This document shows positions 1 through 55,157 of a DNA stretch of 55,157 nucleotides, in pieces. Location of the stretch: positions 1 through 55,157 of the IMG/VR virus record IMGVR_UViG_3300030331_000318; one strand, 5' to 3'. The stretch comes from a virus. Each line of letters begins with the position of its first letter. Positions within the stretch are counted from its first letter, which is position 1. The notes under the pieces were generated by a model. It made no database searches. It worked only from the letters and a program-made list of their open reading frames with translations, and was not told the origin of the DNA. The translations under genes were made by a program, and so were the position numbers.

Positions 1-102
1 TTCACAAGATATAGTGTTAAATTCTAACTTCAAACACAAGATGTAGTCCTGCACTAAAAAAATATATTTACCAGTCATTTATCATGTGGACAAATTGTGG
101 AC

Positions 103-147
103 AAAAAAAAGGCGGTAACTACCTAAGTAGCTACCGCCTAATTTTTA
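103..147. terminator. Bidirectional intrinsic terminator at the end of the leftward operon
   Basis: Positions 111-138 form a long hairpin with arms GGCGGTA and TACCGCC extended by CTAC/GTAG across one mismatch. Eight A (103-110) lie on its left, which is a U-tract for leftward transcripts, and a T-rich stretch lies on its right. It sits about 28 nt past the last leftward stop codon. Positions 1-102 hold no gene that I can see. Confidence 0.8.
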
Positions 148-165
148 TTACTCCTCCTTATGTGA

Positions 166-411
166 TTACTCCTCCTCTAAACCAAATTGTTTGGGGAAAG
201 TATATGAATGAATAGGTTCTTCATTGATATAATATCCATCTTCATCCTTTGCACTGTCATACACATATAGAGTTGGAACATAGCTATTATGTTCCGCACA
301 CTCTATTCTGATATGCATTTCATTATCAGTATATGTATCAGTGACATCTATCCAAGCAGTAGTATCACAATGCCTATCAGCAAAGATTTGAAATTTAGAT
401 TGACTTGCCAT
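166..411 (-). CDS. Small hypothetical protein, last gene of leftward operon
   Basis: An 81-residue acidic protein of unknown function. An in-frame ATG lies 18 nt upstream at 429, but a strong AGGAGG ribosome site lies between the two ATGs and points to 411 (product starting MASQSKF). The first 17 nt overlap the end of the zinc-ribbon gene upstream, suggesting coupled translation. It contains one Cys and two His (HCDTT, CAEH), too few for a confident zinc site. It ends just before the terminator at 103-147. Confidence 0.7.
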   Translation of the reverse strand: MASQSKFQIFADRHCDTTAWIDVTDTYTDNEMHIRIECAEHNSYVPTLYVYDSAKDEDGYYINEEPIHSYTFPKQFGLEEE

Positions 412-748
412 CGTATTCCCTCCTTTCATCTTCGGTTAGACATTTGTAATGCACTCGCCAGTGACCATCAGAAAATTCTTCTCTTGATCTCTTATCGGCT
501 TCGGCATACACATCACATGGACAAATGTCCTCATCCAATGGTATGAGTTCATCACACCTATCACATGGAAAACCACCACACTCTGCACAAGCATAGCCAT
601 CACGATATTCTCCATCAGCAAAGATCACATTGCCTTGATTATCCAAAGCTTCGTAATCCGCATCTGCAGGAATCCTGTTGACAAACTTGCCACTGCCAAA
701 AGAAGTATCTTCTCCACAGTGAACACATCTATTACCTATGTCACTCAT
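395..748 (-). CDS. Zinc-ribbon-like small protein
   Basis: A 117-residue protein with four Cys pairs: CVHC near residue 9, then CAEC, CDRC and CPC in the second half. This spacing suggests two zinc knuckles or ribbons. The start at 748 is chosen because a GAGGAGGT ribosome site precedes it by about 5 nt; the frame stays open further upstream but without such a site. It overlaps the 58-residue gene upstream by 8 nt. Zinc ribbons of this kind in phages often mediate nucleic-acid or protein contacts, but no specific role can be given. Confidence 0.7.
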   Translation of the reverse strand: MSDIGNRCVHCGEDTSFGSGKFVNRIPADADYEALDNQGNVIFADGEYRDGYACAECGGFPCDRCDELIPLDEDICPCDVYAEADKRSREEFSDGHWRVHYKCLTEDERREYDGKSI

Positions 749-917
749 CAGACACCTCCTCAAATTCAATATCGGATATTTCATTATCTCCAAGTTGTAT
801 ATTATGTTCTTCCCTAAAAGACTGTTTAACCCATTCTTTATATTCTTCTTCTGTTTCACATTCTTTACCCATATCCAATACAGAATATGTAATTACGCTA
901 GTCCAAGTTTTCATCAT
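741..917 (-). CDS. Small acidic hypothetical protein (58 aa)
   Basis: A short gene running from ATG at 917 (a second in-frame ATG follows at 914) to TGA at 741-743. A GGAGGTGA ribosome site stands directly upstream, and the gene fits exactly between its neighbours, overlapping the zinc-ribbon gene by 8 nt; the ribosome site of that gene lies in its last codons. The product begins MMKTWTSVITYSVLDMG and is rich in Glu. Its function is unknown. The ribosome site and coupling are the main evidence that it is real. Confidence 0.65.
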   Translation of the reverse strand: MMKTWTSVITYSVLDMGKECETEEEYKEWVKQSFREEHNIQLGDNEISDIEFEEVSDE

Positions 918-1179
918 TCACCTCCTTATTAACAATGTCATCAATTAAAAAGATAATATCTGTTCTAATCTCTGCACACTTTCCAAAACTAGAACCTTTT
1001 ATTCCAGTATATTTATCTACAAGTTTTTCAAGATCATCTGTTAAACAAGCAAAACCCTCTTCGTTAAGGCTAAGTTTGTCATCGAGGTTACCCTCATCAT
1101 CGACATATCTATCCACATATTTTTTACGTTCATCATCGTCTGAAATTATTTTCCATCCGATTTTATTTTGTGTATTCAT
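898..1179 (-). CDS. Hypothetical acidic protein
   Basis: A 93-residue Asp/Lys-rich protein with no domain I recognise. An ATG at 1191 is also in frame, but the GGAGGTG ribosome site lies between 1191 and 1179, so the product starts MNTQNKIGW at 1179. It overlaps the next leftward gene by about 20 nt. It is separated from the VWA gene by a 190-nt spacer containing two hairpins (1237-1256, 1329-1359), so it may be differently expressed from the ATPase-VWA genes. Confidence 0.65.
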   Translation of the reverse strand: MNTQNKIGWKIISDDDERKKYVDRYVDDEGNLDDKLSLNEEGFACLTDDLEKLVDKYTGIKGSSFGKCAEIRTDIIFLIDDIVNKEVNDENLD

Positions 1180-1236
1180 AAACACCTCCATAAATACAAT
1201 TAGTTATTCTGTTTCATGACTTTTGTCACTCATCAG

Positions 1237-1256
1237 TAGGAAATACCCATTTCCTA
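1237..1256 (-). other. Leader hairpin upstream of the small-gene cluster
   Basis: A perfect 8-bp stem, TAGGAAAT and ATTTCCTA, with a 4-nt loop, 58 nt upstream of the start at 1179. No U-tract follows on either strand, so it is not a simple terminator. Similar perfect hairpins occur in the leaders at 4777-4796 and 5310-5331. Confidence 0.55.
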
Positions 1257-1328
1257 GACAGAATTATTAAACTTGGTCAAAAACGACCTCCTGATTTGCT
1301 CTGTAAGCAACGAATCCATATCGAGCAA

Positions 1329-1359
1329 GGGTAGGATACCCCTAAAAAGTATCCTACCC
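1329..1359 (-). terminator. Strong stem-loop just downstream of the VWA gene
   Basis: An 11-bp perfect stem (GGGTAGGATAC with GTATCCTACCC) and a 9-nt loop, starting 12 nt past the leftward stop codon at 1371. There is no U-tract after it, so it may be a factor-assisted terminator, an mRNA-stabilising 3' structure or a processing site. Confidence 0.45.
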
Positions 1360-1370
1360 ACACGATATTA

Positions 1371-2711
1371 TTAATGGGCTTCTGAACAATCGACCCCAAT
1401 AAACTCACCAAAAGGTATCCTTTCTCTGTGAGTTTTCTCAAGGTAGTCTTGCTTAAGTTCGTGCTTCCATCTTGAAGTAATACCCCAAAAGACTGGGATA
1501 TCAGGTTCATGTTCACCTTGGATATCTGCATACCCATCAGTGAAATAAACCAAAGCTTTGATATCTTGATCATCATCAGTGTAATCCTTGAGTAGATTAA
1601 ACACTGGCTCAAACCTAGTATATCCACCACCACGAAATTTAAATTTAATCTCATCGCCCATAGAGATATCGAAAGTATCCCACCACTCATCCGTATTACG
1701 ATTCTTGCGAACAATATGATCACAGTAACAAACTCTGATCTTATCTATACCACATTCCTCAAGCATGAGTTGTGTTTCACTTGCCATATAATCTAACTCA
1801 GCTTGTGAGACTGAGCATGATGTATCAATAGCAATAGCTATCTCGCCACCATTAGCAGACTTGACTTTGCTTGGCAGATTAACACCTCGCCACTGGTGTC
1901 TTCTGTTGAGCCTAGACCATGAATAGTCATTAGCCATAACAGACTCCAAGCAGTCTCGTAGATGATTCTTCCAATCGACAGAAGCAGTCCTCATCTGTTC
2001 TACTCTGCCATTCAAAGCATTAGTATTACCATCAGACATATTCGACAATTTCTCTGACAGAATGATTTGCTTACGAATACCATTGGCTAGTTCTTCCATA
2101 GCTTGTTTGGATAAAACCTTACCATCATCATCAGTTGGCTCGATAACCTCACCAATAGATGTTGGGATATCATCGTACTTGCTGGAGTCTGCGGGAGTGT
2201 CAGAAGAATATTTACCAGTCAATGATTCTTCCTGACTTCCAACAGAACCATCTTCTTGATCTTCTGAATCATCTGAATTAAGTTGCTTTTGCATATCAGC
2301 TTTAGCTTTTTGTAAAGCATCATCATCAGTATCAAGAATGTGGTAAATCTGTTCAGCACTCATGTCGTTGTACTTTTTATCCCATACACCGCCATCAGGT
2401 AACTCCATACCTACTTTGTAGAGCAGATAATTATTAATGGCATAGTCACAGGCAACATTCCAAAGCTTGTGGTTTCTGCTACCTTTTCGCAATGGATGCT
2501 CCCAAATAACATGACAAGCTTCGTGGACAAGTACCCCCTCTATCTCTTCGTCTGTATAATCATCAACAAACTTAGGATTATAGAAAATACTTTTGCCATC
2601 GGTAGCCATAGTCTCGCACTCAGACTCCACAAAGGGCAGAGGTAATAGCATACTTGCTATACCTACATTACCCCTCATGAGCCTTGCTCTACATTTAATA
2701 AGCTTATCCAT
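1371..2711 (-). CDS. VWA-like/metallopeptidase-like protein (DUF2201 family)
   Basis: A 446-residue two-domain protein. The N-terminal part carries a zinc-metallopeptidase signature HEACH at residues 63-67, as in the DUF2201 N-terminal family. The middle is acidic and low-complexity. The C-terminal part is a von Willebrand A-like fold with a MIDAS set: DTSCS near residue 293, a Thr in GGGYTRFEP, and an Asp in YFTDGYAD. Proteins of this kind partner with MoxR/CobS-type AAA+ ATPases, as CobT does with CobS or ViaA with RavA. The ATPase gene is two genes upstream, supporting a metal-dependent complex. An AAGGAGGT-like site precedes the ATG, and the gene overlaps its upstream neighbour by 8 nt. 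The substrate is unknown. Confidence 0.85.
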   Translation of the reverse strand: MDKLIKCRARLMRGNVGIASMLLPLPFVESECETMATDGKSIFYNPKFVDDYTDEEIEGVLVHEACHVIWEHPLRKGSRNHKLWNVACDYAINNYLLYKVGMELPDGGVWDKKYNDMSAEQIYHILDTDDDALQKAKADMQKQLNSDDSEDQEDGSVGSQEESLTGKYSSDTPADSSKYDDIPTSIGEVIEPTDDDGKVLSKQAMEELANGIRKQIILSEKLSNMSDGNTNALNGRVEQMRTASVDWKNHLRDCLESVMANDYSWSRLNRRHQWRGVNLPSKVKSANGGEIAIAIDTSCSVSQAELDYMASETQLMLEECGIDKIRVCYCDHIVRKNRNTDEWWDTFDISMGDEIKFKFRGGGYTRFEPVFNLLKDYTDDDQDIKALVYFTDGYADIQGEHEPDIPVFWGITSRWKHELKQDYLEKTHRERIPFGEFIGVDCSEAH

Positions 2712-3681
2712 TCTTACCTCCTAGCTTACTCAAGAAATCATCTTTCAATGGGTCAATAGCTTTTTGCAGATCATTTGATATTTGATCTCTTTTACTCTGA
2801 CCGCTTGGTGACTGATCTCTTAATGAATCTACTGAGTCTATCTTGGACATTACCGACACTAAATTACTGTGTGCTTTAGCGATATCTGCATCACTGCCAA
2901 ACACATCATTGTTAAATGATGGCAATACTTGGATAGCCTGTCTAAGCTTATCAACACTAGAGTCCTTGAAGAAGCCACCCTTTTTAACATTTTTAGGGTC
3001 GTAGCTTTTGAGTTTGTCAGCTAAGTGACTGACTTGCTCAACAAGAGCTTCAACAATAACTTTAGTCTGTGAAGCGACATTGTTTTTGATACGATTCTCC
3101 ACATCGTTCTCAATTTTCTGTCGCATCTTTTCAGAAACATTTAAACGTAAATCGTTGTTGCCAAAGGATGAAATAAGATTAACTTCAAAATCAAATTTGA
3201 ATTTAGCTTCTACCTCAGACACATCAGGATAATCGCTAATGTCATAGGCACTACCGAGCAAGTCTTCAGCATCCTCCACCTTTTGATCGTAGGTATCGAC
3301 AAAGGCTCTAACCTCTTTGAAGAAGTCTCGCTTGGCAGTATCCATAGCTTCAGAAAGCTTGTCTAACTGTGTGTTAGGACATAATCGCCACCCACTAACT
3401 ACCTTGTCATCAACGTCTGTAGAGTTGTCATCCCAAGGCAAAGTCATTGGGTAGTAAAAATCATTTCTGACCTTATTGATTATTCTCCTGAAGTATTTGG
3501 CATGATCATTATCAATCAAATGTTTCTGCACATTCAGTAAGTCTGTGGAAGCATTAGTATCCACAGACAATTTATTTCTAAGTTGCTTATCTGATTTTAT
3601 GCCACTCCAATGCTTCGTTGTGAAACGAACAAGAACAGCTTTCTCAGCTAAGATATTCTTCTTATCTTTAGTCATAATCAT
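2704..3681 (-). CDS. Coiled-coil protein of the ATPase-VWA module (DUF3150-like)
   Basis: A 325-residue, largely helical, charged protein lying between the MoxR-type ATPase and VWA genes, the place normally taken by DUF3150-type proteins in phage versions of this module. I recognise the arrangement more than the sequence. Hydrophobic heptads occur in the middle and C-terminal thirds. ATG codons at 3681 and 3675 are both possible starts. It overlaps the VWA gene by 8 nt. It is probably an adaptor or structural partner of the ATPase-VWA pair; this is inferred from gene order. Confidence 0.6.
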   Translation of the reverse strand: MIMTKDKKNILAEKAVLVRFTTKHWSGIKSDKQLRNKLSVDTNASTDLLNVQKHLIDNDHAKYFRRIINKVRNDFYYPMTLPWDDNSTDVDDKVVSGWRLCPNTQLDKLSEAMDTAKRDFFKEVRAFVDTYDQKVEDAEDLLGSAYDISDYPDVSEVEAKFKFDFEVNLISSFGNNDLRLNVSEKMRQKIENDVENRIKNNVASQTKVIVEALVEQVSHLADKLKSYDPKNVKKGGFFKDSSVDKLRQAIQVLPSFNNDVFGSDADIAKAHSNLVSVMSKIDSVDSLRDQSPSGQSKRDQISNDLQKAIDPLKDDFLSKLGGKNG

Positions 3682-3688
3682 TTACCAG

Positions 3689-4744
3689 TTAATATTCTAA
3701 GTCTTGGTTATCGACTTTAAATTCTGCAAAGACCGAAGTCTCTTTCAATTCTGATCTCTTAGAAACTGCTTGTCTTACAAAGAAGATAGCAAATTCAGGA
3801 GTTGAGAATTGCTTAACGTAAGCCAAAGCATTTTCAAAGAAACTATAGACTTCTTTTTCAGATGCATTAGCTATCCTATCGAGCAAGGCTATGCAAGTTG
3901 CATAACACATACCATGATCACTGATTACCTCGACATCCTTGCCTTGCAGTATTCCTGTCAAGTTAGGCACGTCTTCAATCAGAGAAACAAAGTTAGCAAA
4001 CTCAATAGATGTAGTCTCGCCCACATCACACTGAGCAATCTGCTGATACATATCCTTGGATGGATTAGTCTTCAGGGTATCGCTTAACCTTGTCCATGAT
4101 CTTGGACTTGGTTGTGGCTCTGTTATCTTAGGGTCAAAGACATTCAAACAATTAGGTTGAAAGTTTAAGAAACCCATAACATAAGAATGCACATCATTCT
4201 TCATAGCCCACTCTGACCAGTCATCAAAGTCATGCTCAAAGTTGATCATAGAACATCTACCAATGACGTGAGAGGGAAGCTTGTTGCTACCTGCCCTGTC
4301 ACTGGCTCTGTTACCTGCACAGACAATCTTCCATCCAGTAGGCAAGACATATTCACCCAGTCTTCTCTCGTAGATTAACTGACCTACAATAGCTTGGACT
4401 GAGGGATGAGCTTGAGCATATTCATCAAAGAATAGTAGCCCATTGCCACCCACTGGCAGATTACCTAAAAAGGCTCTCTGCTGAGTATTCTTGTCATCTA
4501 TGAATGGCAGTCCGCCAAGATCAACAGATTCATACAGAGACAATCTAAAATCAATGAATCCGTATTCATCTTTTCTTGGATTAATCTCATCTAAAGCTAC
4601 CTTGCAGTCTTCCGCAAGATCACTCGCTAGTTGCTTCACCACTGCCGATTTACCGACACCAGTTCCGCCTAATAAAAAAGGAACATTGTTCCCTTGCAAG
4701 ACAGATAACATTACCTGTCTAGCTTTAGTTGGTTTTAAATTCAT
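3689..4744 (-). CDS. MoxR/CobS-type AAA+ ATPase
   Basis: A 351-residue single-domain AAA+ ATPase. Walker A is GGTGVGKS at about residues 26-33, Walker B is LLFFDEYAQ near residue 105, and sensor 1 is in CAGNRASD. A conserved Arg in IGRC fits the arginine-finger region. The start is set at 4744, where a GGAGG site precedes ATG (product MNLKPTKARQ); the frame is open to 4786 but without a ribosome site. MoxR-type ATPases remodel proteins, often loading metal or activating a complex, together with a VWA partner; the VWA protein is encoded two genes downstream. The leader contains perfect hairpins at 4777-4822. Confidence 0.85.
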   Translation of the reverse strand: MNLKPTKARQVMLSVLQGNNVPFLLGGTGVGKSAVVKQLASDLAEDCKVALDEINPRKDEYGFIDFRLSLYESVDLGGLPFIDDKNTQQRAFLGNLPVGGNGLLFFDEYAQAHPSVQAIVGQLIYERRLGEYVLPTGWKIVCAGNRASDRAGSNKLPSHVIGRCSMINFEHDFDDWSEWAMKNDVHSYVMGFLNFQPNCLNVFDPKITEPQPSPRSWTRLSDTLKTNPSKDMYQQIAQCDVGETTSIEFANFVSLIEDVPNLTGILQGKDVEVISDHGMCYATCIALLDRIANASEKEVYSFFENALAYVKQFSTPEFAIFFVRQAVSKRSELKETSVFAEFKVDNQDLEY

Positions 4745-4776
4745 AGTTTCCTCCATTGTATTTAAAACTATTAATT

Positions 4777-4822
4777 GATAGAACACCTGTTCTATCGCCT
4801 AGACTACCCAGTCAAAGACTGG
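4777..4822 (-). other. Tandem hairpins in the leader of the AAA+ ATPase gene
   Basis: Two perfect stem-loops lie side by side: GATAGAAC/GTTCTATC with a 4-nt loop (4777-4796), and CCAGTC/GACTGG with a 3-nt loop (4808-4822). They lie 33-78 nt upstream of the start at 4744. No U-tract is present. Likely RNA structures or protein-binding operators in the 5' leader; the regulator is unknown. Confidence 0.5.
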
Positions 4823-4864
4823 ATAATTTCGCCACCTCTCAGTGTTGCTCCTCAGTAGGCTTTC

Positions 4865-4987
4865 TTATCCTCCTATCAAATTAAATACCAGTATATAAAC
4901 AGATACTGGCAGATTAGCTAAGATCATCACAGACTCAAGGGTCACGTTTTGTGTGACCCACATTCTAGTTTTAAAACTCAAAGTCAT
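4865..4987 (-). CDS. Possible 40-aa hydrophobic peptide coupled to membrane gene
   Basis: A short frame whose ATG (4987) overlaps the TGA of the membrane-protein gene as ATGA, with an AGGAGGT ribosome site 4-5 nt before it. The product starts MTLSFKTRMW and has a hydrophobic second half that could span a membrane. Coupling and the ribosome site favour translation. Two inverted repeats inside it (CCAGTAT/ATACTGG at 4888-4909 and GGGTCAC/GTGACCC at 4939-4959) could mean that the stretch is instead a structured leader. Confidence 0.4.
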   Translation of the reverse strand: MTLSFKTRMWVTQNVTLESVMILANLPVSVYILVFNLIGG

Positions 4988-5268
4988 TTTGACCTCCTAG
5001 CATTTCTCATCTTACCGATCAGAACAAACATAGGAATGAAGATCAAACCTATGAGACATCCGAAAGCAGTACCAAAGGCTAAATCCCAAGAACCGCTTCC
5101 TGCACCGCCCATGAAGTCAGACACCGCATTACCGATACCTGCACCAAAGACTGTACCTAAACCTTTCTGAAATTGTTTAGGCAGATACTTCTCCACTTCG
5201 TAACCAGTCATTGCTCCTAAGATCATGACCGCATTATCAATTATTCCGAATATTACATATTCAATCAT
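4984..5268 (-). CDS. Small two-TM membrane protein
   Basis: A 94-residue protein with hydrophobic segments near residues 5-22 and 67-86 and a Gly-rich middle (GAGIGNAVSDFMGGAG) of the kind that packs helices. The C-terminus is basic (RNARRSK), likely cytoplasmic. A GGAGGTG ribosome site precedes ATG at 5268. It is the first gene of the leftward unit. It has holin-like size and topology, but a separate holin is present at 32379, so the role is open. Confidence 0.65.
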   Translation of the reverse strand: MIEYVIFGIIDNAVMILGAMTGYEVEKYLPKQFQKGLGTVFGAGIGNAVSDFMGGAGSGSWDLAFGTAFGCLIGLIFIPMFVLIGKMRNARRSK

Positions 5269-5818
5269 TTAACACCTCCATTGTGTTTCGTTATTGGCTA
5301 ACTCATCAGCTATCTATCGCCACATAGATAGGACACTGGAGTTGTGTCGCTACCGAGTTATTAAGAATGGTGTCGTGATTCTAGATGATCAGGTATCCAT
5401 CTTCGCTAGAAGATTAAGCCACAGCAGTAGCATTGGTACACCAATTTTCCTCGGTAATCTTGCGGAGCTTCTTGACGATCATTCCGCACTAGCACTTTAT
5501 TTATTTTTTTTGACTAAGGGTCTTCGATTCATTAACTGATCTGCGGTGTATCTTACACACCCCTCGAATCAGCTAGTCTAAACTTACATTGCAATAAGTT
5601 TCTAGTAAGACCACTTAGGGATACTTCTGAATGATAAAGTGAAGTACCCAAAACTTTAGCTCCACAGGGAGCAAGTTGGTTGGTTGCTGTTCTATATATT
5701 TCCTCCATATGTGTATATTAACAAAGTGATCATCATATGCAACATCTTTATTAACCTGATATTTGATAGCAATCTGTGAGCATTCCCAAGATAGGATTAA
5801 CCAGTTAATATTTGGGGT
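5269..5818. other. 550-bp non-coding region rich in inverted repeats
   Basis: No convincing gene lies between the leftward membrane gene and the small terminase gene. Many inverted repeats are visible: CTATCTAT/ATAGATAG (5310-5331), TGCGGA/TCCGCA (5461-5488) followed by a T-run at about 5505-5514, GTGTA/TACAC (about 5546-5558), AACTTA/TAAGTT (5581-5600), GGGATACTTC/GAAGTACCC with one bulge (5618-5649) and GCTCC/GGAGC (5659-5672). It is less AT-rich than the late genes by eye. It probably holds the divergent control region; a packaging site, origin or structured RNA is possible. Confidence 0.6.
5310..5331 (-). other. Leader hairpin upstream of the small membrane protein gene
   Basis: A perfect 8-bp stem CTATCTAT/ATAGATAG with a 6-nt loop, 42 nt upstream of the start at 5268. 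It has the same size and position type as the hairpins at 1237-1256 and 4777-4796. Confidence 0.5.
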
Positions 5819-6268
5819 ATGAAAGAAGCCACCAAACTCACGATCAAACAACAGGCATTTGTCGATGAAATCATCAGGGGCAAGTTGGGTAGTTACAAGG
5901 AAGCCTATGCAAAGGTCTACGATGTGGAATTAACCAAGACAGGCAAGATACCTAAATGGGTAGAAGTTGAAGCCAGTAAGCTTGTGGCGAACCCTAAGAT
6001 AGCACTAAGCATACAAAAGGCTATTGAGAAGAAAGAGCAGTCTGTGGTTGCTAGTAGCCTCAGGACAAGAAACTATGTCATAGATAGGCTCTACAAAGAG
6101 AGCCAAGAGTCAGATAGTGATGCATCTAGGGTTAGAGCATTAGAGTTGCTTGGTAAGTCAGTCAGTCTCTTTAGTGATGTGATAGAAACCAAAGAGAGCA
6201 GAAGCAGTAATGAGATAGAAGCAGATATTGAAGAGAAGATAGAACAGCTTCTGAAGACTACGCATTGA
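5819..6268 (+). CDS. terS: Small terminase subunit (putative)
   Basis: A 149-residue protein starting MKEATKLTIKQQAFVDEI. The opening (T.KQ.AFVDE...G..SYKEAY) is typical of terminase small subunits, where this helix-turn-helix region binds the packaging site on phage DNA. The C-terminal half is helical and acidic, as expected for the oligomerisation part. The position before the large subunit supports the call, although a 360-bp non-coding gap separates them. Codon choice looks richer in G and C than in TerL. The upstream region carries inverted repeats that could be its DNA target. Confidence 0.8.
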   Translation: MKEATKLTIKQQAFVDEIIRGKLGSYKEAYAKVYDVELTKTGKIPKWVEVEASKLVANPKIALSIQKAIEKKEQSVVASSLRTRNYVIDRLYKESQESDSDASRVRALELLGKSVSLFSDVIETKESRSSNEIEADIEEKIEQLLKTTH

Positions 6269-6508
6269 TTCTGATTTTCCTATAAAGAGATACCACCCTA
6301 TTTTTGATCATAAAAAAGAAGAACCCCATCCCCCCTTGTAGCGTGTGTGTACGACAGACACATATACATAGTAATTTACACATTCATATACCATATTTGA
6401 CAAGGGTATTGCTTTTTGCTAGCAGTATTTTGTAGATACCCACCCCCCTGTTTCTCAGAATAAGCCCTAGGAATCCTAGACCCCCACATAATATTTTGTA
6501 ATTTGATG

Positions 6509-6537
6509 TTGACTTTAATTGTGAAGGGGTGCAATAT
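6509..6537 (+). promoter_or_regulatory. Putative sigma70-type promoter for the late/packaging block
   Basis: TTGACT at 6509-6514 and CAATAT at 6532-6537 are separated by 17 nt, the optimal spacing for a bacterial housekeeping promoter. A TATAAT hexamer at 6540-6545 also lies here, but 25 nt from TTGACT. The predicted transcript would start near 6544 and read into terL, about 100 nt downstream. Confidence 0.5.
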
Positions 6538-6563
6538 TGTATAATCTGTAGTTATCTATACCT

Positions 6564-6585
6564 GGTAACTACTTATGTGGTTACC
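6564..6585 (+). other. Leader hairpin upstream of terL
   Basis: The arms GGTAAC and GTTACC enclose a 10-nt loop. The 22-nt element matches 18 of 22 positions of the hairpin core at 114-135 in the left-end terminator, so the two may be related elements. No U-tract follows. Confidence 0.4.
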
Positions 6586-6646
6586 TGCTCTAGGAACTTA
6601 GTACATATTTTTATTTAGTTCATAGTGTTTGGTATATACTTACTTT

Positions 6647-8143
6647 ATGAAACAGGTACTTAACAATTTACATAATCTTAGTTCTGAAGATAAAAGAGAG
6701 TTATTGTCTTTATTGGAAGAGTTAGAGAATGCAAAGTTAAGAGAGTCCTGTGAAAGCAAATTCCTTTCTTTTGTTAATGCTATCTGGGCTGCCTTTATTC
6801 ATGGTAAACATCATGAGATTATGGGTGAAGCTTTTGAAAGGGTAGCGAATGGTGAGCTAAAAAGATTAATTATCAACATGCCACCTAGACATACAAAGTC
6901 AGAGTTTGCTTCTTATATTTTACCTGCCTGGTTTTTAGGTAGGTATCCAGACAAAAAGATTATTCAAACTGCACACACTGCTGAGTTAGCTGTAGGCTTT
7001 GGTCGTAAGGTTAGAAACTTAGTTAATAGTTCAGACTTTAAGAATATATTTCCTAATGTTAGCTTGCAGGCTGATAGCAAAGCTGCTGGTCGTTGGAATA
7101 CCAACAAAGGTGGAGAATACTTTGCGATAGGTGTAGGCGGTGCAGTTACAGGTAAAGGTGCTGATCTTCTTATTATTGATGATCCACATTCAGAACAAGA
7201 AGGTGCTAGTTCCGATATAAATGTTTTTAACAAGACTTATGAATGGTATACATCAGGTCCAAGACAGCGTTTACAACCTAAAGGTTCTATCGTAGTGGTG
7301 ATGACAAGATGGCATGATAAAGACCTTACTGGTCAATTAGTTGATGCTAGCATTAAAAGAGGTGGTGCCGATCAGTGGGAAGTTATAGAGCTACCAGCTT
7401 TATTACCATCAGGTAATCCTTTATGGTCAGAGTTTTGGAAGTTAGAAGAACTTGAAGCTTTAAAAGCAGAGTTGCCTACTTCTAAATGGATGGCTCAATA
7501 TCAACAAGACCCTACTGCTGAAGAAGGAGCTATAGTTAAAAGAGAATGGTGGCGAACTTGGGAATACATAGAACCACCTGAATGTGAATTTGTTATTCAA
7601 TCTTGGGATACAGCTTTCTTAAAATCACAAAGAGCAGACTATTCTGCTTGTACTACTTGGGGTGTTTTTTACAGAGAAGATGAAGATAGCGGACAGTTAA
7701 CACCTCAGATTATTTTACTTGATGCACATAAAGCTAGACTAGAGTTTCCAGAACTGAAACAAAGAGCTATGGAATGTTATCAATCTTACAAACCAGATGC
7801 TTTTATTGTTGAGGGTAAAGCAGCAGGTATGCCATTGATATTTGAACTTAGAGCTATGGGTATCCCTGTGCAAGAGTACACACCTAGTAGAGGTAACGAT
7901 AAGATAGCAAGAGTTAATGCAGTTGCTGATTTATTTTCTTCTGGAGTTGTGTGGGCACCACAAACAAGATGGGCAGAAGAAGTTATAGAAGAGTTTGCTG
8001 CTTTTCCAAATTCAGAACATGATGATTTAGTTGATAGCAGCACGCAAGCTTTGTTAAGATTTAGACAAGGTGGATTCATTCCACTTAGTTCAGATGAAGA
8101 AGAAGAACCATTAGAACATAATAAAACTGCAAATTATTACTAG
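6647..8143 (+). CDS. terL: Large terminase subunit (ATPase/nuclease)
   Basis: A 498-residue DNA-packaging motor protein. The ATPase part shows a deviant Walker A MPPRHTKSE near residue 80 and Walker B DLLIIDDPHSEQEG near residue 170, with a coupling motif in VVVMTRWHDKDLTG. The C-terminal RNase H-like nuclease part starts at QSWDTAF and has further acidic residues (VEGKAAG, DDLVDS) expected in the metal site. I chose ATG at 6647; TTG at 6629 is in frame but neither has a clear ribosome site. It would dock on the portal to fill the capsid and cut concatemeric DNA. Confidence 0.95.
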   Translation: MKQVLNNLHNLSSEDKRELLSLLEELENAKLRESCESKFLSFVNAIWAAFIHGKHHEIMGEAFERVANGELKRLIINMPPRHTKSEFASYILPAWFLGRYPDKKIIQTAHTAELAVGFGRKVRNLVNSSDFKNIFPNVSLQADSKAAGRWNTNKGGEYFAIGVGGAVTGKGADLLIIDDPHSEQEGASSDINVFNKTYEWYTSGPRQRLQPKGSIVVVMTRWHDKDLTGQLVDASIKRGGADQWEVIELPALLPSGNPLWSEFWKLEELEALKAELPTSKWMAQYQQDPTAEEGAIVKREWWRTWEYIEPPECEFVIQSWDTAFLKSQRADYSACTTWGVFYREDEDSGQLTPQIILLDAHKARLEFPELKQRAMECYQSYKPDAFIVEGKAAGMPLIFELRAMGIPVQEYTPSRGNDKIARVNAVADLFSSGVVWAPQTRWAEEVIEEFAAFPNSEHDDLVDSSTQALLRFRQGGFIPLSSDEEEEPLEHNKTANYY

Positions 8144-8152
8144 GAGATTTAA

Positions 8153-10642
8153 TTGGCAATTGAAAGAACACCAGCTACACCAGTAGAAGGTTTAATAGAA
8201 CAAGAACCTCAAGGTGAGGATTTAGATATCACAATAGAAAATCCAGATTCAGTTTCCATTGAAACTGATGATGGAGGCATGATTATAGATTTTGATCCAC
8301 AAGAAGAAAAACCAGAAGCAGACTTTGATAGCAACCTAGTAGATTTTATAGATGAAAATGATTTAGAGAGAATAGGCTCTGAACTTGTTGCAGCCTACAA
8401 TATGGATAAAGATTCTAGAAAAGATTGGGAAGATAGTTACACTAAAGGTTTAGATCAACTAGGACTAAAGATAGAAGAAAGAACACAACCTTGGAATGGA
8501 GCCTGTGGAGTATTTCATCCAATGTTATCTGAAGCGGTAATAAGGTTTCAATCACAGGCAATAGCAGAAATATTTCCAGCATCAGGACCAGTTAAAACAA
8601 AGATTGTTGGCAAAGTAACTAGCGAAAAAGAAAAACAAGCAGACAGAGTAGAAGATTACATGAATTATCTTTTAACTCATGAGATGTCTGAATATAGAAC
8701 AGAGACAGAAAAACTTTTATTTTCTTTACCTTTAGCAGGTTCAGCTTTTAGAAAAGTTTATTATGATCCTAGTCTAGGCAGACCAAGCGGTATATTCGTT
8801 CCATCTGAAGATGTAGTTGTTAACTATGGTGCTAGTGATTTAGAAACTTGTGAAAGAGCAACTCATGTAATGCGTAAATCTTTTAATGATATAAGAAAGA
8901 TGCAAGTCAGTGGGTTCTACAGAGATATAGAATTGCCTGATGCTCCTAATTCTTATTCAGATATAACAGAAAAATATAATGAGCTTACTGGCGAACATGA
9001 TAGAGATATATATGATCAGCGTCATATTCTTTTAGAAATGCAAGTTAATTTAGATTTACCTGGATTTGAAGATATGAAAGATGGTGAGCCTACAGGTATT
9101 CAACTACCATATGTTGTAACTTTAGATTTTCCAAGTGGAACTATTTTAAGTATTAGAAGAAATTATTATGAAGATGATGACAATAAAAGAAGAAGATCAC
9201 ATTTCGTACATTATCAATATTTACCAGGTTTAGGTTTTTATGGTTTTGGTTTAATCCATATGATAGGTGGTTTAGCAAAATCAGCTACAAGTTTATTAAG
9301 ACAATTGGTAGATGCAGGTACATTATCTAATTTACCAGGCGGGTTAAAAGCTAGAGGTCTTAGGATCAAAGGTGATGATACTCCTATAATGCCTGGTGAG
9401 TTTAGAGATGTGGATGTTCCAGGTGGTGCTATTAGAGATAATATAACCTTTTTACCCTATAAAGAACCTTCCCCAACTCTTTATCAGCTATTGCAAAACA
9501 TAGTGGAAGAGGGAAGAAGGTTTGCTAGTATTTCTGACATGAAGGTAAGTGATATGAATAGTCAGGCACCAGTTGGAACTACCTTAGCATTATTAGAAAG
9601 AAATATGAAAGTCATGAGTGCAGTACAAGCTAGACTGCATGCTTCTATGAAAAAAGAATTTGATATTTTAGTAAACATAATATCTGATTTTGGAGAGCCC
9701 AGCTATCCATATGATACAGGTGAAGAAGAAGAAATTAAATCATCTGACTTTGATAAACGTATTGATGTTTTGCCAGTATCTGATCCAAATGCAGCTACTA
9801 TGGCACAAAGAATCATGCAGTATCAAGCTGCTATGCAATTAGCACAAACTGCACCTGAAATGTATGATATGAAAGAACTACATAGACAGATGCTTGATGT
9901 TCTTGGTATACAAGATGTTAATGATGTTATACCTGAAGAAGCTGATATTAATCCTGTTGATCCAGTGACCGCAGTGCAAAACTTAATTAATAATAAACCA
10001 GTCAAAGCATTTGATTTCCAAGATCATGATGCACATATTCAAACAGTGGCTGCTGCTCAAGATAACCCAGAGATACAACAACTTCTAGGTCAAAGTCCAA
10101 ATGCTCCAGCTATATTAGCTTCAGCATCTTCTTATATTAATGATCATTTAACTATGAAGTTTAGAAAACAAGTAGAAGAAGAAATGGGTATAGCTTTACC
10201 ACCAGTAGGTGAACCTATTCCTGCAGATGTTGAAAAGAGAATATCTGATCTTGTTGCTGAAGCAGCTAGCAGAGTAACACAAAAAGCTATGCAGGAAGCA
10301 GAAGATAAAAGAATAGCAGCAGAACAACAAGACCCTCTAATACAGATGAAAGAAAGAGAGGTTGCTGCAAGAGAAGCTGAAGTACAAAGAAAAGCTATGG
10401 GTGATCAAGCAAGATTGCAGTTAGCAGCTCAGAAACAACAGGTTGATCAAAGTATTAAAGTTGCAGAGCTACAACTAGAAAAAGAAAAAGTAGAATCAGA
10501 AACACAAATAGAAGGTACTAAAATCGGTGCTAAGATTGCAAGTGACTTGCTAGAAAATGATAAAGTTAGCAAAAAGCAAGCAGTAGAGGACTTCAAAACT
10601 GGTATTGACATTGCTAAAGATATAGTTAAAGATAGCAATTAG
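8153..10642 (+). CDS. Portal protein (P22-like, long C-terminal barrel)
   Basis: An 829-residue protein in the portal position directly after TerL. It starts at TTG with AGGAG seven nt upstream. The core (about residues 60-560) resembles P22-type podovirus portals, including an opening motif QPWNGACGVFHPMLSEAV. The last 150 residues are a long, Gln/Glu/Lys/Ala-rich helix, matching the barrel that projects into the capsid in P22-like portals. Portals form dodecamers at one capsid vertex, through which DNA is packaged and ejected. An Asp/Glu-rich N-terminus precedes the fold. Confidence 0.9.
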   Translation: MAIERTPATPVEGLIEQEPQGEDLDITIENPDSVSIETDDGGMIIDFDPQEEKPEADFDSNLVDFIDENDLERIGSELVAAYNMDKDSRKDWEDSYTKGLDQLGLKIEERTQPWNGACGVFHPMLSEAVIRFQSQAIAEIFPASGPVKTKIVGKVTSEKEKQADRVEDYMNYLLTHEMSEYRTETEKLLFSLPLAGSAFRKVYYDPSLGRPSGIFVPSEDVVVNYGASDLETCERATHVMRKSFNDIRKMQVSGFYRDIELPDAPNSYSDITEKYNELTGEHDRDIYDQRHILLEMQVNLDLPGFEDMKDGEPTGIQLPYVVTLDFPSGTILSIRRNYYEDDDNKRRRSHFVHYQYLPGLGFYGFGLIHMIGGLAKSATSLLRQLVDAGTLSNLPGGLKARGLRIKGDDTPIMPGEFRDVDVPGGAIRDNITFLPYKEPSPTLYQLLQNIVEEGRRFASISDMKVSDMNSQAPVGTTLALLERNMKVMSAVQARLHASMKKEFDILVNIISDFGEPSYPYDTGEEEEIKSSDFDKRIDVLPVSDPNAATMAQRIMQYQAAMQLAQTAPEMYDMKELHRQMLDVLGIQDVNDVIPEEADINPVDPVTAVQNLINNKPVKAFDFQDHDAHIQTVAAAQDNPEIQQLLGQSPNAPAILASASSYINDHLTMKFRKQVEEEMGIALPPVGEPIPADVEKRISDLVAEAASRVTQKAMQEAEDKRIAAEQQDPLIQMKEREVAAREAEVQRKAMGDQARLQLAAQKQQVDQSIKVAELQLEKEKVESETQIEGTKIGAKIASDLLENDKVSKKQAVEDFKTGIDIAKDIVKDSN

Positions 10643-10643
10643 T

Positions 10644-10847
10644 ATGTTAACTGATATTAAAGAGCAATCACTTTCTGAGTGGTTGAAAGTTAGAATCAGA
10701 GACATCATGAATGAACACGCAGATCATATTGCTACAGGTAATGTAAAAGATTTTTCTGAGTATAAGAAACTGTGTGGAATAGTAGAGGGTTTAGCCCTTG
10801 CAGAACGTGAGATGTTGGACTGGATAGAACAACATACTCAAGAATAG
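10644..10847 (+). CDS. Small conserved-type hypothetical between portal and co-chaperonin
   Basis: A 67-residue, mainly helical protein starting MLTDIKEQSLSEWL, one base after the portal stop codon. A small protein in this place is common in marine podovirus head blocks, but I know no assigned function. It may be a head-assembly accessory factor, inferred only from position. Confidence 0.65.
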   Translation: MLTDIKEQSLSEWLKVRIRDIMNEHADHIATGNVKDFSEYKKLCGIVEGLALAEREMLDWIEQHTQE

Positions 10848-10877
10848 GAACTCAACTCCTTTAAGTTGTGCAATATT

Positions 10878-11270
10878 ATGAGTGACATAAAAATAGAAAA
10901 AGAAGCAATAGATAAACCTAAAGTTGATGAAAAAACTAAAAGTCAACTTCCTGAACCTGCAGGATATCGTATTTTGATTGCAATGCCTGATGTAGATGAA
11001 AAAACAGAAGGCGGTATTGTTAAAGCATCAAGCACTATTAGAGATGAAGAAGTTAGTAACATATGTGGATATGTTTTAAAACTTGGTCCAGATGCTTATG
11101 CTGATCAAGGTAGATTTCCAAATGGACCTTACTGTAAAAAAGGTGATTGGGTTGTATTTAGAGCTTATTCAGGCACTCGTCTTAAAATTTATGGGAAAGA
11201 GTTTCGATTGATTAATGATGATACTGTAGAAGCAGTAGTAGAGGACCCAACAGGAGTAGTGAGAGCATGA
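10878..11270 (+). CDS. GroES-like co-chaperonin (Cpn10)
   Basis: A 130-residue protein with a Cpn10-type beta fold: GYRILIAMPDVDEKTEGGIV at the start of the domain, a mobile-loop-like stretch KASSTIRDEEVSNICGYVLK, and the closing strands GDWVVFRAYSGTRL and LINDDTVEAVVEDP. GroES analogues in phages (T4 gp31 and relatives) cap the host GroEL chamber to fold the major capsid protein. Placement among head genes fits this. Start at ATG 10878 rather than upstream TTG at 10866. It overlaps the scaffold gene by 4 nt. Confidence 0.85.
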   Translation: MSDIKIEKEAIDKPKVDEKTKSQLPEPAGYRILIAMPDVDEKTEGGIVKASSTIRDEEVSNICGYVLKLGPDAYADQGRFPNGPYCKKGDWVVFRAYSGTRLKIYGKEFRLINDDTVEAVVEDPTGVVRA

Positions 11271-12304
11271 GTGAGCAATCTATAGAAACTTCAATTCAAA
11301 CTGAATTTAAAGCTGATGATGATGGAAAACTATCACCACAGACAAGTGAAGATAAATTTTTTGGTGTTAAGACTGAAATTAAAAAAGAAGACTCATCTGA
11401 TTTAGAGGTAGAGGTAGTAGACGATACCCCTGAAGAAGACAGAAGACCACCTAAACAAGAAGTTGAAAATGACACAGTTGATGATGATACTGTTGATCAA
11501 GAGATTTCTGATTTAAGTGAAAGAGCTGGTAAACGTATTAGTAAAATAAAATACGAGTATCATGAAGAACGTAGAGCCAAAGAAGCTGCTGAAAGAGAAA
11601 AAGCAGAGGCAATTAAAAACACACAAACATTACTACAAGAAAATCAAAGATTACAAAAGTTAGTACAAGAAGGCGGTAAAGTTGTAAATCAACAAGCCTT
11701 ATATAATGCACAATATGCAAAATTAAATGCACAAGCTTTATATAAAAAAGCATACGATGAAGGTGATGCAGATGCTATGGCAACAGCTCAAGCAGAATTA
11801 ACAAAAGCAACACTAGCAGAACAACAGGCTCCAGGCTATGCAGAAGCTATGCAAAGACAAGTAGCAGCAAGTCAACCAGTTGTGCAACAAACACAAGCTG
11901 ATCCTGATATGCAAGCATGGGCAAGTAAAAATCCTTGGTTTATGGGAACAGAACCTGTGCATAAAGAGATGACATCTTTTGCTATGTATTTAGATCAAAA
12001 GTTGCAAGCAGGTGGAATTAATCCTGCAACACAAGCAACAGAGTATTATGGTGAAATAGATAAAGCCATGAGACTACAATTTCCAAGTTTTTTTGGAGTA
12101 CCTCAAGTAGAAGCGGAAGCTCAAATTGAAGTACAAGAAGAAGAGAAACGACAACCCTCTAATGTTGTCGCACCTGTATCGAGGTCAACTGGTGCTGAAA
12201 AAAATCCTCGCAATGTACGTTTAACTCGGACTCAAGTTAAGTTAGCACGTCAACTTGGTATAAGTCCGCAGCAATACGCAAAACAATTATTAAAGGAATC
12301 ATAA
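11267..12304 (+). CDS. Capsid scaffolding protein (putative)
   Basis: A 345-residue protein with an acidic, disordered N-terminus, a long coiled coil (about residues 85-200, rich in Ala/Glu/Gln/Lys) and a basic C-terminus (TRTQVKLARQLGISPQQYAK). This is the usual build of scaffolding proteins, whose basic C-terminal helix binds coat protein. It lies between portal and coat genes as expected and begins within the end of the co-chaperonin gene (ATGA overlap). Confidence 0.75.
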   Translation: MSEQSIETSIQTEFKADDDGKLSPQTSEDKFFGVKTEIKKEDSSDLEVEVVDDTPEEDRRPPKQEVENDTVDDDTVDQEISDLSERAGKRISKIKYEYHEERRAKEAAEREKAEAIKNTQTLLQENQRLQKLVQEGGKVVNQQALYNAQYAKLNAQALYKKAYDEGDADAMATAQAELTKATLAEQQAPGYAEAMQRQVAASQPVVQQTQADPDMQAWASKNPWFMGTEPVHKEMTSFAMYLDQKLQAGGINPATQATEYYGEIDKAMRLQFPSFFGVPQVEAEAQIEVQEEEKRQPSNVVAPVSRSTGAEKNPRNVRLTRTQVKLARQLGISPQQYAKQLLKES

Positions 12305-12828
12305 TGAACGATAATATTGACAAAACTGTAAATGAAATTCAAGAACCAGAGGTTCAAGAATCTTCAGATCATGTGCGTAGCCCTAGGGCTAAAGAAGACC
12401 GAGAGGTTCAACAGCGAGTAGAAAGCTGGGAAAACCCTTCCAATTTACCAAACCCTGATCCTCAACCTGGCTGGGTATTCAGATATATTAGGACTGCTAC
12501 GTTAGGCAATCCTGATAATCCTAATGTTTCTAAGAAATTTAGGGAAGGCTGGATTCCTTGCAAAGCAGAAGATCATCCTGAATTGCATATACATATGATG
12601 GATTATAAATCTGAATGGGCTGAGAAAGGTAATATAGAAATTGGTGGGCAATTGTTATGTAAGATGCCAAAAGACAAGGCGGAAGCTAGAGATAAACATT
12701 TTCAAAGTTTAGCTCAAAATCAAATGTCATCTGTAGATAACGTATATTTTAAGGATCAAGATTCTAGAATGGCTACCAAGCAAGTGTTTGAGAGAAAATC
12801 AAAAACAACTTTTGGGAGAGATTCTTAG
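12304..12828 (+). CDS. Head-region hypothetical protein
   Basis: A 174-residue protein without a domain I recognise. The N-terminus is charged; the middle (GWVFRYIRTATLGNPDNPN, FREGWIPCKAEDHPEL) looks like a conserved globular region, and the C-terminus is basic. It overlaps the scaffold stop codon by one base and lies before the decoration and coat genes, so a role in head assembly is likely but unproven. Confidence 0.65.
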   Translation: MNDNIDKTVNEIQEPEVQESSDHVRSPRAKEDREVQQRVESWENPSNLPNPDPQPGWVFRYIRTATLGNPDNPNVSKKFREGWIPCKAEDHPELHIHMMDYKSEWAEKGNIEIGGQLLCKMPKDKAEARDKHFQSLAQNQMSSVDNVYFKDQDSRMATKQVFERKSKTTFGRDS

Positions 12829-12867
12829 TCTTGTTAGATTAATAATTTTTTTTGAAAGGAGGAAGCT

Positions 12868-13455
12868 ATGGCTTCATCAGCGGCTCCGATGGGAGCAAGA
12901 CCTGTTGGTTCGTTAGTTTCATGTGCTTACAATGCAAAAATTAGCCATTATAAAATTAAAAATAATTTTGGCACAGCCATATTTTATGGAGATTTTGTAA
13001 AGTGGGCGGATGATAATCCGAATACAACAATACAAAAAGATACAGGTACTACATCATTGACACCAATAGGAGTATTCCTTGGATGTTCATATACTGATCC
13101 AGTAACTGGTCAATTTACGAATAATAATCAATATCCTGCTTCAACAGCAGCAGACGATATTATTGCTTATGTGGCATCTGATCCATTCTTAGTAATGCAG
13201 ATGCAATCAGACGAAGCTTTAGATCAAGATGATTTAGGGAAAAATGTAGGAGTTGTGCAAACAGCAGGTTCTACAAAGTTTGGAGTTAGTAAAAATGCAA
13301 TAGATGGTAGTACAGCTAATACTACAAATACTTTACCACTAAAGATTATCGACTTTGTTGATGGTCCTGATAGTGCTATTGGTGATGCAAAAACTGACGT
13401 ATTAGTTATGTTCAATGTAGGACATCAATTACTTAACACAACAGGAATAGGTTAA
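12868..13455 (+). CDS. Putative capsid decoration or accessory head protein
   Basis: A 195-residue Ser/Thr/Gly-rich beta-type protein directly before the major capsid gene, with a strong AAAGGAGG ribosome site, which suggests high expression. Stretches such as GVFLGCSYTDPVTGQF and ILAYVASDPFLVMQMQ-like strands fit phage decoration or capsid-associated proteins seen in marine podoviruses. The role is inferred from position, expression signal and composition. Confidence 0.65.
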   Translation: MASSAAPMGARPVGSLVSCAYNAKISHYKIKNNFGTAIFYGDFVKWADDNPNTTIQKDTGTTSLTPIGVFLGCSYTDPVTGQFTNNNQYPASTAADDIIAYVASDPFLVMQMQSDEALDQDDLGKNVGVVQTAGSTKFGVSKNAIDGSTANTTNTLPLKIIDFVDGPDSAIGDAKTDVLVMFNVGHQLLNTTGIG

Positions 13456-13467
13456 TAGGAGAATATT

Positions 13468-14409
13468 ATGGCAGCTATATCAAGAGCTAACGAATTAAAA
13501 CAACTCCTACCAGGCTTAAATGCACTGTTTGGAGAAGAGTACAACAACTATGAGAACGAGCATGAACAAATTTATGTAAGTGAAAACTCTGAGAGATCAT
13601 TTGAAGAGGAACTAAAACTTTCAGGATTTGCTGCAGCTCCAGTAAAAGATGAAGGTGCTGCAATATCTTATGATGTCGCACAAGAATCTTTTGTAGCTCG
13701 TTATACACACGAAACTATCGCTTTAGGTTTCTCAGTAACTGAGGAAGCAATGGAAGATAATCTTTATGTAAGTTTATCAGCTAGATATACAAAAGCTTTA
13801 GCTAGAGCAATGGCTTATACAAAACAAGTAAAAGCTGCTGCATTGTTGAATAACGGATTTACTAGCTCATTTCAATCTGGTGATGGGGTTAACCTATTTA
13901 CAGCAGAAGGAGATGGAGTTACTGGCGGTGATGGTCACCCATTAGTAAATGGTGGCAAGAACTCTAATAGACCAGTCGTAGGAGCAGATTTGAATGAAAC
14001 TTCACTAGAAGATAATATTATTCAAATAAGCAAATGGACTGATGAAAGAGGTCTTAAAATTGCAGCTAGACCAAGAAAGCTTATAGTTCCAACTGATTTA
14101 CAGTTTGTAGCTACTCGTATTCTTGAGAGTGAATATAGGACTGGTAGTGCTGACAATGATCTTAATGCTATTAAGAGCAATGGTGTTATACCTGAAGGAT
14201 TTGCAGTTAATCATTATTTAACTGATACAAATGCTTACTTTATAACAACAGATGTTCCAGATGGTATGAAACATTTTGTCAGAAGTCCTATGGTAACAAG
14301 CATGGACGGAGACTTTGACACTGGTAATGTTAGATACAAAGCTAGAGAAAGATATTCATTTGGAGTATCTGATCCACTAGGTATCTTTGGTTCACCAGGA
14401 TCAAGTTAA
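13468..14409 (+). CDS. Major capsid protein (HK97-fold type)
   Basis: A 313-residue protein, the expected size for an HK97-fold coat without a large insertion. It follows scaffold and decoration genes. Features fitting a coat protein: an N-terminal helical arm, a region ALGFSVTEEAMEDNLY followed by a long helix (RYTKALARAMAYTKQVKAA), a Gly-rich loop near residues 135-175, and a C-terminal RERYSFGVSDPLGIFGSPG. It lies just before a strong terminator, which would leave abundant coat mRNA. Closest known sort appears to be the coat of uncultured marine podoviruses; gpT-like coats are an alternative comparison. Confidence 0.85.
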   Translation: MAAISRANELKQLLPGLNALFGEEYNNYENEHEQIYVSENSERSFEEELKLSGFAAAPVKDEGAAISYDVAQESFVARYTHETIALGFSVTEEAMEDNLYVSLSARYTKALARAMAYTKQVKAAALLNNGFTSSFQSGDGVNLFTAEGDGVTGGDGHPLVNGGKNSNRPVVGADLNETSLEDNIIQISKWTDERGLKIAARPRKLIVPTDLQFVATRILESEYRTGSADNDLNAIKSNGVIPEGFAVNHYLTDTNAYFITTDVPDGMKHFVRSPMVTSMDGDFDTGNVRYKARERYSFGVSDPLGIFGSPGSS

Positions 14410-14417
14410 TATTTATA

Positions 14418-14446
14418 GGGGAGCTTAGGCTCCCCTACTTTTTTAT
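14418..14446 (+). terminator. Intrinsic terminator after the major capsid gene
   Basis: GGGGAGC and GCTCCCC pair over a 4-nt loop (14418-14435), followed by TACTTTTTTAT. It stands 9 nt after the coat stop codon, giving a defined 3' end to head-gene transcripts. Confidence 0.85.
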
Positions 14447-14523
14447 CTAGGGTAATTTAATTTTTCTATCAACTGACCTAGCAGACAAGCCAAGATGATA
14501 GATTATTTCCGATAGGAGGAAAC

Positions 14524-15048
14524 ATGGCAAACACATCTTTTAACGGACCAGTAAGGTCTGAGAATGGCTTCAAAGTCATTTCTAAAAATTCAAGCACAGG
14601 AGCAATAACTGAATCATTTACATTAGATGGTTCTGGTGTACAAGTAGCACCTGTAGCTTTGGCTGATACTACAGCTATATCATTAACTGCAGCTACACAT
14701 GGTGGCAGAGTAGCAGTTGTGCCAGCATTATCAGCTAACTTAACATTAACTTTACCTTCACCTTCAGAGGGAGTTTATTTTAAACTTATTTATGGTGGTG
14801 CAGCAGAAGAAACAGAAAATTTAATTATTAGCACAGGCTCTAATACTAATTTTTATATTGGTGGTATTGTGCATTTAGACTCAAATGCAGATAATGTTTC
14901 TGTATATTCTGATGGTAATTCTAATTCTATATTAACTTTAACTGATTTTGGTTTATTTGAAATCAACATATTAGCGAAAGATTCAACTAACTGGTATATC
15001 TGGGGTAACCAAGAAGGTGCAGATGCTCCAGCATTTAGTGACGCATAG
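14524..15048 (+). CDS. Virion structural protein (beta-rich, fibre/decoration-like)
   Basis: A 174-residue Thr/Ser/Ala-rich protein with short beta repeats (ATHGGRVAVVPALSANLTL, GVYFKLIYGG) typical of phage head-fibre or decoration proteins. GGAGGA precedes the start. It is the first gene after the capsid terminator, so it must use readthrough or its own promoter. No exact family is recognised. Confidence 0.65.
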   Translation: MANTSFNGPVRSENGFKVISKNSSTGAITESFTLDGSGVQVAPVALADTTAISLTAATHGGRVAVVPALSANLTLTLPSPSEGVYFKLIYGGAAEETENLIISTGSNTNFYIGGIVHLDSNADNVSVYSDGNSNSILTLTDFGLFEINILAKDSTNWYIWGNQEGADAPAFSDA

Positions 15049-15057
15049 GAGTAAATT

Positions 15058-15465
15058 ATGGCTGATGCAGTAACATCACAAATCATTCAAGATGGCGAAA
15101 GAAATGTAGTAATGAAATTTACTAATGTCAGCGATGGCACAGGCGAATCTGCAGTTGCTAAGGTGGATGTTTCTGCTTTATCAGCTAACAAAGCAGGCAC
15201 AGCTTGCTCTGAAGTTAGAGTAATGCGAGTCAGTCATGCTGTTGTAGGTATGTCTGTTCAATTATTTTTTAATGCAACAAGTAATGTTTTATTAATGGAA
15301 CTTGCTGAGAGTAGTAATGGACATATGGATTTCAAAGACTTTGGTGGCATCCCAAATAATGCAGGTAGTGGAAAAAATGGAGATATTCTTTTTACTACTA
15401 AAGGACATAGTTCTGGTGATACTTATTCAATAGTTTTAGAAATGGTAAAAGTTTACTCAGATTAA
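15058..15465 (+). CDS. Putative virion structural protein
   Basis: A 135-residue beta-type protein starting MADAVTSQIIQDGERNVVMK. Marine phage genomes often carry a similar small protein in the head-tail region. A TAGGAGT site precedes its ATG, and a TAGGAG site follows its stop for the next gene. Likely a head or neck surface protein, judged by context. Confidence 0.6.
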   Translation: MADAVTSQIIQDGERNVVMKFTNVSDGTGESAVAKVDVSALSANKAGTACSEVRVMRVSHAVVGMSVQLFFNATSNVLLMELAESSNGHMDFKDFGGIPNNAGSGKNGDILFTTKGHSSGDTYSIVLEMVKVYSD

Positions 15466-15476
15466 TAGGAGAAATT

Positions 15477-15770
15477 ATGGAATACATTATTTCAGAAAAT
15501 GGTAATTTTCCACCTGAATATTTTGTTTTACAAAAAAATCAAGATGGTATTTATATACCTGTATTTGGACCTGATCCTGATTTAGCTGATGCTGAACGCA
15601 AACATGCTGAATTATCTGGCTCTACTAAAAGAGCTAGAAATAAATCAGGGCATTATAAAGCAGATGATCCATCTACACCTGATATTAATGAAGCTTATGT
15701 TTCAGGTAAAACACCAACTAAAAAGAAAGTTTCTGCTAAAAAAGCAGGAAGACCAAAAAAGAAAAAATAA
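15477..15770 (+). CDS. Small virion-region protein with Lys-rich tail
   Basis: A 97-residue protein: an N-terminal beta part (ENGNFPPEYFVLQKNQDG) and a C-terminal tail of Lys/Ala/Pro (TPTKKKVSAKKAGRPKKKK) resembling histone H1-type or AT-hook tails (GRPKKKK). The tail could bind DNA or RNA. Ribosome site TAGGAG. It overlaps the next start by one base. Confidence 0.6.
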   Translation: MEYIISENGNFPPEYFVLQKNQDGIYIPVFGPDPDLADAERKHAELSGSTKRARNKSGHYKADDPSTPDINEAYVSGKTPTKKKVSAKKAGRPKKKK

Positions 15771-16312
15771 TGTTAGATAAAGCTCTATTGAAGAAAGAAA
15801 TTCGTCAATGGAGTAGCGAAGTATTAGAAGTTCCTGATAAAAGTTTTAATAACTTGCCTGCTTGCCCTTTTGCAAAATTTTCTTGGAATAAAGATAGAGT
15901 AAGAGTTATGCAAGGAGAAGGAGGTTACTGGTACGATTTACTTAAAATAATACAAAATTTTGACGATAAATATGATGTTGTTGTTTATTGTGGTACTGAC
16001 TACGAAAAAATTACAGCAGATGAATTAGAGTTAAGAATTGATATTTTAAATGAAGAAGCAGTACAAAATGATTTATGGGTAATGGGATCACATCCTGATA
16101 CAGAAATAGATCATGCTGTATCACAAGAAAATTTTGAACCAATACTTGAAGAAGACTATTATCAAATCTTTGTACAAAGACTTGAAGTATTAATAAAAGC
16201 TTCAGATAGTATTAAGAAAAAAGGTTATTATAAAAAATATAAAAGTGATGACTTTAAACAGCTTATCCAAAGGAGGAAAGAAAAATGGCTGGAACAAAAA
16301 AATCTAAAGTAA
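15770..16312 (+). CDS. Hypothetical protein
   Basis: A 180-residue protein. A motif LPACPFAKFSWNKDRVRV near residue 28 and a later VVVYCGTDYEKIT strand suggest a conserved globular domain, but I do not recognise the family. The end is basic and overlaps the next gene by 28 nt. It lies among virion genes; whether it is packaged is unknown. Confidence 0.6.
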   Translation: MLDKALLKKEIRQWSSEVLEVPDKSFNNLPACPFAKFSWNKDRVRVMQGEGGYWYDLLKIIQNFDDKYDVVVYCGTDYEKITADELELRIDILNEEAVQNDLWVMGSHPDTEIDHAVSQENFEPILEEDYYQIFVQRLEVLIKASDSIKKKGYYKKYKSDDFKQLIQRRKEKWLEQKNLK

Positions 16313-16770
16313 AAAAGAAAAAAATGATGGGCGGCAAAAAAACTAAAGTCGCTAAAAAAATGATGGGTGGTAAAAAAACCAAGATCATGAAAGGCGGTAA
16401 AAAAGCTAAAATTATGAAAGGTGGTAAAAAAACCAAAGTCAATAAATTGCGTGGTGGTATGAAAACCAAAGTCAAAAAAATGGCTGTAGGCAAAACACCG
16501 CCAATATCAAGAGGACCTAGAGGTTCTGGTCAACCGCCAAGAGTATCTGGTGGTAGTGATTTCTTACCTAAACCATCTAAACCACCAGTTCGTAAACCTG
16601 TACGAGGTCAAAAAGTAAAACCTAAAGGTGCAAGTGGTAGAAAAGATTCTATGGGTAGAAGCATGATGGCAGCAGGAGGCGTAGGTAAATTACGAAAAGG
16701 CATGAAAGCTGGCAAAGTAGTAAGTTTTCAAGACTACGTTAAAAGTATGTTTGGTGGCGGAAAAACATAA
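16285..16770 (+). CDS. Lys/Gly-rich repeat protein, probable nucleic-acid binder
   Basis: A 161-residue, extremely basic protein. The first 65 residues are about six imperfect repeats of GGKKTK(V/I)xK separated by Met (for example MMGGKKTKVAKK, MKGGKKAKIMKG). The C-terminal half contains basic Pro/Gly stretches and a helical end (SFQDYVKSMFGGG). The ribosome site AGGAGGAAAG lies inside the upstream gene. The composition suggests DNA or RNA binding, perhaps condensation of packaged DNA; no family is certain. Confidence 0.7.
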   Translation: MAGTKKSKVKKKKMMGGKKTKVAKKMMGGKKTKIMKGGKKAKIMKGGKKTKVNKLRGGMKTKVKKMAVGKTPPISRGPRGSGQPPRVSGGSDFLPKPSKPPVRKPVRGQKVKPKGASGRKDSMGRSMMAAGGVGKLRKGMKAGKVVSFQDYVKSMFGGGKT

Positions 16771-16790
16771 ACCAGTAAATATTTGAATAT

Positions 16791-17081
16791 ATGTCTAGAT
16801 CAAAAAAAGATTCAAGACTAAAAAAAGCAGGTGTTAGTGGGTACAATAAACCAAAACGTACCCCTAAACACCCTACTAAGTCTCATGTCGTTGTTGCTAA
16901 AGATGGTGACAAAATTAAAACTATTAGATTTGGACAACAAGGTGTGAGAGGTGCAGGTAAGAGTCCTAAGTCAAAAAAAGACAAGGCTAGAAGAAAATCT
17001 TATTATGCAAGACATAATGCACAAGATAAAAACCCTAGCAAGTTAAGTGCTAGATATTGGTCGCATAAAGTAAAATGGTAA
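16791..17081 (+). CDS. Basic small protein conserved in marine phages
   Basis: A 96-residue Lys/Arg/Ser-rich protein (MSRSKKDSRLKKAGVSGYNK) with a core KTIRFGQQGVRGAGK and C-terminal SARYWSHKVKW. I recognise this pattern from many marine phage genomes as a small conserved protein of unknown role. It ends in TAATG shared with the next frame. Likely nucleic-acid binding. A copy of the ACCAGTWAATATT motif lies 20 nt upstream. Confidence 0.7.
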   Translation: MSRSKKDSRLKKAGVSGYNKPKRTPKHPTKSHVVVAKDGDKIKTIRFGQQGVRGAGKSPKSKKDKARRKSYYARHNAQDKNPSKLSARYWSHKVKW

Positions 17082-17188
17082 TGTCTAGAGCAAACTTTGG
17101 AGTTCTTACTAGAAAAGCTCCTGCATCTAAAAAAAAGTTTCATGAGAAAAAACAGAGAACCAAAAAAAGGAACAGGAAAAAAACCTAA
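17081..17188 (+). CDS. Short basic frame overlapping the next gene; possible 5' part of a frameshifted gene
   Basis: A 35-codon frame starting at the TAATG overlap with the gene upstream (MSRANFGVLTRKAPASKKKF). It shares 47 nt with the start of the next frame. The sequence before residue 23 would join smoothly to the next frame if one A were lost from the A6 run at 17147-17152. So it may be an independent peptide, the true N-terminus of the next protein by +1 frameshift, or the result of an indel error in assembly. Confidence 0.4.
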   Translation: MSRANFGVLTRKAPASKKKFHEKKQRTKKRNRKKT

Positions 17189-17429
17189 AGGTAGTAGTCG
17201 TAGACTTTATACTGATGAAAATCCTAAAGATACAGTTGGTATAAAATTTGCTACACCTACAGATGCAAGAAAAACTGTAGCTAAAGTAAAAAGGATTAAT
17301 AAGCCTTATGCTAGAAAGATACAAATACTTACTGTGCTTGAGCAAAGAGCAAAAGTTTCAGGCAAAAATGAACAAGCAAAGATAGCAAAAAAAGGTAAAG
17401 AAGCAATAAGGAGACAGCATGGCAAGTAG
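17142..17429 (+). CDS. Basic small protein conserved in marine phages
   Basis: A 95-residue protein from ATG 17142 (MRKNREPKKGTGKKPKGSS) with conserved-looking RRLYTDENPKDTVGIKFATP and a C-terminal Lys-rich helix. The frame is open upstream to a TTG at 17097, but that start has no support. I recall similar phage proteins having an N-terminal RANFG-type extension, which here lies in the other frame (17081). It overlaps the next gene by 11 nt. Role unknown, probably nucleic-acid binding or virion-internal. Confidence 0.6.
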   Translation: MRKNREPKKGTGKKPKGSSRRLYTDENPKDTVGIKFATPTDARKTVAKVKRINKPYARKIQILTVLEQRAKVSGKNEQAKIAKKGKEAIRRQHGK

Positions 17430-18111
17430 TGGAACAACTACATTTAATTTAGATTTATCAGATATTATGGAAGAAGCATATGAATTATGCGGATTAACTA
17501 TGCGTTCAGGCTATGATTATAGAACAGCAAGACGAGCCTTAAATCTTATATTTTTAGAATGGCAAAATAAAGGTTTAAATCTTTGGAAGATAGAACAAGC
17601 AACTCAAGCTTTAACTGCAGGCACAAGCAGTTATGCAGCTGAAACTTCTGCTTTAGAAATAGTAGATGCTTTTATAAGAACAGATAGTGGTGATACAGAT
17701 AAACAGTTTGATCAGCAACTTACAAGAATATCTAGAACACAATATAATCATCAAGCAAAAAAATTAACACAGGGCAAACCTACTCAGTTTTTTGCAGATA
17801 AAGGTACAGGTGGTATCAATATAGTTTTATGGTCTACACCTGATAGTGCTCAAACTTATACTTTAGTTTATGATTACATTAAAAGAATAGAAGATGCAGG
17901 CAATGTCGCAACAAACAATGCTGATGTTCCTGCTAGATATTTACCATGTTTAACTTATGCTTTAGCTTACAATATTGCTTGTAAAGAACCTGAAGCACAG
18001 AATAGAGTTAATATGATAAGAGGTAGATATATGGAACTCTGGAACGAAGTTTCTGATGCTGATAGAGAAAGAGCAGCTGTAAAATTTGTACCAGGCAATA
18101 ATGTTTATTAA
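17419..18111 (+). CDS. Head-to-tail adaptor / P22 gp4-like neck protein (putative)
   Basis: A 230-residue protein. DLSDIMEEAYELCGLTMRSG at residues 9-28 and the following helix RRALNLIFLEWQNKGLNLW are the pattern seen in portal-ring adaptor proteins of P22-like podoviruses. Later parts (RISRTQYNHQAKK, DVPARYLPCLTYALAY) match the helical bundle expected. The adaptor would extend the portal and connect to the tail. Call rests on pattern memory and gene order. Confidence 0.65.
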   Translation: MASSGTTTFNLDLSDIMEEAYELCGLTMRSGYDYRTARRALNLIFLEWQNKGLNLWKIEQATQALTAGTSSYAAETSALEIVDAFIRTDSGDTDKQFDQQLTRISRTQYNHQAKKLTQGKPTQFFADKGTGGINIVLWSTPDSAQTYTLVYDYIKRIEDAGNVATNNADVPARYLPCLTYALAYNIACKEPEAQNRVNMIRGRYMELWNEVSDADRERAAVKFVPGNNVY

Positions 18112-18113
18112 TT

Positions 18114-18428
18114 ATGGCATATGCAAAAAGTACAAAAGCATTAGGAATATGTGATAGGTGTGGTTTTACTTACAAACTTAATGATCTTAAGTATGAAGTA
18201 CAGAATGAAACTAGAAATGGTTTAAGAGTTTGTCATAATTGTTTTGATCCTGATCAACCTCAATTTAAAGTAGGAAGATTAAATACAGCTGACCCTATGG
18301 CTTTGTTTGATCCTAGAACAGATAGTGGAGAAAAAATATCAACTCAATACTATGGATTTAATCCTGTTAGTAGCACTGGTAATATATTAAGAGGAAAAAT
18401 AGGAAAGGTTAAAATAGTAATATCATGA
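18114..18428 (+). CDS. Small zinc-finger-like virion-region protein
   Basis: A 104-residue protein with CDRC at residues 13-16 and CHNC near 40-43, a four-Cys zinc site. After it comes a DPDQPQFK stretch that I know from conserved phage proteins beside the neck genes. It overlaps the next gene by 4 nt. It likely contributes to neck assembly; direct evidence is lacking. Confidence 0.6.
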   Translation: MAYAKSTKALGICDRCGFTYKLNDLKYEVQNETRNGLRVCHNCFDPDQPQFKVGRLNTADPMALFDPRTDSGEKISTQYYGFNPVSSTGNILRGKIGKVKIVIS

Positions 18429-19066
18429 CATACGCAGAATTAAAAAGTGCAATACAAAATTATTTACAAAATTCTGAAACACAATTTGTTTCAGACTTGC
18501 CTACTATAATTAAGCAAGCAGAAAATAGAATATTAAAAACAGTTAAGCTTCCAGTATTTAGAAAAAATGTTACTGGTACTTTAACTTCAGGTAACGAATA
18601 TTTAGCAACTCCTACAGATTTTTTAGATAATTATTCTTTATCTTTTACAAATAGTAGTGAACAAACATTTTTATTATTTAAAGATGTAAATTTTATTAGA
18701 GAAGCTTATCCAAATAAATCTACGACAGGATTACCAAAACACTATGCTATTTTTGATAATACAAGTTTTATAGTAGGTCCTACACCTAATAGTAATTTTA
18801 CTGTAGAGCTACATTATTTTTATAGCCCAACATCAATTACAGCAGGTGCAGATAGCGGAACTACCTGGTTATCAACAAATGCCGAAAATGCTTTACTTTA
18901 TGGTTCATTACTTGAAGGTTATACTTATATGAAAGGTGAGCCTGATATCATGCAAATGTATGAAAAAAGATATGAACAAGCATTAGTTAGATTAAAAACT
19001 TTAGCTGAAGGTGAAAATACAACTGATCATTATAGAGATGATCAATACAGGATAAAAAGAAGTTAA
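18425..19066 (+). CDS. Phage neck/tail adaptor-type structural protein
   Basis: A 213-residue protein starting MTYAELKSAIQNYLQNSETQ. The build (N-terminal helices, FRKNVTGTLTSGNEYLATP strand, mid-domain with GLPKHYAIFDNTSFIVGPTP, late helices ENALLYGSLLEGYTYMKGEP) is the common phage adaptor-type fold found beside the neck in podoviruses and siphoviruses. Placed between two other neck-type genes with 4-nt and 1-nt overlaps. Exact position in the tail is not known. Confidence 0.65.
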   Translation: MTYAELKSAIQNYLQNSETQFVSDLPTIIKQAENRILKTVKLPVFRKNVTGTLTSGNEYLATPTDFLDNYSLSFTNSSEQTFLLFKDVNFIREAYPNKSTTGLPKHYAIFDNTSFIVGPTPNSNFTVELHYFYSPTSITAGADSGTTWLSTNAENALLYGSLLEGYTYMKGEPDIMQMYEKRYEQALVRLKTLAEGENTTDHYRDDQYRIKRS

Positions 19067-19356
19067 TGATTAGTGTTGATGGAGTTCCTGAGCTAGGAAC
19101 AGTAGATGTAAAAACAACACATAATGAAGGTTTAAGTCCTGAATATTGGGCTGAAAGAATAGTAGAAAAAATAGTTTCAGTTAGTAATAAGGCTGATCCT
19201 ATGGTACAAGCACAGGCTAATGCTTTTAAAGATGTAATACATCAAACTATTTTACTATATTTAAAACAGGCTATAGCAAGTGATAGAGCTACTGTAGCAG
19301 GATTATTAGATAAACAAGGTCATGAAGAAATGGCTAAAATTATAAGGAGATTGTAA
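19066..19356 (+). CDS. Small helical hypothetical protein of the neck block
   Basis: A 96-residue protein: a short N-terminal strand (MISVDGVPELGTVDVKTT) and a helical body. Phage neck blocks often carry one small helical protein here. One-base overlaps join it to both neighbours, so it is surely cotranslated with them. No specific function can be given. Confidence 0.6.
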   Translation: MISVDGVPELGTVDVKTTHNEGLSPEYWAERIVEKIVSVSNKADPMVQAQANAFKDVIHQTILLYLKQAIASDRATVAGLLDKQGHEEMAKIIRRL

Positions 19357-19787
19357 TGGCAATAACACAAGCGATGTGTACATCTTTTAAAAAGGAACTT
19401 TTAGAAGGAGTCCATAACTTTAAAAATTCAGGTGGTAATGATTTTAAACTAGCTTTATATACAAGTTCAGCTAGTTTAGGTGCAAGTACCACAGCATATA
19501 CGACAAGTAATGAAGTAAGTGGTACAGGTTATACTGCAAAAGGAGCAAGTTTAACTAGAGTTGATCCATCTACTTCAGGTACAACTGCATTAACAGATTT
19601 TTCAGATTTAACATTTAGCACTGCCACTATAACTGCTAGAGGTGCTTTGATATTCAATGATACAGCATCAGGTGATCCAGCAGTTGCAGTATTAGATTTT
19701 GGTGGCGATAAGACATCAACAGCAGGAGACTTTACTATACAGTTTCCTACAGCTGATGCATCAAATGCTATTATTAGAATAGCTTAA
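19356..19787 (+). CDS. Virion structural protein, marine phage type
   Basis: A 143-residue Thr/Ser-rich beta protein starting MAITQAMCTSFKKELLEG. The pattern FKLALYTSSASLGASTTAY and YTAKGASLTRVDP is familiar from structural proteins of marine phages that lie just before tail fibres. It is likely a tail or fibre-base protein. Identity beyond this is uncertain. Confidence 0.65.
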   Translation: MAITQAMCTSFKKELLEGVHNFKNSGGNDFKLALYTSSASLGASTTAYTTSNEVSGTGYTAKGASLTRVDPSTSGTTALTDFSDLTFSTATITARGALIFNDTASGDPAVAVLDFGGDKTSTAGDFTIQFPTADASNAIIRIA

Positions 19788-19793
19788 TAGAAT

Positions 19794-20555
19794 ATGGCTA
19801 TTATCAACGGCTGGGGTAGAGGTACCTGGGGTCAAGGAGAATGGTCAAATCCAATACCTGTTGAAGTTACTGGTGTTGCAGGAACAACTGCACTAGGTAA
19901 TGAAACAGTCGTTGCAAAAGCTACAGTTGCAGTAACAGGAGTATCTGCAACAACTGTACTTGGAAATGAAACAGTAATAGGTATAGCTAATGTTTCTGTT
20001 ACAGGAAATGTTGGTACTTCTGCTTTAGGTAATGAAACTGTAGCAGCTAGTGCAAATACTGCTGTCACAGGTAATGTTGGAACAAGTGCATTAGGTAATG
20101 CAATAACTGCTGGTGCAGCAGTAACAGGAGTATCAGGTTCTGCTTCTATAGGAACTTTAGGAGATGAATCTGTAACAGCAGCAGCTAATGTGGCAGTTAC
20201 AGGATTAACAGGAACTAGTGGACTAGGAAGTATTAGTTTAATTACAAATAATATTCTAAGTCCTGATGGTTTATCTGCAGAAGCATTATTAAACTCTGCA
20301 ACTGTAATAGCAAAAGCAAATATAGATGTTACAGGTATTTTAGGCACATCTGAATTAAATATTGTAAATGTTTGGGGTCTAGTAGATGATGCACAAACAG
20401 CTGATTATGCAAATGTAGATGATGCACAAACTCCAAATTATACAGATGTAGACAGTTCACAAACACCAACTTATGGAAATGTGGATGATTCACAAACAGC
20501 AAATTATAATAATATAGATACATCTCAAGTACCAAACTGGGAAGAGGTGGCATAA
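19794..20555 (+). CDS. Tandem-repeat structural protein, likely tail appendage
   Basis: A 253-residue protein. After an N-terminal Trp/Gly motif (GWGRGTWGQGEW) come about six imperfect repeats of 22-24 residues with the core VTGxxGTxxLGNETV. The last 55 residues are five shorter repeats of about 11 residues of the form VDxxQTxxYxN. Both types suggest a fibrous or beta-solenoid appendage. It lies directly before the tail fibre gene, so it may be a fibre base or a second fibre. Confidence 0.65.
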   Translation: MAIINGWGRGTWGQGEWSNPIPVEVTGVAGTTALGNETVVAKATVAVTGVSATTVLGNETVIGIANVSVTGNVGTSALGNETVAASANTAVTGNVGTSALGNAITAGAAVTGVSGSASIGTLGDESVTAAANVAVTGLTGTSGLGSISLITNNILSPDGLSAEALLNSATVIAKANIDVTGILGTSELNIVNVWGLVDDAQTADYANVDDAQTPNYTDVDSSQTPTYGNVDDSQTANYNNIDTSQVPNWEEVA

Positions 20556-20567
20556 CAAGGAAAATTT

Positions 20568-23500
20568 ATGGCAACTTATGTAAATGATTTAAGACTCAAA
20601 GAAATAGCTACAGGTGATGAAGCAGGCACCTGGGGTACTTCTACGAATACTAATTTAGAACTTATAGCAGAAGCATTTAGTTTTGGCACAGAAGCCATAA
20701 CTACAAATGCTGATACGCATACAACAACAATAGCAGATGGAGCAACTGATCCAGGTCGTTCTTTTTATTTAAAATATACAGGTACACTTGATAGTGCCTG
20801 TACTATTACTATTGGTCCGAATACTGTTTCTAAGTTTTGGCTGATAGAAAATGGAACATCTGGTTCTCAAAATATTATTATTTCACAGGGTTCAGGAGCA
20901 AATGTCACAATTCCTCCAGGAGAAGTTAAAGCAGTTTATTCAGATGGTGCTGGTTCAGGAGCAGCTGTAGTAGATGCTTTTGCTGGTTTAAAGGTATCAG
21001 ATGCAGCTCAAACAAACATTACAAGTCTTGGCACCCTTACAACTCTTACAGTAGATGATATAACAATTAACGGGTCAACTATCTCTGATGCAGGTGATTT
21101 AACTATTGATGTAGGTGGAGATATTAAATTAGACGCTGATGGTGGAGACATCAAATTTGCAGATGGTGGAACAGTTATAAGTTTGCTTAGTATGGCAAAC
21201 AGCGATACTACTATTAGCACAAATGTATCAGATAAAGACATTATCTTTAAGGGGTTTGATGGTGGTTCTGCAATTACAGCTCTCACACTTGATATGTCAG
21301 CAGCAGGTGCGGCTACATTTAACAATCAAGTAACTATCGGCTCAGGCTCTAATTTAATTAATGCTGGCAATATGACTATTGATGTAGGTGGAGACTTAAC
21401 TCTAGATGCAGATGGTGGCGACATAATATTTAGTGATGGTGGTAGTGAGAAAGCTAGATTTACTTCAACAGGCTTAGGCATAGGAACGACTTCGCCAAGT
21501 AAAAAGTTAGATGTTGTAGGCACAGCTAACATATCTGGCATAACAACAATAGGTGATACAGCTACAGGTTTAAAGTTTATTATTGATTCAACAGATATAT
21601 TTAGAATTGATGGTGTTGATACAGGTGGTAATGGTTTTAATTCTATCCATTTAAGAGCTGATGGTACTGATGGTCTATTTATAGAAAAAGATACAAACAA
21701 CATTGGTATCGGAACTTCTTCGCCAAGTTATGATTTACATATTTCTGATACAAGTGCTTCTGCACTATTAGCACTTACAGCTTCTGCTTCTAGTAATGCT
21801 GGTATTTTCTTTGGTGATTCAGATGTGATTAATATTGGTAGAATTGTTTATGACAATTCAACTAACTCTTTAGCAACCTTCACTAATGGCACTGAACGTA
21901 TGCGAATAGACAGTTCAGGCACAGCTATGGTAGGAACTACTGTCTCTGGTGTTGCTGGTGGCTCAAATCAAGGTATAAACTTACATGGACAACATGGTGC
22001 AATTGAAGCATCTCGTGCTAACAACAAATCACTATTCCTTAATAGATATGGTAGTGATGGTAAAATTGCAGAATTTAGAAAAGATGGTTCAGTAGTTGGT
22101 AATATTGGTACTATTTTTGGTGACTTGACTATCGGTGATGCTGATGTGGCTCTTAGATTTGACACAGGTGCAGGTTTAATACCTTGGAATATTTCAACTA
22201 ATGCTTCTACTAATAATGCCATAGACTTAGGTGCATCATCAGCAAAATTCAAAGACCTCTACCTCGGTGGTAATGCTGATATAGCAGGCAACGTAGGCAT
22301 AGGAACTGATTCGCCAGCACAAAAGCTAGAAGTAGCTGGTCGTGTCAGAGCAACAACCGACCCAACCTTTGAAGTTTTTGAATCATCTAGTAAACGAGGC
22401 GGTATTCAATGGGATAGTACAAATGACAACACTAATATATTCTCTGTAGGTGGAGATATTAGATTTGATATGAGTGGTGAAAAAGCTCGTATTAATTCTT
22501 CAGGCTCACTATTAGGTGGTATAACTGCACAAGTAGGAATAGGTGGTACACCAACAGATGCCAATTCATTTGAATTATCTAGGGGTTATTTAAACTTAGC
22601 TAGAGACGATACAGCAAATGCTAAACAAATTACATTTGGTAAGAATGGTGCTGTTCATTCATTCATTGAAACAACTTCATCAGGCTTAAATATCGGTGGT
22701 GCTAACGTAGGGATCGGAGAAACCGCACCTCTTGTTCCGTTACATATTTCAAGAGATTCCGCTTCTGGTGAGAATATTGCCTTTTTACTAGACAACAACA
22801 ACACTACTGCTGGTAATGAAATAGGTATGTTGTTTAGAAGTGCTGTCGGTTCAACAAATACTGATTTTCAAATAACAGGTATTTCTAATGCCGCAAATGA
22901 TATGGATTTAACTTTCCAATCTGATGGCTCAACAGAAAGAGTAAGGTTTACAGCAGACGGACTTGTAGGTATCGGCACATCAAGTCCTTCAGAGAAATTA
23001 CATATAGTTCAATCTACATCAGACAATCTAACTTTAAAACTTGAACAAGATAATGCTTCGTATGAATCTTGGTTTGAAACTAATTCTCAAGATGGAGGCT
23101 TTTTTAGGGCAGGTATCAGCACAAATAGTAATGATTTTTCTTTCTTTAATACTGACCAAGGTTCTTATAGATGGTTTTTAAGTGCTTCTGAAAAAATGCG
23201 ACTTGATTCTTCAGGTCGTTTGGGGATTGGCACATCAAGTCCTGAAGGTAAACTTGATGTTGATGCAGATTCAAACCAAGTTGCTTTTATGTCCAGAGAT
23301 ACAGGTTCTGCTACTTATCCAGCTTTCGGTTTTGCTGGGCAAGTAGATTCTAACGGAAATAGAGGTACTGGTATATTTTTAGCTTCTGATGGTGTTTTAG
23401 CATTTGCTGCTCATAGTGCAGAACGCATGAGAATAGACAGTTCAGGGAATGTCACAGTAAGGTCAGGCGGCAAATTAATAGCCAACAGAACCGATAATGC

Positions 23501-24896
23501 GATTGGTGGCGAGATAAGCTATGAAGCAGGTTCAGGTTGGAAGATTAATGATGCTAATGGTGATGGTACTAGATTCTTTACAGGTTCAACTGAAAGGGCT
23601 AGGTTTGATGGTTCTGGTAATTTGGGGATCGGTACAGCAAGTCCAAGCAAATTACTTCACATGAAAGGTTCGGCAGCCCAAATTAGAATTGAAGATAGTG
23701 ATGGTACAAATCAAATAGCAGATATAGCTAGTGATTCAGGTGATATGCTTATTACAAGCAGAAACAATACCTCAAACGGACAAATACGTTTCAGAAGATT
23801 CAACGGAACTACAGTCTCAGAATCTGCTAGGTTCGACAGTTCTGGTAATTTGGGGATCGCCACAACCTCACCTTCATCTAAATTACATATCGTTGGTGAT
23901 GCTAGGATAGTAAGTTCTACAGAAAACGGAACTTCGCAATTTGGTATTTATAATGCTAATACTGATCCTGATTCTGAACAATTCTTTGTGGCTATGAATG
24001 GTTCAGGTGTTCAATTAGGAAATAGGAGAAGTAATTTTTTAGATTTCTTTACCGACAATTCAAATAAAATGAGGATAACTTCTGGTGGAAATGTAGGAAT
24101 CGGCACAACCAGTCCAGAAGATAAACTTCATGTTTCAGGCACAGTTAAAATAACTGCTAATGGTTTATCAGATAAACATATTTTATTAGATGATAGTGGT
24201 GGAGATGCTGCTGGAGTAATAGGTGTTGACGATGGACTACTAACTATATCTTCTTCAAATGGCACAAGCACAGGTTCTATTGTATTTTCTAAGTCTAATA
24301 CTTCTGGTGCTTTTGAAAGTGCCAGAATAGATGGTTCAGGTAATTTTCTAATTAACAGAACTTCTCAAATAGGCACTAACAAGGTGTCAATAAACTATGA
24401 CAGTAGTGGCAAAGGTGTAGCAGTTAATCAGGCTTTCTCTGGTTCTGGTACTTTTATGAACTTTTTAATCTCTGCTACAACGATAGGTAGTATTTCAACA
24501 GATGGTAGTTCAACAGCTTACAATACATCATCTGATGCCAGACTAAAAGACATTACAGGGTCTGCTAGAGGTTTAGAAGTTATTAATGAACTCAACCCTG
24601 TTGCTTACGACTGGAAAGCAGATGGTAAGTCTGATGAAGGCTTGATAGCTCAAGAAGTTAAAGAGCTAGTACCTAACGCAGTGTCAGAAACCGAAGAAGG
24701 TTATTACCAAATGGATTATTCTAAGTTGGTAGTACATTTAGTTGCTGCTATAAAAGAGCAACAAAAAGAAATAAAAGAACTTCAAAAAAACTCACATACT
24801 CCAAAAAATTTAGAGGATATGAGTGGCTATAAAGATTTGAAAGAAACTATTGATAATCTTATAGACGAAGTTAAGCTATTAAAAGGAGGAAACTAA
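20568..24896 (+). CDS. Tail fibre with C-terminal S74 self-cleaving chaperone
   Basis: A 1442-residue receptor-binding-type fibre. The body contains many repeats with GIGTSSPSxKL and RMRIDSSGN motifs, typical of marine phage fibres. Near residue 1320 begins an S74-family intramolecular chaperone: SSDARLKD provides the catalytic Ser, followed by a conserved region with GLIAQEVKELVPNAV and a C-terminal coiled coil (AAIKEQQKEIKELQ). This chaperone trimerises the fibre and is then cut off. AAGGA precedes the ATG. The fibre would bind the host surface. Confidence 0.9.
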   Translation: MATYVNDLRLKEIATGDEAGTWGTSTNTNLELIAEAFSFGTEAITTNADTHTTTIADGATDPGRSFYLKYTGTLDSACTITIGPNTVSKFWLIENGTSGSQNIIISQGSGANVTIPPGEVKAVYSDGAGSGAAVVDAFAGLKVSDAAQTNITSLGTLTTLTVDDITINGSTISDAGDLTIDVGGDIKLDADGGDIKFADGGTVISLLSMANSDTTISTNVSDKDIIFKGFDGGSAITALTLDMSAAGAATFNNQVTIGSGSNLINAGNMTIDVGGDLTLDADGGDIIFSDGGSEKARFTSTGLGIGTTSPSKKLDVVGTANISGITTIGDTATGLKFIIDSTDIFRIDGVDTGGNGFNSIHLRADGTDGLFIEKDTNNIGIGTSSPSYDLHISDTSASALLALTASASSNAGIFFGDSDVINIGRIVYDNSTNSLATFTNGTERMRIDSSGTAMVGTTVSGVAGGSNQGINLHGQHGAIEASRANNKSLFLNRYGSDGKIAEFRKDGSVVGNIGTIFGDLTIGDADVALRFDTGAGLIPWNISTNASTNNAIDLGASSAKFKDLYLGGNADIAGNVGIGTDSPAQKLEVAGRVRATTDPTFEVFESSSKRGGIQWDSTNDNTNIFSVGGDIRFDMSGEKARINSSGSLLGGITAQVGIGGTPTDANSFELSRGYLNLARDDTANAKQITFGKNGAVHSFIETTSSGLNIGGANVGIGETAPLVPLHISRDSASGENIAFLLDNNNTTAGNEIGMLFRSAVGSTNTDFQITGISNAANDMDLTFQSDGSTERVRFTADGLVGIGTSSPSEKLHIVQSTSDNLTLKLEQDNASYESWFETNSQDGGFFRAGISTNSNDFSFFNTDQGSYRWFLSASEKMRLDSSGRLGIGTSSPEGKLDVDADSNQVAFMSRDTGSATYPAFGFAGQVDSNGNRGTGIFLASDGVLAFAAHSAERMRIDSSGNVTVRSGGKLIANRTDNAIGGEISYEAGSGWKINDANGDGTRFFTGSTERARFDGSGNLGIGTASPSKLLHMKGSAAQIRIEDSDGTNQIADIASDSGDMLITSRNNTSNGQIRFRRFNGTTVSESARFDSSGNLGIATTSPSSKLHIVGDARIVSSTENGTSQFGIYNANTDPDSEQFFVAMNGSGVQLGNRRSNFLDFFTDNSNKMRITSGGNVGIGTTSPEDKLHVSGTVKITANGLSDKHILLDDSGGDAAGVIGVDDGLLTISSSNGTSTGSIVFSKSNTSGAFESARIDGSGNFLINRTSQIGTNKVSINYDSSGKGVAVNQAFSGSGTFMNFLISATTIGSISTDGSSTAYNTSSDARLKDITGSARGLEVINELNPVAYDWKADGKSDEGLIAQEVKELVPNAVSETEEGYYQMDYSKLVVHLVAAIKEQQKEIKELQKNSHTPKNLEDMSGYKDLKETIDNLIDEVKLLKGGN

Positions 24897-24897
24897 A

Positions 24898-25242
24898 ATG
24901 GCGATATCTTATACATGGGATGTAAACACTATGGATACATACCCATCAAAAAGCGGAAAATCAAATGTAGTACATAATGTGCACTGGAGACTAAAAGGCA
25001 CTGATGATACTAATAAAGACTCAGAGGGTAATGCACAAGTTGCAGAAGTCTATGGCTCACAAGCGTTAGATACATCTGATTTGTCTTCATTTGTAAATTG
25101 GTCTAGTCTTGATGCAGCAAAAGTTCAAAGCTGGGTTGAAGCAGCTATAGGGTCTGATGAAATTACAGCTCTTAAAGCAGCAATTGATGCTCAGATAGCT
25201 GAGAAAGTTACACCAACAAGTGTTTTAAAAACATTAAGTTAG
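24898..25242 (+). CDS. Small protein following the tail fibre
   Basis: A 114-residue protein starting MAISYTWDVNTMDTYPSKSG. This opening is well known to me from short phage proteins encoded after tail fibres; their role is not settled, with fibre assembly or attachment as the usual guess. An AAAGGAGGAAACTAAA site, inside the fibre's final codons, drives translation. The spacing to the fibre stop is one base. Confidence 0.65.
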   Translation: MAISYTWDVNTMDTYPSKSGKSNVVHNVHWRLKGTDDTNKDSEGNAQVAEVYGSQALDTSDLSSFVNWSSLDAAKVQSWVEAAIGSDEITALKAAIDAQIAEKVTPTSVLKTLS

Positions 25243-25249
25243 GAGCAAC

Positions 25250-25450
25250 ATGAGTGACGAAAATTTTTATGTAAACGTATTACAGCTAATTGATGTTGCA
25301 AGCAAAAGAGGTGCTTGGAACGGACCTGAGTTGGGAGCAGTTGCAGAAATTAGAAATTCTGTAGTTGAAAAATTAAAGGCTTTAAATGCAGATGTAGAAG
25401 AAAATGTTGAAAAATTATCTTCAGATGTAGAGGAAGCAGGAGAAGAATAA
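25250..25450 (+). CDS. Small helical acidic protein
   Basis: A 66-residue protein of predicted helices ending in an acidic tail (SSDVEEAGEE). A TAGGAGCAAC ribosome site precedes its ATG. It overlaps the next small membrane protein by one base. Its function is unknown; phages often have such a protein just after the fibre genes. Confidence 0.6.
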   Translation: MSDENFYVNVLQLIDVASKRGAWNGPELGAVAEIRNSVVEKLKALNADVEENVEKLSSDVEEAGEE

Positions 25451-25581
25451 TGGAAATTATTTTTATAATATTATTTGTTTTAATAGTATCTGTAGGTTTT
25501 ATTTATAAATATAAACCTGATTGGATTAAATTAATTAAAAATAAATTTTCTAGTAAAAAAAATAAAAAAAGTAAAAAGTGA
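25450..25581 (+). CDS. 43-aa single-TM protein
   Basis: A small gene starting within the TAATG overlap and ending TGA at 25579-25581. The product has one membrane helix (IIFIILFVLIVSVGFIY) and a very basic C-terminal tail (KKNKKSKK), giving an N-out/C-in topology. It could belong to the lysis or membrane-modifying set with the following gene. Too short to assign to a family. Confidence 0.55.
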   Translation: MEIIFIILFVLIVSVGFIYKYKPDWIKLIKNKFSSKKNKKSKK

Positions 25582-25757
25582 AAAAAATAAATCCTATAGA
25601 AAAAATATCAGCACATGAAAGAGAATGTGCAATTAGATATGAAAATATAGAAAAAAGACTAGAGGATGGTTCTAGACGATTTGATCGTTTAGAAGCCATG
25701 CTTTGGGCAGTATATCCATTTATAATAGGTTCTTTAGCAATAAGTGAGTATTTATGA
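25578..25757 (+). CDS. XhlA/holin-accessory-like 59-aa protein
   Basis: A GTG-started frame overlapping its upstream neighbour by 4 nt (GTGA) and its downstream neighbour by 4 nt (ATGA). The product has an amphipathic helix with AHERECAIRYENIEKRLEDG and a C-terminal membrane helix (MLWAVYPFIIGSLAI). This coiled-coil plus TM build is like small XhlA-type phage proteins. I have seen close relatives in marine phages. A role in lysis or membrane association is plausible. Confidence 0.6.
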   Translation: MKKINPIEKISAHERECAIRYENIEKRLEDGSRRFDRLEAMLWAVYPFIIGSLAISEYL

Positions 25758-26029
25758 GTAGAGCAAAAAAAGTTGAACGAGTCATAAAAGGTTTAAAGAA
25801 AGCTAGTTCTACACATGCAAAACAAGCTAAAACTTTAGAATCTATAAAATTAAAAAAAGGCAAAAGTACAGTAAATAAAGCTGGAAATTATACTAAGCCT
25901 GGTATGCGTAAGGCACTTTTTAATAGGATTAAAGCTGGTTCTAAAGGCGGTAAGCCTGGTCAGTGGTCAGCTAGAAAAGCTCAGATGTTAGCTAAACAAT
26001 ATAAAGCCAAAGGTGGTGGCTATAAATAA
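25754..26029 (+). CDS. Basic small protein, marine phage type
   Basis: A 91-residue Lys-rich protein with the recognisable ending KPGQWSARKAQMLAKQYKAKGGGYK region (split here: KPGQWSARKAQ near residue 72). Similar proteins are frequent in cyanophages and pelagic phages, without known function. The charge suggests nucleic-acid binding. It is one of five very basic small proteins in this block. Confidence 0.65.
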   Translation: MSRAKKVERVIKGLKKASSTHAKQAKTLESIKLKKGKSTVNKAGNYTKPGMRKALFNRIKAGSKGGKPGQWSARKAQMLAKQYKAKGGGYK

Positions 26030-26603
26030 TATACAAATCAAAGGTATAGATATACCTACATCAGCCCACCCAGAAATAAAAAAACTTAAAAAAAAATATA
26101 ATGTACATTCTTTACATGGTAATAAAGTATGGAACTCTACATTTGTATTAATAGATTTATTAGATCAGTGTAGTTTTTTAAATGAGAATGTAGCTGATTT
26201 AGGTTGTGGATGGGGTGTATTAAGTTCTTATTTACAAAAGAAAGGTGCTTCAGTTACAGGTTATGATGCAGATAAAACTGTAAAACCTTATTTTGATTTA
26301 GTTTCAAAATTAATGGATGTAAATCCTAAGTTTAAAAATATTGATATTTTTAGTAAAGATTTACCTATGAGTCATGATGTTTATATAGCTTGTGATGTTT
26401 GTTTTTGGGAAGGACAAATTGATAATTGGATTACTTTAATAGAAGAAATAGTTTATCAAGATAAACAACTAATTATGTGTGATCCTGGTAGAGAGTCTTT
26501 TTGGGATTTATTAAAAAAATGTCAAGTGCCTCATATTATTGAAAGAAAATTTATAAACGAACCTAGAAAAACTGATGCATATATAGTTATGTTTGGAAGT
26601 TAA
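26013..26603 (+). CDS. Class I SAM-dependent methyltransferase (protein-lysine type possible)
   Basis: A 196-residue protein with SAM-binding motif I VADLGCGWGVLSSYL near residue 62 and an acidic residue ending strand 2 (VTGYDADK). A later motif DVYIACDVCFWEGQ recalls the METTL21/ETFB-type protein-lysine methyltransferases rather than DNA methyltransferases, which would have DPPY or NPPY. GTG codons at 26013 and 26016 are the candidate starts; a ribosome site AAAGGTGG is close. It sits between two Lys-rich protein genes, so these may be substrates (inference). Confidence 0.7.
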   Translation: MVAINNIQIKGIDIPTSAHPEIKKLKKKYNVHSLHGNKVWNSTFVLIDLLDQCSFLNENVADLGCGWGVLSSYLQKKGASVTGYDADKTVKPYFDLVSKLMDVNPKFKNIDIFSKDLPMSHDVYIACDVCFWEGQIDNWITLIEEIVYQDKQLIMCDPGRESFWDLLKKCQVPHIIERKFINEPRKTDAYIVMFGS

Positions 26604-26604
26604 A

Positions 26605-26847
26605 ATGGCATTAAAAGAAACACAAAAAAGTTTAAAAAGATGGACAGGACAAAAATGGACCACTGCTAGTGGTAAAAAATCTAGTGAAACTGGTGAAGTC
26701 TATGCTCCTAAAGCAACTATTGATAGATTAAAGTCATCTAAAAAAGGTAGAGCAAAATTATCAAGAGCTAATAGAATAAAAAGAAAAGCTACTGCTAGAG
26801 GCAAACAACATGCGAAACACGGATTACATAAAGGAAAGAGAAGATAA
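26605..26847 (+). CDS. Basic small protein (DUF5872-like)
   Basis: An 80-residue Lys/Arg-rich protein starting MALKETQKSLKRWTGQKW. The motif WTGQKWTTASGKKSSETGE resembles the DUF5872 type seen in phages and large DNA viruses. ATG at 26605 is preferred to TTG at 26593. It overlaps the thermonuclease start by one base. Function unknown; charge implies nucleic-acid contact. Confidence 0.6.
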   Translation: MALKETQKSLKRWTGQKWTTASGKKSSETGEVYAPKATIDRLKSSKKGRAKLSRANRIKRKATARGKQHAKHGLHKGKRR

Positions 26848-27266
26848 TGTATGAATATAAATGTGAAGTAACAAGAGTAGTTGATGGTGATACAGTTGAT
26901 GTAATTATTGATTGTGGTTTTTCTATATTACATAAAGCTAGAGTTCGTATGTATGGTATAGATACTCCTGAATCAAGAACTAGAGATTTAGATGAAAAGG
27001 CTAGGGGTAAATTAGCTTCTAAATATATACAAGATCATATTGATAATGGTGATGAGATAATTATTAAAACCGAAAAAGACAGCAAAGGAAAATTTGGTAG
27101 AATCTTAGGAAAAATATTTATTGATGGTAAAGATATTAACCAGTCAATGATTGATGAACATTTAGCAGTAGCTTATCATGGTCAAAGTAAAACTGATATA
27201 GAACTAGCTCATCTACAAAATAGATCATTATTGATTAAAAAAGGTATCTATAAACCATCATCATGA
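26847..27266 (+). CDS. Thermonuclease family (SNase-like) nuclease
   Basis: A 139-residue OB-fold nuclease. Conserved parts: VVDGDTVDV at the start, RVRMYGIDTPE with the catalytic Arg and then the Glu, and KFGRILGK with the second Arg. These match the active-site residues of staphylococcal nuclease (R35, E43, R87). No signal peptide is visible, so it probably acts in the cytoplasm on host DNA or RNA to supply nucleotides. It is common in marine phages. Confidence 0.9.
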   Translation: MYEYKCEVTRVVDGDTVDVIIDCGFSILHKARVRMYGIDTPESRTRDLDEKARGKLASKYIQDHIDNGDEIIIKTEKDSKGKFGRILGKIFIDGKDINQSMIDEHLAVAYHGQSKTDIELAHLQNRSLLIKKGIYKPSS

Positions 27267-27613
27267 ATGATATAGTAACAATAATACAGCAAGTAGGTTT
27301 TCCTATAGCAGCAGCTCTTGGTCTTGGTTGGTTTATTTATAAATTAATTATGCGTATTGTTGATGGCATGGAAAATAAATTAGATGTTGTTGATGATAAA
27401 GTTGCAGAACAAATAACAGCTATGGAACAAAGATTAGGAACAAAATTAGATTCACAACATGGCATATTAGTAGCTTTGATAGATAGGGTTCGTAGTCTTG
27501 ATAATGAAATTATTAGACAAGATACTTTAATAAAAACTATACTAGGAGTGCCACAATTAATAGATAGCAATAAGATTGCTAAGGCAGATAGAGATGATCA
27601 AAGAAAAGACTAA
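27263..27613 (+). CDS. Single-TM coiled-coil protein, possible lysis accessory
   Basis: A 116-residue protein: a membrane helix near residues 11-31 (FPIAAALGLGWFIYKLIMRI) followed by a coiled coil (MENKLDVVDDKVAEQITAMEQ). Similar single-TM plus coiled-coil proteins are found beside holin genes in marine phages. It overlaps the nuclease by 4 nt and the CsgF-like gene by 20 nt. It is not like CsgE, which would be a soluble periplasmic protein. Confidence 0.6.
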   Translation: MNDIVTIIQQVGFPIAAALGLGWFIYKLIMRIVDGMENKLDVVDDKVAEQITAMEQRLGTKLDSQHGILVALIDRVRSLDNEIIRQDTLIKTILGVPQLIDSNKIAKADRDDQRKD

Positions 27614-28091
27614 ATATAAACTAAGGGCTTTTGGATTTATAAAGTTAATATCCCTAAGTGTATTTTTAATAAATTTTTCATTATTCGTTAATTCTGACGA
27701 ATTATCTTTTAAGTTTAAAAGCCCTTCTTTTAGTGGTATAGGTACATCAGCACATTACTTAACCATAGATAATCAAGAGTATACAAGAAGAGAAGCTTTA
27801 GAAGCAGAAATACAAGCTTTAAAAGAGGCTGCTGAAAGAGATGCGGACAATACGACACTAGCTAGATTTATAAGAAACTTTGAATCTAGAATATTTGCAC
27901 AGTTATCTAGACAATTAGTAGATCAATTATTTGGAGAAAATCCAGCTACTGAAGGTAGTTTTACTTTATTTGATAATATTATTAGTTGGACTTCAGATGG
28001 CACAAACATAACTTTAAATATATTTAATACATTAGATGGAAGCACTACACAAATTACTATTCCTATTGGTGACTTTGGTTTTGGTACCTAG
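27594..28091 (+). CDS. csgF: CsgF-like curli secretion adaptor
   Basis: A 165-residue protein. A signal peptide or membrane anchor covers about residues 11-33. The mature start ELSFKFKSPSFSGIGTSAHYL corresponds, in part, to the CsgF pattern FxFxxPxFGGN...; then a helix RRNFESRIFAQLSRQL-type region, and a C-terminal beta part SDGTNITLNIFNTLDGSTTQ that parallels the CsgF end. CsgF binds the CsgG pore and guides curlin nucleation at the cell surface. ATG 27594 is chosen over TTG 27576. The final 56 nt encode, in another frame, the signal peptide of CsgG. The next gene being csgG strongly supports the call. Confidence 0.8.
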   Translation: MIKEKTKYKLRAFGFIKLISLSVFLINFSLFVNSDELSFKFKSPSFSGIGTSAHYLTIDNQEYTRREALEAEIQALKEAAERDADNTTLARFIRNFESRIFAQLSRQLVDQLFGENPATEGSFTLFDNIISWTSDGTNITLNIFNTLDGSTTQITIPIGDFGFGT

Positions 28092-28878
28092 TTGTGCATC
28101 AACATCAAAATACAATTTACCTTGTTTAACTAATCCAGAAGGAGATTATAAAGACCTAGTAACTATTATAGGTAAAGCAGAATGTTTTTCTGCAGATGCT
28201 TTTATAAATGAACCAATCACTGAAGCAATAAAAAATATACCACAACCTAAAAGAAAGCCAGTTGTAGCTGTATATAGATTTTTAGATCAGACAGGACAGA
28301 GAAAATCTATAGATGGTTTTGCAAGTTTTTCTACAGCTTTAACGCAAGCACCTGTAAATTATTTAATTAGAGCATTAAAGATATCAGATTTTTTTATAGT
28401 TGTAGAAAGAGTAGGTTTTGATCATATTACTAGAGAGAGACAAATAATAAGATCAGGTAGAGAAAAGTTTAATGATAATACACAGCAACAACCCTTACTA
28501 TTTGCTGGCATTATTATAGAAGGAGATATAGTAGATTATAATACTAATCTCAAAACAGGAGGAATTGGTGCAAGATACTTAGGCATTGGTTCTTCAAAAC
28601 AATATAGAGAAGATACAATTGTTGTTTCACTTAGGCTTGTATCAGTAAGCACAGGAGAAATACTGATAGAAACTTTATCTTCTAAAACAATTTTATCTGT
28701 AGCAGTATCAGCAGATGTATTTAGGTACATAGAAGACTATACAAAATTAGTAGAGTTTGAAACAGGTAGTGCTATGAATGAAAGTAAATCAATTGCTATA
28801 CAAGCCGCTTTAGAAACAGCAGTTGTTAATATAATTAATTTAGGTATCGAAAAAGGATACTGGGAGTACAATGAATAA
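28036..28878 (+). CDS. csgG: CsgG-like outer-membrane curlin secretion channel (lipoprotein)
   Basis: A 280-residue protein with a lipoprotein signal peptide ending VPSC (Cys20). The body follows E. coli CsgG closely: PVVAVYRFLDQTGQRKS, FSTALTQAPVNYLIRALK, FFIVVERVGFDHITRERQII, ILVEGDI-like strand, then the hallmark GGIGARYLGIGSSKQY and VSLRLVSVSTGEIL, and a final ETAVVNIINLGIEKGYWEY. CsgG forms a nonameric pore that exports curlins. At the constriction the E. coli Phe56 has a counterpart, but Tyr51 and Asn55 appear replaced (KSIDGFASFST). Length is the family norm (277). It overlaps neighbours by 56 and 8 nt. Confidence 0.95.
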   Translation: MEALHKLLFLLVTLVLVPSCASTSKYNLPCLTNPEGDYKDLVTIIGKAECFSADAFINEPITEAIKNIPQPKRKPVVAVYRFLDQTGQRKSIDGFASFSTALTQAPVNYLIRALKISDFFIVVERVGFDHITRERQIIRSGREKFNDNTQQQPLLFAGIIIEGDIVDYNTNLKTGGIGARYLGIGSSKQYREDTIVVSLRLVSVSTGEILIETLSSKTILSVAVSADVFRYIEDYTKLVEFETGSAMNESKSIAIQAALETAVVNIINLGIEKGYWEYNE

Positions 28879-29599
28879 AATAATTTATACAATAATATTT
28901 GCTTTTGTTTTGTTAACAAATGCAGATGATAATGAAATATATGTTAATCAAACAGGAAGTAATGCAAGCATAGACTTAGAACAACTAGGTAGTTCTAATA
29001 TTATAGGTGGTTCTGATTCTGTAGCTGGTACTATGACAAAAGCTACTCTTAATGGTGGTAGCATGACTTTAGATATTAATCAAATAGGTTCGTCTAACCA
29101 GTTTTTAACAGGAGGACTTTATGGTTCTGACTTTACTGGATTTTTTGAATTTGATGGTGACTCTAATATATTTGATATAGATTTAGATACTTCTGGATTA
29201 AATGGTGCAGACTTTGTGGATTTAAATATAGACATTACAGGTTCTAGCAATACTTTTGATGTAGATTTAGGTGAATCATCAGCAGTAGATTATCTTAATT
29301 TAGATTGGATTATAGATGGTGATAGCAATGCTTTTGATTATGCAATAGATTCTGAATATGCAACTAACTATGTAGATTTATTTGGTGATAGTAACACTAT
29401 TAATTTTACAGGTAGTGGTTATGGTAATAGTTCTACAGATGCTGGATATTTTTATTTAGACTTAACTGGTAGTTCAAATGTATACAATATTACTCAATCA
29501 TCAACTTTAGCAGCAGATTGGCTAAAAATAGAAAGCAATGGATCAAATCAAAACGTATGTATTATTCAATCTGATTCTGGCACTGCCACTTCATGCTGA
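28871..29599 (+). CDS. Curlin-like secreted amyloid repeat protein
   Basis: A 242-residue protein with a signal peptide (MNKIIYTIIFAFVLLTNA). The first two repeats have curlin QxGxxN signatures (EQLGSSN, NQIGSSN); later ones keep GSSN or GDSN but change Gln to Thr or Asp (DITGSSNTFD, IDGDSNAFD, DLTGSSNVYN). The protein is unusually acidic and ends with two Cys. Curlins are exported by CsgG and polymerise into cross-beta fibres. Position directly after csgG, with an 8-nt overlap, supports the role. The later repeats are degenerate, so amyloid formation needs testing. The final 62 nt overlap the FecR gene. Confidence 0.75.
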   Translation: MNKIIYTIIFAFVLLTNADDNEIYVNQTGSNASIDLEQLGSSNIIGGSDSVAGTMTKATLNGGSMTLDINQIGSSNQFLTGGLYGSDFTGFFEFDGDSNIFDIDLDTSGLNGADFVDLNIDITGSSNTFDVDLGESSAVDYLNLDWIIDGDSNAFDYAIDSEYATNYVDLFGDSNTINFTGSGYGNSSTDAGYFYLDLTGSSNVYNITQSSTLAADWLKIESNGSNQNVCIIQSDSGTATSC

Positions 29600-30632
29600 T
29601 AGTATAGGTGATATAACAGAGTTAAAAGGTTATGGCAGGATTGTTAGAGATGAGCCATATCCTGCTATATTAGATTTTGATATAAATTCGTATGATAATG
29701 TTCAAACTGCTAATGGCAGAATAGGAATAACATTTTTAGATGATAGTCGTGTTAGATTGACTGAGCATTCTAAATTAATTATTGACGAGTATATATTTAA
29801 TTCTAATCCAGATAAATCTAAAATGTCTCTTACTTTTGCAAGCGGCACAATAAGATTTGTTTCAGGTAGTGTAAATAAACTTAATAAAAAAAATGTAACT
29901 TTATCTACACCTACAGCAGAAATAGCAATATTAGGCACAGACTTTACAGTAACTGTAAATGAATTAGGAGAATCTTTAATTATATTGTTGCCTGGTGCTA
30001 ATGGTTTATCTAGTGGTGAAATAATAGTTTCTACAGCTGCAGGTCAGGTAACTCTTAATAAACCTTATCAAGCTACAACAGCTAGTATGTATGAACAGCC
30101 ACCAACAGAACCTGTAGAACTAGATATAGATTTACAGTTTATTGACAATATGTTAATAATTAATCCACCTAAAGAAAAAGTTGCAATAGAAGAAAGAGAA
30201 ATAGCTAGAAGGGATGATTATTTAGACTTTACAGATTTAGATATAGATTTTTTAAATGAAGATTTATTAGCACTAGAAGAGGACTTTGATTATAGTGAGC
30301 TTGATATTGATTATTTATCAGTAGATTTTTTAGAAGACTTATTAGATGTAATAGATGATTTAGATATACAAGAAGAAGATGAACTAAATCAATTTGTTTC
30401 TGCTGTGCCCATAACTGGAACATCTCTGGGTCAAGATTTAGAAACCCAAATAGTAACCATACTACAAGGTGATGAAATAAAAATTATTCGTAATATAAAT
30501 CAATATGTAACTTTAGAGTTAAATGCTGATCAAGGATATTCTGTTTTAATAATACAAGATGGTGTATCAAAAAGTATAACTATTAATAATAGTTCATCAT
30601 CAACAATACGAATATCTCAAGGATCAGGATGA
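29538..30632 (+). CDS. Periplasmic FecR-domain protein
   Basis: A 364-residue protein. A clean signal peptide of 20 residues ends LPLHA. Residues about 25-175 form a FecR domain: NVQTANGRIGITFLDDSRVR, IDEYIF, LTFASGTIRFVSG, and LSTPTAEIAILGTDFTV. Next comes a very acidic stretch (about 225-285) of repeats such as DLDIDFL and DFLEDLL. The C-terminal 70 residues are beta-rich and end ISQGSG. No membrane helix follows the signal peptide, so it is likely soluble in the periplasm or exported. FecR domains occur in sensors and beside CHASE2 cyclases in bacteria; the cyclase gene begins at a 4-nt overlap. Confidence 0.85.
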   Translation: MDQIKTYVLFNLILALPLHADSIGDITELKGYGRIVRDEPYPAILDFDINSYDNVQTANGRIGITFLDDSRVRLTEHSKLIIDEYIFNSNPDKSKMSLTFASGTIRFVSGSVNKLNKKNVTLSTPTAEIAILGTDFTVTVNELGESLIILLPGANGLSSGEIIVSTAAGQVTLNKPYQATTASMYEQPPTEPVELDIDLQFIDNMLIINPPKEKVAIEEREIARRDDYLDFTDLDIDFLNEDLLALEEDFDYSELDIDYLSVDFLEDLLDVIDDLDIQEEDELNQFVSAVPITGTSLGQDLETQIVTILQGDEIKIIRNINQYVTLELNADQGYSVLIIQDGVSKSITINNSSSSTIRISQGSG

Positions 30633-32374
30633 GCAAACATGCAATTTATATATTTATAATTGTAAGTTTTATTTATATTACAGTACAAAATTTTAGTTTT
30701 GTAGAAACTTTAAAACTTAAAACTTTTGATGTTTTTGTAGAAAAACAAGAACCATCAGGTAATTTTGTAATTTTAGATATAACAGATAAGGATGTTAGAG
30801 ATAGGGGAGGATACCCATTTCCTAGAAAAGATTTAGCTCAGATACAAGTAGACCTAATTAACAAAGGTGCACTAGGTGTTGGTTGGGTTATAAGTTTTGT
30901 AGATGCAGATAGATTTAATGGTGATCAAATTTTTGCAGATTATTTAAATTATATACCTACAGTAGTAGCAACTTTTGAAACAGATAATAATTTAAAACCA
31001 CCTACAACAGGAACTGTAATACTAGGACAAGATGTATATGGTATAGAGGCTAGAGGATATATACCAAATATAGACTTAATAAAAAAAAATGTACAAGAAG
31101 GTTTAGTATCTGCACCAGTAGATATAGATAACTTAGTCAGAAAAATTCCTCTATTGTATAAAACAAATGATGGCTGGACTCCATCGTTTGGTACACAAGT
31201 GTTAAAAGTATTAGCTGGTGCAGACACTTACATAATAAAGACAAGTGAAGCAGGTATAGAAGAAATAAGAGTTCCTGGTATACCGCCTACACCTTTAGAT
31301 AATTTAGGTAGAAAGTGGATAAGTTGGGTCGACACTCCTAAAACAACATTAAAAGAAATGGATGTTGAAGGTAAGTTTGTTTTTATAGGAGTAACTGCTA
31401 AAGGAGTGATGCCACAAGTAGCTGTACCTACAGGTCTTGTTTATCCGCATCATGTGCAAGCAGCTTTAGCAGAATCAATACTTATAGAAGATAGTCCTTA
31501 CATACCTAATTATGCTTTGTTACTAGAAATAACTATATTAATAGTATCGACATTATTAGTTTGGCTAATATTAAACACTTTAAATTTAAGTTATGGATTA
31601 TTAGGTTTCGGTTTAGTATTATTTGGCACATCTTATTATGGTATTCATTTAATAAGAAGTGGTTTATTAGTAGATGTAACATGGTCTTTAATAGCAAGTT
31701 TTTTTACTGGAGCAACTGCATTCTATTTAAATTACAGTGAGCAGTACAAATTAAGACAACAGATTAAAAAACAGTTTGAACATTATTTAGACCCTAGACA
31801 AGTTAAAAAATTACAAGACAATCCTGAATTATTAAAGTTGGGTGGAGAAAAAAGATATTGCACCTATTTATTTACTGATGTACGAGGCTTTACTAGTTTA
31901 AGTGAACAGTTAGAACCTGAAGAAGTAACAGAGCTAATGAATAAAGCTTTAACTATACAAGCCAAAGCTGTGCAAGATAATGGAGGTATGGTAGATAAAT
32001 ATATAGGAGATGCAATGATGGCTATATTTAATGCACCTATAGAATTAAATAATCATGAAGATGCTGCTATAAAAACAGCAATTCAAATACGACACGACAT
32101 AAAAGCAGCACAGTTAGGTATTGATATTGGAATAGGATTAAATTCTGGAGAAGCTGTGATAGGTAATATGGGAAGTGAAACACGATTTGATTATACAGCG
32201 ATAGGTGATGCTGTAAACCTTGGAGCTAGGATGGAATCAAGTTGTAAAGAGTTAAATACAGATTTAGTAATATCAGAACACACTATGAAAGCTAGTTCTT
32301 ATAAATTAAAATCATTAGGACAAATAAAAGTAAAAGGTAAAAATAAATCTACTAAGGTTTATACAGAGAGGTAG
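30629..32374 (+). CDS. CHASE2-domain adenylate cyclase (class III)
   Basis: A 581-residue membrane enzyme. TM1 at residues 5-20; CHASE2 periplasmic sensor at about 25-290 (DITDKDVRDRGGYPFPRKD, then PHHVQAALAESIL near its end); three TM helices at about 295-367; cytoplasmic class III cyclase domain from 409. Catalytic residues present: metal-binding D417 (FTDVRGFTS) and D461, purine-binding K457 (VDKYIGD), T523 (DYTAIGD), N530 and R534. The Lys/Thr pair fits an adenylate cyclase of IIIb type, making cAMP from ATP. All key residues are intact, so it should be active. It is rare for a phage to encode this enzyme. Confidence 0.95.
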   Translation: MSKHAIYIFIIVSFIYITVQNFSFVETLKLKTFDVFVEKQEPSGNFVILDITDKDVRDRGGYPFPRKDLAQIQVDLINKGALGVGWVISFVDADRFNGDQIFADYLNYIPTVVATFETDNNLKPPTTGTVILGQDVYGIEARGYIPNIDLIKKNVQEGLVSAPVDIDNLVRKIPLLYKTNDGWTPSFGTQVLKVLAGADTYIIKTSEAGIEEIRVPGIPPTPLDNLGRKWISWVDTPKTTLKEMDVEGKFVFIGVTAKGVMPQVAVPTGLVYPHHVQAALAESILIEDSPYIPNYALLLEITILIVSTLLVWLILNTLNLSYGLLGFGLVLFGTSYYGIHLIRSGLLVDVTWSLIASFFTGATAFYLNYSEQYKLRQQIKKQFEHYLDPRQVKKLQDNPELLKLGGEKRYCTYLFTDVRGFTSLSEQLEPEEVTELMNKALTIQAKAVQDNGGMVDKYIGDAMMAIFNAPIELNNHEDAAIKTAIQIRHDIKAAQLGIDIGIGLNSGEAVIGNMGSETRFDYTAIGDAVNLGARMESSCKELNTDLVISEHTMKASSYKLKSLGQIKVKGKNKSTKVYTER

Positions 32375-32378
32375 TATT

Positions 32379-32846
32379 ATGAAAAATATATTTAAAAATC
32401 TTTTAGGTGCAGTAGCACCGACACTAGGTACAGCGTTGGGTGGTCCTATGGGCGGTATGGCTGCTAATGTTATTTCAGAAGTTTTAGGTGTGCCAAATAA
32501 TCCTAAAGCTATAGAGAAAGGTATAGCAGATGCTACACCAGAACAACTAGCTGAAATAAAAAAAGCTGAACTAGCTTTTGAAGCAGAAATGAAAAAGCTA
32601 GAAGTTGATGTCTTTGCTCTTGAAGCACAAGAAAAACAAGATGCAAGAAAACATTTTTCTAAAGATTGGACAGCAAGAATAATAGGTATAGCTACTATAG
32701 GAGGATTTTTAGGTTATATATTTTTAGTAACATTACAACCACCTGAACAAAACTCAGAGGCTCTTATTAATTTAGTATTAGGTTATCTTGGTGGTTTAGC
32801 TAGTGCAATAATATCTTTTTATTTTGGTGCATCAAATAAAGATTAA
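32379..32846 (+). CDS. 3-TM holin family protein (GTA holin type)
   Basis: A 155-residue protein. N-terminal Gly/Ala-rich hydrophobic stretch (APTLGTALGGPMGGMAANV), a charged helix rich in Ala/Glu/Lys, then DWTARIIGIATIGGFLGYIFL and a last helix LVLGYLGGLASAIISFYFG. This matches the 3-TM holin family associated with gene-transfer-agent release and phage lysis. Holins open the inner membrane at a set time so that the endolysin reaches the wall. The lysozyme gene starts 11 nt downstream. It follows the cyclase by 4 nt. Confidence 0.8.
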   Translation: MKNIFKNLLGAVAPTLGTALGGPMGGMAANVISEVLGVPNNPKAIEKGIADATPEQLAEIKKAELAFEAEMKKLEVDVFALEAQEKQDARKHFSKDWTARIIGIATIGGFLGYIFLVTLQPPEQNSEALINLVLGYLGGLASAIISFYFGASNKD

Positions 32847-32856
32847 GGAGAATAAA

Positions 32857-33300
32857 ATGAATATATCTCAAGAAGGAAAATCTATTATAAAAAAATTTGA
32901 AGGTTGTAAATTAGAAGCCTATCAATGTCAGGCAGGAGTTTGGACAAATGGATGGGGAGCCACTAAAGATGTGAAAGAAGGAGATGTTTGGAGTCAATCA
33001 TATGCAGATGAAAGATTTGATGGTGATATAATTGAGTATGAAGACTACGTTAATAAATATGTAGAGGTGCCTTTAGAACAACATCAGTTCGATGCTCTTT
33101 GTTCATGGGTATATAATTTAGGTCCAAAAAATTTTAGAGAAAGCACTATGTTGAAAAAAATTAATGAACAAAATTTTGATGAAGTTCCAAAAGAAATAAG
33201 AAGATGGAACAAGGCAGGTGGAGAAGTTTCACAAGGTTTAGTACGCAGAAGAGAAGCTGAAGCATTGCTTTGGGATAATAAAGAATGGTATGAGGTGTAA
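32857..33300 (+). CDS. GH24 phage lysozyme (endolysin)
   Basis: A 147-residue T4/P22-type lysozyme that cleaves the NAM-NAG bonds of peptidoglycan. The catalytic pattern is Glu-8aa-Cys-5aa-Thr: FEG near residue 14, YQC with Cys in place of the usual Asp, and WTNGWG with the Thr. Cys at this place is found in some active phage lysozymes, and T4 lysozyme tolerates it. The core VPLEQHQFDALCSWVYNLG and RRREAEALLW match the family. A TAAGGAG site fixes the start at 32857. No signal or anchor is visible, so holin release is needed. Confidence 0.92.
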   Translation: MNISQEGKSIIKKFEGCKLEAYQCQAGVWTNGWGATKDVKEGDVWSQSYADERFDGDIIEYEDYVNKYVEVPLEQHQFDALCSWVYNLGPKNFRESTMLKKINEQNFDEVPKEIRRWNKAGGEVSQGLVRRREAEALLWDNKEWYEV

Positions 33301-33302
33301 TT

Positions 33303-35174
33303 TTGGCATTACAAAAATTTGTATTTAAACCAGGCATTAATAAAGAAGGAACAAATTACTCTAATGAGGGAGGATGGTTTGATGCAGATAAAATAAGATT
33401 TAGAAAAGGTAGACCTGAAAAAATAGGTGGTTGGGAAAAAAATTCTACAAATAGTTTTTTAGGCACTTGTAGAAAAATACATTTATATAAATCATCTACT
33501 GCTTCTGAATATGTCTTATTAGGTACACATAAAAAATTATATGCAAAGCAAGGAACAGTGTTTCATGACATAACACCAGTGAGAAGCACAACAGGAGCTG
33601 GTGATGTTACTTTTGCTAAAGTAGCAGATGATGATGCTACTATCACTGTTAATGATACTGCACATGGAGCTGTTAAAGGAGATTTTGTAACTTTTACTAA
33701 TGCAGCAACATTAGGTGGAAATATTACTGATGCTGTTTTAAATCAAGAATACGAAATAGCAACTATAGTTACTACTAATTCATATACTATAGAGGCTAAA
33801 GATACAAGTGGTAATACAGTTACTGCTAATTCTAGTGATACAGGAAATGGTGGTAGTTCAACAGTAGGTGCTTATCAAACCAATACTGGTTTAGATGTTT
33901 ATGTAAGATCAACAGGTTGGGGTGCTACAACTTGGGGTGCTGGAGGCTGGGGATCAGATACTGAGATATCTTTAACTAATCAGCTAAGATTATGGAGCAT
34001 TGATAATTTTGGCAATGATGTCATAGCTGCACCAAGATATGGACAATTATATTATTGGGATGAATCTACAGGGCTAGGTACAAGAGCTGTGCCTGCTAGC
34101 AGTAGAGCAGGTGCTAGCAATACGCCAGTAAAAGTTTTACAAATAATGATGTCAGATGTTGATAGGCACGTTATTGCTTTTGGTTGTAATCCAATAGGCT
34201 CAACGAATATTGACCCGTTATTAGTTCGTTTTTCTGATGCAGAAAATGCAGTAGATTGGACACCAACAGCAACGAACAGTGCAGGTGGTGTTAAATTATC
34301 GCAAGGCAGCACAATTGTTGGAGCCTTACAAACTAGACAAGAAATATTAATATGGACAGATGTTGGCATAGTATCTATGCGTTTTGTGGGTCAACCATTT
34401 ATATTTAGTTTTAATGAAATAGCAACAGGAATGTCTATGATATCTCCTAATGCTGCAGCTACAGCAGGTAATATTGTTTACTTTATGGATAATGGTGCAT
34501 TTTATCAGTATGCAGGTTCTGCACAAAGATTACCATGCACTGTATTAGATCATGTTTTTGGTGACATTAATCAGAACCAGGTTTATAAAATATTTGCTGC
34601 AGCTATACCAGAACATAATGAAATAATATGGTTTTATCCAAGTGCTAGTTCTACAGAAATAGATAGATATGTGATATACAATTATTTAGAACAATCATGG
34701 AGTATAGGCACTACAAATGATGGTTTTGTAAGAACAGCTTGGAACTCTGCCTATCAATTAAGTTATCCTATTGCTGCAAGCAAGAATGATAATACTGATA
34801 ATAATTATTTATACAATCATGAGTTTGGTCACAGTGCAGATGGCAGTACCTTTAATGCTTTTATAGAATCTTCCGATTTTGACTTAGACCCTAATGGAGA
34901 AAGGTTTATGCTTGTATCTAAAATAATACCAGATTTACAGTATCGTGGTTCTAGTGATGTAGGTAATACTGTGACTTTTACTATTAAAGGCAGAGATTAT
35001 CCATTACAAGACTTATCAGATTTGTCTTCTATTAATGTTACACCTAATTCAACATTTACAAACATACGAGCAAGAAGTAGACAAAGTGCCATAAGAATAG
35101 AAGATAATTCTGATAACTTTAGTTGGAGACTAGGCGATATCAGATTAGAATTAAGACAGGATGGTAGAAGATAA
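33303..35174 (+). CDS. P22 gp10-like DNA-stabilisation / tail-hub protein
   Basis: A 623-residue protein starting at TTG, with a GAGGTG site about 7 nt upstream. The opening FKPGINKEGTNYSNEGGW and FRKGRPEKIGGWEK is the well-known start of the marine podovirus tail protein that is the counterpart of P22 gp10. Pattern blocks such as NRIYAAAI-like FAAAIPEHNEIIWFYP and NYLEQSWSIGT fit the beta-propeller body. It would plug the portal and join the tail needle or fibres. A Thr/Asn-rich insertion at about residues 90-200 is variable in this family. Confidence 0.8.
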   Translation: MALQKFVFKPGINKEGTNYSNEGGWFDADKIRFRKGRPEKIGGWEKNSTNSFLGTCRKIHLYKSSTASEYVLLGTHKKLYAKQGTVFHDITPVRSTTGAGDVTFAKVADDDATITVNDTAHGAVKGDFVTFTNAATLGGNITDAVLNQEYEIATIVTTNSYTIEAKDTSGNTVTANSSDTGNGGSSTVGAYQTNTGLDVYVRSTGWGATTWGAGGWGSDTEISLTNQLRLWSIDNFGNDVIAAPRYGQLYYWDESTGLGTRAVPASSRAGASNTPVKVLQIMMSDVDRHVIAFGCNPIGSTNIDPLLVRFSDAENAVDWTPTATNSAGGVKLSQGSTIVGALQTRQEILIWTDVGIVSMRFVGQPFIFSFNEIATGMSMISPNAAATAGNIVYFMDNGAFYQYAGSAQRLPCTVLDHVFGDINQNQVYKIFAAAIPEHNEIIWFYPSASSTEIDRYVIYNYLEQSWSIGTTNDGFVRTAWNSAYQLSYPIAASKNDNTDNNYLYNHEFGHSADGSTFNAFIESSDFDLDPNGERFMLVSKIIPDLQYRGSSDVGNTVTFTIKGRDYPLQDLSDLSSINVTPNSTFTNIRARSRQSAIRIEDNSDNFSWRLGDIRLELRQDGRR

Positions 35175-35377
35175 TGGCAGCAAAAACATCAATACCTTTA
35201 CCAATAGCTGATCAAGAGTATGATCAACAAAATGAATTAGTTACTAGAAGACTAATTGAGCAAGCAATACAAGATATAAATTCTGATGTAGGCAATACAC
35301 AAACATTACAACAATCTAATGTAAGTAAAGCTATTAGGAGACATCAGTTTTTATTAATGGGAGCAAGTAGTGTCTGA
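35174..35377 (+). CDS. Small tail-region protein
   Basis: A 67-residue helical protein (MAAKTSIPLPIADQEYDQQN) following the gp10-like gene at a one-base overlap. It probably helps tail assembly; similar short proteins occur in this place in marine podoviruses. Function not known. Confidence 0.6.
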   Translation: MAAKTSIPLPIADQEYDQQNELVTRRLIEQAIQDINSDVGNTQTLQQSNVSKAIRRHQFLLMGASSV

Positions 35378-35708
35378 TAGTTTAAAAGTATTAGGACAGA
35401 GTGCTCCATCAGCAACGACTGAAACAACTTTATATACAGTACCAGATAAATCACAAACTACTATTAGTTCATTGGTAATATGTAATCGTTCTGGTTCTGC
35501 AAAAACATACAGAATAAATATATCAGTTGCAGGTGCAACTACGAGCAATAAAGAATATTTATTTTTTGATAAATCAATAGCAGCTAATACAAGTGAAGCT
35601 CATGTTATTGGTATAACTCTTAATCAAACAGATGTGATTAGAGTATATGCAAGTACAGGAGATTTAAGTTTTAGTGCATTTGGCTGCGAAACAACTGAGG
35701 ATAGATAA
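35370..35708 (+). CDS. Small beta-rich tail or fibre-associated protein
   Basis: A 112-residue protein from GTG 35370, overlapping the previous gene by 8 nt. The pattern LYTVPDKSQTTISSLVICNR with AANTSEAHVIGITLNQTDVI is a beta sandwich motif I recognise from phage proteins that sit near tails. It would decorate the tail tip or fibre base. Role inferred from pattern and place. Confidence 0.65.
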   Translation: MSDSLKVLGQSAPSATTETTLYTVPDKSQTTISSLVICNRSGSAKTYRINISVAGATTSNKEYLFFDKSIAANTSEAHVIGITLNQTDVIRVYASTGDLSFSAFGCETTEDR

Positions 35709-35710
35709 TT

Positions 35711-38245
35711 ATGAATTTACAAGAACAAGCAAAAAATGTGGCAGCACAGGGTCGTTTTGGCGATTCTATGTTATTGCATGTTAACCCTACAGAAGTTAGA
35801 GGGTTAGCTTCAGCTATGCCTATTACAATAAACCCTGAGACAGGGCAACCAGAAGCTTTCTTACCATTTCTTGCACCAATGATAGGTTCATTTTTAGGCT
35901 CATCTTTATTAGGTGGCACTTTAGGTAGTGTGGCTGCTGGTGCACTAGGTTCAGGTTTAGCACAATATGCTGTAACTGGTGATCTTAAAAAAGGATTATT
36001 AGCTGGATTAACAGGTTATGGTTTAGGAACTGCATTACAGGGTGCAGGAGCAGCAGCAACAGCAGCTACAGATGCAACACAAGCAGCAAGTACAGCAGCA
36101 CAAGAAGCAGTAGCAAATTTAGGTACAAAACAAGTAACAGATGCAGCATTAAATGAAGCTGTAATGGGTAGTTTAGGACAAACTGCTGCTAATCAAACTG
36201 CAGTTGAGGCTGCTAAAGCTGCTTTACCATATAATGTTGCACCTATAGCAGAAGCAGGAGCCGCAGCAGCAGACCCTACAATGGTTCAAAATTTACAAGC
36301 AGCATTTAGTTCACCAGGAACTATAGACCCATTATCAGGTACAGTGTCAGGTGCAGGAGATTTTAGTATAGGTACTGGAGCAAGCAATTTATTAGGCGGT
36401 CTTATGCAACCAGGAGCTTATATACCTGCAGGAATAGGTATGGGTGGTACAGCTATTATGGAGAGTCAGGAAGCATTTGAAAACTATCTTAATCAATTAG
36501 ATGCAGATGAAGCAAAAAGAATAAGAGATATGTATGCAAGATATCCTGAAGCTGTACCAGGAACATTTTTACCTCCACTTACTTATCAAGAGGGTGGTAA
36601 TACAAGTCTTAATGGTGGTGGAGATTATGAATATCCTATATTTGATCCTACTAATCCTGTGTATCAAAATATTTTTATGTCTTTATTAAATGATGCTAAT
36701 TCAAATAATTCTTCAGGAGCTAATTCTTCAGGAGCAGAATACATACCACAAAGAGTAACTAATCCTATACCTGCAGGTTTTATGCCAGGTTTTATGCCTG
36801 AGTTTAACTATTTCAGTAATACAAATCCTTCAGATACAGAATTACAAGGACCTGCAAATTTTGGTAATATACAAAGCAGTCAACAGCCAATACCTGTTTC
36901 TCAACCATTCAGTCCTACAACAATGCCTAGTTATCAACAGTTTTATGGTTCAGCTATGCAAGGAGTGCCTAGTGTAATTAATCCATTTGAATCGTTTGAT
37001 CCTATGATGGTGATACCTCCTTTTAATCCAGCTCCTACACCACAGCCACCTACACCTGAACCGCCATTACCACAACCACCAATGCCTCAACCACCAACGC
37101 CTCAACCACCAATTTCTGGTCCTCCAGGAAATCCTGGTGATCCAATTATAGAACCATTTGGTGATGATATAGCTGATCCTATTGATCCAGTATTAGAAGA
37201 AGGTGCACCTGCTATTTCTTTCTTACCTCCAGTTCTTAAACAAGAACCACCTGTATTACCTGGTATTCCACCAATACAAGAACAAGAGAATGTTTTTGAT
37301 AATGAAAAAACAATACTTCCAGAACCAGGAGATTTTTCTGATTTAAGACCAATAGCACCTAGACCAGTAATGCCTAGACCAATTTATGAAGTAGGAGATG
37401 AGTTTAATAAACGTAACCCTGTTTTCCCTGTAGACCCTGGCATGAGGAATGCTATAGTGCCTCCACCTCCTGGTGTAAGCACTGTAATACCTACACCTCC
37501 TGGTGGTTTTGTAAAAGGTCCTGATCCAATTATGGTAGGTGGACCAGTTTTACCAGTTAATCCACCTGTACAAACTAACTTTCCTATAAATCCTAATGTT
37601 CAATTTCCTGGATTTATGAATCCTATGCAACCTAAAGTAATTGGTATGTCGGCAGGAGAAAGCACTAGTGTGGAAGTTGATAAACTACCAGAAGGTTTGA
37701 AAGCTATGTATGATTCTGGACCAAAGGGTAAAGAAGGTGTAGAAAAAATTGCAGCTAAAACAGATAAGTTTTCTATGGGCGGCATAATTTCTAAAATGCA
37801 AACTGGTAGAATGACTGAACTTCAGAATGATCCATTAACATTACAAGTAGTACAGTTTTTGTTAGGGAATATATCAGATGATTCAGTAATAGCTGCTTTT
37901 GTAGATAAGTATGGACCTGAAATATTTAGAGAATTAAGAAGAGGAGTTTTAGCCTCAGTAGAACCTAATGCACAAACAGAAGGCATGATCAAAGGTTCTT
38001 TAGAAGGTGGCATGGCAGATGATATTTTTGGCAGTATAGGTGATACAACTAGAAATGGACAAAGAGTAGCTTTATCACAGGATGAATATGTAGTTCCAGC
38101 AGATGCTGTTTCTATGCTAGGAGATGGTAGTAGTGATGCAGGTGCAAAAAAGTTAGATGAGATGCTTGATAGAATACGTTTAGATAAAACTGGTAGAACT
38201 GCTCAAGCTAAAGAAATAAATGATAGTAAGGTGTTACCAGCATGA
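35711..38245 (+). CDS. Large internal/ejection-type virion protein with Pro-rich centre
   Basis: An 844-residue protein. The N-terminus (to about residue 210) has Gly/Ala-rich hydrophobic stretches (LAPMIGSFLGSSLLGGTLG) like membrane-inserting ejection proteins. Residues about 430-650 are Pro-rich with PxPxPP runs, most likely disordered. The C-terminus (from 690) has a globular look, including SLEGGMADDIFGS and LSQDEYVVPADAVSMLGDG, which I know as a motif in marine phage virion proteins. It lies first among the large internal proteins. Confidence 0.65.
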   Translation: MNLQEQAKNVAAQGRFGDSMLLHVNPTEVRGLASAMPITINPETGQPEAFLPFLAPMIGSFLGSSLLGGTLGSVAAGALGSGLAQYAVTGDLKKGLLAGLTGYGLGTALQGAGAAATAATDATQAASTAAQEAVANLGTKQVTDAALNEAVMGSLGQTAANQTAVEAAKAALPYNVAPIAEAGAAAADPTMVQNLQAAFSSPGTIDPLSGTVSGAGDFSIGTGASNLLGGLMQPGAYIPAGIGMGGTAIMESQEAFENYLNQLDADEAKRIRDMYARYPEAVPGTFLPPLTYQEGGNTSLNGGGDYEYPIFDPTNPVYQNIFMSLLNDANSNNSSGANSSGAEYIPQRVTNPIPAGFMPGFMPEFNYFSNTNPSDTELQGPANFGNIQSSQQPIPVSQPFSPTTMPSYQQFYGSAMQGVPSVINPFESFDPMMVIPPFNPAPTPQPPTPEPPLPQPPMPQPPTPQPPISGPPGNPGDPIIEPFGDDIADPIDPVLEEGAPAISFLPPVLKQEPPVLPGIPPIQEQENVFDNEKTILPEPGDFSDLRPIAPRPVMPRPIYEVGDEFNKRNPVFPVDPGMRNAIVPPPPGVSTVIPTPPGGFVKGPDPIMVGGPVLPVNPPVQTNFPINPNVQFPGFMNPMQPKVIGMSAGESTSVEVDKLPEGLKAMYDSGPKGKEGVEKIAAKTDKFSMGGIISKMQTGRMTELQNDPLTLQVVQFLLGNISDDSVIAAFVDKYGPEIFRELRRGVLASVEPNAQTEGMIKGSLEGGMADDIFGSIGDTTRNGQRVALSQDEYVVPADAVSMLGDGSSDAGAKKLDEMLDRIRLDKTGRTAQAKEINDSKVLPA

Positions 38246-38724
38246 TGCAACAAAACATAGTAGAGACACATAGATTAACAGATAGTATGGTTATATCTGC
38301 TGTAATGCCACAACATATAGATGTTGTTTGGAACGATGTAAGTTTATTTATAAATAGAGCTTGTAAGAGATCAAACGGCAGACTTAATTTACATACAGTT
38401 TATACACAGCTCAAGAATGGTAGTCAGAATTTATGGATAGTCATAAAACCTGATACTGAACAAATAACAGCTTGTGCTACTACACAAATTGTAACTTATG
38501 CCACAGGACTAAAGATGTTAGAAGTAGTATTATTAGGTGGTAGCCATAAAGATGATTGGATTAAAGATGGTTGGAAAATTTTAGAGAAGTGGGCTAAACA
38601 AAATGAATGTAATGGTATACAAGCAATAGGCAGAAAAGGTTTGAAATTTTTAACAGTAAAAGAAGATGACCAATGGAAAGAACATGCGGTCATGTTTGAA
38701 AAAGTATTTAAGGAGAAGAAATAA
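38242..38724 (+). CDS. Acetyltransferase-like (GNAT-fold?) virion-region protein
   Basis: A 160-residue protein. The order of strands and the segment LWIVIKPDTEQITACATTQI then LKMLEVVLLGGSHKDDWIK and a helix ILEKWAKQNECNGIQAIG look like an acetyltransferase fold, as seen in related small proteins of phage tail blocks. The usual acetyl-CoA loop (Q/RxxGxG/A) is not apparent, so enzymatic activity is doubtful. It overlaps upstream by 4 nt and downstream by one. Confidence 0.55.
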   Translation: MMQQNIVETHRLTDSMVISAVMPQHIDVVWNDVSLFINRACKRSNGRLNLHTVYTQLKNGSQNLWIVIKPDTEQITACATTQIVTYATGLKMLEVVLLGGSHKDDWIKDGWKILEKWAKQNECNGIQAIGRKGLKFLTVKEDDQWKEHAVMFEKVFKEKK

Positions 38725-39584
38725 TGTCAAAGGGAGGCGGAGGTGGTCAATCTACACCAACAGAACAAACAGTAACGCAAACAAATCTTCCACCATATGT
38801 TCAACCATATTTTGAAAGATTATTAAGACGTTCTGAAGCAGAAAGTTTACAAGGTCCATACACTTATGGTGGACAAAGATTAGCTTATTTTTCACCTGAT
38901 GAATTAGCAGCACAGGCTATGACTAGAGGTTATGCTATGTCAGGTACACCATCTCAGTTTGCTGATGCAGAAAGCATGATACAAAATCAAATGGGTTTTC
39001 AAGAGGGTATAGATACTTTTATGTCACCTTATCAACAAGCTGTAACTGATGTTGCTAAAAGAGAAGCTATTAGACAGTCTGAAACTAGAGGTGATCAAAT
39101 AGGTTCTAAAGCAGCTTTATCTGGAGGTTTAGGTGGCTATAGAGAAGCTATATTACAGGCTGAAAGAGAGAAGAATTTGGGTCAACAATTAGATGACTTA
39201 CAAGTACGAGGATCACAATCTGCTTTTGATAGAGCAGCAAATCAATTTAATCGTAATCAGATGGCAAATTTACAGTCAGCTAATTTTTTAAGAGGACTAG
39301 GAGGCGATATTAATCGTGATGCTATGGCAAGGATAGGAGCTTTACAAGGTATAGGTTCACAACAAAGAGCACTACAACAAGCTGCTTTTGATACAGGATA
39401 TCAAGATTTCTTAAGGCAACAAGCATATCCACAAACACAGCTTGATTTCTTCTCAAGAATATTAAGAGGTGTACCAGTACAACCACAACAAAGTTTAAGT
39501 ACGTTCCAACAACAACCAGGTATATTTCAACAAATGCTTGGGTTAGGTTTAGGTGGTTTAGGACTGTACAGGGGAATGAGTTAA
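38724..39584 (+). CDS. Internal virion protein
   Basis: A 286-residue Gln/Ala/Gly-rich protein starting MSKGGGGGQSTPTEQTVTQT. Helical repeats with AIRQSETRGDQIGSKAALSG and NQFNRNQMANLQSANFLRGL are characteristic of a marine podovirus protein lying between gp10-like and ejection proteins. It is a likely internal core or DNA-ejection component. No enzyme motif is seen. Confidence 0.7.
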   Translation: MSKGGGGGQSTPTEQTVTQTNLPPYVQPYFERLLRRSEAESLQGPYTYGGQRLAYFSPDELAAQAMTRGYAMSGTPSQFADAESMIQNQMGFQEGIDTFMSPYQQAVTDVAKREAIRQSETRGDQIGSKAALSGGLGGYREAILQAEREKNLGQQLDDLQVRGSQSAFDRAANQFNRNQMANLQSANFLRGLGGDINRDAMARIGALQGIGSQQRALQQAAFDTGYQDFLRQQAYPQTQLDFFSRILRGVPVQPQQSLSTFQQQPGIFQQMLGLGLGGLGLYRGMS

Positions 39585-39585
39585 T

Positions 39586-41337
39586 ATGAGTTTAATTAGT
39601 ATTGCAAATGAATTAGAGTTTGTGCCACAAAATCAACTTGTGGAGTTTATGAATAATCCTAATTCTAGATATCCACAATACTTAGTTTTATCAGAAATAC
39701 AAAGACGTACACGATTACAAAAGATGTACGAAAATCAAACAGCAAAAATGAATAGACCTCAATCTACAGTAGCTGAAGAAGCTGTAATGGAATTTGCTAA
39801 TCAAGGTGCTGTGTCAAGTATGCCTGGAATCTCCTCAATCCCTTCACCAGATGCTGGGTTATCGAACATGGCACCGCCTTCTCCTATGCAGATGATGGCT
39901 AATGGTGGTTTAACTTCTTTACCAGGTACAAATATTGGCACGTTAGATGATTTTAGAAGAAGAATGATAGAAGAATACATGGCAGCAAATGTAGGTGCTA
40001 CTACACAAGAAGCTATAGCTTATGCCAATCAGAATGCAGAAACTATTTATAATGAAAGACTTAGAGAATCTCAATCTATAGAAAGACAACCCTTAAATTT
40101 ACAGTCTTTTGATCCTGATCAAATAGCATCAAATGTTTTAGCAGGTGCAGAAGCAAGTGCAGAAAGAAGAAAAGAACTTGCTTTAGATGGTTTTATGGGA
40201 GATAGATTAAAACGTGAAGGTATAGATATAAGTGATTTATCGTTAGGTGATGTAATAAGTGAATATGACAAGTTATATAGAAAAGATAATCCTATACAAG
40301 GAGCTTTGATGAATTTACGTGATTCATCTTTTGGTCAAGGACTTTTAGATTTGACTGTAGGTGAGGACAGAAAATTTGATATTGGTGATGCTGCTAAACT
40401 AGCTCTTGGAGGAGCAGGTATAAAAGCCGCCTCTAGGTATGGTCCAAGTATATTTCAAGCAGTTCGTAATAGATTAGGTTTGGGTTCTGCAACACCAGCA
40501 TTACCAGCACCCGCAACTGTACCTGCAGTTGTTTCTAGAGGACTAGGCACATCAATGGTTCCATACGTAGCTCGTCCTCCAGCTGTTGTACCACCAGCAG
40601 GTCCAAGTATGTTTAGTAGATTTACTACTCCTATTATTAATTTTGTAAAAAATAGACCATTTACAACGACAGGAATTGGATTATTAGCAGCTCCACCAAT
40701 TTACAATTTTTTTAATCCAGAGGATGAGCCAGAAAAATTTGATATGAGTACCTTATATAGCGATATAGACTTTGAAGATTTAACAAAAAATAGACAAACA
40801 AAAACAGCACCTAGTGGAGCTGAAAGAGTAGCAGCTTTAAATCTACCTAAAGTAGAGATAGAACCATTTACAGAAGAAGATAGACAAAGAGAGTTAGATG
40901 TATATGCTTTAGGAGCACTTGCAGAAGCTATTGGTGGTTCTAAAAATTTTGGTGAGGCTGGAGTTAAACTTGGAACAGCAGCTAGAGGTTTACCTGCTGT
41001 TAGAGAGCAACAAAGAAAACGTAGTCTTGAAGCAGCATCTGCTCAAAGAGCACAAGCAATAGAAGAATTCAAACTTGCTAATGATTTAGAAAGAATTGAT
41101 ATTGCTAGAGTTCAGGCTGAAAATACTGGTAATAGAGTTCTTGCAGGAGAACTAGCAAGTGTAAGAGCAGAAATTGCAGCTATACTTAAAGATAGTGTAG
41201 GTGTACTAAGTACAGCACAACAAGCTAGATTATCACAATTAATACAAGAAGCTGAAATTCTTAAAATGGATTTATATGGTAAGTTAGGTATGGAATATGT
41301 TCCACCTGGTGGCGATATTATAACAAATCAAAAATGA
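39586..41337 (+). CDS. Internal virion / ejection protein
   Basis: A 583-residue protein. N-terminus: a short motif on tail proteins (ELEFVPQNQLVEFMNNPNSR, RYPQYLVLSEIQRR) common in marine phages. The middle has disordered Pro/Ala/Val segments and a hydrophobic stretch near residue 360 (FTTTGIGLLAAPPIYNFF). The C-terminus is a long helix (QRKRSLEAASAQRAQAIEEF). It overlaps the giant gene by 4 nt, so they are likely made together and packaged as ejection proteins. Confidence 0.7.
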   Translation: MSLISIANELEFVPQNQLVEFMNNPNSRYPQYLVLSEIQRRTRLQKMYENQTAKMNRPQSTVAEEAVMEFANQGAVSSMPGISSIPSPDAGLSNMAPPSPMQMMANGGLTSLPGTNIGTLDDFRRRMIEEYMAANVGATTQEAIAYANQNAETIYNERLRESQSIERQPLNLQSFDPDQIASNVLAGAEASAERRKELALDGFMGDRLKREGIDISDLSLGDVISEYDKLYRKDNPIQGALMNLRDSSFGQGLLDLTVGEDRKFDIGDAAKLALGGAGIKAASRYGPSIFQAVRNRLGLGSATPALPAPATVPAVVSRGLGTSMVPYVARPPAVVPPAGPSMFSRFTTPIINFVKNRPFTTTGIGLLAAPPIYNFFNPEDEPEKFDMSTLYSDIDFEDLTKNRQTKTAPSGAERVAALNLPKVEIEPFTEEDRQRELDVYALGALAEAIGGSKNFGEAGVKLGTAARGLPAVREQQRKRSLEAASAQRAQAIEEFKLANDLERIDIARVQAENTGNRVLAGELASVRAEIAAILKDSVGVLSTAQQARLSQLIQEAEILKMDLYGKLGMEYVPPGGDIITNQK

Positions 41338-44300
41338 GTTTACATAGATTACCTGATGGCAGAGTAATAGAGATAAAAGATAATCTTGGTGATCAAGAGT
41401 TAATTGCTTTGCAAAATCATTTAGCTGAATTATATCCTGGATATTACACACCTTATATAGAAGAAGCAGAAAGAACTTTTGGTGGTGAAATATTTAATGC
41501 AGTTAAACAAATACCAGGCGGATTTATCAATTCTTTTCTTACTGCAGGAGAAGGTGTTGTAAATTATTTTGACCAAGGTAATGATAATGCTGTTGGTAAT
41601 CTTTTAAGAAATGCTCAAGAAGCTGTAAGTGATACTTATAGTCCGTTAAAAGGTTATGAAGATGCTTACTCTACAGGACTAGGACAAGGGCTTGGTTCAT
41701 TTGCTTCTTATTTTGTTCCAGGTACATTAGCATCTAAAGCTGCACAAGGCACTAAAGGTTTTCAAGCTTTAAGTCCTGCAGAAAAATTTGCTAGACAATC
41801 AGCAGCAGGTATAGCAGGTGTTTCAGGTTTAGCTGTGCCAAGCGGTATAGCAATAGCTGGTAGAACTATGGAACAAGCTAAAGCAATGGGTGAAGAAGTT
41901 TCTCCATTTCAAGAATCTTTAGCAGAAACATTAGGTGGTGTTATTGGTTTTACAGAAACAATTACACCTGCAAGATTTTTAAGATATGTTCCTAAATCAG
42001 CAGGTAAATTATTACCCAGTGACAGATTAATGTTTGCTTTACAATCAGGTGGAATAGAAGGAGCTCAAGAAGCTTTTGCAGGAGTAGCACAAAATGCTGT
42101 AGCAAGAGGTATTTACAGTGACAAAGTTCCTATTTTTGAAAGCACTTTAGATGATTTTACCATAGGTGGTGGTGTAGGTTTTATAGCTGATTTAGTTACT
42201 CGTGGTTTAATGGATAAACGTGGCATAGGTCGAGAATATTTATTAGATAAAGAAAGAGAACAAAGAAAAGTTACTGAACAACAAAGATTTAATAAGAGAA
42301 AAGATTTTAAAAAAGCCATAGATGAAGGTGCAGTTGTATTACCTTTAGAATCTGAAGTAGATGTTATTAATACACAAGATGCACAGGTAGATGTTCCTGT
42401 TGTGGAATCTACTTTAGAGTTTGCAGAAATTCCATTATTAGAAGAGTTTGAAATAATACAGAACCCAAATGGTACCGCATCTATAATAGGGATAAACACT
42501 AGTAAAGATTATGGTGTTTTTTCAAATATAGAAGAAGCAGCAAAACAAGCAGTCGTATTGCGTAAAAAACTTAGAAATGATTACGTTGATGCTGCGGTAA
42601 AACAAAATTTATCAGTTAATGGTTTATATGGTAATGGCACAGCATATACATTAGGTAGAAAGGTTTATGATCCTATAAGTAATTTAATTCCAGTACAAGT
42701 TTTAGCATCTTTAGATTCACGTATTAATATTGCTAGAAAAACAAAAGCACAAAAAGAAAAAGAAATAAAACAAAAACTTGATCGTTCAATCATAAATGAT
42801 TTACTAGGTGATCAACAATTAAATGAAGAACAATTAATTCAACTAGAAGAACAACTTCTAAAACAACAAACAAGTTTTCCAATCAAAGCTACTAAAATAG
42901 ATGCATCTAGTTTAGTAGGTCAATTGCACACCCGTGCTAGAAAAAAAGGTATTGCACCTAAATCATATTACACTCCACAAGAAGCTAAAAAAATATTATT
43001 GCCTGCTGACTTTAATTCTTTGATGTCAGAGAAAGCTCATGTTATTGAAAAGACACAAAGAGAAACAGGTGATCGTGTTGCTATAGCTAGATCAAGAGAA
43101 AAGATAGGTGTTACAAGAAGTGATTTCAAAAAAGTTTTTAAATCTAAGAATATAATTTCAGATTTAAATTCACCTGCATTTGAATATATAGCTGAACAAA
43201 TTACAGGTACTAAATCATTTAATAATATGAATCGTGGGCAAAAAGAATTATTGATTAATGAATTAAAGAGATTGCCTAGATTTGATGTTGAAACAAAACT
43301 GCCTGACTTTAGACCAAGAGCATATAGCGTTAATGATCTTAATAGATTATATACAGAATATAAAGGTCAAAGAATTACTAACAATGAAATAAAAGCATTT
43401 GTAAAAAATAAACAAACAGGAAAAAATTTAACACCTAAAGAATTAAAAGCTTTAAGAGAAGATTTAGTTAATAGTGGTAGGGCAGATAAAGTAAACAATA
43501 GATTAGAAATGTCTGATGATTTTGAAAAACGACAAGCTAAACGAGCACAAAGTTTGAACGAATCAACAGAAGAGTTTGCACAAAGACTAAGAGAAACAAC
43601 AGCTTTATCAGAACAAGAAATAAACAATGTTTTAGAAAAAGATATTAAGGATGTAGTTGAGACTGATGAACTCTTAGCATTGCCTGCTCCAGAATCTGTA
43701 GGCAAATACAAAAAACTATTTGAGTTTGCTAGAAAAAGATTAAATCAATTAGGGTTAAAAGATATAGCATTAAAGTTTGATAATGCTTTGAAAATGTCTA
43801 CAGAGATTAGATTTGTAGATGGTAAGCCTGTCTTTAATCCTGTACCTTTTGAAAATAAAGCTTCATTTGATATTCCTATGAGAACAATTCTTGCAGCTAT
43901 GAATAGAATTGACCCTGATGGTACTTTAACTGAAGCAGAATTTCAAAGTAAACTTGCAGGTCTTATGGATCATGAAGCTATTCATGCTCTTAGAGAACTA
44001 GACTTATTAACAGAAGATGAATATCAAACATTAGTAGAATATGCTATCGAGAAGTTGCCTGAAGATTTAAAAAGAGGTATTACAAGAGCATATCCAGATA
44101 ATCTTGTTATTCGTGATGAAGAGTATGTTGCAGAATTATTTAGACTTTATAGAGAAAATCCAAAACAAATAATTGGAAAACCAAAAAGTATTATCAAAAG
44201 AATTATTGATTTCTTTTTTGGTGCTGTTGATTCTATTTTTGGTGCTGGCTTTAGAAGCCCTGAAAGTATATTACAAGATTTAGATACAGGAGTTATAGGT

Positions 44301-47300
44301 AGCAGAGCAAGAAATAAAGTAAGAAGTTTAAGAGAAACACAATTAAAACAAGCAGCAGGTTTAACAAATCCAGAATCTAGATTTTCTAAAGAAATAGACA
44401 CAGTAAGAAATTTATTAGCTACAGCAGAATCTGAATTATATACAGCAGAAAGTATTTTAAATGTCGATGGTCCTTATGTTGGTAAGAAGAGATTCCAAAA
44501 ATTATTTTCTGATATGTTAAGAGCACAAAACAAAGTTGATAATTTAAGAGAAGAATTAAAAGATTTAACAGGAGGTGTAAAAAGTTTTGAAAAACGAAAT
44601 GCAGTTGAAGTTGGAGAACAATTAAGCAATAAAGAAAAAGAAGAATTGCTTGATGGTGAATTTTACTATCATGCTACTTCAACAAAAGCAGCTAATTCAA
44701 TAAGAGAAAAAGGAATAAGACTTACCGATGATGATGGTAATCTTTTACCTTCTAATTTTATTAGAGCAGAAACTGGACAAAGATATCAAGAATCTCCAAA
44801 AATATTTGCTTTTAAAAATCCAGCTGATGCTGTTGCTTTTTATAGAGGAGTATATTCAAACTCGGAATTAGACGAATTATCTTTAGTAAAATTTAGAAAA
44901 TCTGATTATAACTTTGAGCCTGATCCAGGAAATACTGGAGAACCTATGTTTAGTCAAACTGCTAAGAATCTTAACATTAATCTAGATGATGGCGAATATA
45001 AAGCTTCTGTACAAACAACTTTAGGTACATCAGCAATAGAACCAGAAGACATAGTAGGTGTAAGAACATTTAAAGAGTTAGAAAATTCTTTTGCAGACCC
45101 TACACATTTTCGTGGTTATGGAAGGCATCGTGAAACGATGCTTGATGTTGGTGGTAATCCTTATGGTTTTGCTAAGATTATATCTGATTCTTTTGAATCT
45201 AAATCAAGCCCTGAAATTGTATCAAGATTTTCTAAAAGTGGTTTAACTGCACAAAATACTTTATATCCAGGAGAAACTGAACGAAGTCTTTTAACATTAT
45301 ATAGAAGTAATAAAGGTAATTTAACTGCAAATAATTTACAAGCATTACATAAATCTGTAAGTCCACAATCTAAAAGAAAACATAAGTGGAGAGATATCAA
45401 AGAAATTAGAAATGATTTAAGAGATGCTATCACTAAGAATATGGATTATCTTTGGTACGAGAGATGGGGTGTGGGCATTCCAAATATAGTTGGCGATGTT
45501 AACATGAATGAATTTTCTGCAATCTTTGGTATTACATCAGCACAAAGCAAACCAGAACAAAATCTTAAAGATACTTTAAGAGCTATGATTGTAGCAAGAA
45601 AGATTGATCCAGTTGAACAACCAAAAAAATATATAGCTGAACTCAAAAAGTTTGGTGTAGCTATGAACAATAATGCTAGATTAAATGATATAGCTAAAGT
45701 ATATAAAACAGGTTTATATAATAGACAAGGCACAGGACAAAAGACTGCTACTTATGCTTTAGAAATATTAGATGCAGCTAATAATAGGTTTACACCTTTT
45801 TCTGTAATTGATAGGCATATGCTTAGAAAGTTTGGTATTGAGCTACAAGAAGGACAGAAAACTACTGAACAAGAATATAGAATTACACAAGGTTTAATAT
45901 CTTTACTTGCAGCAGAAAATATTACAGTTAATGGTGAACCAAGAAACTTTACACCAAGACAAGTCCAAGCATTGCTATGGGCACATCAAAGATATTCTGG
46001 TCCAACTAATGTAACTAATGAAGGCAGTTATAACTCAGCGGTATCTGCAGCACAAGAAGAAATATCTGATTTAAAGAATTTAGAAAGTGAAGGATTGTTT
46101 TCTAAAGATAGAACATTCTCTGGTGTTTTTATTCATCAGCCAAGATTTAACAGTAAAGCAAAATCAAATCTATTTGATACTGACTTAAAAAATAATATGT
46201 ATCAGATGATTGTTAATGAAGCACCAACTGTTTTATTTGAATTTAAGATGGGCAAAACAAGAGGATATTTACCAGAGAATATTGACCAGTCAATAAATTT
46301 TGATCAGTTCTTTGACTATCAAGAGAATATGTTGAATGCCATAACATCAGGCAATAAGATTAGATTCTTGCGTGAGCTAGGAATACCACATGAAATTACA
46401 AGATCAGCTGGAACGTATGATGGTTACCTAAATCCAAATATATTATTAAAGCTGCCTGGAGCAGAACCAAGATTAGTTCGTGCTTTAGCACAAATATTTA
46501 CTGATGCATTTATGCAAGATTCTGCAATAACTTTGAGACCAACAAAACAAGGTGTTTTTCAGACTGGTTTAATTATTGAGAAATCAGATCAAAGTTTATT
46601 TACTGTTGCTGAGTTACAAGATTTAAATAGAAGTTTATCTGAAATGACTAGAGGAGGAGAGCAAGTAAACTTTACATTACAAGCTACCGATAAAACAGGT
46701 ATAGTTTTAATTGATCCTATTTCATTCAATAAAGATAGACCTTATACTAAACAAGATGCAAATAATTTTGCAGAAAGTATTAGACCAATTCTAGGTGGAA
46801 AAGGTTATAATTTAAAAAGATATGGACAAGAAAGCGAATACATTGAATACGGAGCAGAAAGCAGCTACAGCCCAGGAACTAGATCAGCTATACGAGGACT
46901 TAGGGATAGAGAAAGTCTCCTCGAATCATCCGATTTACAACGAGCCGCCCTCCGTGATCTTTACATCCCCGCCTACGAAGCCTACAAAAAGTTCGCCAAA
47001 GAAATAGGCTTAACACAAGAACAAGCACCTAATCTAAATTTAAAACCATACGAACAAGAAAACTCAGCACTTGCAGGAGAGACTGTATTAGCTGATATAG
47101 ATATAGCCGAGGTACAACGAGAAGCTCGCAGGAGAGCAGAAAGATATTCTAGGGGTAATATACCTAGATTTAATACAAATGCTAGTCCTGTAGCTCTTGC
47201 CATAGCTTTTGAATATGAAGCTAATCCAAAGAAATTTGATGTACCGCCAGATATATCAAGTAGATTTTATAGAGATTATGCCAAGATACCTAAAGGTTAT

Positions 47301-49976
47301 GAAGGTGTCTTAGATGATATAGGCGGTGCAGAGCAACCAAGCGAATCATTCGGTCAAAGTATTTTAAAATCTTTAGGATGGCGAGGCAGTATAGGTAATT
47401 GGTTAAGTGATGCAAGAACACAGTTTATTGATAAATTAAATGATGTTGAAAAAGGAATAATTCAATCAGCTGAAAAGAGTGCTGAAGTAAGAGAATTAGA
47501 AAATCTTGCAGATACTAGTGCTATTGCAGCTTTGCGTCATGCTGATAGAGCAAGAGGTATATTTGCAGCCATGTTAAAAAATGGTGTGCCAACACTCGAA
47601 AAAGGATTGACCTCTGTTAAAGACTTTGAGTATGGAGGATTGTTAGAAATATTTGCACCTCTGTTTGCTGATCCAGAAGTAAACCTAGAACAACTATTTA
47701 AGATATATGCGATAGCACAAAGAAGTGAAAGGTTAGCTATGGAAGGAAAAAAAGTTCCAGTAACCGAAGAAACAAAAATTAAAGCAAAACAAATAGAACA
47801 AGACTTTCCTATTGTTAAAGAAGTTTGGAATAAGTATCAAGCATATAACAATGAAGTGATTAAGTTTGCAGTAGATTCAGGAATACTTAGTTACGATAGA
47901 AGTAAAAATGAACTAATAAAAGATATAGTTGAAAATACAGATAACAAAGCAAAAGATTTAGTTAATTTAGAACTAAATGATTTGTTAAAAATAGCTGCTG
48001 CAGAAGGAATAGAAACTAGAGGCACAGCACAGATATGGTTAGATAATTCAGATTATTATCCTTTCTATAGACAGATGCAAGACGAAACTATTAAAGGTCC
48101 AAATATTGCAGCAGGTTATATTTCAGGTAATCCACTAAATATAAAGTTAAAAGGTAGTAAAGAAGATATAAATATCTCGCCATTAGAAGCTATTGCACGA
48201 AATAATTTAGCGATTGTTACAGCAGCTATGAAGAACGAGGGTCTTGCAAGACTTGCTAGAAACTTTGAGCTTGCAGGTATGGCAGACCGTGTACCAGCTA
48301 AAAAAGCAAAAGGTGCTGACATAATGCCAGTATTTATAGATGGTGAAAGAGTATTTTTCAAAGTTGATGATCCATTATTAATAAATGGTTTACAAGCAAT
48401 GGGCATAAATGATCAAGGTATTTTAGGACAAGTATTAGGAGCACCTGCAGGGTTCTTGCGAGAAACTATAACTCGTGATCCAGGATTTATGTTTGTTAAC
48501 TTATTAAGAGATAGTCTGTCAACTGCAGTAACTTCAGGAGCAGATATTACACCTATAGTGGATACATTTGATAAATTTTTTAATTCAAATTTAACTGAGT
48601 TAGAAAGATTTGGAATAGTAGGTGGGTACGATTTTAGTAATGACCCACAAAATATTAAGCAGTATATAAAGAAAGAATATAGAAAAATGGGTATAGGAAA
48701 TAATGGTGCCTTGACTGCAACAGATGCTGTTATAAAACTTTGGGATTGGTTAGGAGAATATACAACAAAATCAGATGGAGCAACTCGTTCTGCAGTATAT
48801 GATAAAATTTTTGAACTAACAGGTAGTCAAGCAGAAGCCGCCTATCAAGCATTAGAGATAATAAACTTTGGTAGACGGGGAGCAAGTCCAATATTTAGAC
48901 TTGTAACTACAGCAGTAACATTCCTTAATGCAAGACTTCAAGGGTTAGATGTATTAGGTAGAGCACATTTAGGAAGGTATTCTGCTGTCAGTAAGTTTGG
49001 TAAAGACCAAACACTTGAAGACATGAGAAATGGTATTGCTTTGGGCACTTTTCAAAGAGGCATGTTTTTAGCATTATTAACTGGTCTTTATTATGTGATG
49101 TTTAGTGATGAAGAAGAGTACAAAAATGCTAGACGAGAAGTAAGAGATGACAACTGGATTATCCCTCTATTTGAGGGAATGCCAGCTTTAAAAATACCTA
49201 TACCATTTGAAGTAGGTGTGCTATATAAGGTCGTGCCTGAAAGAGCTTTAGACTTAGCGATAGGAGATGCAGACCTTGATGAAACAATGAAGACTTTAGG
49301 TAGACAGCTCGGAGTTACACTAAAAGTAGACCTAACACCACAAGTAGTAAAACCTTTAATAGAGGTTATCAATAATAGAAATAATTATACTGGTCAAGAT
49401 ATAGTTCCATATTACATGGAGCAAGGCATGGAAGCAGGATATCAATCTAGATACAGTACAAATGAATTTGTGAGACTTCTGGGAGAAACACTTAATATTT
49501 CTCCGCTTAAGTTAGAATACTTTCTAAGAGGCTATACAGGAACGATAGGCACTTATGTTCTATCTACAGTAGATGCAGTCACAAGACAGTTTACCGACAG
49601 AGATGTAATCATGCCAAGAATAGATTCAGCTCCATTGCTTAGAAGATTCTTTCAGACAGAGCTTGGTGGCGGATATCAACAACAGTTTTACGAGCTTAGA
49701 GCAGAAAGCGATAAGTTTATACAAACATTAAATAGTTTGAAAAGAGAGGGTAGATTAGAGGAAGCACAGGCATTCCTTTTAAATAATCAAGGCTTGGCAA
49801 GAACAAGACCTCAAATACTTGCACTAGAAAGATATATGAATAACTACAGAAAACAAAGAGACAGAGTTTTAAACTCAGACCTATCCCCTGAAAACAAAAA
49901 GGCTATACTAGAGCAGTTGGATTACGAAAGAGATATTAGATTAATGTATTTGAATACACTAAAGGAACAAATTTGA
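41334..49976 (+). CDS. Giant polyvalent virion protein (2880 aa): metallopeptidase, ADP-ribosyltransferase-like and LPD domains
   Basis: The N-terminal 250 residues alternate Gly/Ala-rich hydrophobic stretches, as in injected proteins. HEAIH at residues 880-884, with a later acidic ligand candidate (RDEEYVAELF), gives a zincin metallopeptidase. Residues about 1108-1170 (FYYHATSTKAANSIREKGI, then RAETGQRYQESPKIFAF) resemble ADP-ribosyltransferases of polyvalent proteins. Residues 1260-1570 are a further domain (GITSAQSKPEQNLKDTLRAM) close to DUF7178-type. Near residue 2525 is an LPD38-type motif (TFLNARLQGLDVLGRAHLG). Polyvalent proteins are packaged and injected to disarm or reprogram the host. 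Being the largest gene in the tail block, it probably fills the role of T7 gp16-like ejection protein. It overlaps the convergent gene by 18 nt. Confidence 0.85.
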   Translation: MSLHRLPDGRVIEIKDNLGDQELIALQNHLAELYPGYYTPYIEEAERTFGGEIFNAVKQIPGGFINSFLTAGEGVVNYFDQGNDNAVGNLLRNAQEAVSDTYSPLKGYEDAYSTGLGQGLGSFASYFVPGTLASKAAQGTKGFQALSPAEKFARQSAAGIAGVSGLAVPSGIAIAGRTMEQAKAMGEEVSPFQESLAETLGGVIGFTETITPARFLRYVPKSAGKLLPSDRLMFALQSGGIEGAQEAFAGVAQNAVARGIYSDKVPIFESTLDDFTIGGGVGFIADLVTRGLMDKRGIGREYLLDKEREQRKVTEQQRFNKRKDFKKAIDEGAVVLPLESEVDVINTQDAQVDVPVVESTLEFAEIPLLEEFEIIQNPNGTASIIGINTSKDYGVFSNIEEAAKQAVVLRKKLRNDYVDAAVKQNLSVNGLYGNGTAYTLGRKVYDPISNLIPVQVLASLDSRINIARKTKAQKEKEIKQKLDRSIINDLLGDQQLNEEQLIQLEEQLLKQQTSFPIKATKIDASSLVGQLHTRARKKGIAPKSYYTPQEAKKILLPADFNSLMSEKAHVIEKTQRETGDRVAIARSREKIGVTRSDFKKVFKSKNIISDLNSPAFEYIAEQITGTKSFNNMNRGQKELLINELKRLPRFDVETKLPDFRPRAYSVNDLNRLYTEYKGQRITNNEIKAFVKNKQTGKNLTPKELKALREDLVNSGRADKVNNRLEMSDDFEKRQAKRAQSLNESTEEFAQRLRETTALSEQEINNVLEKDIKDVVETDELLALPAPESVGKYKKLFEFARKRLNQLGLKDIALKFDNALKMSTEIRFVDGKPVFNPVPFENKASFDIPMRTILAAMNRIDPDGTLTEAEFQSKLAGLMDHEAIHALRELDLLTEDEYQTLVEYAIEKLPEDLKRGITRAYPDNLVIRDEEYVAELFRLYRENPKQIIGKPKSIIKRIIDFFFGAVDSIFGAGFRSPESILQDLDTGVIGSRARNKVRSLRETQLKQAAGLTNPESRFSKEIDTVRNLLATAESELYTAESILNVDGPYVGKKRFQKLFSDMLRAQNKVDNLREELKDLTGGVKSFEKRNAVEVGEQLSNKEKEELLDGEFYYHATSTKAANSIREKGIRLTDDDGNLLPSNFIRAETGQRYQESPKIFAFKNPADAVAFYRGVYSNSELDELSLVKFRKSDYNFEPDPGNTGEPMFSQTAKNLNINLDDGEYKASVQTTLGTSAIEPEDIVGVRTFKELENSFADPTHFRGYGRHRETMLDVGGNPYGFAKIISDSFESKSSPEIVSRFSKSGLTAQNTLYPGETERSLLTLYRSNKGNLTANNLQALHKSVSPQSKRKHKWRDIKEIRNDLRDAITKNMDYLWYERWGVGIPNIVGDVNMNEFSAIFGITSAQSKPEQNLKDTLRAMIVARKIDPVEQPKKYIAELKKFGVAMNNNARLNDIAKVYKTGLYNRQGTGQKTATYALEILDAANNRFTPFSVIDRHMLRKFGIELQEGQKTTEQEYRITQGLISLLAAENITVNGEPRNFTPRQVQALLWAHQRYSGPTNVTNEGSYNSAVSAAQEEISDLKNLESEGLFSKDRTFSGVFIHQPRFNSKAKSNLFDTDLKNNMYQMIVNEAPTVLFEFKMGKTRGYLPENIDQSINFDQFFDYQENMLNAITSGNKIRFLRELGIPHEITRSAGTYDGYLNPNILLKLPGAEPRLVRALAQIFTDAFMQDSAITLRPTKQGVFQTGLIIEKSDQSLFTVAELQDLNRSLSEMTRGGEQVNFTLQATDKTGIVLIDPISFNKDRPYTKQDANNFAESIRPILGGKGYNLKRYGQESEYIEYGAESSYSPGTRSAIRGLRDRESLLESSDLQRAALRDLYIPAYEAYKKFAKEIGLTQEQAPNLNLKPYEQENSALAGETVLADIDIAEVQREARRRAERYSRGNIPRFNTNASPVALAIAFEYEANPKKFDVPPDISSRFYRDYAKIPKGYEGVLDDIGGAEQPSESFGQSILKSLGWRGSIGNWLSDARTQFIDKLNDVEKGIIQSAEKSAEVRELENLADTSAIAALRHADRARGIFAAMLKNGVPTLEKGLTSVKDFEYGGLLEIFAPLFADPEVNLEQLFKIYAIAQRSERLAMEGKKVPVTEETKIKAKQIEQDFPIVKEVWNKYQAYNNEVIKFAVDSGILSYDRSKNELIKDIVENTDNKAKDLVNLELNDLLKIAAAEGIETRGTAQIWLDNSDYYPFYRQMQDETIKGPNIAAGYISGNPLNIKLKGSKEDINISPLEAIARNNLAIVTAAMKNEGLARLARNFELAGMADRVPAKKAKGADIMPVFIDGERVFFKVDDPLLINGLQAMGINDQGILGQVLGAPAGFLRETITRDPGFMFVNLLRDSLSTAVTSGADITPIVDTFDKFFNSNLTELERFGIVGGYDFSNDPQNIKQYIKKEYRKMGIGNNGALTATDAVIKLWDWLGEYTTKSDGATRSAVYDKIFELTGSQAEAAYQALEIINFGRRGASPIFRLVTTAVTFLNARLQGLDVLGRAHLGRYSAVSKFGKDQTLEDMRNGIALGTFQRGMFLALLTGLYYVMFSDEEEYKNARREVRDDNWIIPLFEGMPALKIPIPFEVGVLYKVVPERALDLAIGDADLDETMKTLGRQLGVTLKVDLTPQVVKPLIEVINNRNNYTGQDIVPYYMEQGMEAGYQSRYSTNEFVRLLGETLNISPLKLEYFLRGYTGTIGTYVLSTVDAVTRQFTDRDVIMPRIDSAPLLRRFFQTELGGGYQQQFYELRAESDKFIQTLNSLKREGRLEEAQAFLLNNQGLARTRPQILALERYMNNYRKQRDRVLNSDLSPENKKAILEQLDYERDIRLMYLNTLKEQI

Positions 49977-50318
49977 ATCTCTATCTAAACCTAGATTCTC
50001 TAAGTTCTCTATCTCTTTCTCTTCTTTAAAAGGTTTTAATTTAAAGAAGTCTTTGTGTTCAGGATACTTGGCATGAAACATCCGAGCATAAAAAGCTATG
50101 TAGTTATTGCTAATCTTAAATTCACCGCCTTGTGTTTCAATCTCTTCATTCCATCTTATCCTATTAATGACTGCCCACTGTGAGTAGTTTTTCCTACCGC
50201 TATTGATAGCCTCCAAAGTATAATCTCTAAATCTTTCCCATACTTTAGGATTCTTTTTGTGCCACTCCCACCATTCTTCTTTTCTTTCTTGTAATTGTTT
50301 TTCGTAATAATCAATCAT
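49959..50318 (-). CDS. Conserved phage hypothetical protein
   Basis: A 119-residue protein: NPKVWERFRDYTLEAINSGR, WAVINRIRWNEEIETQGGEF and YIAFYARMFHAKYPEH form a pattern I know as a conserved protein in many phages, with unassigned function. Trp-rich helices dominate. It is the last gene of the leftward recombination unit and runs tail to tail into the giant virion gene, with an 18-nt overlap. ATG at 50318 has a weak AGGAG site nearby. Confidence 0.7.
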   Translation of the reverse strand: MIDYYEKQLQERKEEWWEWHKKNPKVWERFRDYTLEAINSGRKNYSQWAVINRIRWNEEIETQGGEFKISNNYIAFYARMFHAKYPEHKDFFKLKPFKEEKEIENLENLGLDRDSNLFL

Positions 50319-50342
50319 CTTGTCAACTCCTGGATAAATAAT

Positions 50343-50383
50343 AAACCAGTAAATATTTTTTTAGGCTGCGTCCTTCGCTGCCT
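50343..50383. other. Intergenic motif and hairpin
   Basis: The stretch begins with one copy of the recurring ACCAGTAAATATT motif, followed by a T-run. Then AGGCTGCG and CGCTGCCT pair with one T-T mismatch around a 5-nt loop (50363-50383). For leftward transcripts no U-tract follows, so this is not a classical terminator in that direction. Confidence 0.35.
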
Positions 50384-50390
50384 GAAGTAT

Positions 50391-50702
50391 TCACAAATCT
50401 TTTTCATCTAAATATTTTCTTACATCAGATAATAACTTCTCTTCAGTACCATATCTTTTTTCAAATTCTCTTTTATATGGATGTCTCGAAACGTACATCT
50501 GATTATTCTCTCCTCTCCTATGATGCTCATAACACAAACCAATAACATGAAAGTGTGCATCAGGTTTAGTTTTGCCTATGATGTGATGTATTTCACATGG
50601 CACATAACCTCTCCCCTCATTCCTACAAACAATACATCCTATTTGAGATACTTTGTCCATATGTTTTTTTTCTTTTACTGTGGGGTTTCTGCCTTTAAGC
50701 AT
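50391..50702 (-). CDS. Ref-like HNH endonuclease
   Basis: A 103-residue protein. The pattern KVSQIGCIVCRNEGRGYVPC, EIHHIIG, HVIGLCYEHHRRG matches the C-terminal HNH domain of phage P1 Ref (RecA-dependent nuclease) with its Cys and His metal ligands; the closing region FEKRYGTEEKLLSDV also matches. Ref cuts DNA at RecA-bound D-loops, so it fits with the recombination genes upstream. ATG 50702 lies within the overlap with the upstream gene; a GTG at 50723 is the alternative. Phages without P1's long tail carry this shorter type. Confidence 0.8.
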   Translation of the reverse strand: MLKGRNPTVKEKKHMDKVSQIGCIVCRNEGRGYVPCEIHHIIGKTKPDAHFHVIGLCYEHHRRGENNQMYVSRHPYKREFEKRYGTEEKLLSDVRKYLDEKDL

Positions 50703-50895
50703 CGCAGTTCTTGCATAAACCACTGTGGATAACTTTATAGTTTTCCTGTCTAGTCTTATAAAAATCTAATCTGTATTCTTCTTTACAGGCTTCACAAACT
50801 TTAGTCCTAGACTTTTTAAAAATCTTATCAAAGTTCTCATTAAACTTATCTCTGTTATATGGTCTTTGCTTTGAACCTTTTCCTTTAAATGTCAT
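50695..50895 (-). CDS. Small zinc-ribbon protein
   Basis: A 66-residue protein with a basic start (MTFKGKGSKQRPYNRDKFNE) followed by CEAC and CKNC, a four-Cys zinc ribbon. Small basic zinc ribbons of this kind are common beside phage recombination nucleases. It overlaps the Ref-like gene by 8 nt. Its precise function is unknown. Confidence 0.65.
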   Translation of the reverse strand: MTFKGKGSKQRPYNRDKFNENFDKIFKKSRTKVCEACKEEYRLDFYKTRQENYKVIHSGLCKNCDA

Positions 50896-51048
50896 TCACT
50901 TCTTCTTCATATACTTTTCAGCAATTATGCCTTTCTTTGCAAGGTCTTTTACTCTTTCAAATGCTTTAATATAAGCAGGGTCGTTATAAGCCTGATATAT
51001 AATTTCTTCTATACATTCTATAGCATCAGTATCTTCGTTTTTAGCCAT
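50896..51048 (-). CDS. 50-aa hypothetical protein
   Basis: A short frame, ATG 51048 to TGA 50896, fitting between its neighbours with an 8-nt overlap upstream and directly abutting the next ATG. The product begins MAKNEDTDAIECIEEIIYQA and ends in Lys residues, mostly helical. A GGGG-type ribosome site lies upstream. It is cotranslated with the recombination genes; no family recognised. Confidence 0.6.
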   Translation of the reverse strand: MAKNEDTDAIECIEEIIYQAYNDPAYIKAFERVKDLAKKGIIAEKYMKKK

Positions 51049-51391
51049 CGTTCACCCCATATCTTCTTCTCTCCTCTCTCTCGTTGACCATCTTAGTTCG
51101 CCACTCTTCAAAGCCAATCTTAAGAGCATCTATCTGCACTTTAGCAGAGCTTAAGAAGCCTTGTGCTACACCAATCTTTAGTCTTGATTGATATAGCTCG
51201 TCTTGGTTCTCTGCATAAGACTCCTGTGAAGCCACTGTCTTATGACCCTCTGCCAAAGCTTTAGCTTTTAACTGAGCCATAATCCTTTTCTCGTCTGCTT
51301 TAGTCCTATGTAATTCGTACTCTGCTTTCTCAATGACTGGAGCTAGTCTACGAATCTTATCTATCCATAGTTCTTGTTGATCATCCATCAT
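51041..51391 (-). CDS. Coiled-coil hypothetical protein
   Basis: A 116-residue helical protein (MMDDQQELWIDKIRRLAPVI) with long charged helices up to its basic end RREERRRYGVNDG-type tail. The ribosome site AGGAGG lies 3 nt before the ATG at 51391 and 6 nt before a second at 51388, so either may be used. Upstream ATGs lack such a site. Conserved-looking and placed in the recombination cluster; function unknown. Confidence 0.65.
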   Translation of the reverse strand: MMDDQQELWIDKIRRLAPVIEKAEYELHRTKADEKRIMAQLKAKALAEGHKTVASQESYAENQDELYQSRLKIGVAQGFLSSAKVQIDALKIGFEEWRTKMVNEREERRRYGVNDG

Positions 51392-51617
51392 CTTCCTCCT
51401 GTACAAAGTAGTCTGCATTGTCACTAGTTATGCCTTGATATTTATCAGGTACTTGATATTCACTATACTGATCGTAAAAAACTTTTTTGCTTTCTCTAGG
51501 AGACAACAACTCTTCACGTTCTCTTAATCTCTCAGTATCATTCATAGCTCTCCACCTTTCGTAGTTAGCTTCGTAACTTGCATCTTCATCGTAGATAAAC
51601 TCAGGATGTTCTTTCAT
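51381..51617 (-). CDS. Small acidic hypothetical protein
   Basis: A 78-residue acidic protein starting MKEHPEFIYDEDASYEANYE, with repeated Tyr/Glu/Asp. The start at 51617 is preferred because the longer frame upstream lies inside the coding part of the next gene and has no ribosome site. It overlaps the next gene by about 10 nt. No function can be assigned. Confidence 0.55.
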   Translation of the reverse strand: MKEHPEFIYDEDASYEANYERWRAMNDTERLREREELLSPRESKKVFYDQYSEYQVPDKYQGITSDNADYFVQEEDDG

Positions 51618-51618
51618 A

Positions 51619-51864
51619 TTACATCCCCACTCTATCTTGATCTTGTTGATTTCTTTGCTCAACAATTGCAAAGTGTAGATAATCCATGAGCAGATTATGT
51701 GGTGTAGTTTTGAAACCATCTTTAACATCTTTCAATTGTTCAGTAAGTTCTTTGTACGATTTCAGGAAGTCAAAAAATATTGATGGGTCAATATTGTTTT
51801 CTACTTCTTGAATTAATTCTTTACCATAAATTGGTTTAGAAAGGGATTGAGTCTTCAAAGTCAT
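51619..51864 (-). CDS. Small helical hypothetical protein
   Basis: An 81-residue protein from ATG 51864, which has a clear GGAGG site 6 nt upstream lying within the SSB-like gene. The product begins MTLKTQSLSKPIYGKELIQE and is mainly helical. It overlaps the SSB-like gene by 29 nt, suggesting coupling. Unknown function, likely linked to recombination by context. Confidence 0.6.
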   Translation of the reverse strand: MTLKTQSLSKPIYGKELIQEVENNIDPSIFFDFLKSYKELTEQLKDVKDGFKTTPHNLLMDYLHFAIVEQRNQQDQDRVGM

Positions 51865-52135
51865 CTTTGTCCTCCACTTTAGGTTGTACTGGTTCGGCAG
51901 GTTTTTGTTGTTGTGGTATATCCATCCTTGCATACTTGTATTCTTTTCCTGCTTTAGATGTCCTATCCCACAAGGCAACTCTAACTTCAGCTTCCTCACC
52001 TTCCTTAACTTTTGCTACTAACTGTTTGAGTAAGTCTTTACTTATCTCAATCTTACCAGTCCAATCAGGTTGTTTATCTCCTGTTTTAAAATCGTTTGTA
52101 TATATAGCTCCATCGCTTTGAATTTTGTTATCCAT
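51836..52135 (-). CDS. Single-stranded DNA-binding protein-like
   Basis: A 99-residue protein with a basic beta-type body (WTGKIEISKDLLKQLVAKVK, VRVALWDRTSKAGKEYKYAR) and a Pro/Gln linker before an acidic end DDFEDSIPF. That acidic tip ending IPF is the hallmark of SSB proteins, used to recruit partner enzymes. The AAGGAGG site precedes ATG at 52135, overlapping the annealing-protein gene by 8 nt. The body is short for an OB fold, so it might be a phage-specific SSB. Confidence 0.7.
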   Translation of the reverse strand: MDNKIQSDGAIYTNDFKTGDKQPDWTGKIEISKDLLKQLVAKVKEGEEAEVRVALWDRTSKAGKEYKYARMDIPQQQKPAEPVQPKVEDKDDFEDSIPF

Positions 52136-52841
52136 TTTTTTCCTCCTTTAATTTGGTAACGTGCTTATTACAATCAGCAGAAAGCTGTTCGTAGATTTCA
52201 GGATGATTGTCTTTCAAAAAGATAAGTTCTTCCTTATTAGCTTTCCACTGTTCTGTAACTTCTTCAGGTAAATTTAATTGCTCTACTATTGTCATAAATC
52301 CCTCTGTGAAAATAGAGGCACTTTCAGGTGTGTTAACTTCTTTCCAGTCTGTGCTTTCTTTCTTGTCTACTGGTTTCTTTTCAACAACTTTTTTCTTAGG
52401 TTCAGACTTGACAGGTTCTTCATAGAGATTCATTTCATCTCTTGGTAAGTCTTCACCTGCATAAATGTAATGACCCAAACCAAACATAGCCAAGCATTTG
52501 ACAAGACATCTCATCTTAGTATCACTTACTTGCCTAGAGTTAGGAGTAGCTATAGCATTATTTTTGTAGTCCATAACTGGTAGCCACATCTCACGAACAC
52601 ATTCCCCTATCTGTATTCTGCATCTTACTTCTGCAGTGCCATCAGGAAACTGGATGTAAGGCACACCTGTTTCTGCTTGTTCGTAAAACCTATATTCAGC
52701 TTCAGGATAATTGTCCATGACAACACCCCATGCCCATGCCCATGAGAGGTAAGATAAATTCATCTTCTTCTCAATCTTGTCTGAACAATCTATCTTAGAC
52801 AGTGTTGCCCATATATCGTTAAATTTAATTTCATTAGCCAT
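52128..52841 (-). CDS. Single-strand annealing protein, Sak/DUF1071 type
   Basis: A 237-residue protein. The N-terminal half fits the DUF1071 (Sak) annealing family: FNDIWATLSKIDCSDKIEKK, LSYLSWAWAWGVVMDNYPEA, WLPVMDYKNNAI and RCLVKCLAMFGLGHYIYAGE. These proteins anneal complementary single strands during phage recombination and double-strand repair. The C-terminal half is a Lys/Glu-rich variable region. It follows an exonuclease gene and precedes an SSB-like gene, the standard recombination trio. Confidence 0.9.
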   Translation of the reverse strand: MANEIKFNDIWATLSKIDCSDKIEKKMNLSYLSWAWAWGVVMDNYPEAEYRFYEQAETGVPYIQFPDGTAEVRCRIQIGECVREMWLPVMDYKNNAIATPNSRQVSDTKMRCLVKCLAMFGLGHYIYAGEDLPRDEMNLYEEPVKSEPKKKVVEKKPVDKKESTDWKEVNTPESASIFTEGFMTIVEQLNLPEEVTEQWKANKEELIFLKDNHPEIYEQLSADCNKHVTKLKEEKNG

Positions 52842-52844
52842 TTA

Positions 52845-53624
52845 TTACCCCCTTATTTGTGTATTGTAATTCTTAACTAATTGCCAATAGTTCAATAAGC
52901 TATTGAACATCTTGGTGTGTTTAGGATGTGATTCTTTATCCCATACATGACAGGCTATTAAACCTGTGTCATTCCTATCAACAAAAATAGAAATTCTTTC
53001 TGCATCTTCATACCCACATCCTTGGACATAAGCTGATAATTGCATACCATGTTCATCGTAAACTAATCTCTTTGGGTCTTTGCCCTCAAGATCATCTTTT
53101 GTTTTAAAGTCCACAAAGATACCACTCTTTGAATATAAGTCTATCTTCCCCCCATAACCTTGTTCTGCACAGAAGGAATCCTCTGCTATCCATTCCTCAA
53201 AAGGATAATGTAAATCTAGCCAGTCCTGTATCGCTTTGTAAGGCTCTGATTTTTTATCTGAGACAAACCCTTGCTCAATCAAAGCATGTATCTCTGTGCC
53301 TCTTTCTGAAGCTTGTATACCCACTTCTTTAGAATGTCTTTTGATTCTGTTGACATACTCGTCATGTGATTCTTCTTCTTCTATATCCAGTGCCATACAA
53401 GAATTAATAGCCTGTGATATCTTCCAGTTTTCTAATGCAGGTTTAGCGACAATGCCAAGGATAGTAGTAACAGATGGTACTAGGTCTAGCTTCTTCGCAT
53501 CTGCTAGTGTTGTGTTTCTTTCCTTACCATTTGCTCCAACAATTGTATACATCGGTTCACCAGTCTTTGTGTACCAGTGTCCTGATTCAGCTAAGTGTTG
53601 AGATTCTTTTACTTTATTCTCCAA
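52845..53624 (-). CDS. PD-(D/E)XK exonuclease (RecB/YqaJ-like)
   Basis: A 259-residue nuclease that would resect double-strand ends for the Sak-type protein. The catalytic core is visible as GGKIDLYS (Asp) followed by FVDFKTKDD (Asp-x-Lys), then HGMQLSAYVQGCGYEDAERI with the conserved Gln. The N-terminal ESGHWYTKTGEPMYTIVGAN and LVPSVTTIL belong to the family pattern of phage nucleases. The start is TTG at 53624; no suitable ATG is nearby. It overlaps the upstream gene by 16 nt. Confidence 0.85.
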   Translation of the reverse strand: MENKVKESQHLAESGHWYTKTGEPMYTIVGANGKERNTTLADAKKLDLVPSVTTILGIVAKPALENWKISQAINSCMALDIEEEESHDEYVNRIKRHSKEVGIQASERGTEIHALIEQGFVSDKKSEPYKAIQDWLDLHYPFEEWIAEDSFCAEQGYGGKIDLYSKSGIFVDFKTKDDLEGKDPKRLVYDEHGMQLSAYVQGCGYEDAERISIFVDRNDTGLIACHVWDKESHPKHTKMFNSLLNYWQLVKNYNTQIRG

Positions 53625-53854
53625 ATACCCACCCCTTTGTCTGTTTGTCTGACAGTAAATTTTTTTGTTGGATTTTTATGAACATAGCGAAGAACAAAGT
53701 TTCTAATTATCTTCACTTCTGTAGGGATATTTACCTTAGATAATGATATTTCTACCATGTCATCAACATCTAGTTTATCTAGCTCTATGTTGTATTTTCT
53801 AGGCTTCCCCCTTGTTTTGGGCAAAGGTATGCCCTTTTTAATTTCAAACTCCAT
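53609..53854 (-). CDS. Small basic conserved phage protein (DUF7303-like)
   Basis: An 81-residue protein from ATG 53854, with AGGAGG 5 nt upstream. GIPLPKTRGKPRKYNIELDK and KFTVRQTDKGVGIWRIK match a small phage protein family often named DUF7303-like, typically beside replication genes. It is the first leftward gene of the recombination unit, opposite the rightward replication genes. Role unknown; basic charge suggests DNA binding. Confidence 0.6.
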   Translation of the reverse strand: MEFEIKKGIPLPKTRGKPRKYNIELDKLDVDDMVEISLSKVNIPTEVKIIRNFVLRYVHKNPTKKFTVRQTDKGVGIWRIK

Positions 53855-53936
53855 CAATTCCTCCTATCATATGATGTTTTATATAAGTTTAATTGATGTG
53901 TTGATAATGTCAAGTATATGATATAGTATTGAAAAA
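53855..53936. promoter_or_regulatory. Divergent control region between recombination and replication units
   Basis: An 82-bp gap separates leftward and rightward genes. On the + strand TTGATA (53901-53906) and TATAGT (53922-53927) stand 15 bp apart, a suboptimal promoter for the rightward unit. The perfect palindrome ATCATATGAT lies at 53866-53875, and related TATATGATAT is at about 53915-53925, a pattern of operator-like elements. Confidence 0.45.
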
Positions 53937-54200
53937 ATGATTGATGATATGAGAAAGTTAGATAGTTTGGTTTTGAAACAAGCTATCAGAGATTTATCTA
54001 GCAAAGATAATACTAAGTCTAGTAAAGCTTTATTATATCTGAAATCACAAGACTTTTCTAATCTATGTAAAAGATTAAGCATAGATTCTGTAGGCATTAT
54101 TAAATCTGCTAAAACACTTTTAGATTATCCTATGGTATCAAGAAAGAAGATAGCTAATACGATGGCAAAAGAAATAGATAAGTCATTACTAAGTAAGTAG
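53937..54200 (+). CDS. Small helical hypothetical protein
   Basis: An 87-residue Lys/Ser/Leu-rich helical protein beginning MIDDMRKLDSLVLKQAIRDL. No family recognised. It is the first rightward gene of the replication unit. Its last codons contain the first copy of an 11-bp repeat that continues into the gap before the primase gene. A basic helical protein here could be a DNA-binding regulator; this is only a guess. Confidence 0.6.
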   Translation: MIDDMRKLDSLVLKQAIRDLSSKDNTKSSKALLYLKSQDFSNLCKRLSIDSVGIIKSAKTLLDYPMVSRKKIANTMAKEIDKSLLSK

Positions 54201-54243
54201 ATACTAAGTAAGTTTTAATTATTAAGTATATAACTTAGTAAGT
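54188..54243 (+). repeat. Iteron-like 11-bp direct repeats upstream of primase-helicase
   Basis: ACTAAGTAAGT occurs at 54188-54198 and 54203-54213, and ACTTAGTAAGT at 54233-54243. The starts are 15, then 30 bp apart, so they keep a 15-bp register with one degenerate step (at 54218). The surroundings are very AT-rich. Such same-face repeats before a replication gene suggest an origin or a regulator site. Confidence 0.55.
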
Positions 54244-54276
54244 ATATACAAGTATAACAATTTAATGGAGGAATAA

Positions 54277-55157
54277 ATGGAAGTCAATACTGTAATCAAA
54301 TATAAAACTGATAGGCTCAGTACAGGTCAGCACAAACTATCTTGTCCTGTGTGCCAAAAAGAAAGAACCAAACACAAAGGAGATAAGCCTTTGTCTGTAA
54401 GTGTCCAAACAGATAAGACTATATACAATTGTCATCATTGTGGAGAGAAAGGTATCATTAGTAAAAAGACTAATGGATTTAAAAGTAAAACAGTGTCAGA
54501 AAAAACCACACCAGTTAAGTTAAAAGTTCTACCGAAGAACGAGAACAACGAAGCATCTGATAAATGGTTAGAGTCTAGGGGTATATGCCTTAAGGTTGCA
54601 AGAGATTACGGCACGATATCCTGCATAAATAAATATAAACCAGTCATAGGTTTTACCTATCACACAAGCGATGCTAATGAATTAGAAGCAGTAAAGTATC
54701 GCAGTGCAGATCAAGACAAAAAGTTTTGGTGGGATGGCAATGCCCATAAACTATGGGGAAGAAATATCAAGAATGATAAGTTAGAAGATATCAAAGATAC
54801 TATTGTCATTACTGAGGGAGAGATGGATGCCTTAGCAATCAAGACAGCTTTTAAAGATCATGCAAACATAGAAGTGTACTCAGTTCCGAATGGTGCACCT
54901 GCTAAGATTACAGATAACAAGATAGACCCAAGTGAAGATGGTAGGTTCAAGTATGTGTGGGAAGATAGAGCTAAGTTTGAGAACAAGAAAAGAATAATAC
55001 TTGCTACCGACAAAGATACATCAGGAGATGTGTTGGCAGATGAGCTATCAAGAAGACTCAATAAAGCTAAATGCTACCGAGTAGATTACAAAGGTTGCAA
55101 GGATGCAAATGAATTACTAATAGAACAAGGTTCGGATGTTGTTGTGAAACAAGTATT
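54277..55157 (+). CDS. Primase-helicase (T7 gp4/Twinkle type), truncated by window edge
   Basis: The frame starts at ATG 54277 with a GGAGG site 4 nt upstream and is open to the window end (293 codons), so the helicase part is missing. A zinc-binding domain is present: Cys23, Cys26, Cys52 and Cys55 (CPVC, CHHC). The TOPRIM part shows VITEGEMDALAI near residue 177 with the catalytic Glu and ATDKDTSGD near residue 250 with the DxD pair. Together these make RNA primers in T7-type replication. It stands downstream of iteron-like repeats. Confidence 0.9.
   Translation, partial: MEVNTVIKYKTDRLSTGQHKLSCPVCQKERTKHKGDKPLSVSVQTDKTIYNCHHCGEKGIISKKTNGFKSKTVSEKTTPVKLKVLPKNENNEASDKWLESRGICLKVARDYGTISCINKYKPVIGFTYHTSDANELEAVKYRSADQDKKFWWDGNAHKLWGRNIKNDKLEDIKDTIVITEGEMDALAIKTAFKDHANIEVYSVPNGAPAKITDNKIDPSEDGRFKYVWEDRAKFENKKRIILATDKDTSGDVLADELSRRLNKAKCYRVDYKGCKDANELLIEQGSDVVVKQV

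Follow-up and report, generated by a model that had tools for sequence, protein, structure and literature searches.

Curli-export genes linked to a FecR-CHASE2 cyclase gene pair in a putative HTVC023P-type podophage and in other marine phages

Gene cassettes related to the bacterial curli (type VIII) secretion system were published for marine phages in 2020-2022, and the genome described here is a further example of this kind. CsgF and CsgG were reported from pelagimyophages (Zaragoza-Solas et al. 2020, PMC7029224) and from the Methylophilales phage Melnitz, for which Buchholz et al. 2022 (PMC9004378), who took csgA/B to be missing, proposed a role in lysis. According to Wittmers et al. 2022 (PMC9599517), nine HTVC023P-type podophages as well as myophages carry a full set that includes a "histidine kinase", FecR and a cyclase. 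The same article proposes an alphaproteobacterial origin of the module and its transfer between phage families, and reports metatranscriptome expression of an equivalent module. The ideas of amyloid display, adhesion and a block to superinfection have already been put forward; our literature search found no paper showing fibres from any of these phages. Bacterial curli systems (csgBAC-csgDEFG of E. coli and the csgFG loci of Alphaproteobacteria) have the CsgG and CsgF families and the lipoprotein channel motifs in common with the phages, but differ by CsgE, CsgC and CsgD, which were not found in the phage unit. In view of the published whole modules, the description of such a set in a phage as unusual, given in an initial annotation of this DNA, can no longer be upheld. 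The whole modules also go beyond the isolated csgG annotations in marine viral data that it mentioned.

The window, which is the entire stretch of 55,157 nucleotides that was analysed, is part of a 58,182-base IMG/VR virus record. Its portal protein is 46% identical to that of phage 023Pt_psg01 and 43.5% identical to that of Pelagibacter phage HTVC023P, and by this similarity the phage probably belongs to the HTVC023P-type lineage. Pelagibacter is a presumed host, because the portal match is just 43-46% and other podophages are equally close (42-44%). The three overlapping ORFs at 27594-29599, initially annotated as csgF, csgG and a curlin-like gene within the late block and next to virion and lysis genes, were confirmed both in identity and in setting. 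These limits proved too narrow, however: the whole unit extends from 27263 to 32374 and also includes a FecR gene, a cyclase gene and an obligate small membrane gene, all of which had been missed. The features are as follows.

27263..27613, + strand: small membrane/coiled-coil protein, 116 aa (phrog_18771)
27594..28091, + strand: CsgF-like adaptor with N-terminal signal sequence, ATG start (PF10614, phrog_35372)
28036..28878, + strand: predicted CsgG-type outer-membrane channel lipoprotein (PF03783, E. coli CsgG structures)
28871..29599, + strand: secreted curlin-like repeat protein, presumed export substrate (repeat motifs, ladder, beta-solenoid model)
29538..30632, + strand: FecR-domain protein with signal sequence (PF04773)
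30629..32374, + strand: CHASE2-domain membrane adenylate cyclase (class III), 581 aa (PF05226, PF00211)
32379..32846, + strand: putative holin, context, outside the cassette (phrog_1544, 1.3e-22, unknown function)
32824..33300, + strand: phage lysozyme/endolysin, context (PF00959, 4.9e-47)

Adjacent genes overlap by 56 nt (csgF/csgG), 8 nt (csgG/curlin), 62 nt (curlin/FecR) and 4 nt (FecR/cyclase). Relatives of the putative holin, which together with the endolysin follows the unit, occur in 68 phage records; among those listed, one bears the name holin. Upstream of the cassette there is a gene for a tail-fibre-like protein that has an S74 chaperone domain, and a methyltransferase-like and a staphylococcal-nuclease-like gene (26013-27266, +) are located immediately upstream; in many relatives an SNase-family gene is found between cassette and lysozyme instead. 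Elsewhere in the window there are adjacent genes for an AAA-type ATPase (weak), DUF3150 and a DUF2201 VWA/metallopeptidase-like protein, which resemble a MoxR-VWA type operon (1371-4786, -), a gene for a protein of 2880 aa that has an LPD38 domain (large polyvalent protein) at its C-terminus (41334-49976, +), and one for a Sak-type single-strand annealing protein (52128-52841, -; PF06378, 1.7e-44).

The gene order agrees with that published for pelagiphages: upstream gene, CsgF, CsgG, CsgA/B, FecR and an optional cyclase. The module of Wittmers et al. (PMC9599517) resembles the window in portal lineage, in gene order and in being without CsgE, CsgC and CsgD, but has two curlin genes where the window has one. 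HTVC008M (KC465899) is likewise annotated with CsgF, CsgG and curlin, followed by a FecR-like hypothetical protein and a cyclase, with 33-44% identity to the window on CsgG and cyclase. It differs in encoding, between the FecR-like protein and the cyclase, an additional long protein that contains curlin-like repeats, and in being a T4-like myophage with the curli unit close to replication genes. Melnitz (PMC9004378) shows the same order including FecR and cyclase, at 30-37% identity to the window, but has two curlin-repeat genes, and its cyclase has S in the motif at the Asn position.

CsgF and CsgG are identified with confidence. CsgF matches PF10614 (2.1e-15; 57.5 bits, cut-off 25.8) and phrog_35372 (2.5e-36). 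CsgG matches PF03783 (2.9e-54; 184 bits, cut-off 20.8), gives a further profile match at 3e-66, and aligns with E. coli CsgG structures over 214 residues at 4e-50. The GGIGARYLGIG motif and the lipobox pointed out previously are present, the latter as a lipobox-like VPSC in the signal sequence (VASC in the nearest relatives and similar in others). The set is complete, as had been claimed, only in the sense of a minimal alphaproteobacterial-type set: CsgE gave no match in a Pfam scan of the cassette and the other window proteins (the smallest ORFs were partly scanned), and no CsgC homologue was seen in the phage unit. Some bacterial systems, too, do without the CsgE gate. A CsgG-like protein is also encoded on OR851715.1 (1,499 bases, Salmonella phage S.Kent 1-2-1), which is possibly host sequence.

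The curlin assignment is the weak part of the cassette identification. In the HMM search with the curli families that had been suggested as a check, CsgF and CsgG exceed the cut-off while the window curlin stays below that of PF07012 (E 0.0094; 16.3 bits, cut-off 20.7); the profile is matched by five of 13 aligned relatives (best 8.6e-6). The repeat itself exceeds chance, because seven G[SD][SDN]N motifs occur at a spacing of 22-33 residues against 0.24 in shuffled sequences. Moreover, the Q/G/N positions of the ladder do not vary across an alignment which reaches down to 30% identity and takes in an HTVC008M protein annotated as curlin minor subunit. The protein is modelled as stacked strands resembling a beta-solenoid (pLDDT 73), similar to models of phage "Curlin associated" proteins (TM 0.72-0.73). 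Fold support comes from phage models, because a comparison with the PDB gave no match at E <= 0.001. Ladder and predicted fold argue for a curlin identity. The previous label "QxGxxN-type" is approximate, as the strict form occurs just twice. In the nearest relative (L002:8676-9287) the curlin frame ends early (204 vs 242 aa), which is either a frameshift or a sequencing error. The C-termini of podophage curlins have a conserved pair of cysteines (C230, C242), absent from HTVC008M and Melnitz, between which a disulphide is possible.

We collected 199 distinct viral csgG loci among the matches listed, with CsgG, the small gene and FecR as seeds, and scored them with profiles of the window genes built from relatives, counting only loci with enough flank. 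As the set consists of those loci that match the window proteins best, distant phages are under-sampled. Among the matches listed, CsgF is present in 183 of 183 loci, the small gene upstream of CsgG in 169 of 169, curlin in 175 of 175, FecR in 153 of 153 and the cyclase in 40 of 44. The linkage is also found from the other side, again among the matches listed: CsgF/CsgG come next in 74 of 74 small-gene homologues with at least 1 kb downstream, and FecR-seeded loci have curlin upstream in 59 of 59 cases and CsgG in 52 of 52. Among the matches listed, no related contig with sufficient flank departs from this gene order; the survey for conserved synteny suggested in the initial annotation thus gave a positive result. 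All six cassette genes are under purifying selection, with dN/dS values of 0.13-0.19 in comparison with a related contig (L006). Hundreds of contigs from marine phages carry the curli-export set, and phages of this kind are widespread.

A chimeric assembly of phage and bacterial DNA, suggested by the bacterial look of the genes and nothing further, has a negligible probability. Three contigs from other metagenomes (L002, L005 and L006) repeat the gene order of the window between SNase gene and tail gene, with 61-98% protein identity, and the cultured phages HTVC008M and Melnitz carry the module, so that this explanation is refuted.

A profile scan of genome contigs for a bacterial source yielded phage-like contigs binned into MAGs. 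The phage cassette occurs on MAG contigs labelled Maricaulis, Synechococcus, Sphingobacteriales, Planctomycetaceae and others (L040-L050). Because they show the phage gene order we read these as phage, and they have probably been misbinned.

The constancy of the cassette bears on the proposal made for Melnitz (PMC9004378), that CsgG/CsgF form a gated outer-membrane hole which, in the manner of a pinholin, times or helps lysis without any fibre. The cassette of the window adjoins a putative holin and an endolysin, and its obligate small membrane gene has a weak similarity to holin profiles (best E 0.005), as such a role might lead one to expect. However, among the matches listed the substrate is never lost, nor is FecR, and curlin is under purifying selection; that curlin is never missing argues against a pore-only role in lysis. 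The premise that csgA/B are absent fails because two curlin-repeat proteins are annotated in the GenBank record of Melnitz, and the units of the myophages HTVC008M and Melnitz are located near replication genes, not lysis genes. We consider the lysis-hole explanation quite improbable.

The small protein has one N-terminal hydrophobic segment followed by a coiled-coil-like helix, and matches phrog_18771 (unknown function) at 5e-17. By its position in the module we take its gene to be the one published as "histidine kinase" (PMC9599517). No kinase features are found in the sequences analysed here. The 121 distinct homologues among the matches listed measure 63-117 aa and share no conserved His (the best column reaches 45%); the DxGxG motif occurs in 0 of 121, and no Pfam kinase profile matches the small protein or nine representative homologues. 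An assignment as histidine kinase was therefore rejected. The protein is presumably an obligate inner-membrane partner within the cassette.

FecR is the sole domain detected in the FecR-domain protein (PF04773, 2.9e-10). Anti-sigma domains of the FecR/PupR type are found as matches to its model (E 4e-4 to 1e-3), and the protein starts with a signal sequence and has no cytoplasmic anti-sigma part. As judged from its sequence it does not have the hallmarks of a FecR anti-sigma factor, and it is presumed to be a periplasmic or envelope partner of the cyclase. We also considered whether its C-terminus is a hidden curlin repeat, which was rejected for want of profile similarity in that part. The cyclase (PF05226, 5.9e-25; PF00211, 3.4e-20) has the complete class III catalytic set, with D417 and D461 as metal-binding Asp, K457 and T523 for adenine, and N530 and R534, and thus an intact active site; D417, K457, D461, N530 and R534 are kept in 115 of 115 cyclases.

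The same two domain types are adjacent in bacteria, where clusters of CHASE2 cyclase and FecR genes are described for Campylobacterota (PMC9239204). In Alphaproteobacteria, FecR is found within 5 kb of CHASE2 at 12 of 32 places (0.37 expected); these places are from 22 genomes that were picked for strong CHASE2 matches. Unlike the phage pair, the bacterial pairs are not tied to csgG, and the bacterial CHASE2 cyclase frames mostly have about 650-1,000 aa, whereas the window cyclase behind FecR has 581 aa. Four alphaproteobacterial csgFG loci have neither FecR nor a CHASE2 cyclase within about 8 kb, and one of these genomes (G084) has a FecR-CHASE2 pair on a separate contig. Because the pair occurs apart from curli, the phage unit seems to be made up of two bacterial modules that have been combined.

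That CsgG is a pore for the uptake of a cofactor or of iron, with FecR as an iron regulator, was suggested in PMC9599517 and, for uptake, in PMC7029224, and is in line with the FecR family name. We regard this as very improbable: there is a signal sequence instead of an anti-sigma part, no FecI sigma factor or FecA/TonB receptor gene is adjacent to the FecR gene, in bacteria FecR domains are found next to CHASE2 cyclases, and the obligate curlin is left unaccounted for.

The cyclase poses a puzzle. Of 60 Pelagibacteraceae genomes, 58 showed no CRP-type receptor or cNMP-binding domain, and class III cyclases and CsgG were likewise absent from 58 of the 60. The two genomes with CsgG are the same two that have the cyclase, the genes being a few kb apart on one contig, which is consistent with binned phage DNA. 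A cNMP receptor encoded by the phage was also considered, and no cNMP-binding protein was found there. The role of the cyclase is puzzling because relatives of the presumed host (58 of 60) show no CRP-type cAMP receptor and none was found in the phage.

We favour, with moderate confidence, a minimal set of curli secretion genes combined with a cAMP signalling pair that senses the periplasm, by which curlin would be brought to the surface of the infected cell at a late stage. The position of the cassette suggests late expression. CsgG and CsgF would then form an outer-membrane channel in a host which has none, and the curlin-like protein would leave through it and coat the cell with an amyloid-like layer. 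An envelope-located FecR protein and an inner-membrane CHASE2 cyclase may report the state of envelope or export by making cAMP. What reads the cAMP is a matter of speculation. A doubtful but possible extension is a two-part device from separate bacterial modules, a curli exporter and an envelope-sensing cAMP transmitter together with the small protein, in which a receiver of non-CRP type, a host or phage protein, times or gates export or lysis; this takes hosts to be without curli or a known cAMP receptor.

As to the benefit, we may speculate that sibling cells are held together as next hosts or that superinfection is blocked. Capture of siblings is weakened, for culture conditions, by the finding that Melnitz-infected cultures did not clump (PMC9004378). 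That the putative layer chiefly shields the infected cell against superinfection was proposed in PMC9599517, and a surface change foreign to the host is a classic exclusion strategy. Its position in the late block, though, suggests an expression that is late for exclusion, and a passive coat needs no co-retained envelope sensor and cyclase; as the chief function, shielding is unlikely.

New or corrective in this analysis are the unsupported "histidine kinase" label, the obligate nature of curlin, the apparent make-up from two modules and an intact cyclase active site where 58 of 60 Pelagibacteraceae genomes show no CRP-type receptor. The co-occurrence counts weaken the pore-only lysis model and remove support for that label. 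A cyclase for which no receptor is known in the presumed host poses a well-defined question that experiments can address. SAR11 bacteria are among the most abundant in the sea. If the cassette works as proposed, infection would equip streamlined planktonic cells with a sticky surface of amyloid, which is otherwise beyond their means.

Follow-up and report, generated by a model that had tools for sequence, protein, structure and literature searches.

A FecR protein and a CHASE2 adenylate cyclase in the curli module of a marine phage: a possible cAMP arm outside the host CRP network

A type VIII secretion (curli)-FecR-cyclase module has been described in HTVC023P-type and myovirus pelagiphages (PMC9599517). 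The module comprises small protein(s), CsgF, CsgG, curlin, FecR, and adenylate cyclase; in the sections of that paper considered here, one or two histidine kinases are placed ahead of it, its gene order is likened to that of alphaproteobacterial curli modules, an alphaproteobacterial origin is argued, and cAMP-CRP control of curli expression in enterobacteria is discussed. In Melnitz, CsgG has been proposed to be an outer-membrane pore (PMC9004378). FecR-domain proteins also accompany CHASE2 receptors in bacteria. The CHASE2 cyclase CyaD1 of S. meliloti lies beside the FecR gene smc02177, as the phage cyclase lies beside its FecR gene, but S. meliloti has a CRP-type cAMP receptor, Clr, with known targets, and the consulted part of that report does not mention curli genes (PMC5498481). 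A Campylobacterota cluster likewise combines FecR with a CHASE2 cyclase but adds a phosphodiesterase and a TPR protein, and is described without curli genes in the portion considered (PMC9239204). In the Burkholderia BiofilmReg operon a periplasmic FecR-domain protein adjoins a CHASE2 receptor, yet the output is a histidine kinase and the FecR protein carries LysM, unlike in the phage (PMC5192318).

We analyzed a window of 55,157 nt, positions 1 to 55,157 of the IMG/VR virus record IMGVR_UViG_3300030331_000318. Terminase identity, highest to DSL-LC04 (60.9%) and then to HTVC027P (59.1%), 023Pt_psg01 (57.2%), and HTVC023P (52.3%), assigns the phage to the HTVC023P type. The genes considered here are:

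27263..27613, + strand: small protein, 116 aa; N-terminal membrane segment 4-22 (hydropathy), then coiled coil
27576..28091, + strand: CsgF-like protein; PF10614, 2.3e-15
28036..28878, + strand: CsgG outer-membrane curli pore; PF03783, 2.9e-54; lipobox-like N-terminus by eye
28871..29599, + strand: curlin-like repeat protein; recurring G-x-S-N motifs; PF07012 below cut-off
29538..30632, + strand: FecR-domain protein, predicted secreted, 364 aa; PF04773, 2.9e-10
30629..32374, + strand: CHASE2 sensor, membrane region, and class III adenylate cyclase, 581 aa
32379..32846, + strand: holin-like protein; C-terminal membrane segments 98-120 and 127-147 (hydropathy)
32824..33300, + strand: phage lysozyme (endolysin); PF00959, 4.9e-47; phrog_7, 8.4e-59

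The layout of these genes from CsgF to lysozyme indicates one compact operon, in which the holin-like gene starts 4 nt past the cyclase stop and the lysozyme gene comes next. The original prediction correctly singled out the FecR and cyclase ORFs, which are real and overlap by 4 nt, but its interval left out the CsgF, CsgG, and curlin-like genes directly upstream, as well as the holin-like and lysozyme genes on the other side. The TTG start of the CsgF-like ORF is the gene caller's, and the real start may be an internal ATG. The curlin-like gene scores below the Pfam cut-off (PF07012, E 0.0094, 16.3 bits against 20.7), but its repeats and conservation support the assignment; the predicted model is all-beta (pLDDT 80.0, pTM 0.74) and matched nothing in the PDB at E ≤ 0.001. 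The holin-like protein matches phrog_1544 (1.3e-22), a family of unassigned function, and we name it from its topology and neighbors. Promoter-like sites were rarer than in shuffled sequences, so no promoter is claimed, and a tRNA search found none.

On these assignments, CsgF, CsgG, and curlin followed by FecR and cyclase stand in the order given in PMC9599517. The locus departs from the module as presented there in that no second curlin gene lies between FecR and cyclase, the holin-like and lysozyme genes follow directly downstream, and the 'histidine kinase' is unrecognizable as a kinase. Since the module has been published for HTVC023P-type and myovirus pelagiphages with both FecR and cyclase, the suggestion that phage cyclases of this build are hardly described was mistaken. 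The module itself is already known; what is new is the conservation of the cyclase, the generality of its pairing with FecR, the scarcity of receptors in the likely hosts, and the apparent lack of a kinase domain in the small protein.

All three domains of the pair lie above curated Pfam cut-offs. In the cyclase protein these are CHASE2 (PF05226, 5.9e-25, residues 14-307) and Guanylate_cyc (3.4e-20, residues 410-575), the latter aligning with the solved class III cyclases CyaB 3r5g (6.1e-27) and 2w01 (3.3e-25). By hydropathy the protein has a single N-terminal hydrophobic stretch and a membrane region at ~292-322, further segments ahead of the cyclase domain being unresolved at the threshold used; together with the PF05226 match this predicts a CHASE2 domain between membrane segments and a cytoplasmic output. 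Class III cyclases use two metal-binding Asp, an adenine-binding Lys with Thr/Ser/Asp, and a transition-state Asn and Arg. All these positions are present in the translation, as had been claimed (D417, K457, D461, T523, N530, R534). Across 83 aligned cyclases, which are kin rather than independent samples, D417 is kept in 83/83, K457 in 82/83, D461 in 82/82, T/S/D at 523 in 81/81, N530 in 80/81, and R534 in 81/81. Consistent loss of catalytic residues in related phages, named beforehand as decisive against the claim, was not seen; only Melnitz, with Ser in place of N530, and L066, with Asn in place of K457, depart from the pattern. dN/dS (NG86) was 0.02-0.26 across both domains in 12 of 13 pairs, the remaining pair being saturated. 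The phage cyclase is thus probably active as an enzyme. The absence of the catalytic Asn from Melnitz is an observation that counts against reading the pair as a cyclase arm.

The FecR match (residues 54-141) falls within a protein with a hydrophobic N-terminal leader, a FecR/cell-surface-signaling fold at 50-209, an acidic stretch at ~207-288 of low model confidence, and a C-terminal beta domain at ~298-361. The absence of a membrane anchor was borne out: by hydropathy at the threshold used, no part of the 364 aa forms a membrane segment, and the N-terminus resembles a signal peptide by eye. In the AlphaFold2 model (pLDDT 71.5) a single short N-terminal helix precedes the FecR fold, and the model superimposes on the PupR CSSD 6ovk with Z 16.1 (137 aligned, rmsd 2.5), so the protein is predicted to have the periplasmic-type FecR/CSSD fold. 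It shares this fold with the PupR/FecR anti-sigma regulators but, unlike them, has no membrane anchor or anti-sigma region and is predicted to be secreted alone. A resemblance of model residues 20-114 to the cell-surface anchoring domain 5ix9 (Z 6.7) was below trust level and was set aside. A sequence-profile search of the PDB returned nothing, and a single-sequence search only chance matches.

Other phages support a real association between FecR and the CHASE2 cyclase: of 69 viral loci with 1.5 kb or more of sequence ahead of the cyclase, 68 have FecR upstream of it, and the pairing is therefore not chance. Sequence comparison indicates that the whole stretch from CsgF to cyclase is conserved across many marine phages. 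The same module is present in the isolates HTVC008M, whose host is Pelagibacter, and Melnitz; no cyclase match came from HTVC023P or HTVC027P, which are isolates of the type to which our phage belongs, so the module is dispensable.

Gene neighborhoods indicate that FecR and CHASE2 are paired generally in bacteria, independently of curli and with outputs that can be exchanged. Of 43 bacterial CHASE2-cyclase loci flanked by 5 kb or more in each direction, 16 have a FecR gene no farther than 1 kb away, and 2 have one at a distance of 3-5 kb. In the SAR11-type family, all 10 native CHASE2 proteins bear a SpoIIE phosphatase, and in the two such loci read at length a TPR gene and FecR follow. That FecR-domain proteins partner CHASE2 receptors with cyclase, kinase, or phosphatase outputs is a testable general rule. 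That smc02177, near cyaD1, was not required to perceive the plant signal when this was tested in S. meliloti (PMC5498481) counts against FecR as the partner of CHASE2 in the phage pair. A bacterial curli-FecR-cyclase operon that could have been the donor was not found: FecR and cyclase occurred within ~9 kb in none of five alphaproteobacterial CsgF-CsgG loci, the only ones read at length from a small sample (CsgF in 6 of 385 genomes, 5 over cut-off), and neither CsgF nor CsgG turned up in the flanks of the 80 bacterial CHASE2-cyclase loci examined.

Bacteria of the SAR11 type rank with the most abundant cells in the ocean, and we infer that the phage infects a member of this family. A cNMP-binding domain occurs in 5 of 117 SAR11-type family genomes, whereas 88 of 115 genomes from the class have one, so that a CRP-network route would be almost without a receptor. 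HTH_Crp_2 exceeds the cut-off in 1/117 (22/117 at E 0.001, the rest being weak partial matches). The control, ribosomal S7, is found in 96/117, and these genomes are therefore fairly complete. Only two class III cyclases in the family sample exceed the cut-off, both on phage contigs, and contigs in two of its assemblies carry the full module. A phage-borne receptor was sought and not found: PF00027 is absent from 14 viral records, many of them fragments and this phage included, and no cNMP-binding family matched among 39 different window proteins scanned with Pfam. In the limited collection of literature searched, no publication dealing with SAR11 receptors for cAMP was found.

We propose, with a probability of about 0.5, that the FecR-cyclase pair serves the phage curli module as its cAMP arm, signaling from periplasm to cytoplasm and acting outside host CRP. 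The FecR protein would be exported to the periplasm, where CHASE2 would read it as its partner; the signal would concern the condition of the envelope or of the CsgG/curlin apparatus that the phage builds. Cyclase in the membrane would then produce cAMP inside the infected cell. CRP-type receptors being almost absent from the likely host family, this cAMP would bypass the host CRP regulon for some other receptor, of phage or host, and would most plausibly time a late step such as pore and fiber deployment or lysis. The family sample lacks class III cyclases of its own and has almost no CRP-type receptors, so the messenger would need an unrecognized receptor; more tentatively, the phage may equip its host with a second-messenger channel that is alien to it, with that receptor, perhaps phage-encoded, serving a curli or lysis program.

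The original prediction had cAMP acting on the host CRP network, and a related possibility is that it promotes the expression of curli genes in the manner of enterobacterial cAMP-CRP. A canonical, conserved cyclase and the abundance of cNMP-binding proteins in the class agree with this, and the idea would revive if the host lay outside the SAR11-type family; the scarcity of cNMP-binding and HTH_Crp_2 domains in a family where S7 is readily found, and the absence of a cNMP-binding domain from the 14 viral records, make it improbable, and we rejected it as the main reading. Scarce receptors would instead suit cAMP meant for release, for example by way of the phage CsgG pore, whether as a signal outside the cell or as a by-product. 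The operon does encode an outer-membrane pore, with no CsgE gate among the ORFs scanned around CsgG, but no inner-membrane exporter was identified and the case is purely inferential; we regard this outcome as very unlikely.

The genes downstream suggest a lysis-timing device, in which CsgG is the outer-membrane pore and the FecR/CHASE2-cyclase pair reports envelope state to time release. The adjoining holin-like and lysozyme genes favor it, as does the fact that 26 of the 58 viral loci extending 3 kb or more past the cyclase have a lysozyme within 3.5 kb downstream of it. None was found in the other 32, so the link to lysis is not general, and in HTVC008M and Melnitz structural or unknown genes follow the cyclase. 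We know of no link from cAMP to lysis and consider this explanation rather unlikely. It is highly doubtful that the cyclase is a passenger or scaffold, with the CHASE2-FecR part counting and catalysis not: the Melnitz and L066 substitutions would fit, but all other sequences keep the catalytic residues, and cyclase-domain dN/dS (0.05-0.26) exceeds the CHASE2 value in just 6 of the 12 pairs that could be measured.

The cAMP arm outside host CRP bears on how the module is understood. The published view draws on cAMP regulation of the enterobacterial kind. If the hosts lack a receptor, which the genome sample suggests they do, another view has to take its place, and the module offers a route to an unfamiliar target of cAMP or a novel viral use of it.

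The gene ahead of CsgF also seems to differ from its description. The 116-aa protein is probably the one named HK in PMC9599517, but it matched no kinase family (Pfam to E 10; NCBIfam to E 1), and the module's published 'histidine kinase' looks like a small membrane/coiled-coil protein. A relative of it precedes CsgF in 52 of 53 viral loci.

The original prediction placed a FecR gene and a CHASE2 adenylate cyclase gene with a 4-nt overlap in the window, and both ORFs are present in this arrangement:

29538-30632 (+), FecR-domain protein
30629-32374 (+), CHASE2-class III cyclase

Pfam returns FecR, CHASE2 and class III cyclase domains, each well above cut-off, and all six catalytic residues (D417, K457, D461, T523, N530, and R534) are in place. 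The pair is real, and the predicted cyclase is probably active. It sits in the middle of a tight series of + strand genes encoding a small membrane/coiled-coil protein, CsgF, CsgG, a curlin-like repeat protein, FecR, the cyclase, a holin-like protein, and a lysozyme; a functional tie to this phage curli/late-gene operon is probable. The predicted FecR structure (pLDDT 71.5) matches the periplasmic signaling domain of PupR, with a Z of 16.1 and an rmsd of 2.5 over 137 residues. Unlike PupR, however, the window FecR has no anti-sigma part and, as had been claimed, no membrane anchor.

To follow the cyclase across viruses, we aligned 83 sequences: the window, two isolates, and the best 80 of 187 related viral stretches, found via patterns in the CHASE2 part rather than the catalytic part. 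Many are closely related to one another, which makes the counts non-independent, and fragments ending before a position are uncounted there. D417 is kept in 83/83, K457 in 82/83, D461 in 82/82, N530 in 80/81, and R534 in 81/81; position 523 holds T or S in 40 sequences each and D in one, of 81. Related phages show no consistent loss of catalytic residues, the sole exceptions being one viral contig stretch (L066, K457 to N) and the isolate Melnitz (N530 to S). The Melnitz cyclase (L003:9917-11968), in which Ser replaces the transition-state Asn and the C-terminus is extended, may be weak or inactive. NG86 dN/dS ranges over 0.02-0.19 in CHASE2 and 0.05-0.26 in the cyclase domain (12 measurable of 13 pairs; one saturated). 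The 84 viral cyclases of more than 500 residues all fall into a single clade, separate from the 80 bacterial cyclases compared. This points to a single old acquisition, although the bacterial set consists of just the top matches from a capped scan.

The source IMG/VR record comprises 58,182 bases. Its large terminase is closest to those of DSL-LC04 (60.9%), HTVC027P (59.1%), and 023Pt_psg01 (57.2%), which identifies the phage as HTVC023P type. The pelagiphage isolates HTVC008M and Melnitz carry the same module, and PMC9599517 describes it, including FecR and adenylate cyclase, in HTVC023P-type and myovirus pelagiphages; the window pair therefore adds one more case, not a new kind. That paper also proposes module transfer between viral families and states that Pelagibacter encodes no component of the secretion system. 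PMC9004378 discusses Melnitz CsgG/CsgF as a possible lysis pore, and the words cyclase and FecR are absent from its main text. HTVC008M differs from the window in a second curlin protein (L002:8604-9929), whose curlin repeats fall into five stretches and which also matches a PA14 domain.

A relative of the gene preceding CsgF is present in 52 of 53 viral loci. By look, the window and isolate copies are small membrane/coiled-coil proteins:

27263-27613 (+), window
L002:4866-5428, HTVC008M, gene(s)
L003:5210-5848, Melnitz, gene(s)

These proteins span 92-116 aa, and the window copy has one membrane segment. They probably correspond to the 'HK' of PMC9599517. Profile searches of the window and isolate copies found no kinase family, so the kinase label looks doubtful. 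Bacterial curli and FecR-cyclase loci seem separate, as neither shows the other's genes: FecR or cyclase is nearby in 0/5 alphaproteobacterial CsgF-CsgG loci, and CsgF or CsgG lies within the flank in 0/80 bacterial CHASE2-cyclase loci.

SAR11-type genomes were picked with a SAR11 rRNA probe sequence; it matched 2 of 385 alphaproteobacteria, both sites lying inside bacterial 16S genes. CHASE2 occurs in 12 of the 117 genomes of the SAR11-type family. Two of these cases are phage contigs, and the remaining 10/10 proteins bear a SpoIIE-type phosphatase. The two such loci examined at length (L216:6969-12987 and L217) carry a native row of CHASE2-SpoIIE phosphatase, TPR protein and, next on the same strand, FecR protein, a host system with the same sensor pair. 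Of the 69 viral loci that extend 1.5 kb or more upstream of the cyclase, 68 have FecR on that side, including those where a second curlin gene or further genes intervene. Among 43 bacterial CHASE2-cyclase loci flanked by 5 kb or more in each direction, a FecR gene lies within 1 kb in 16 and at 3-5 kb in two. Published cases pair FecR with a CHASE2 cyclase (PMC5498481, PMC9239204) or a CHASE2 kinase (PMC5192318). With FecR thus found near CHASE2 proteins that carry a cyclase, kinase, or SpoIIE phosphatase, the FecR-CHASE2 pair looks like a module whose outputs can be exchanged.

The proposed action of the cAMP on the host CRP network is unlikely in SAR11-type hosts: a cNMP-binding domain is found in 5/117 genomes and a CRP-type HTH over cut-off in 1/117. 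The control gene S7 is detected in 96/117, and a sample of the class has the cNMP-binding domain in 88/115 genomes. The sole clear CRP/FNR protein (in assembly G438) is, judged by eye, FNR-like with a cysteine cluster. Since 0/14 viral records contain a cNMP-binding domain either, the canonical cAMP route is nearly absent on both the host and viral sides. Going beyond gene content, we infer that FecR-CHASE2 would act as a periplasmic reporter, driving cAMP synthesis for an unknown receptor.

Class III cyclases occur in 3/117 SAR11-type genomes, two over cut-off, and both of the latter are located on contigs bearing the whole phage module. These contigs (L218, G443:C11; L219, G407:C1), one of which has terminase and portal from the same families as the window's, hint at a possible host link, although they may be binning artefacts.

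Elsewhere in the window we noted:

1371-4786 (-), consecutive DUF2201 metallopeptidase/VWA protein, DUF3150 protein, and weak AAA ATPase match
10866-11270, GroES-like Cpn10 protein (2e-09), between portal and capsid genes
41334-49976, protein of 2880 aa carrying an LPD38 domain close to the C-terminal end
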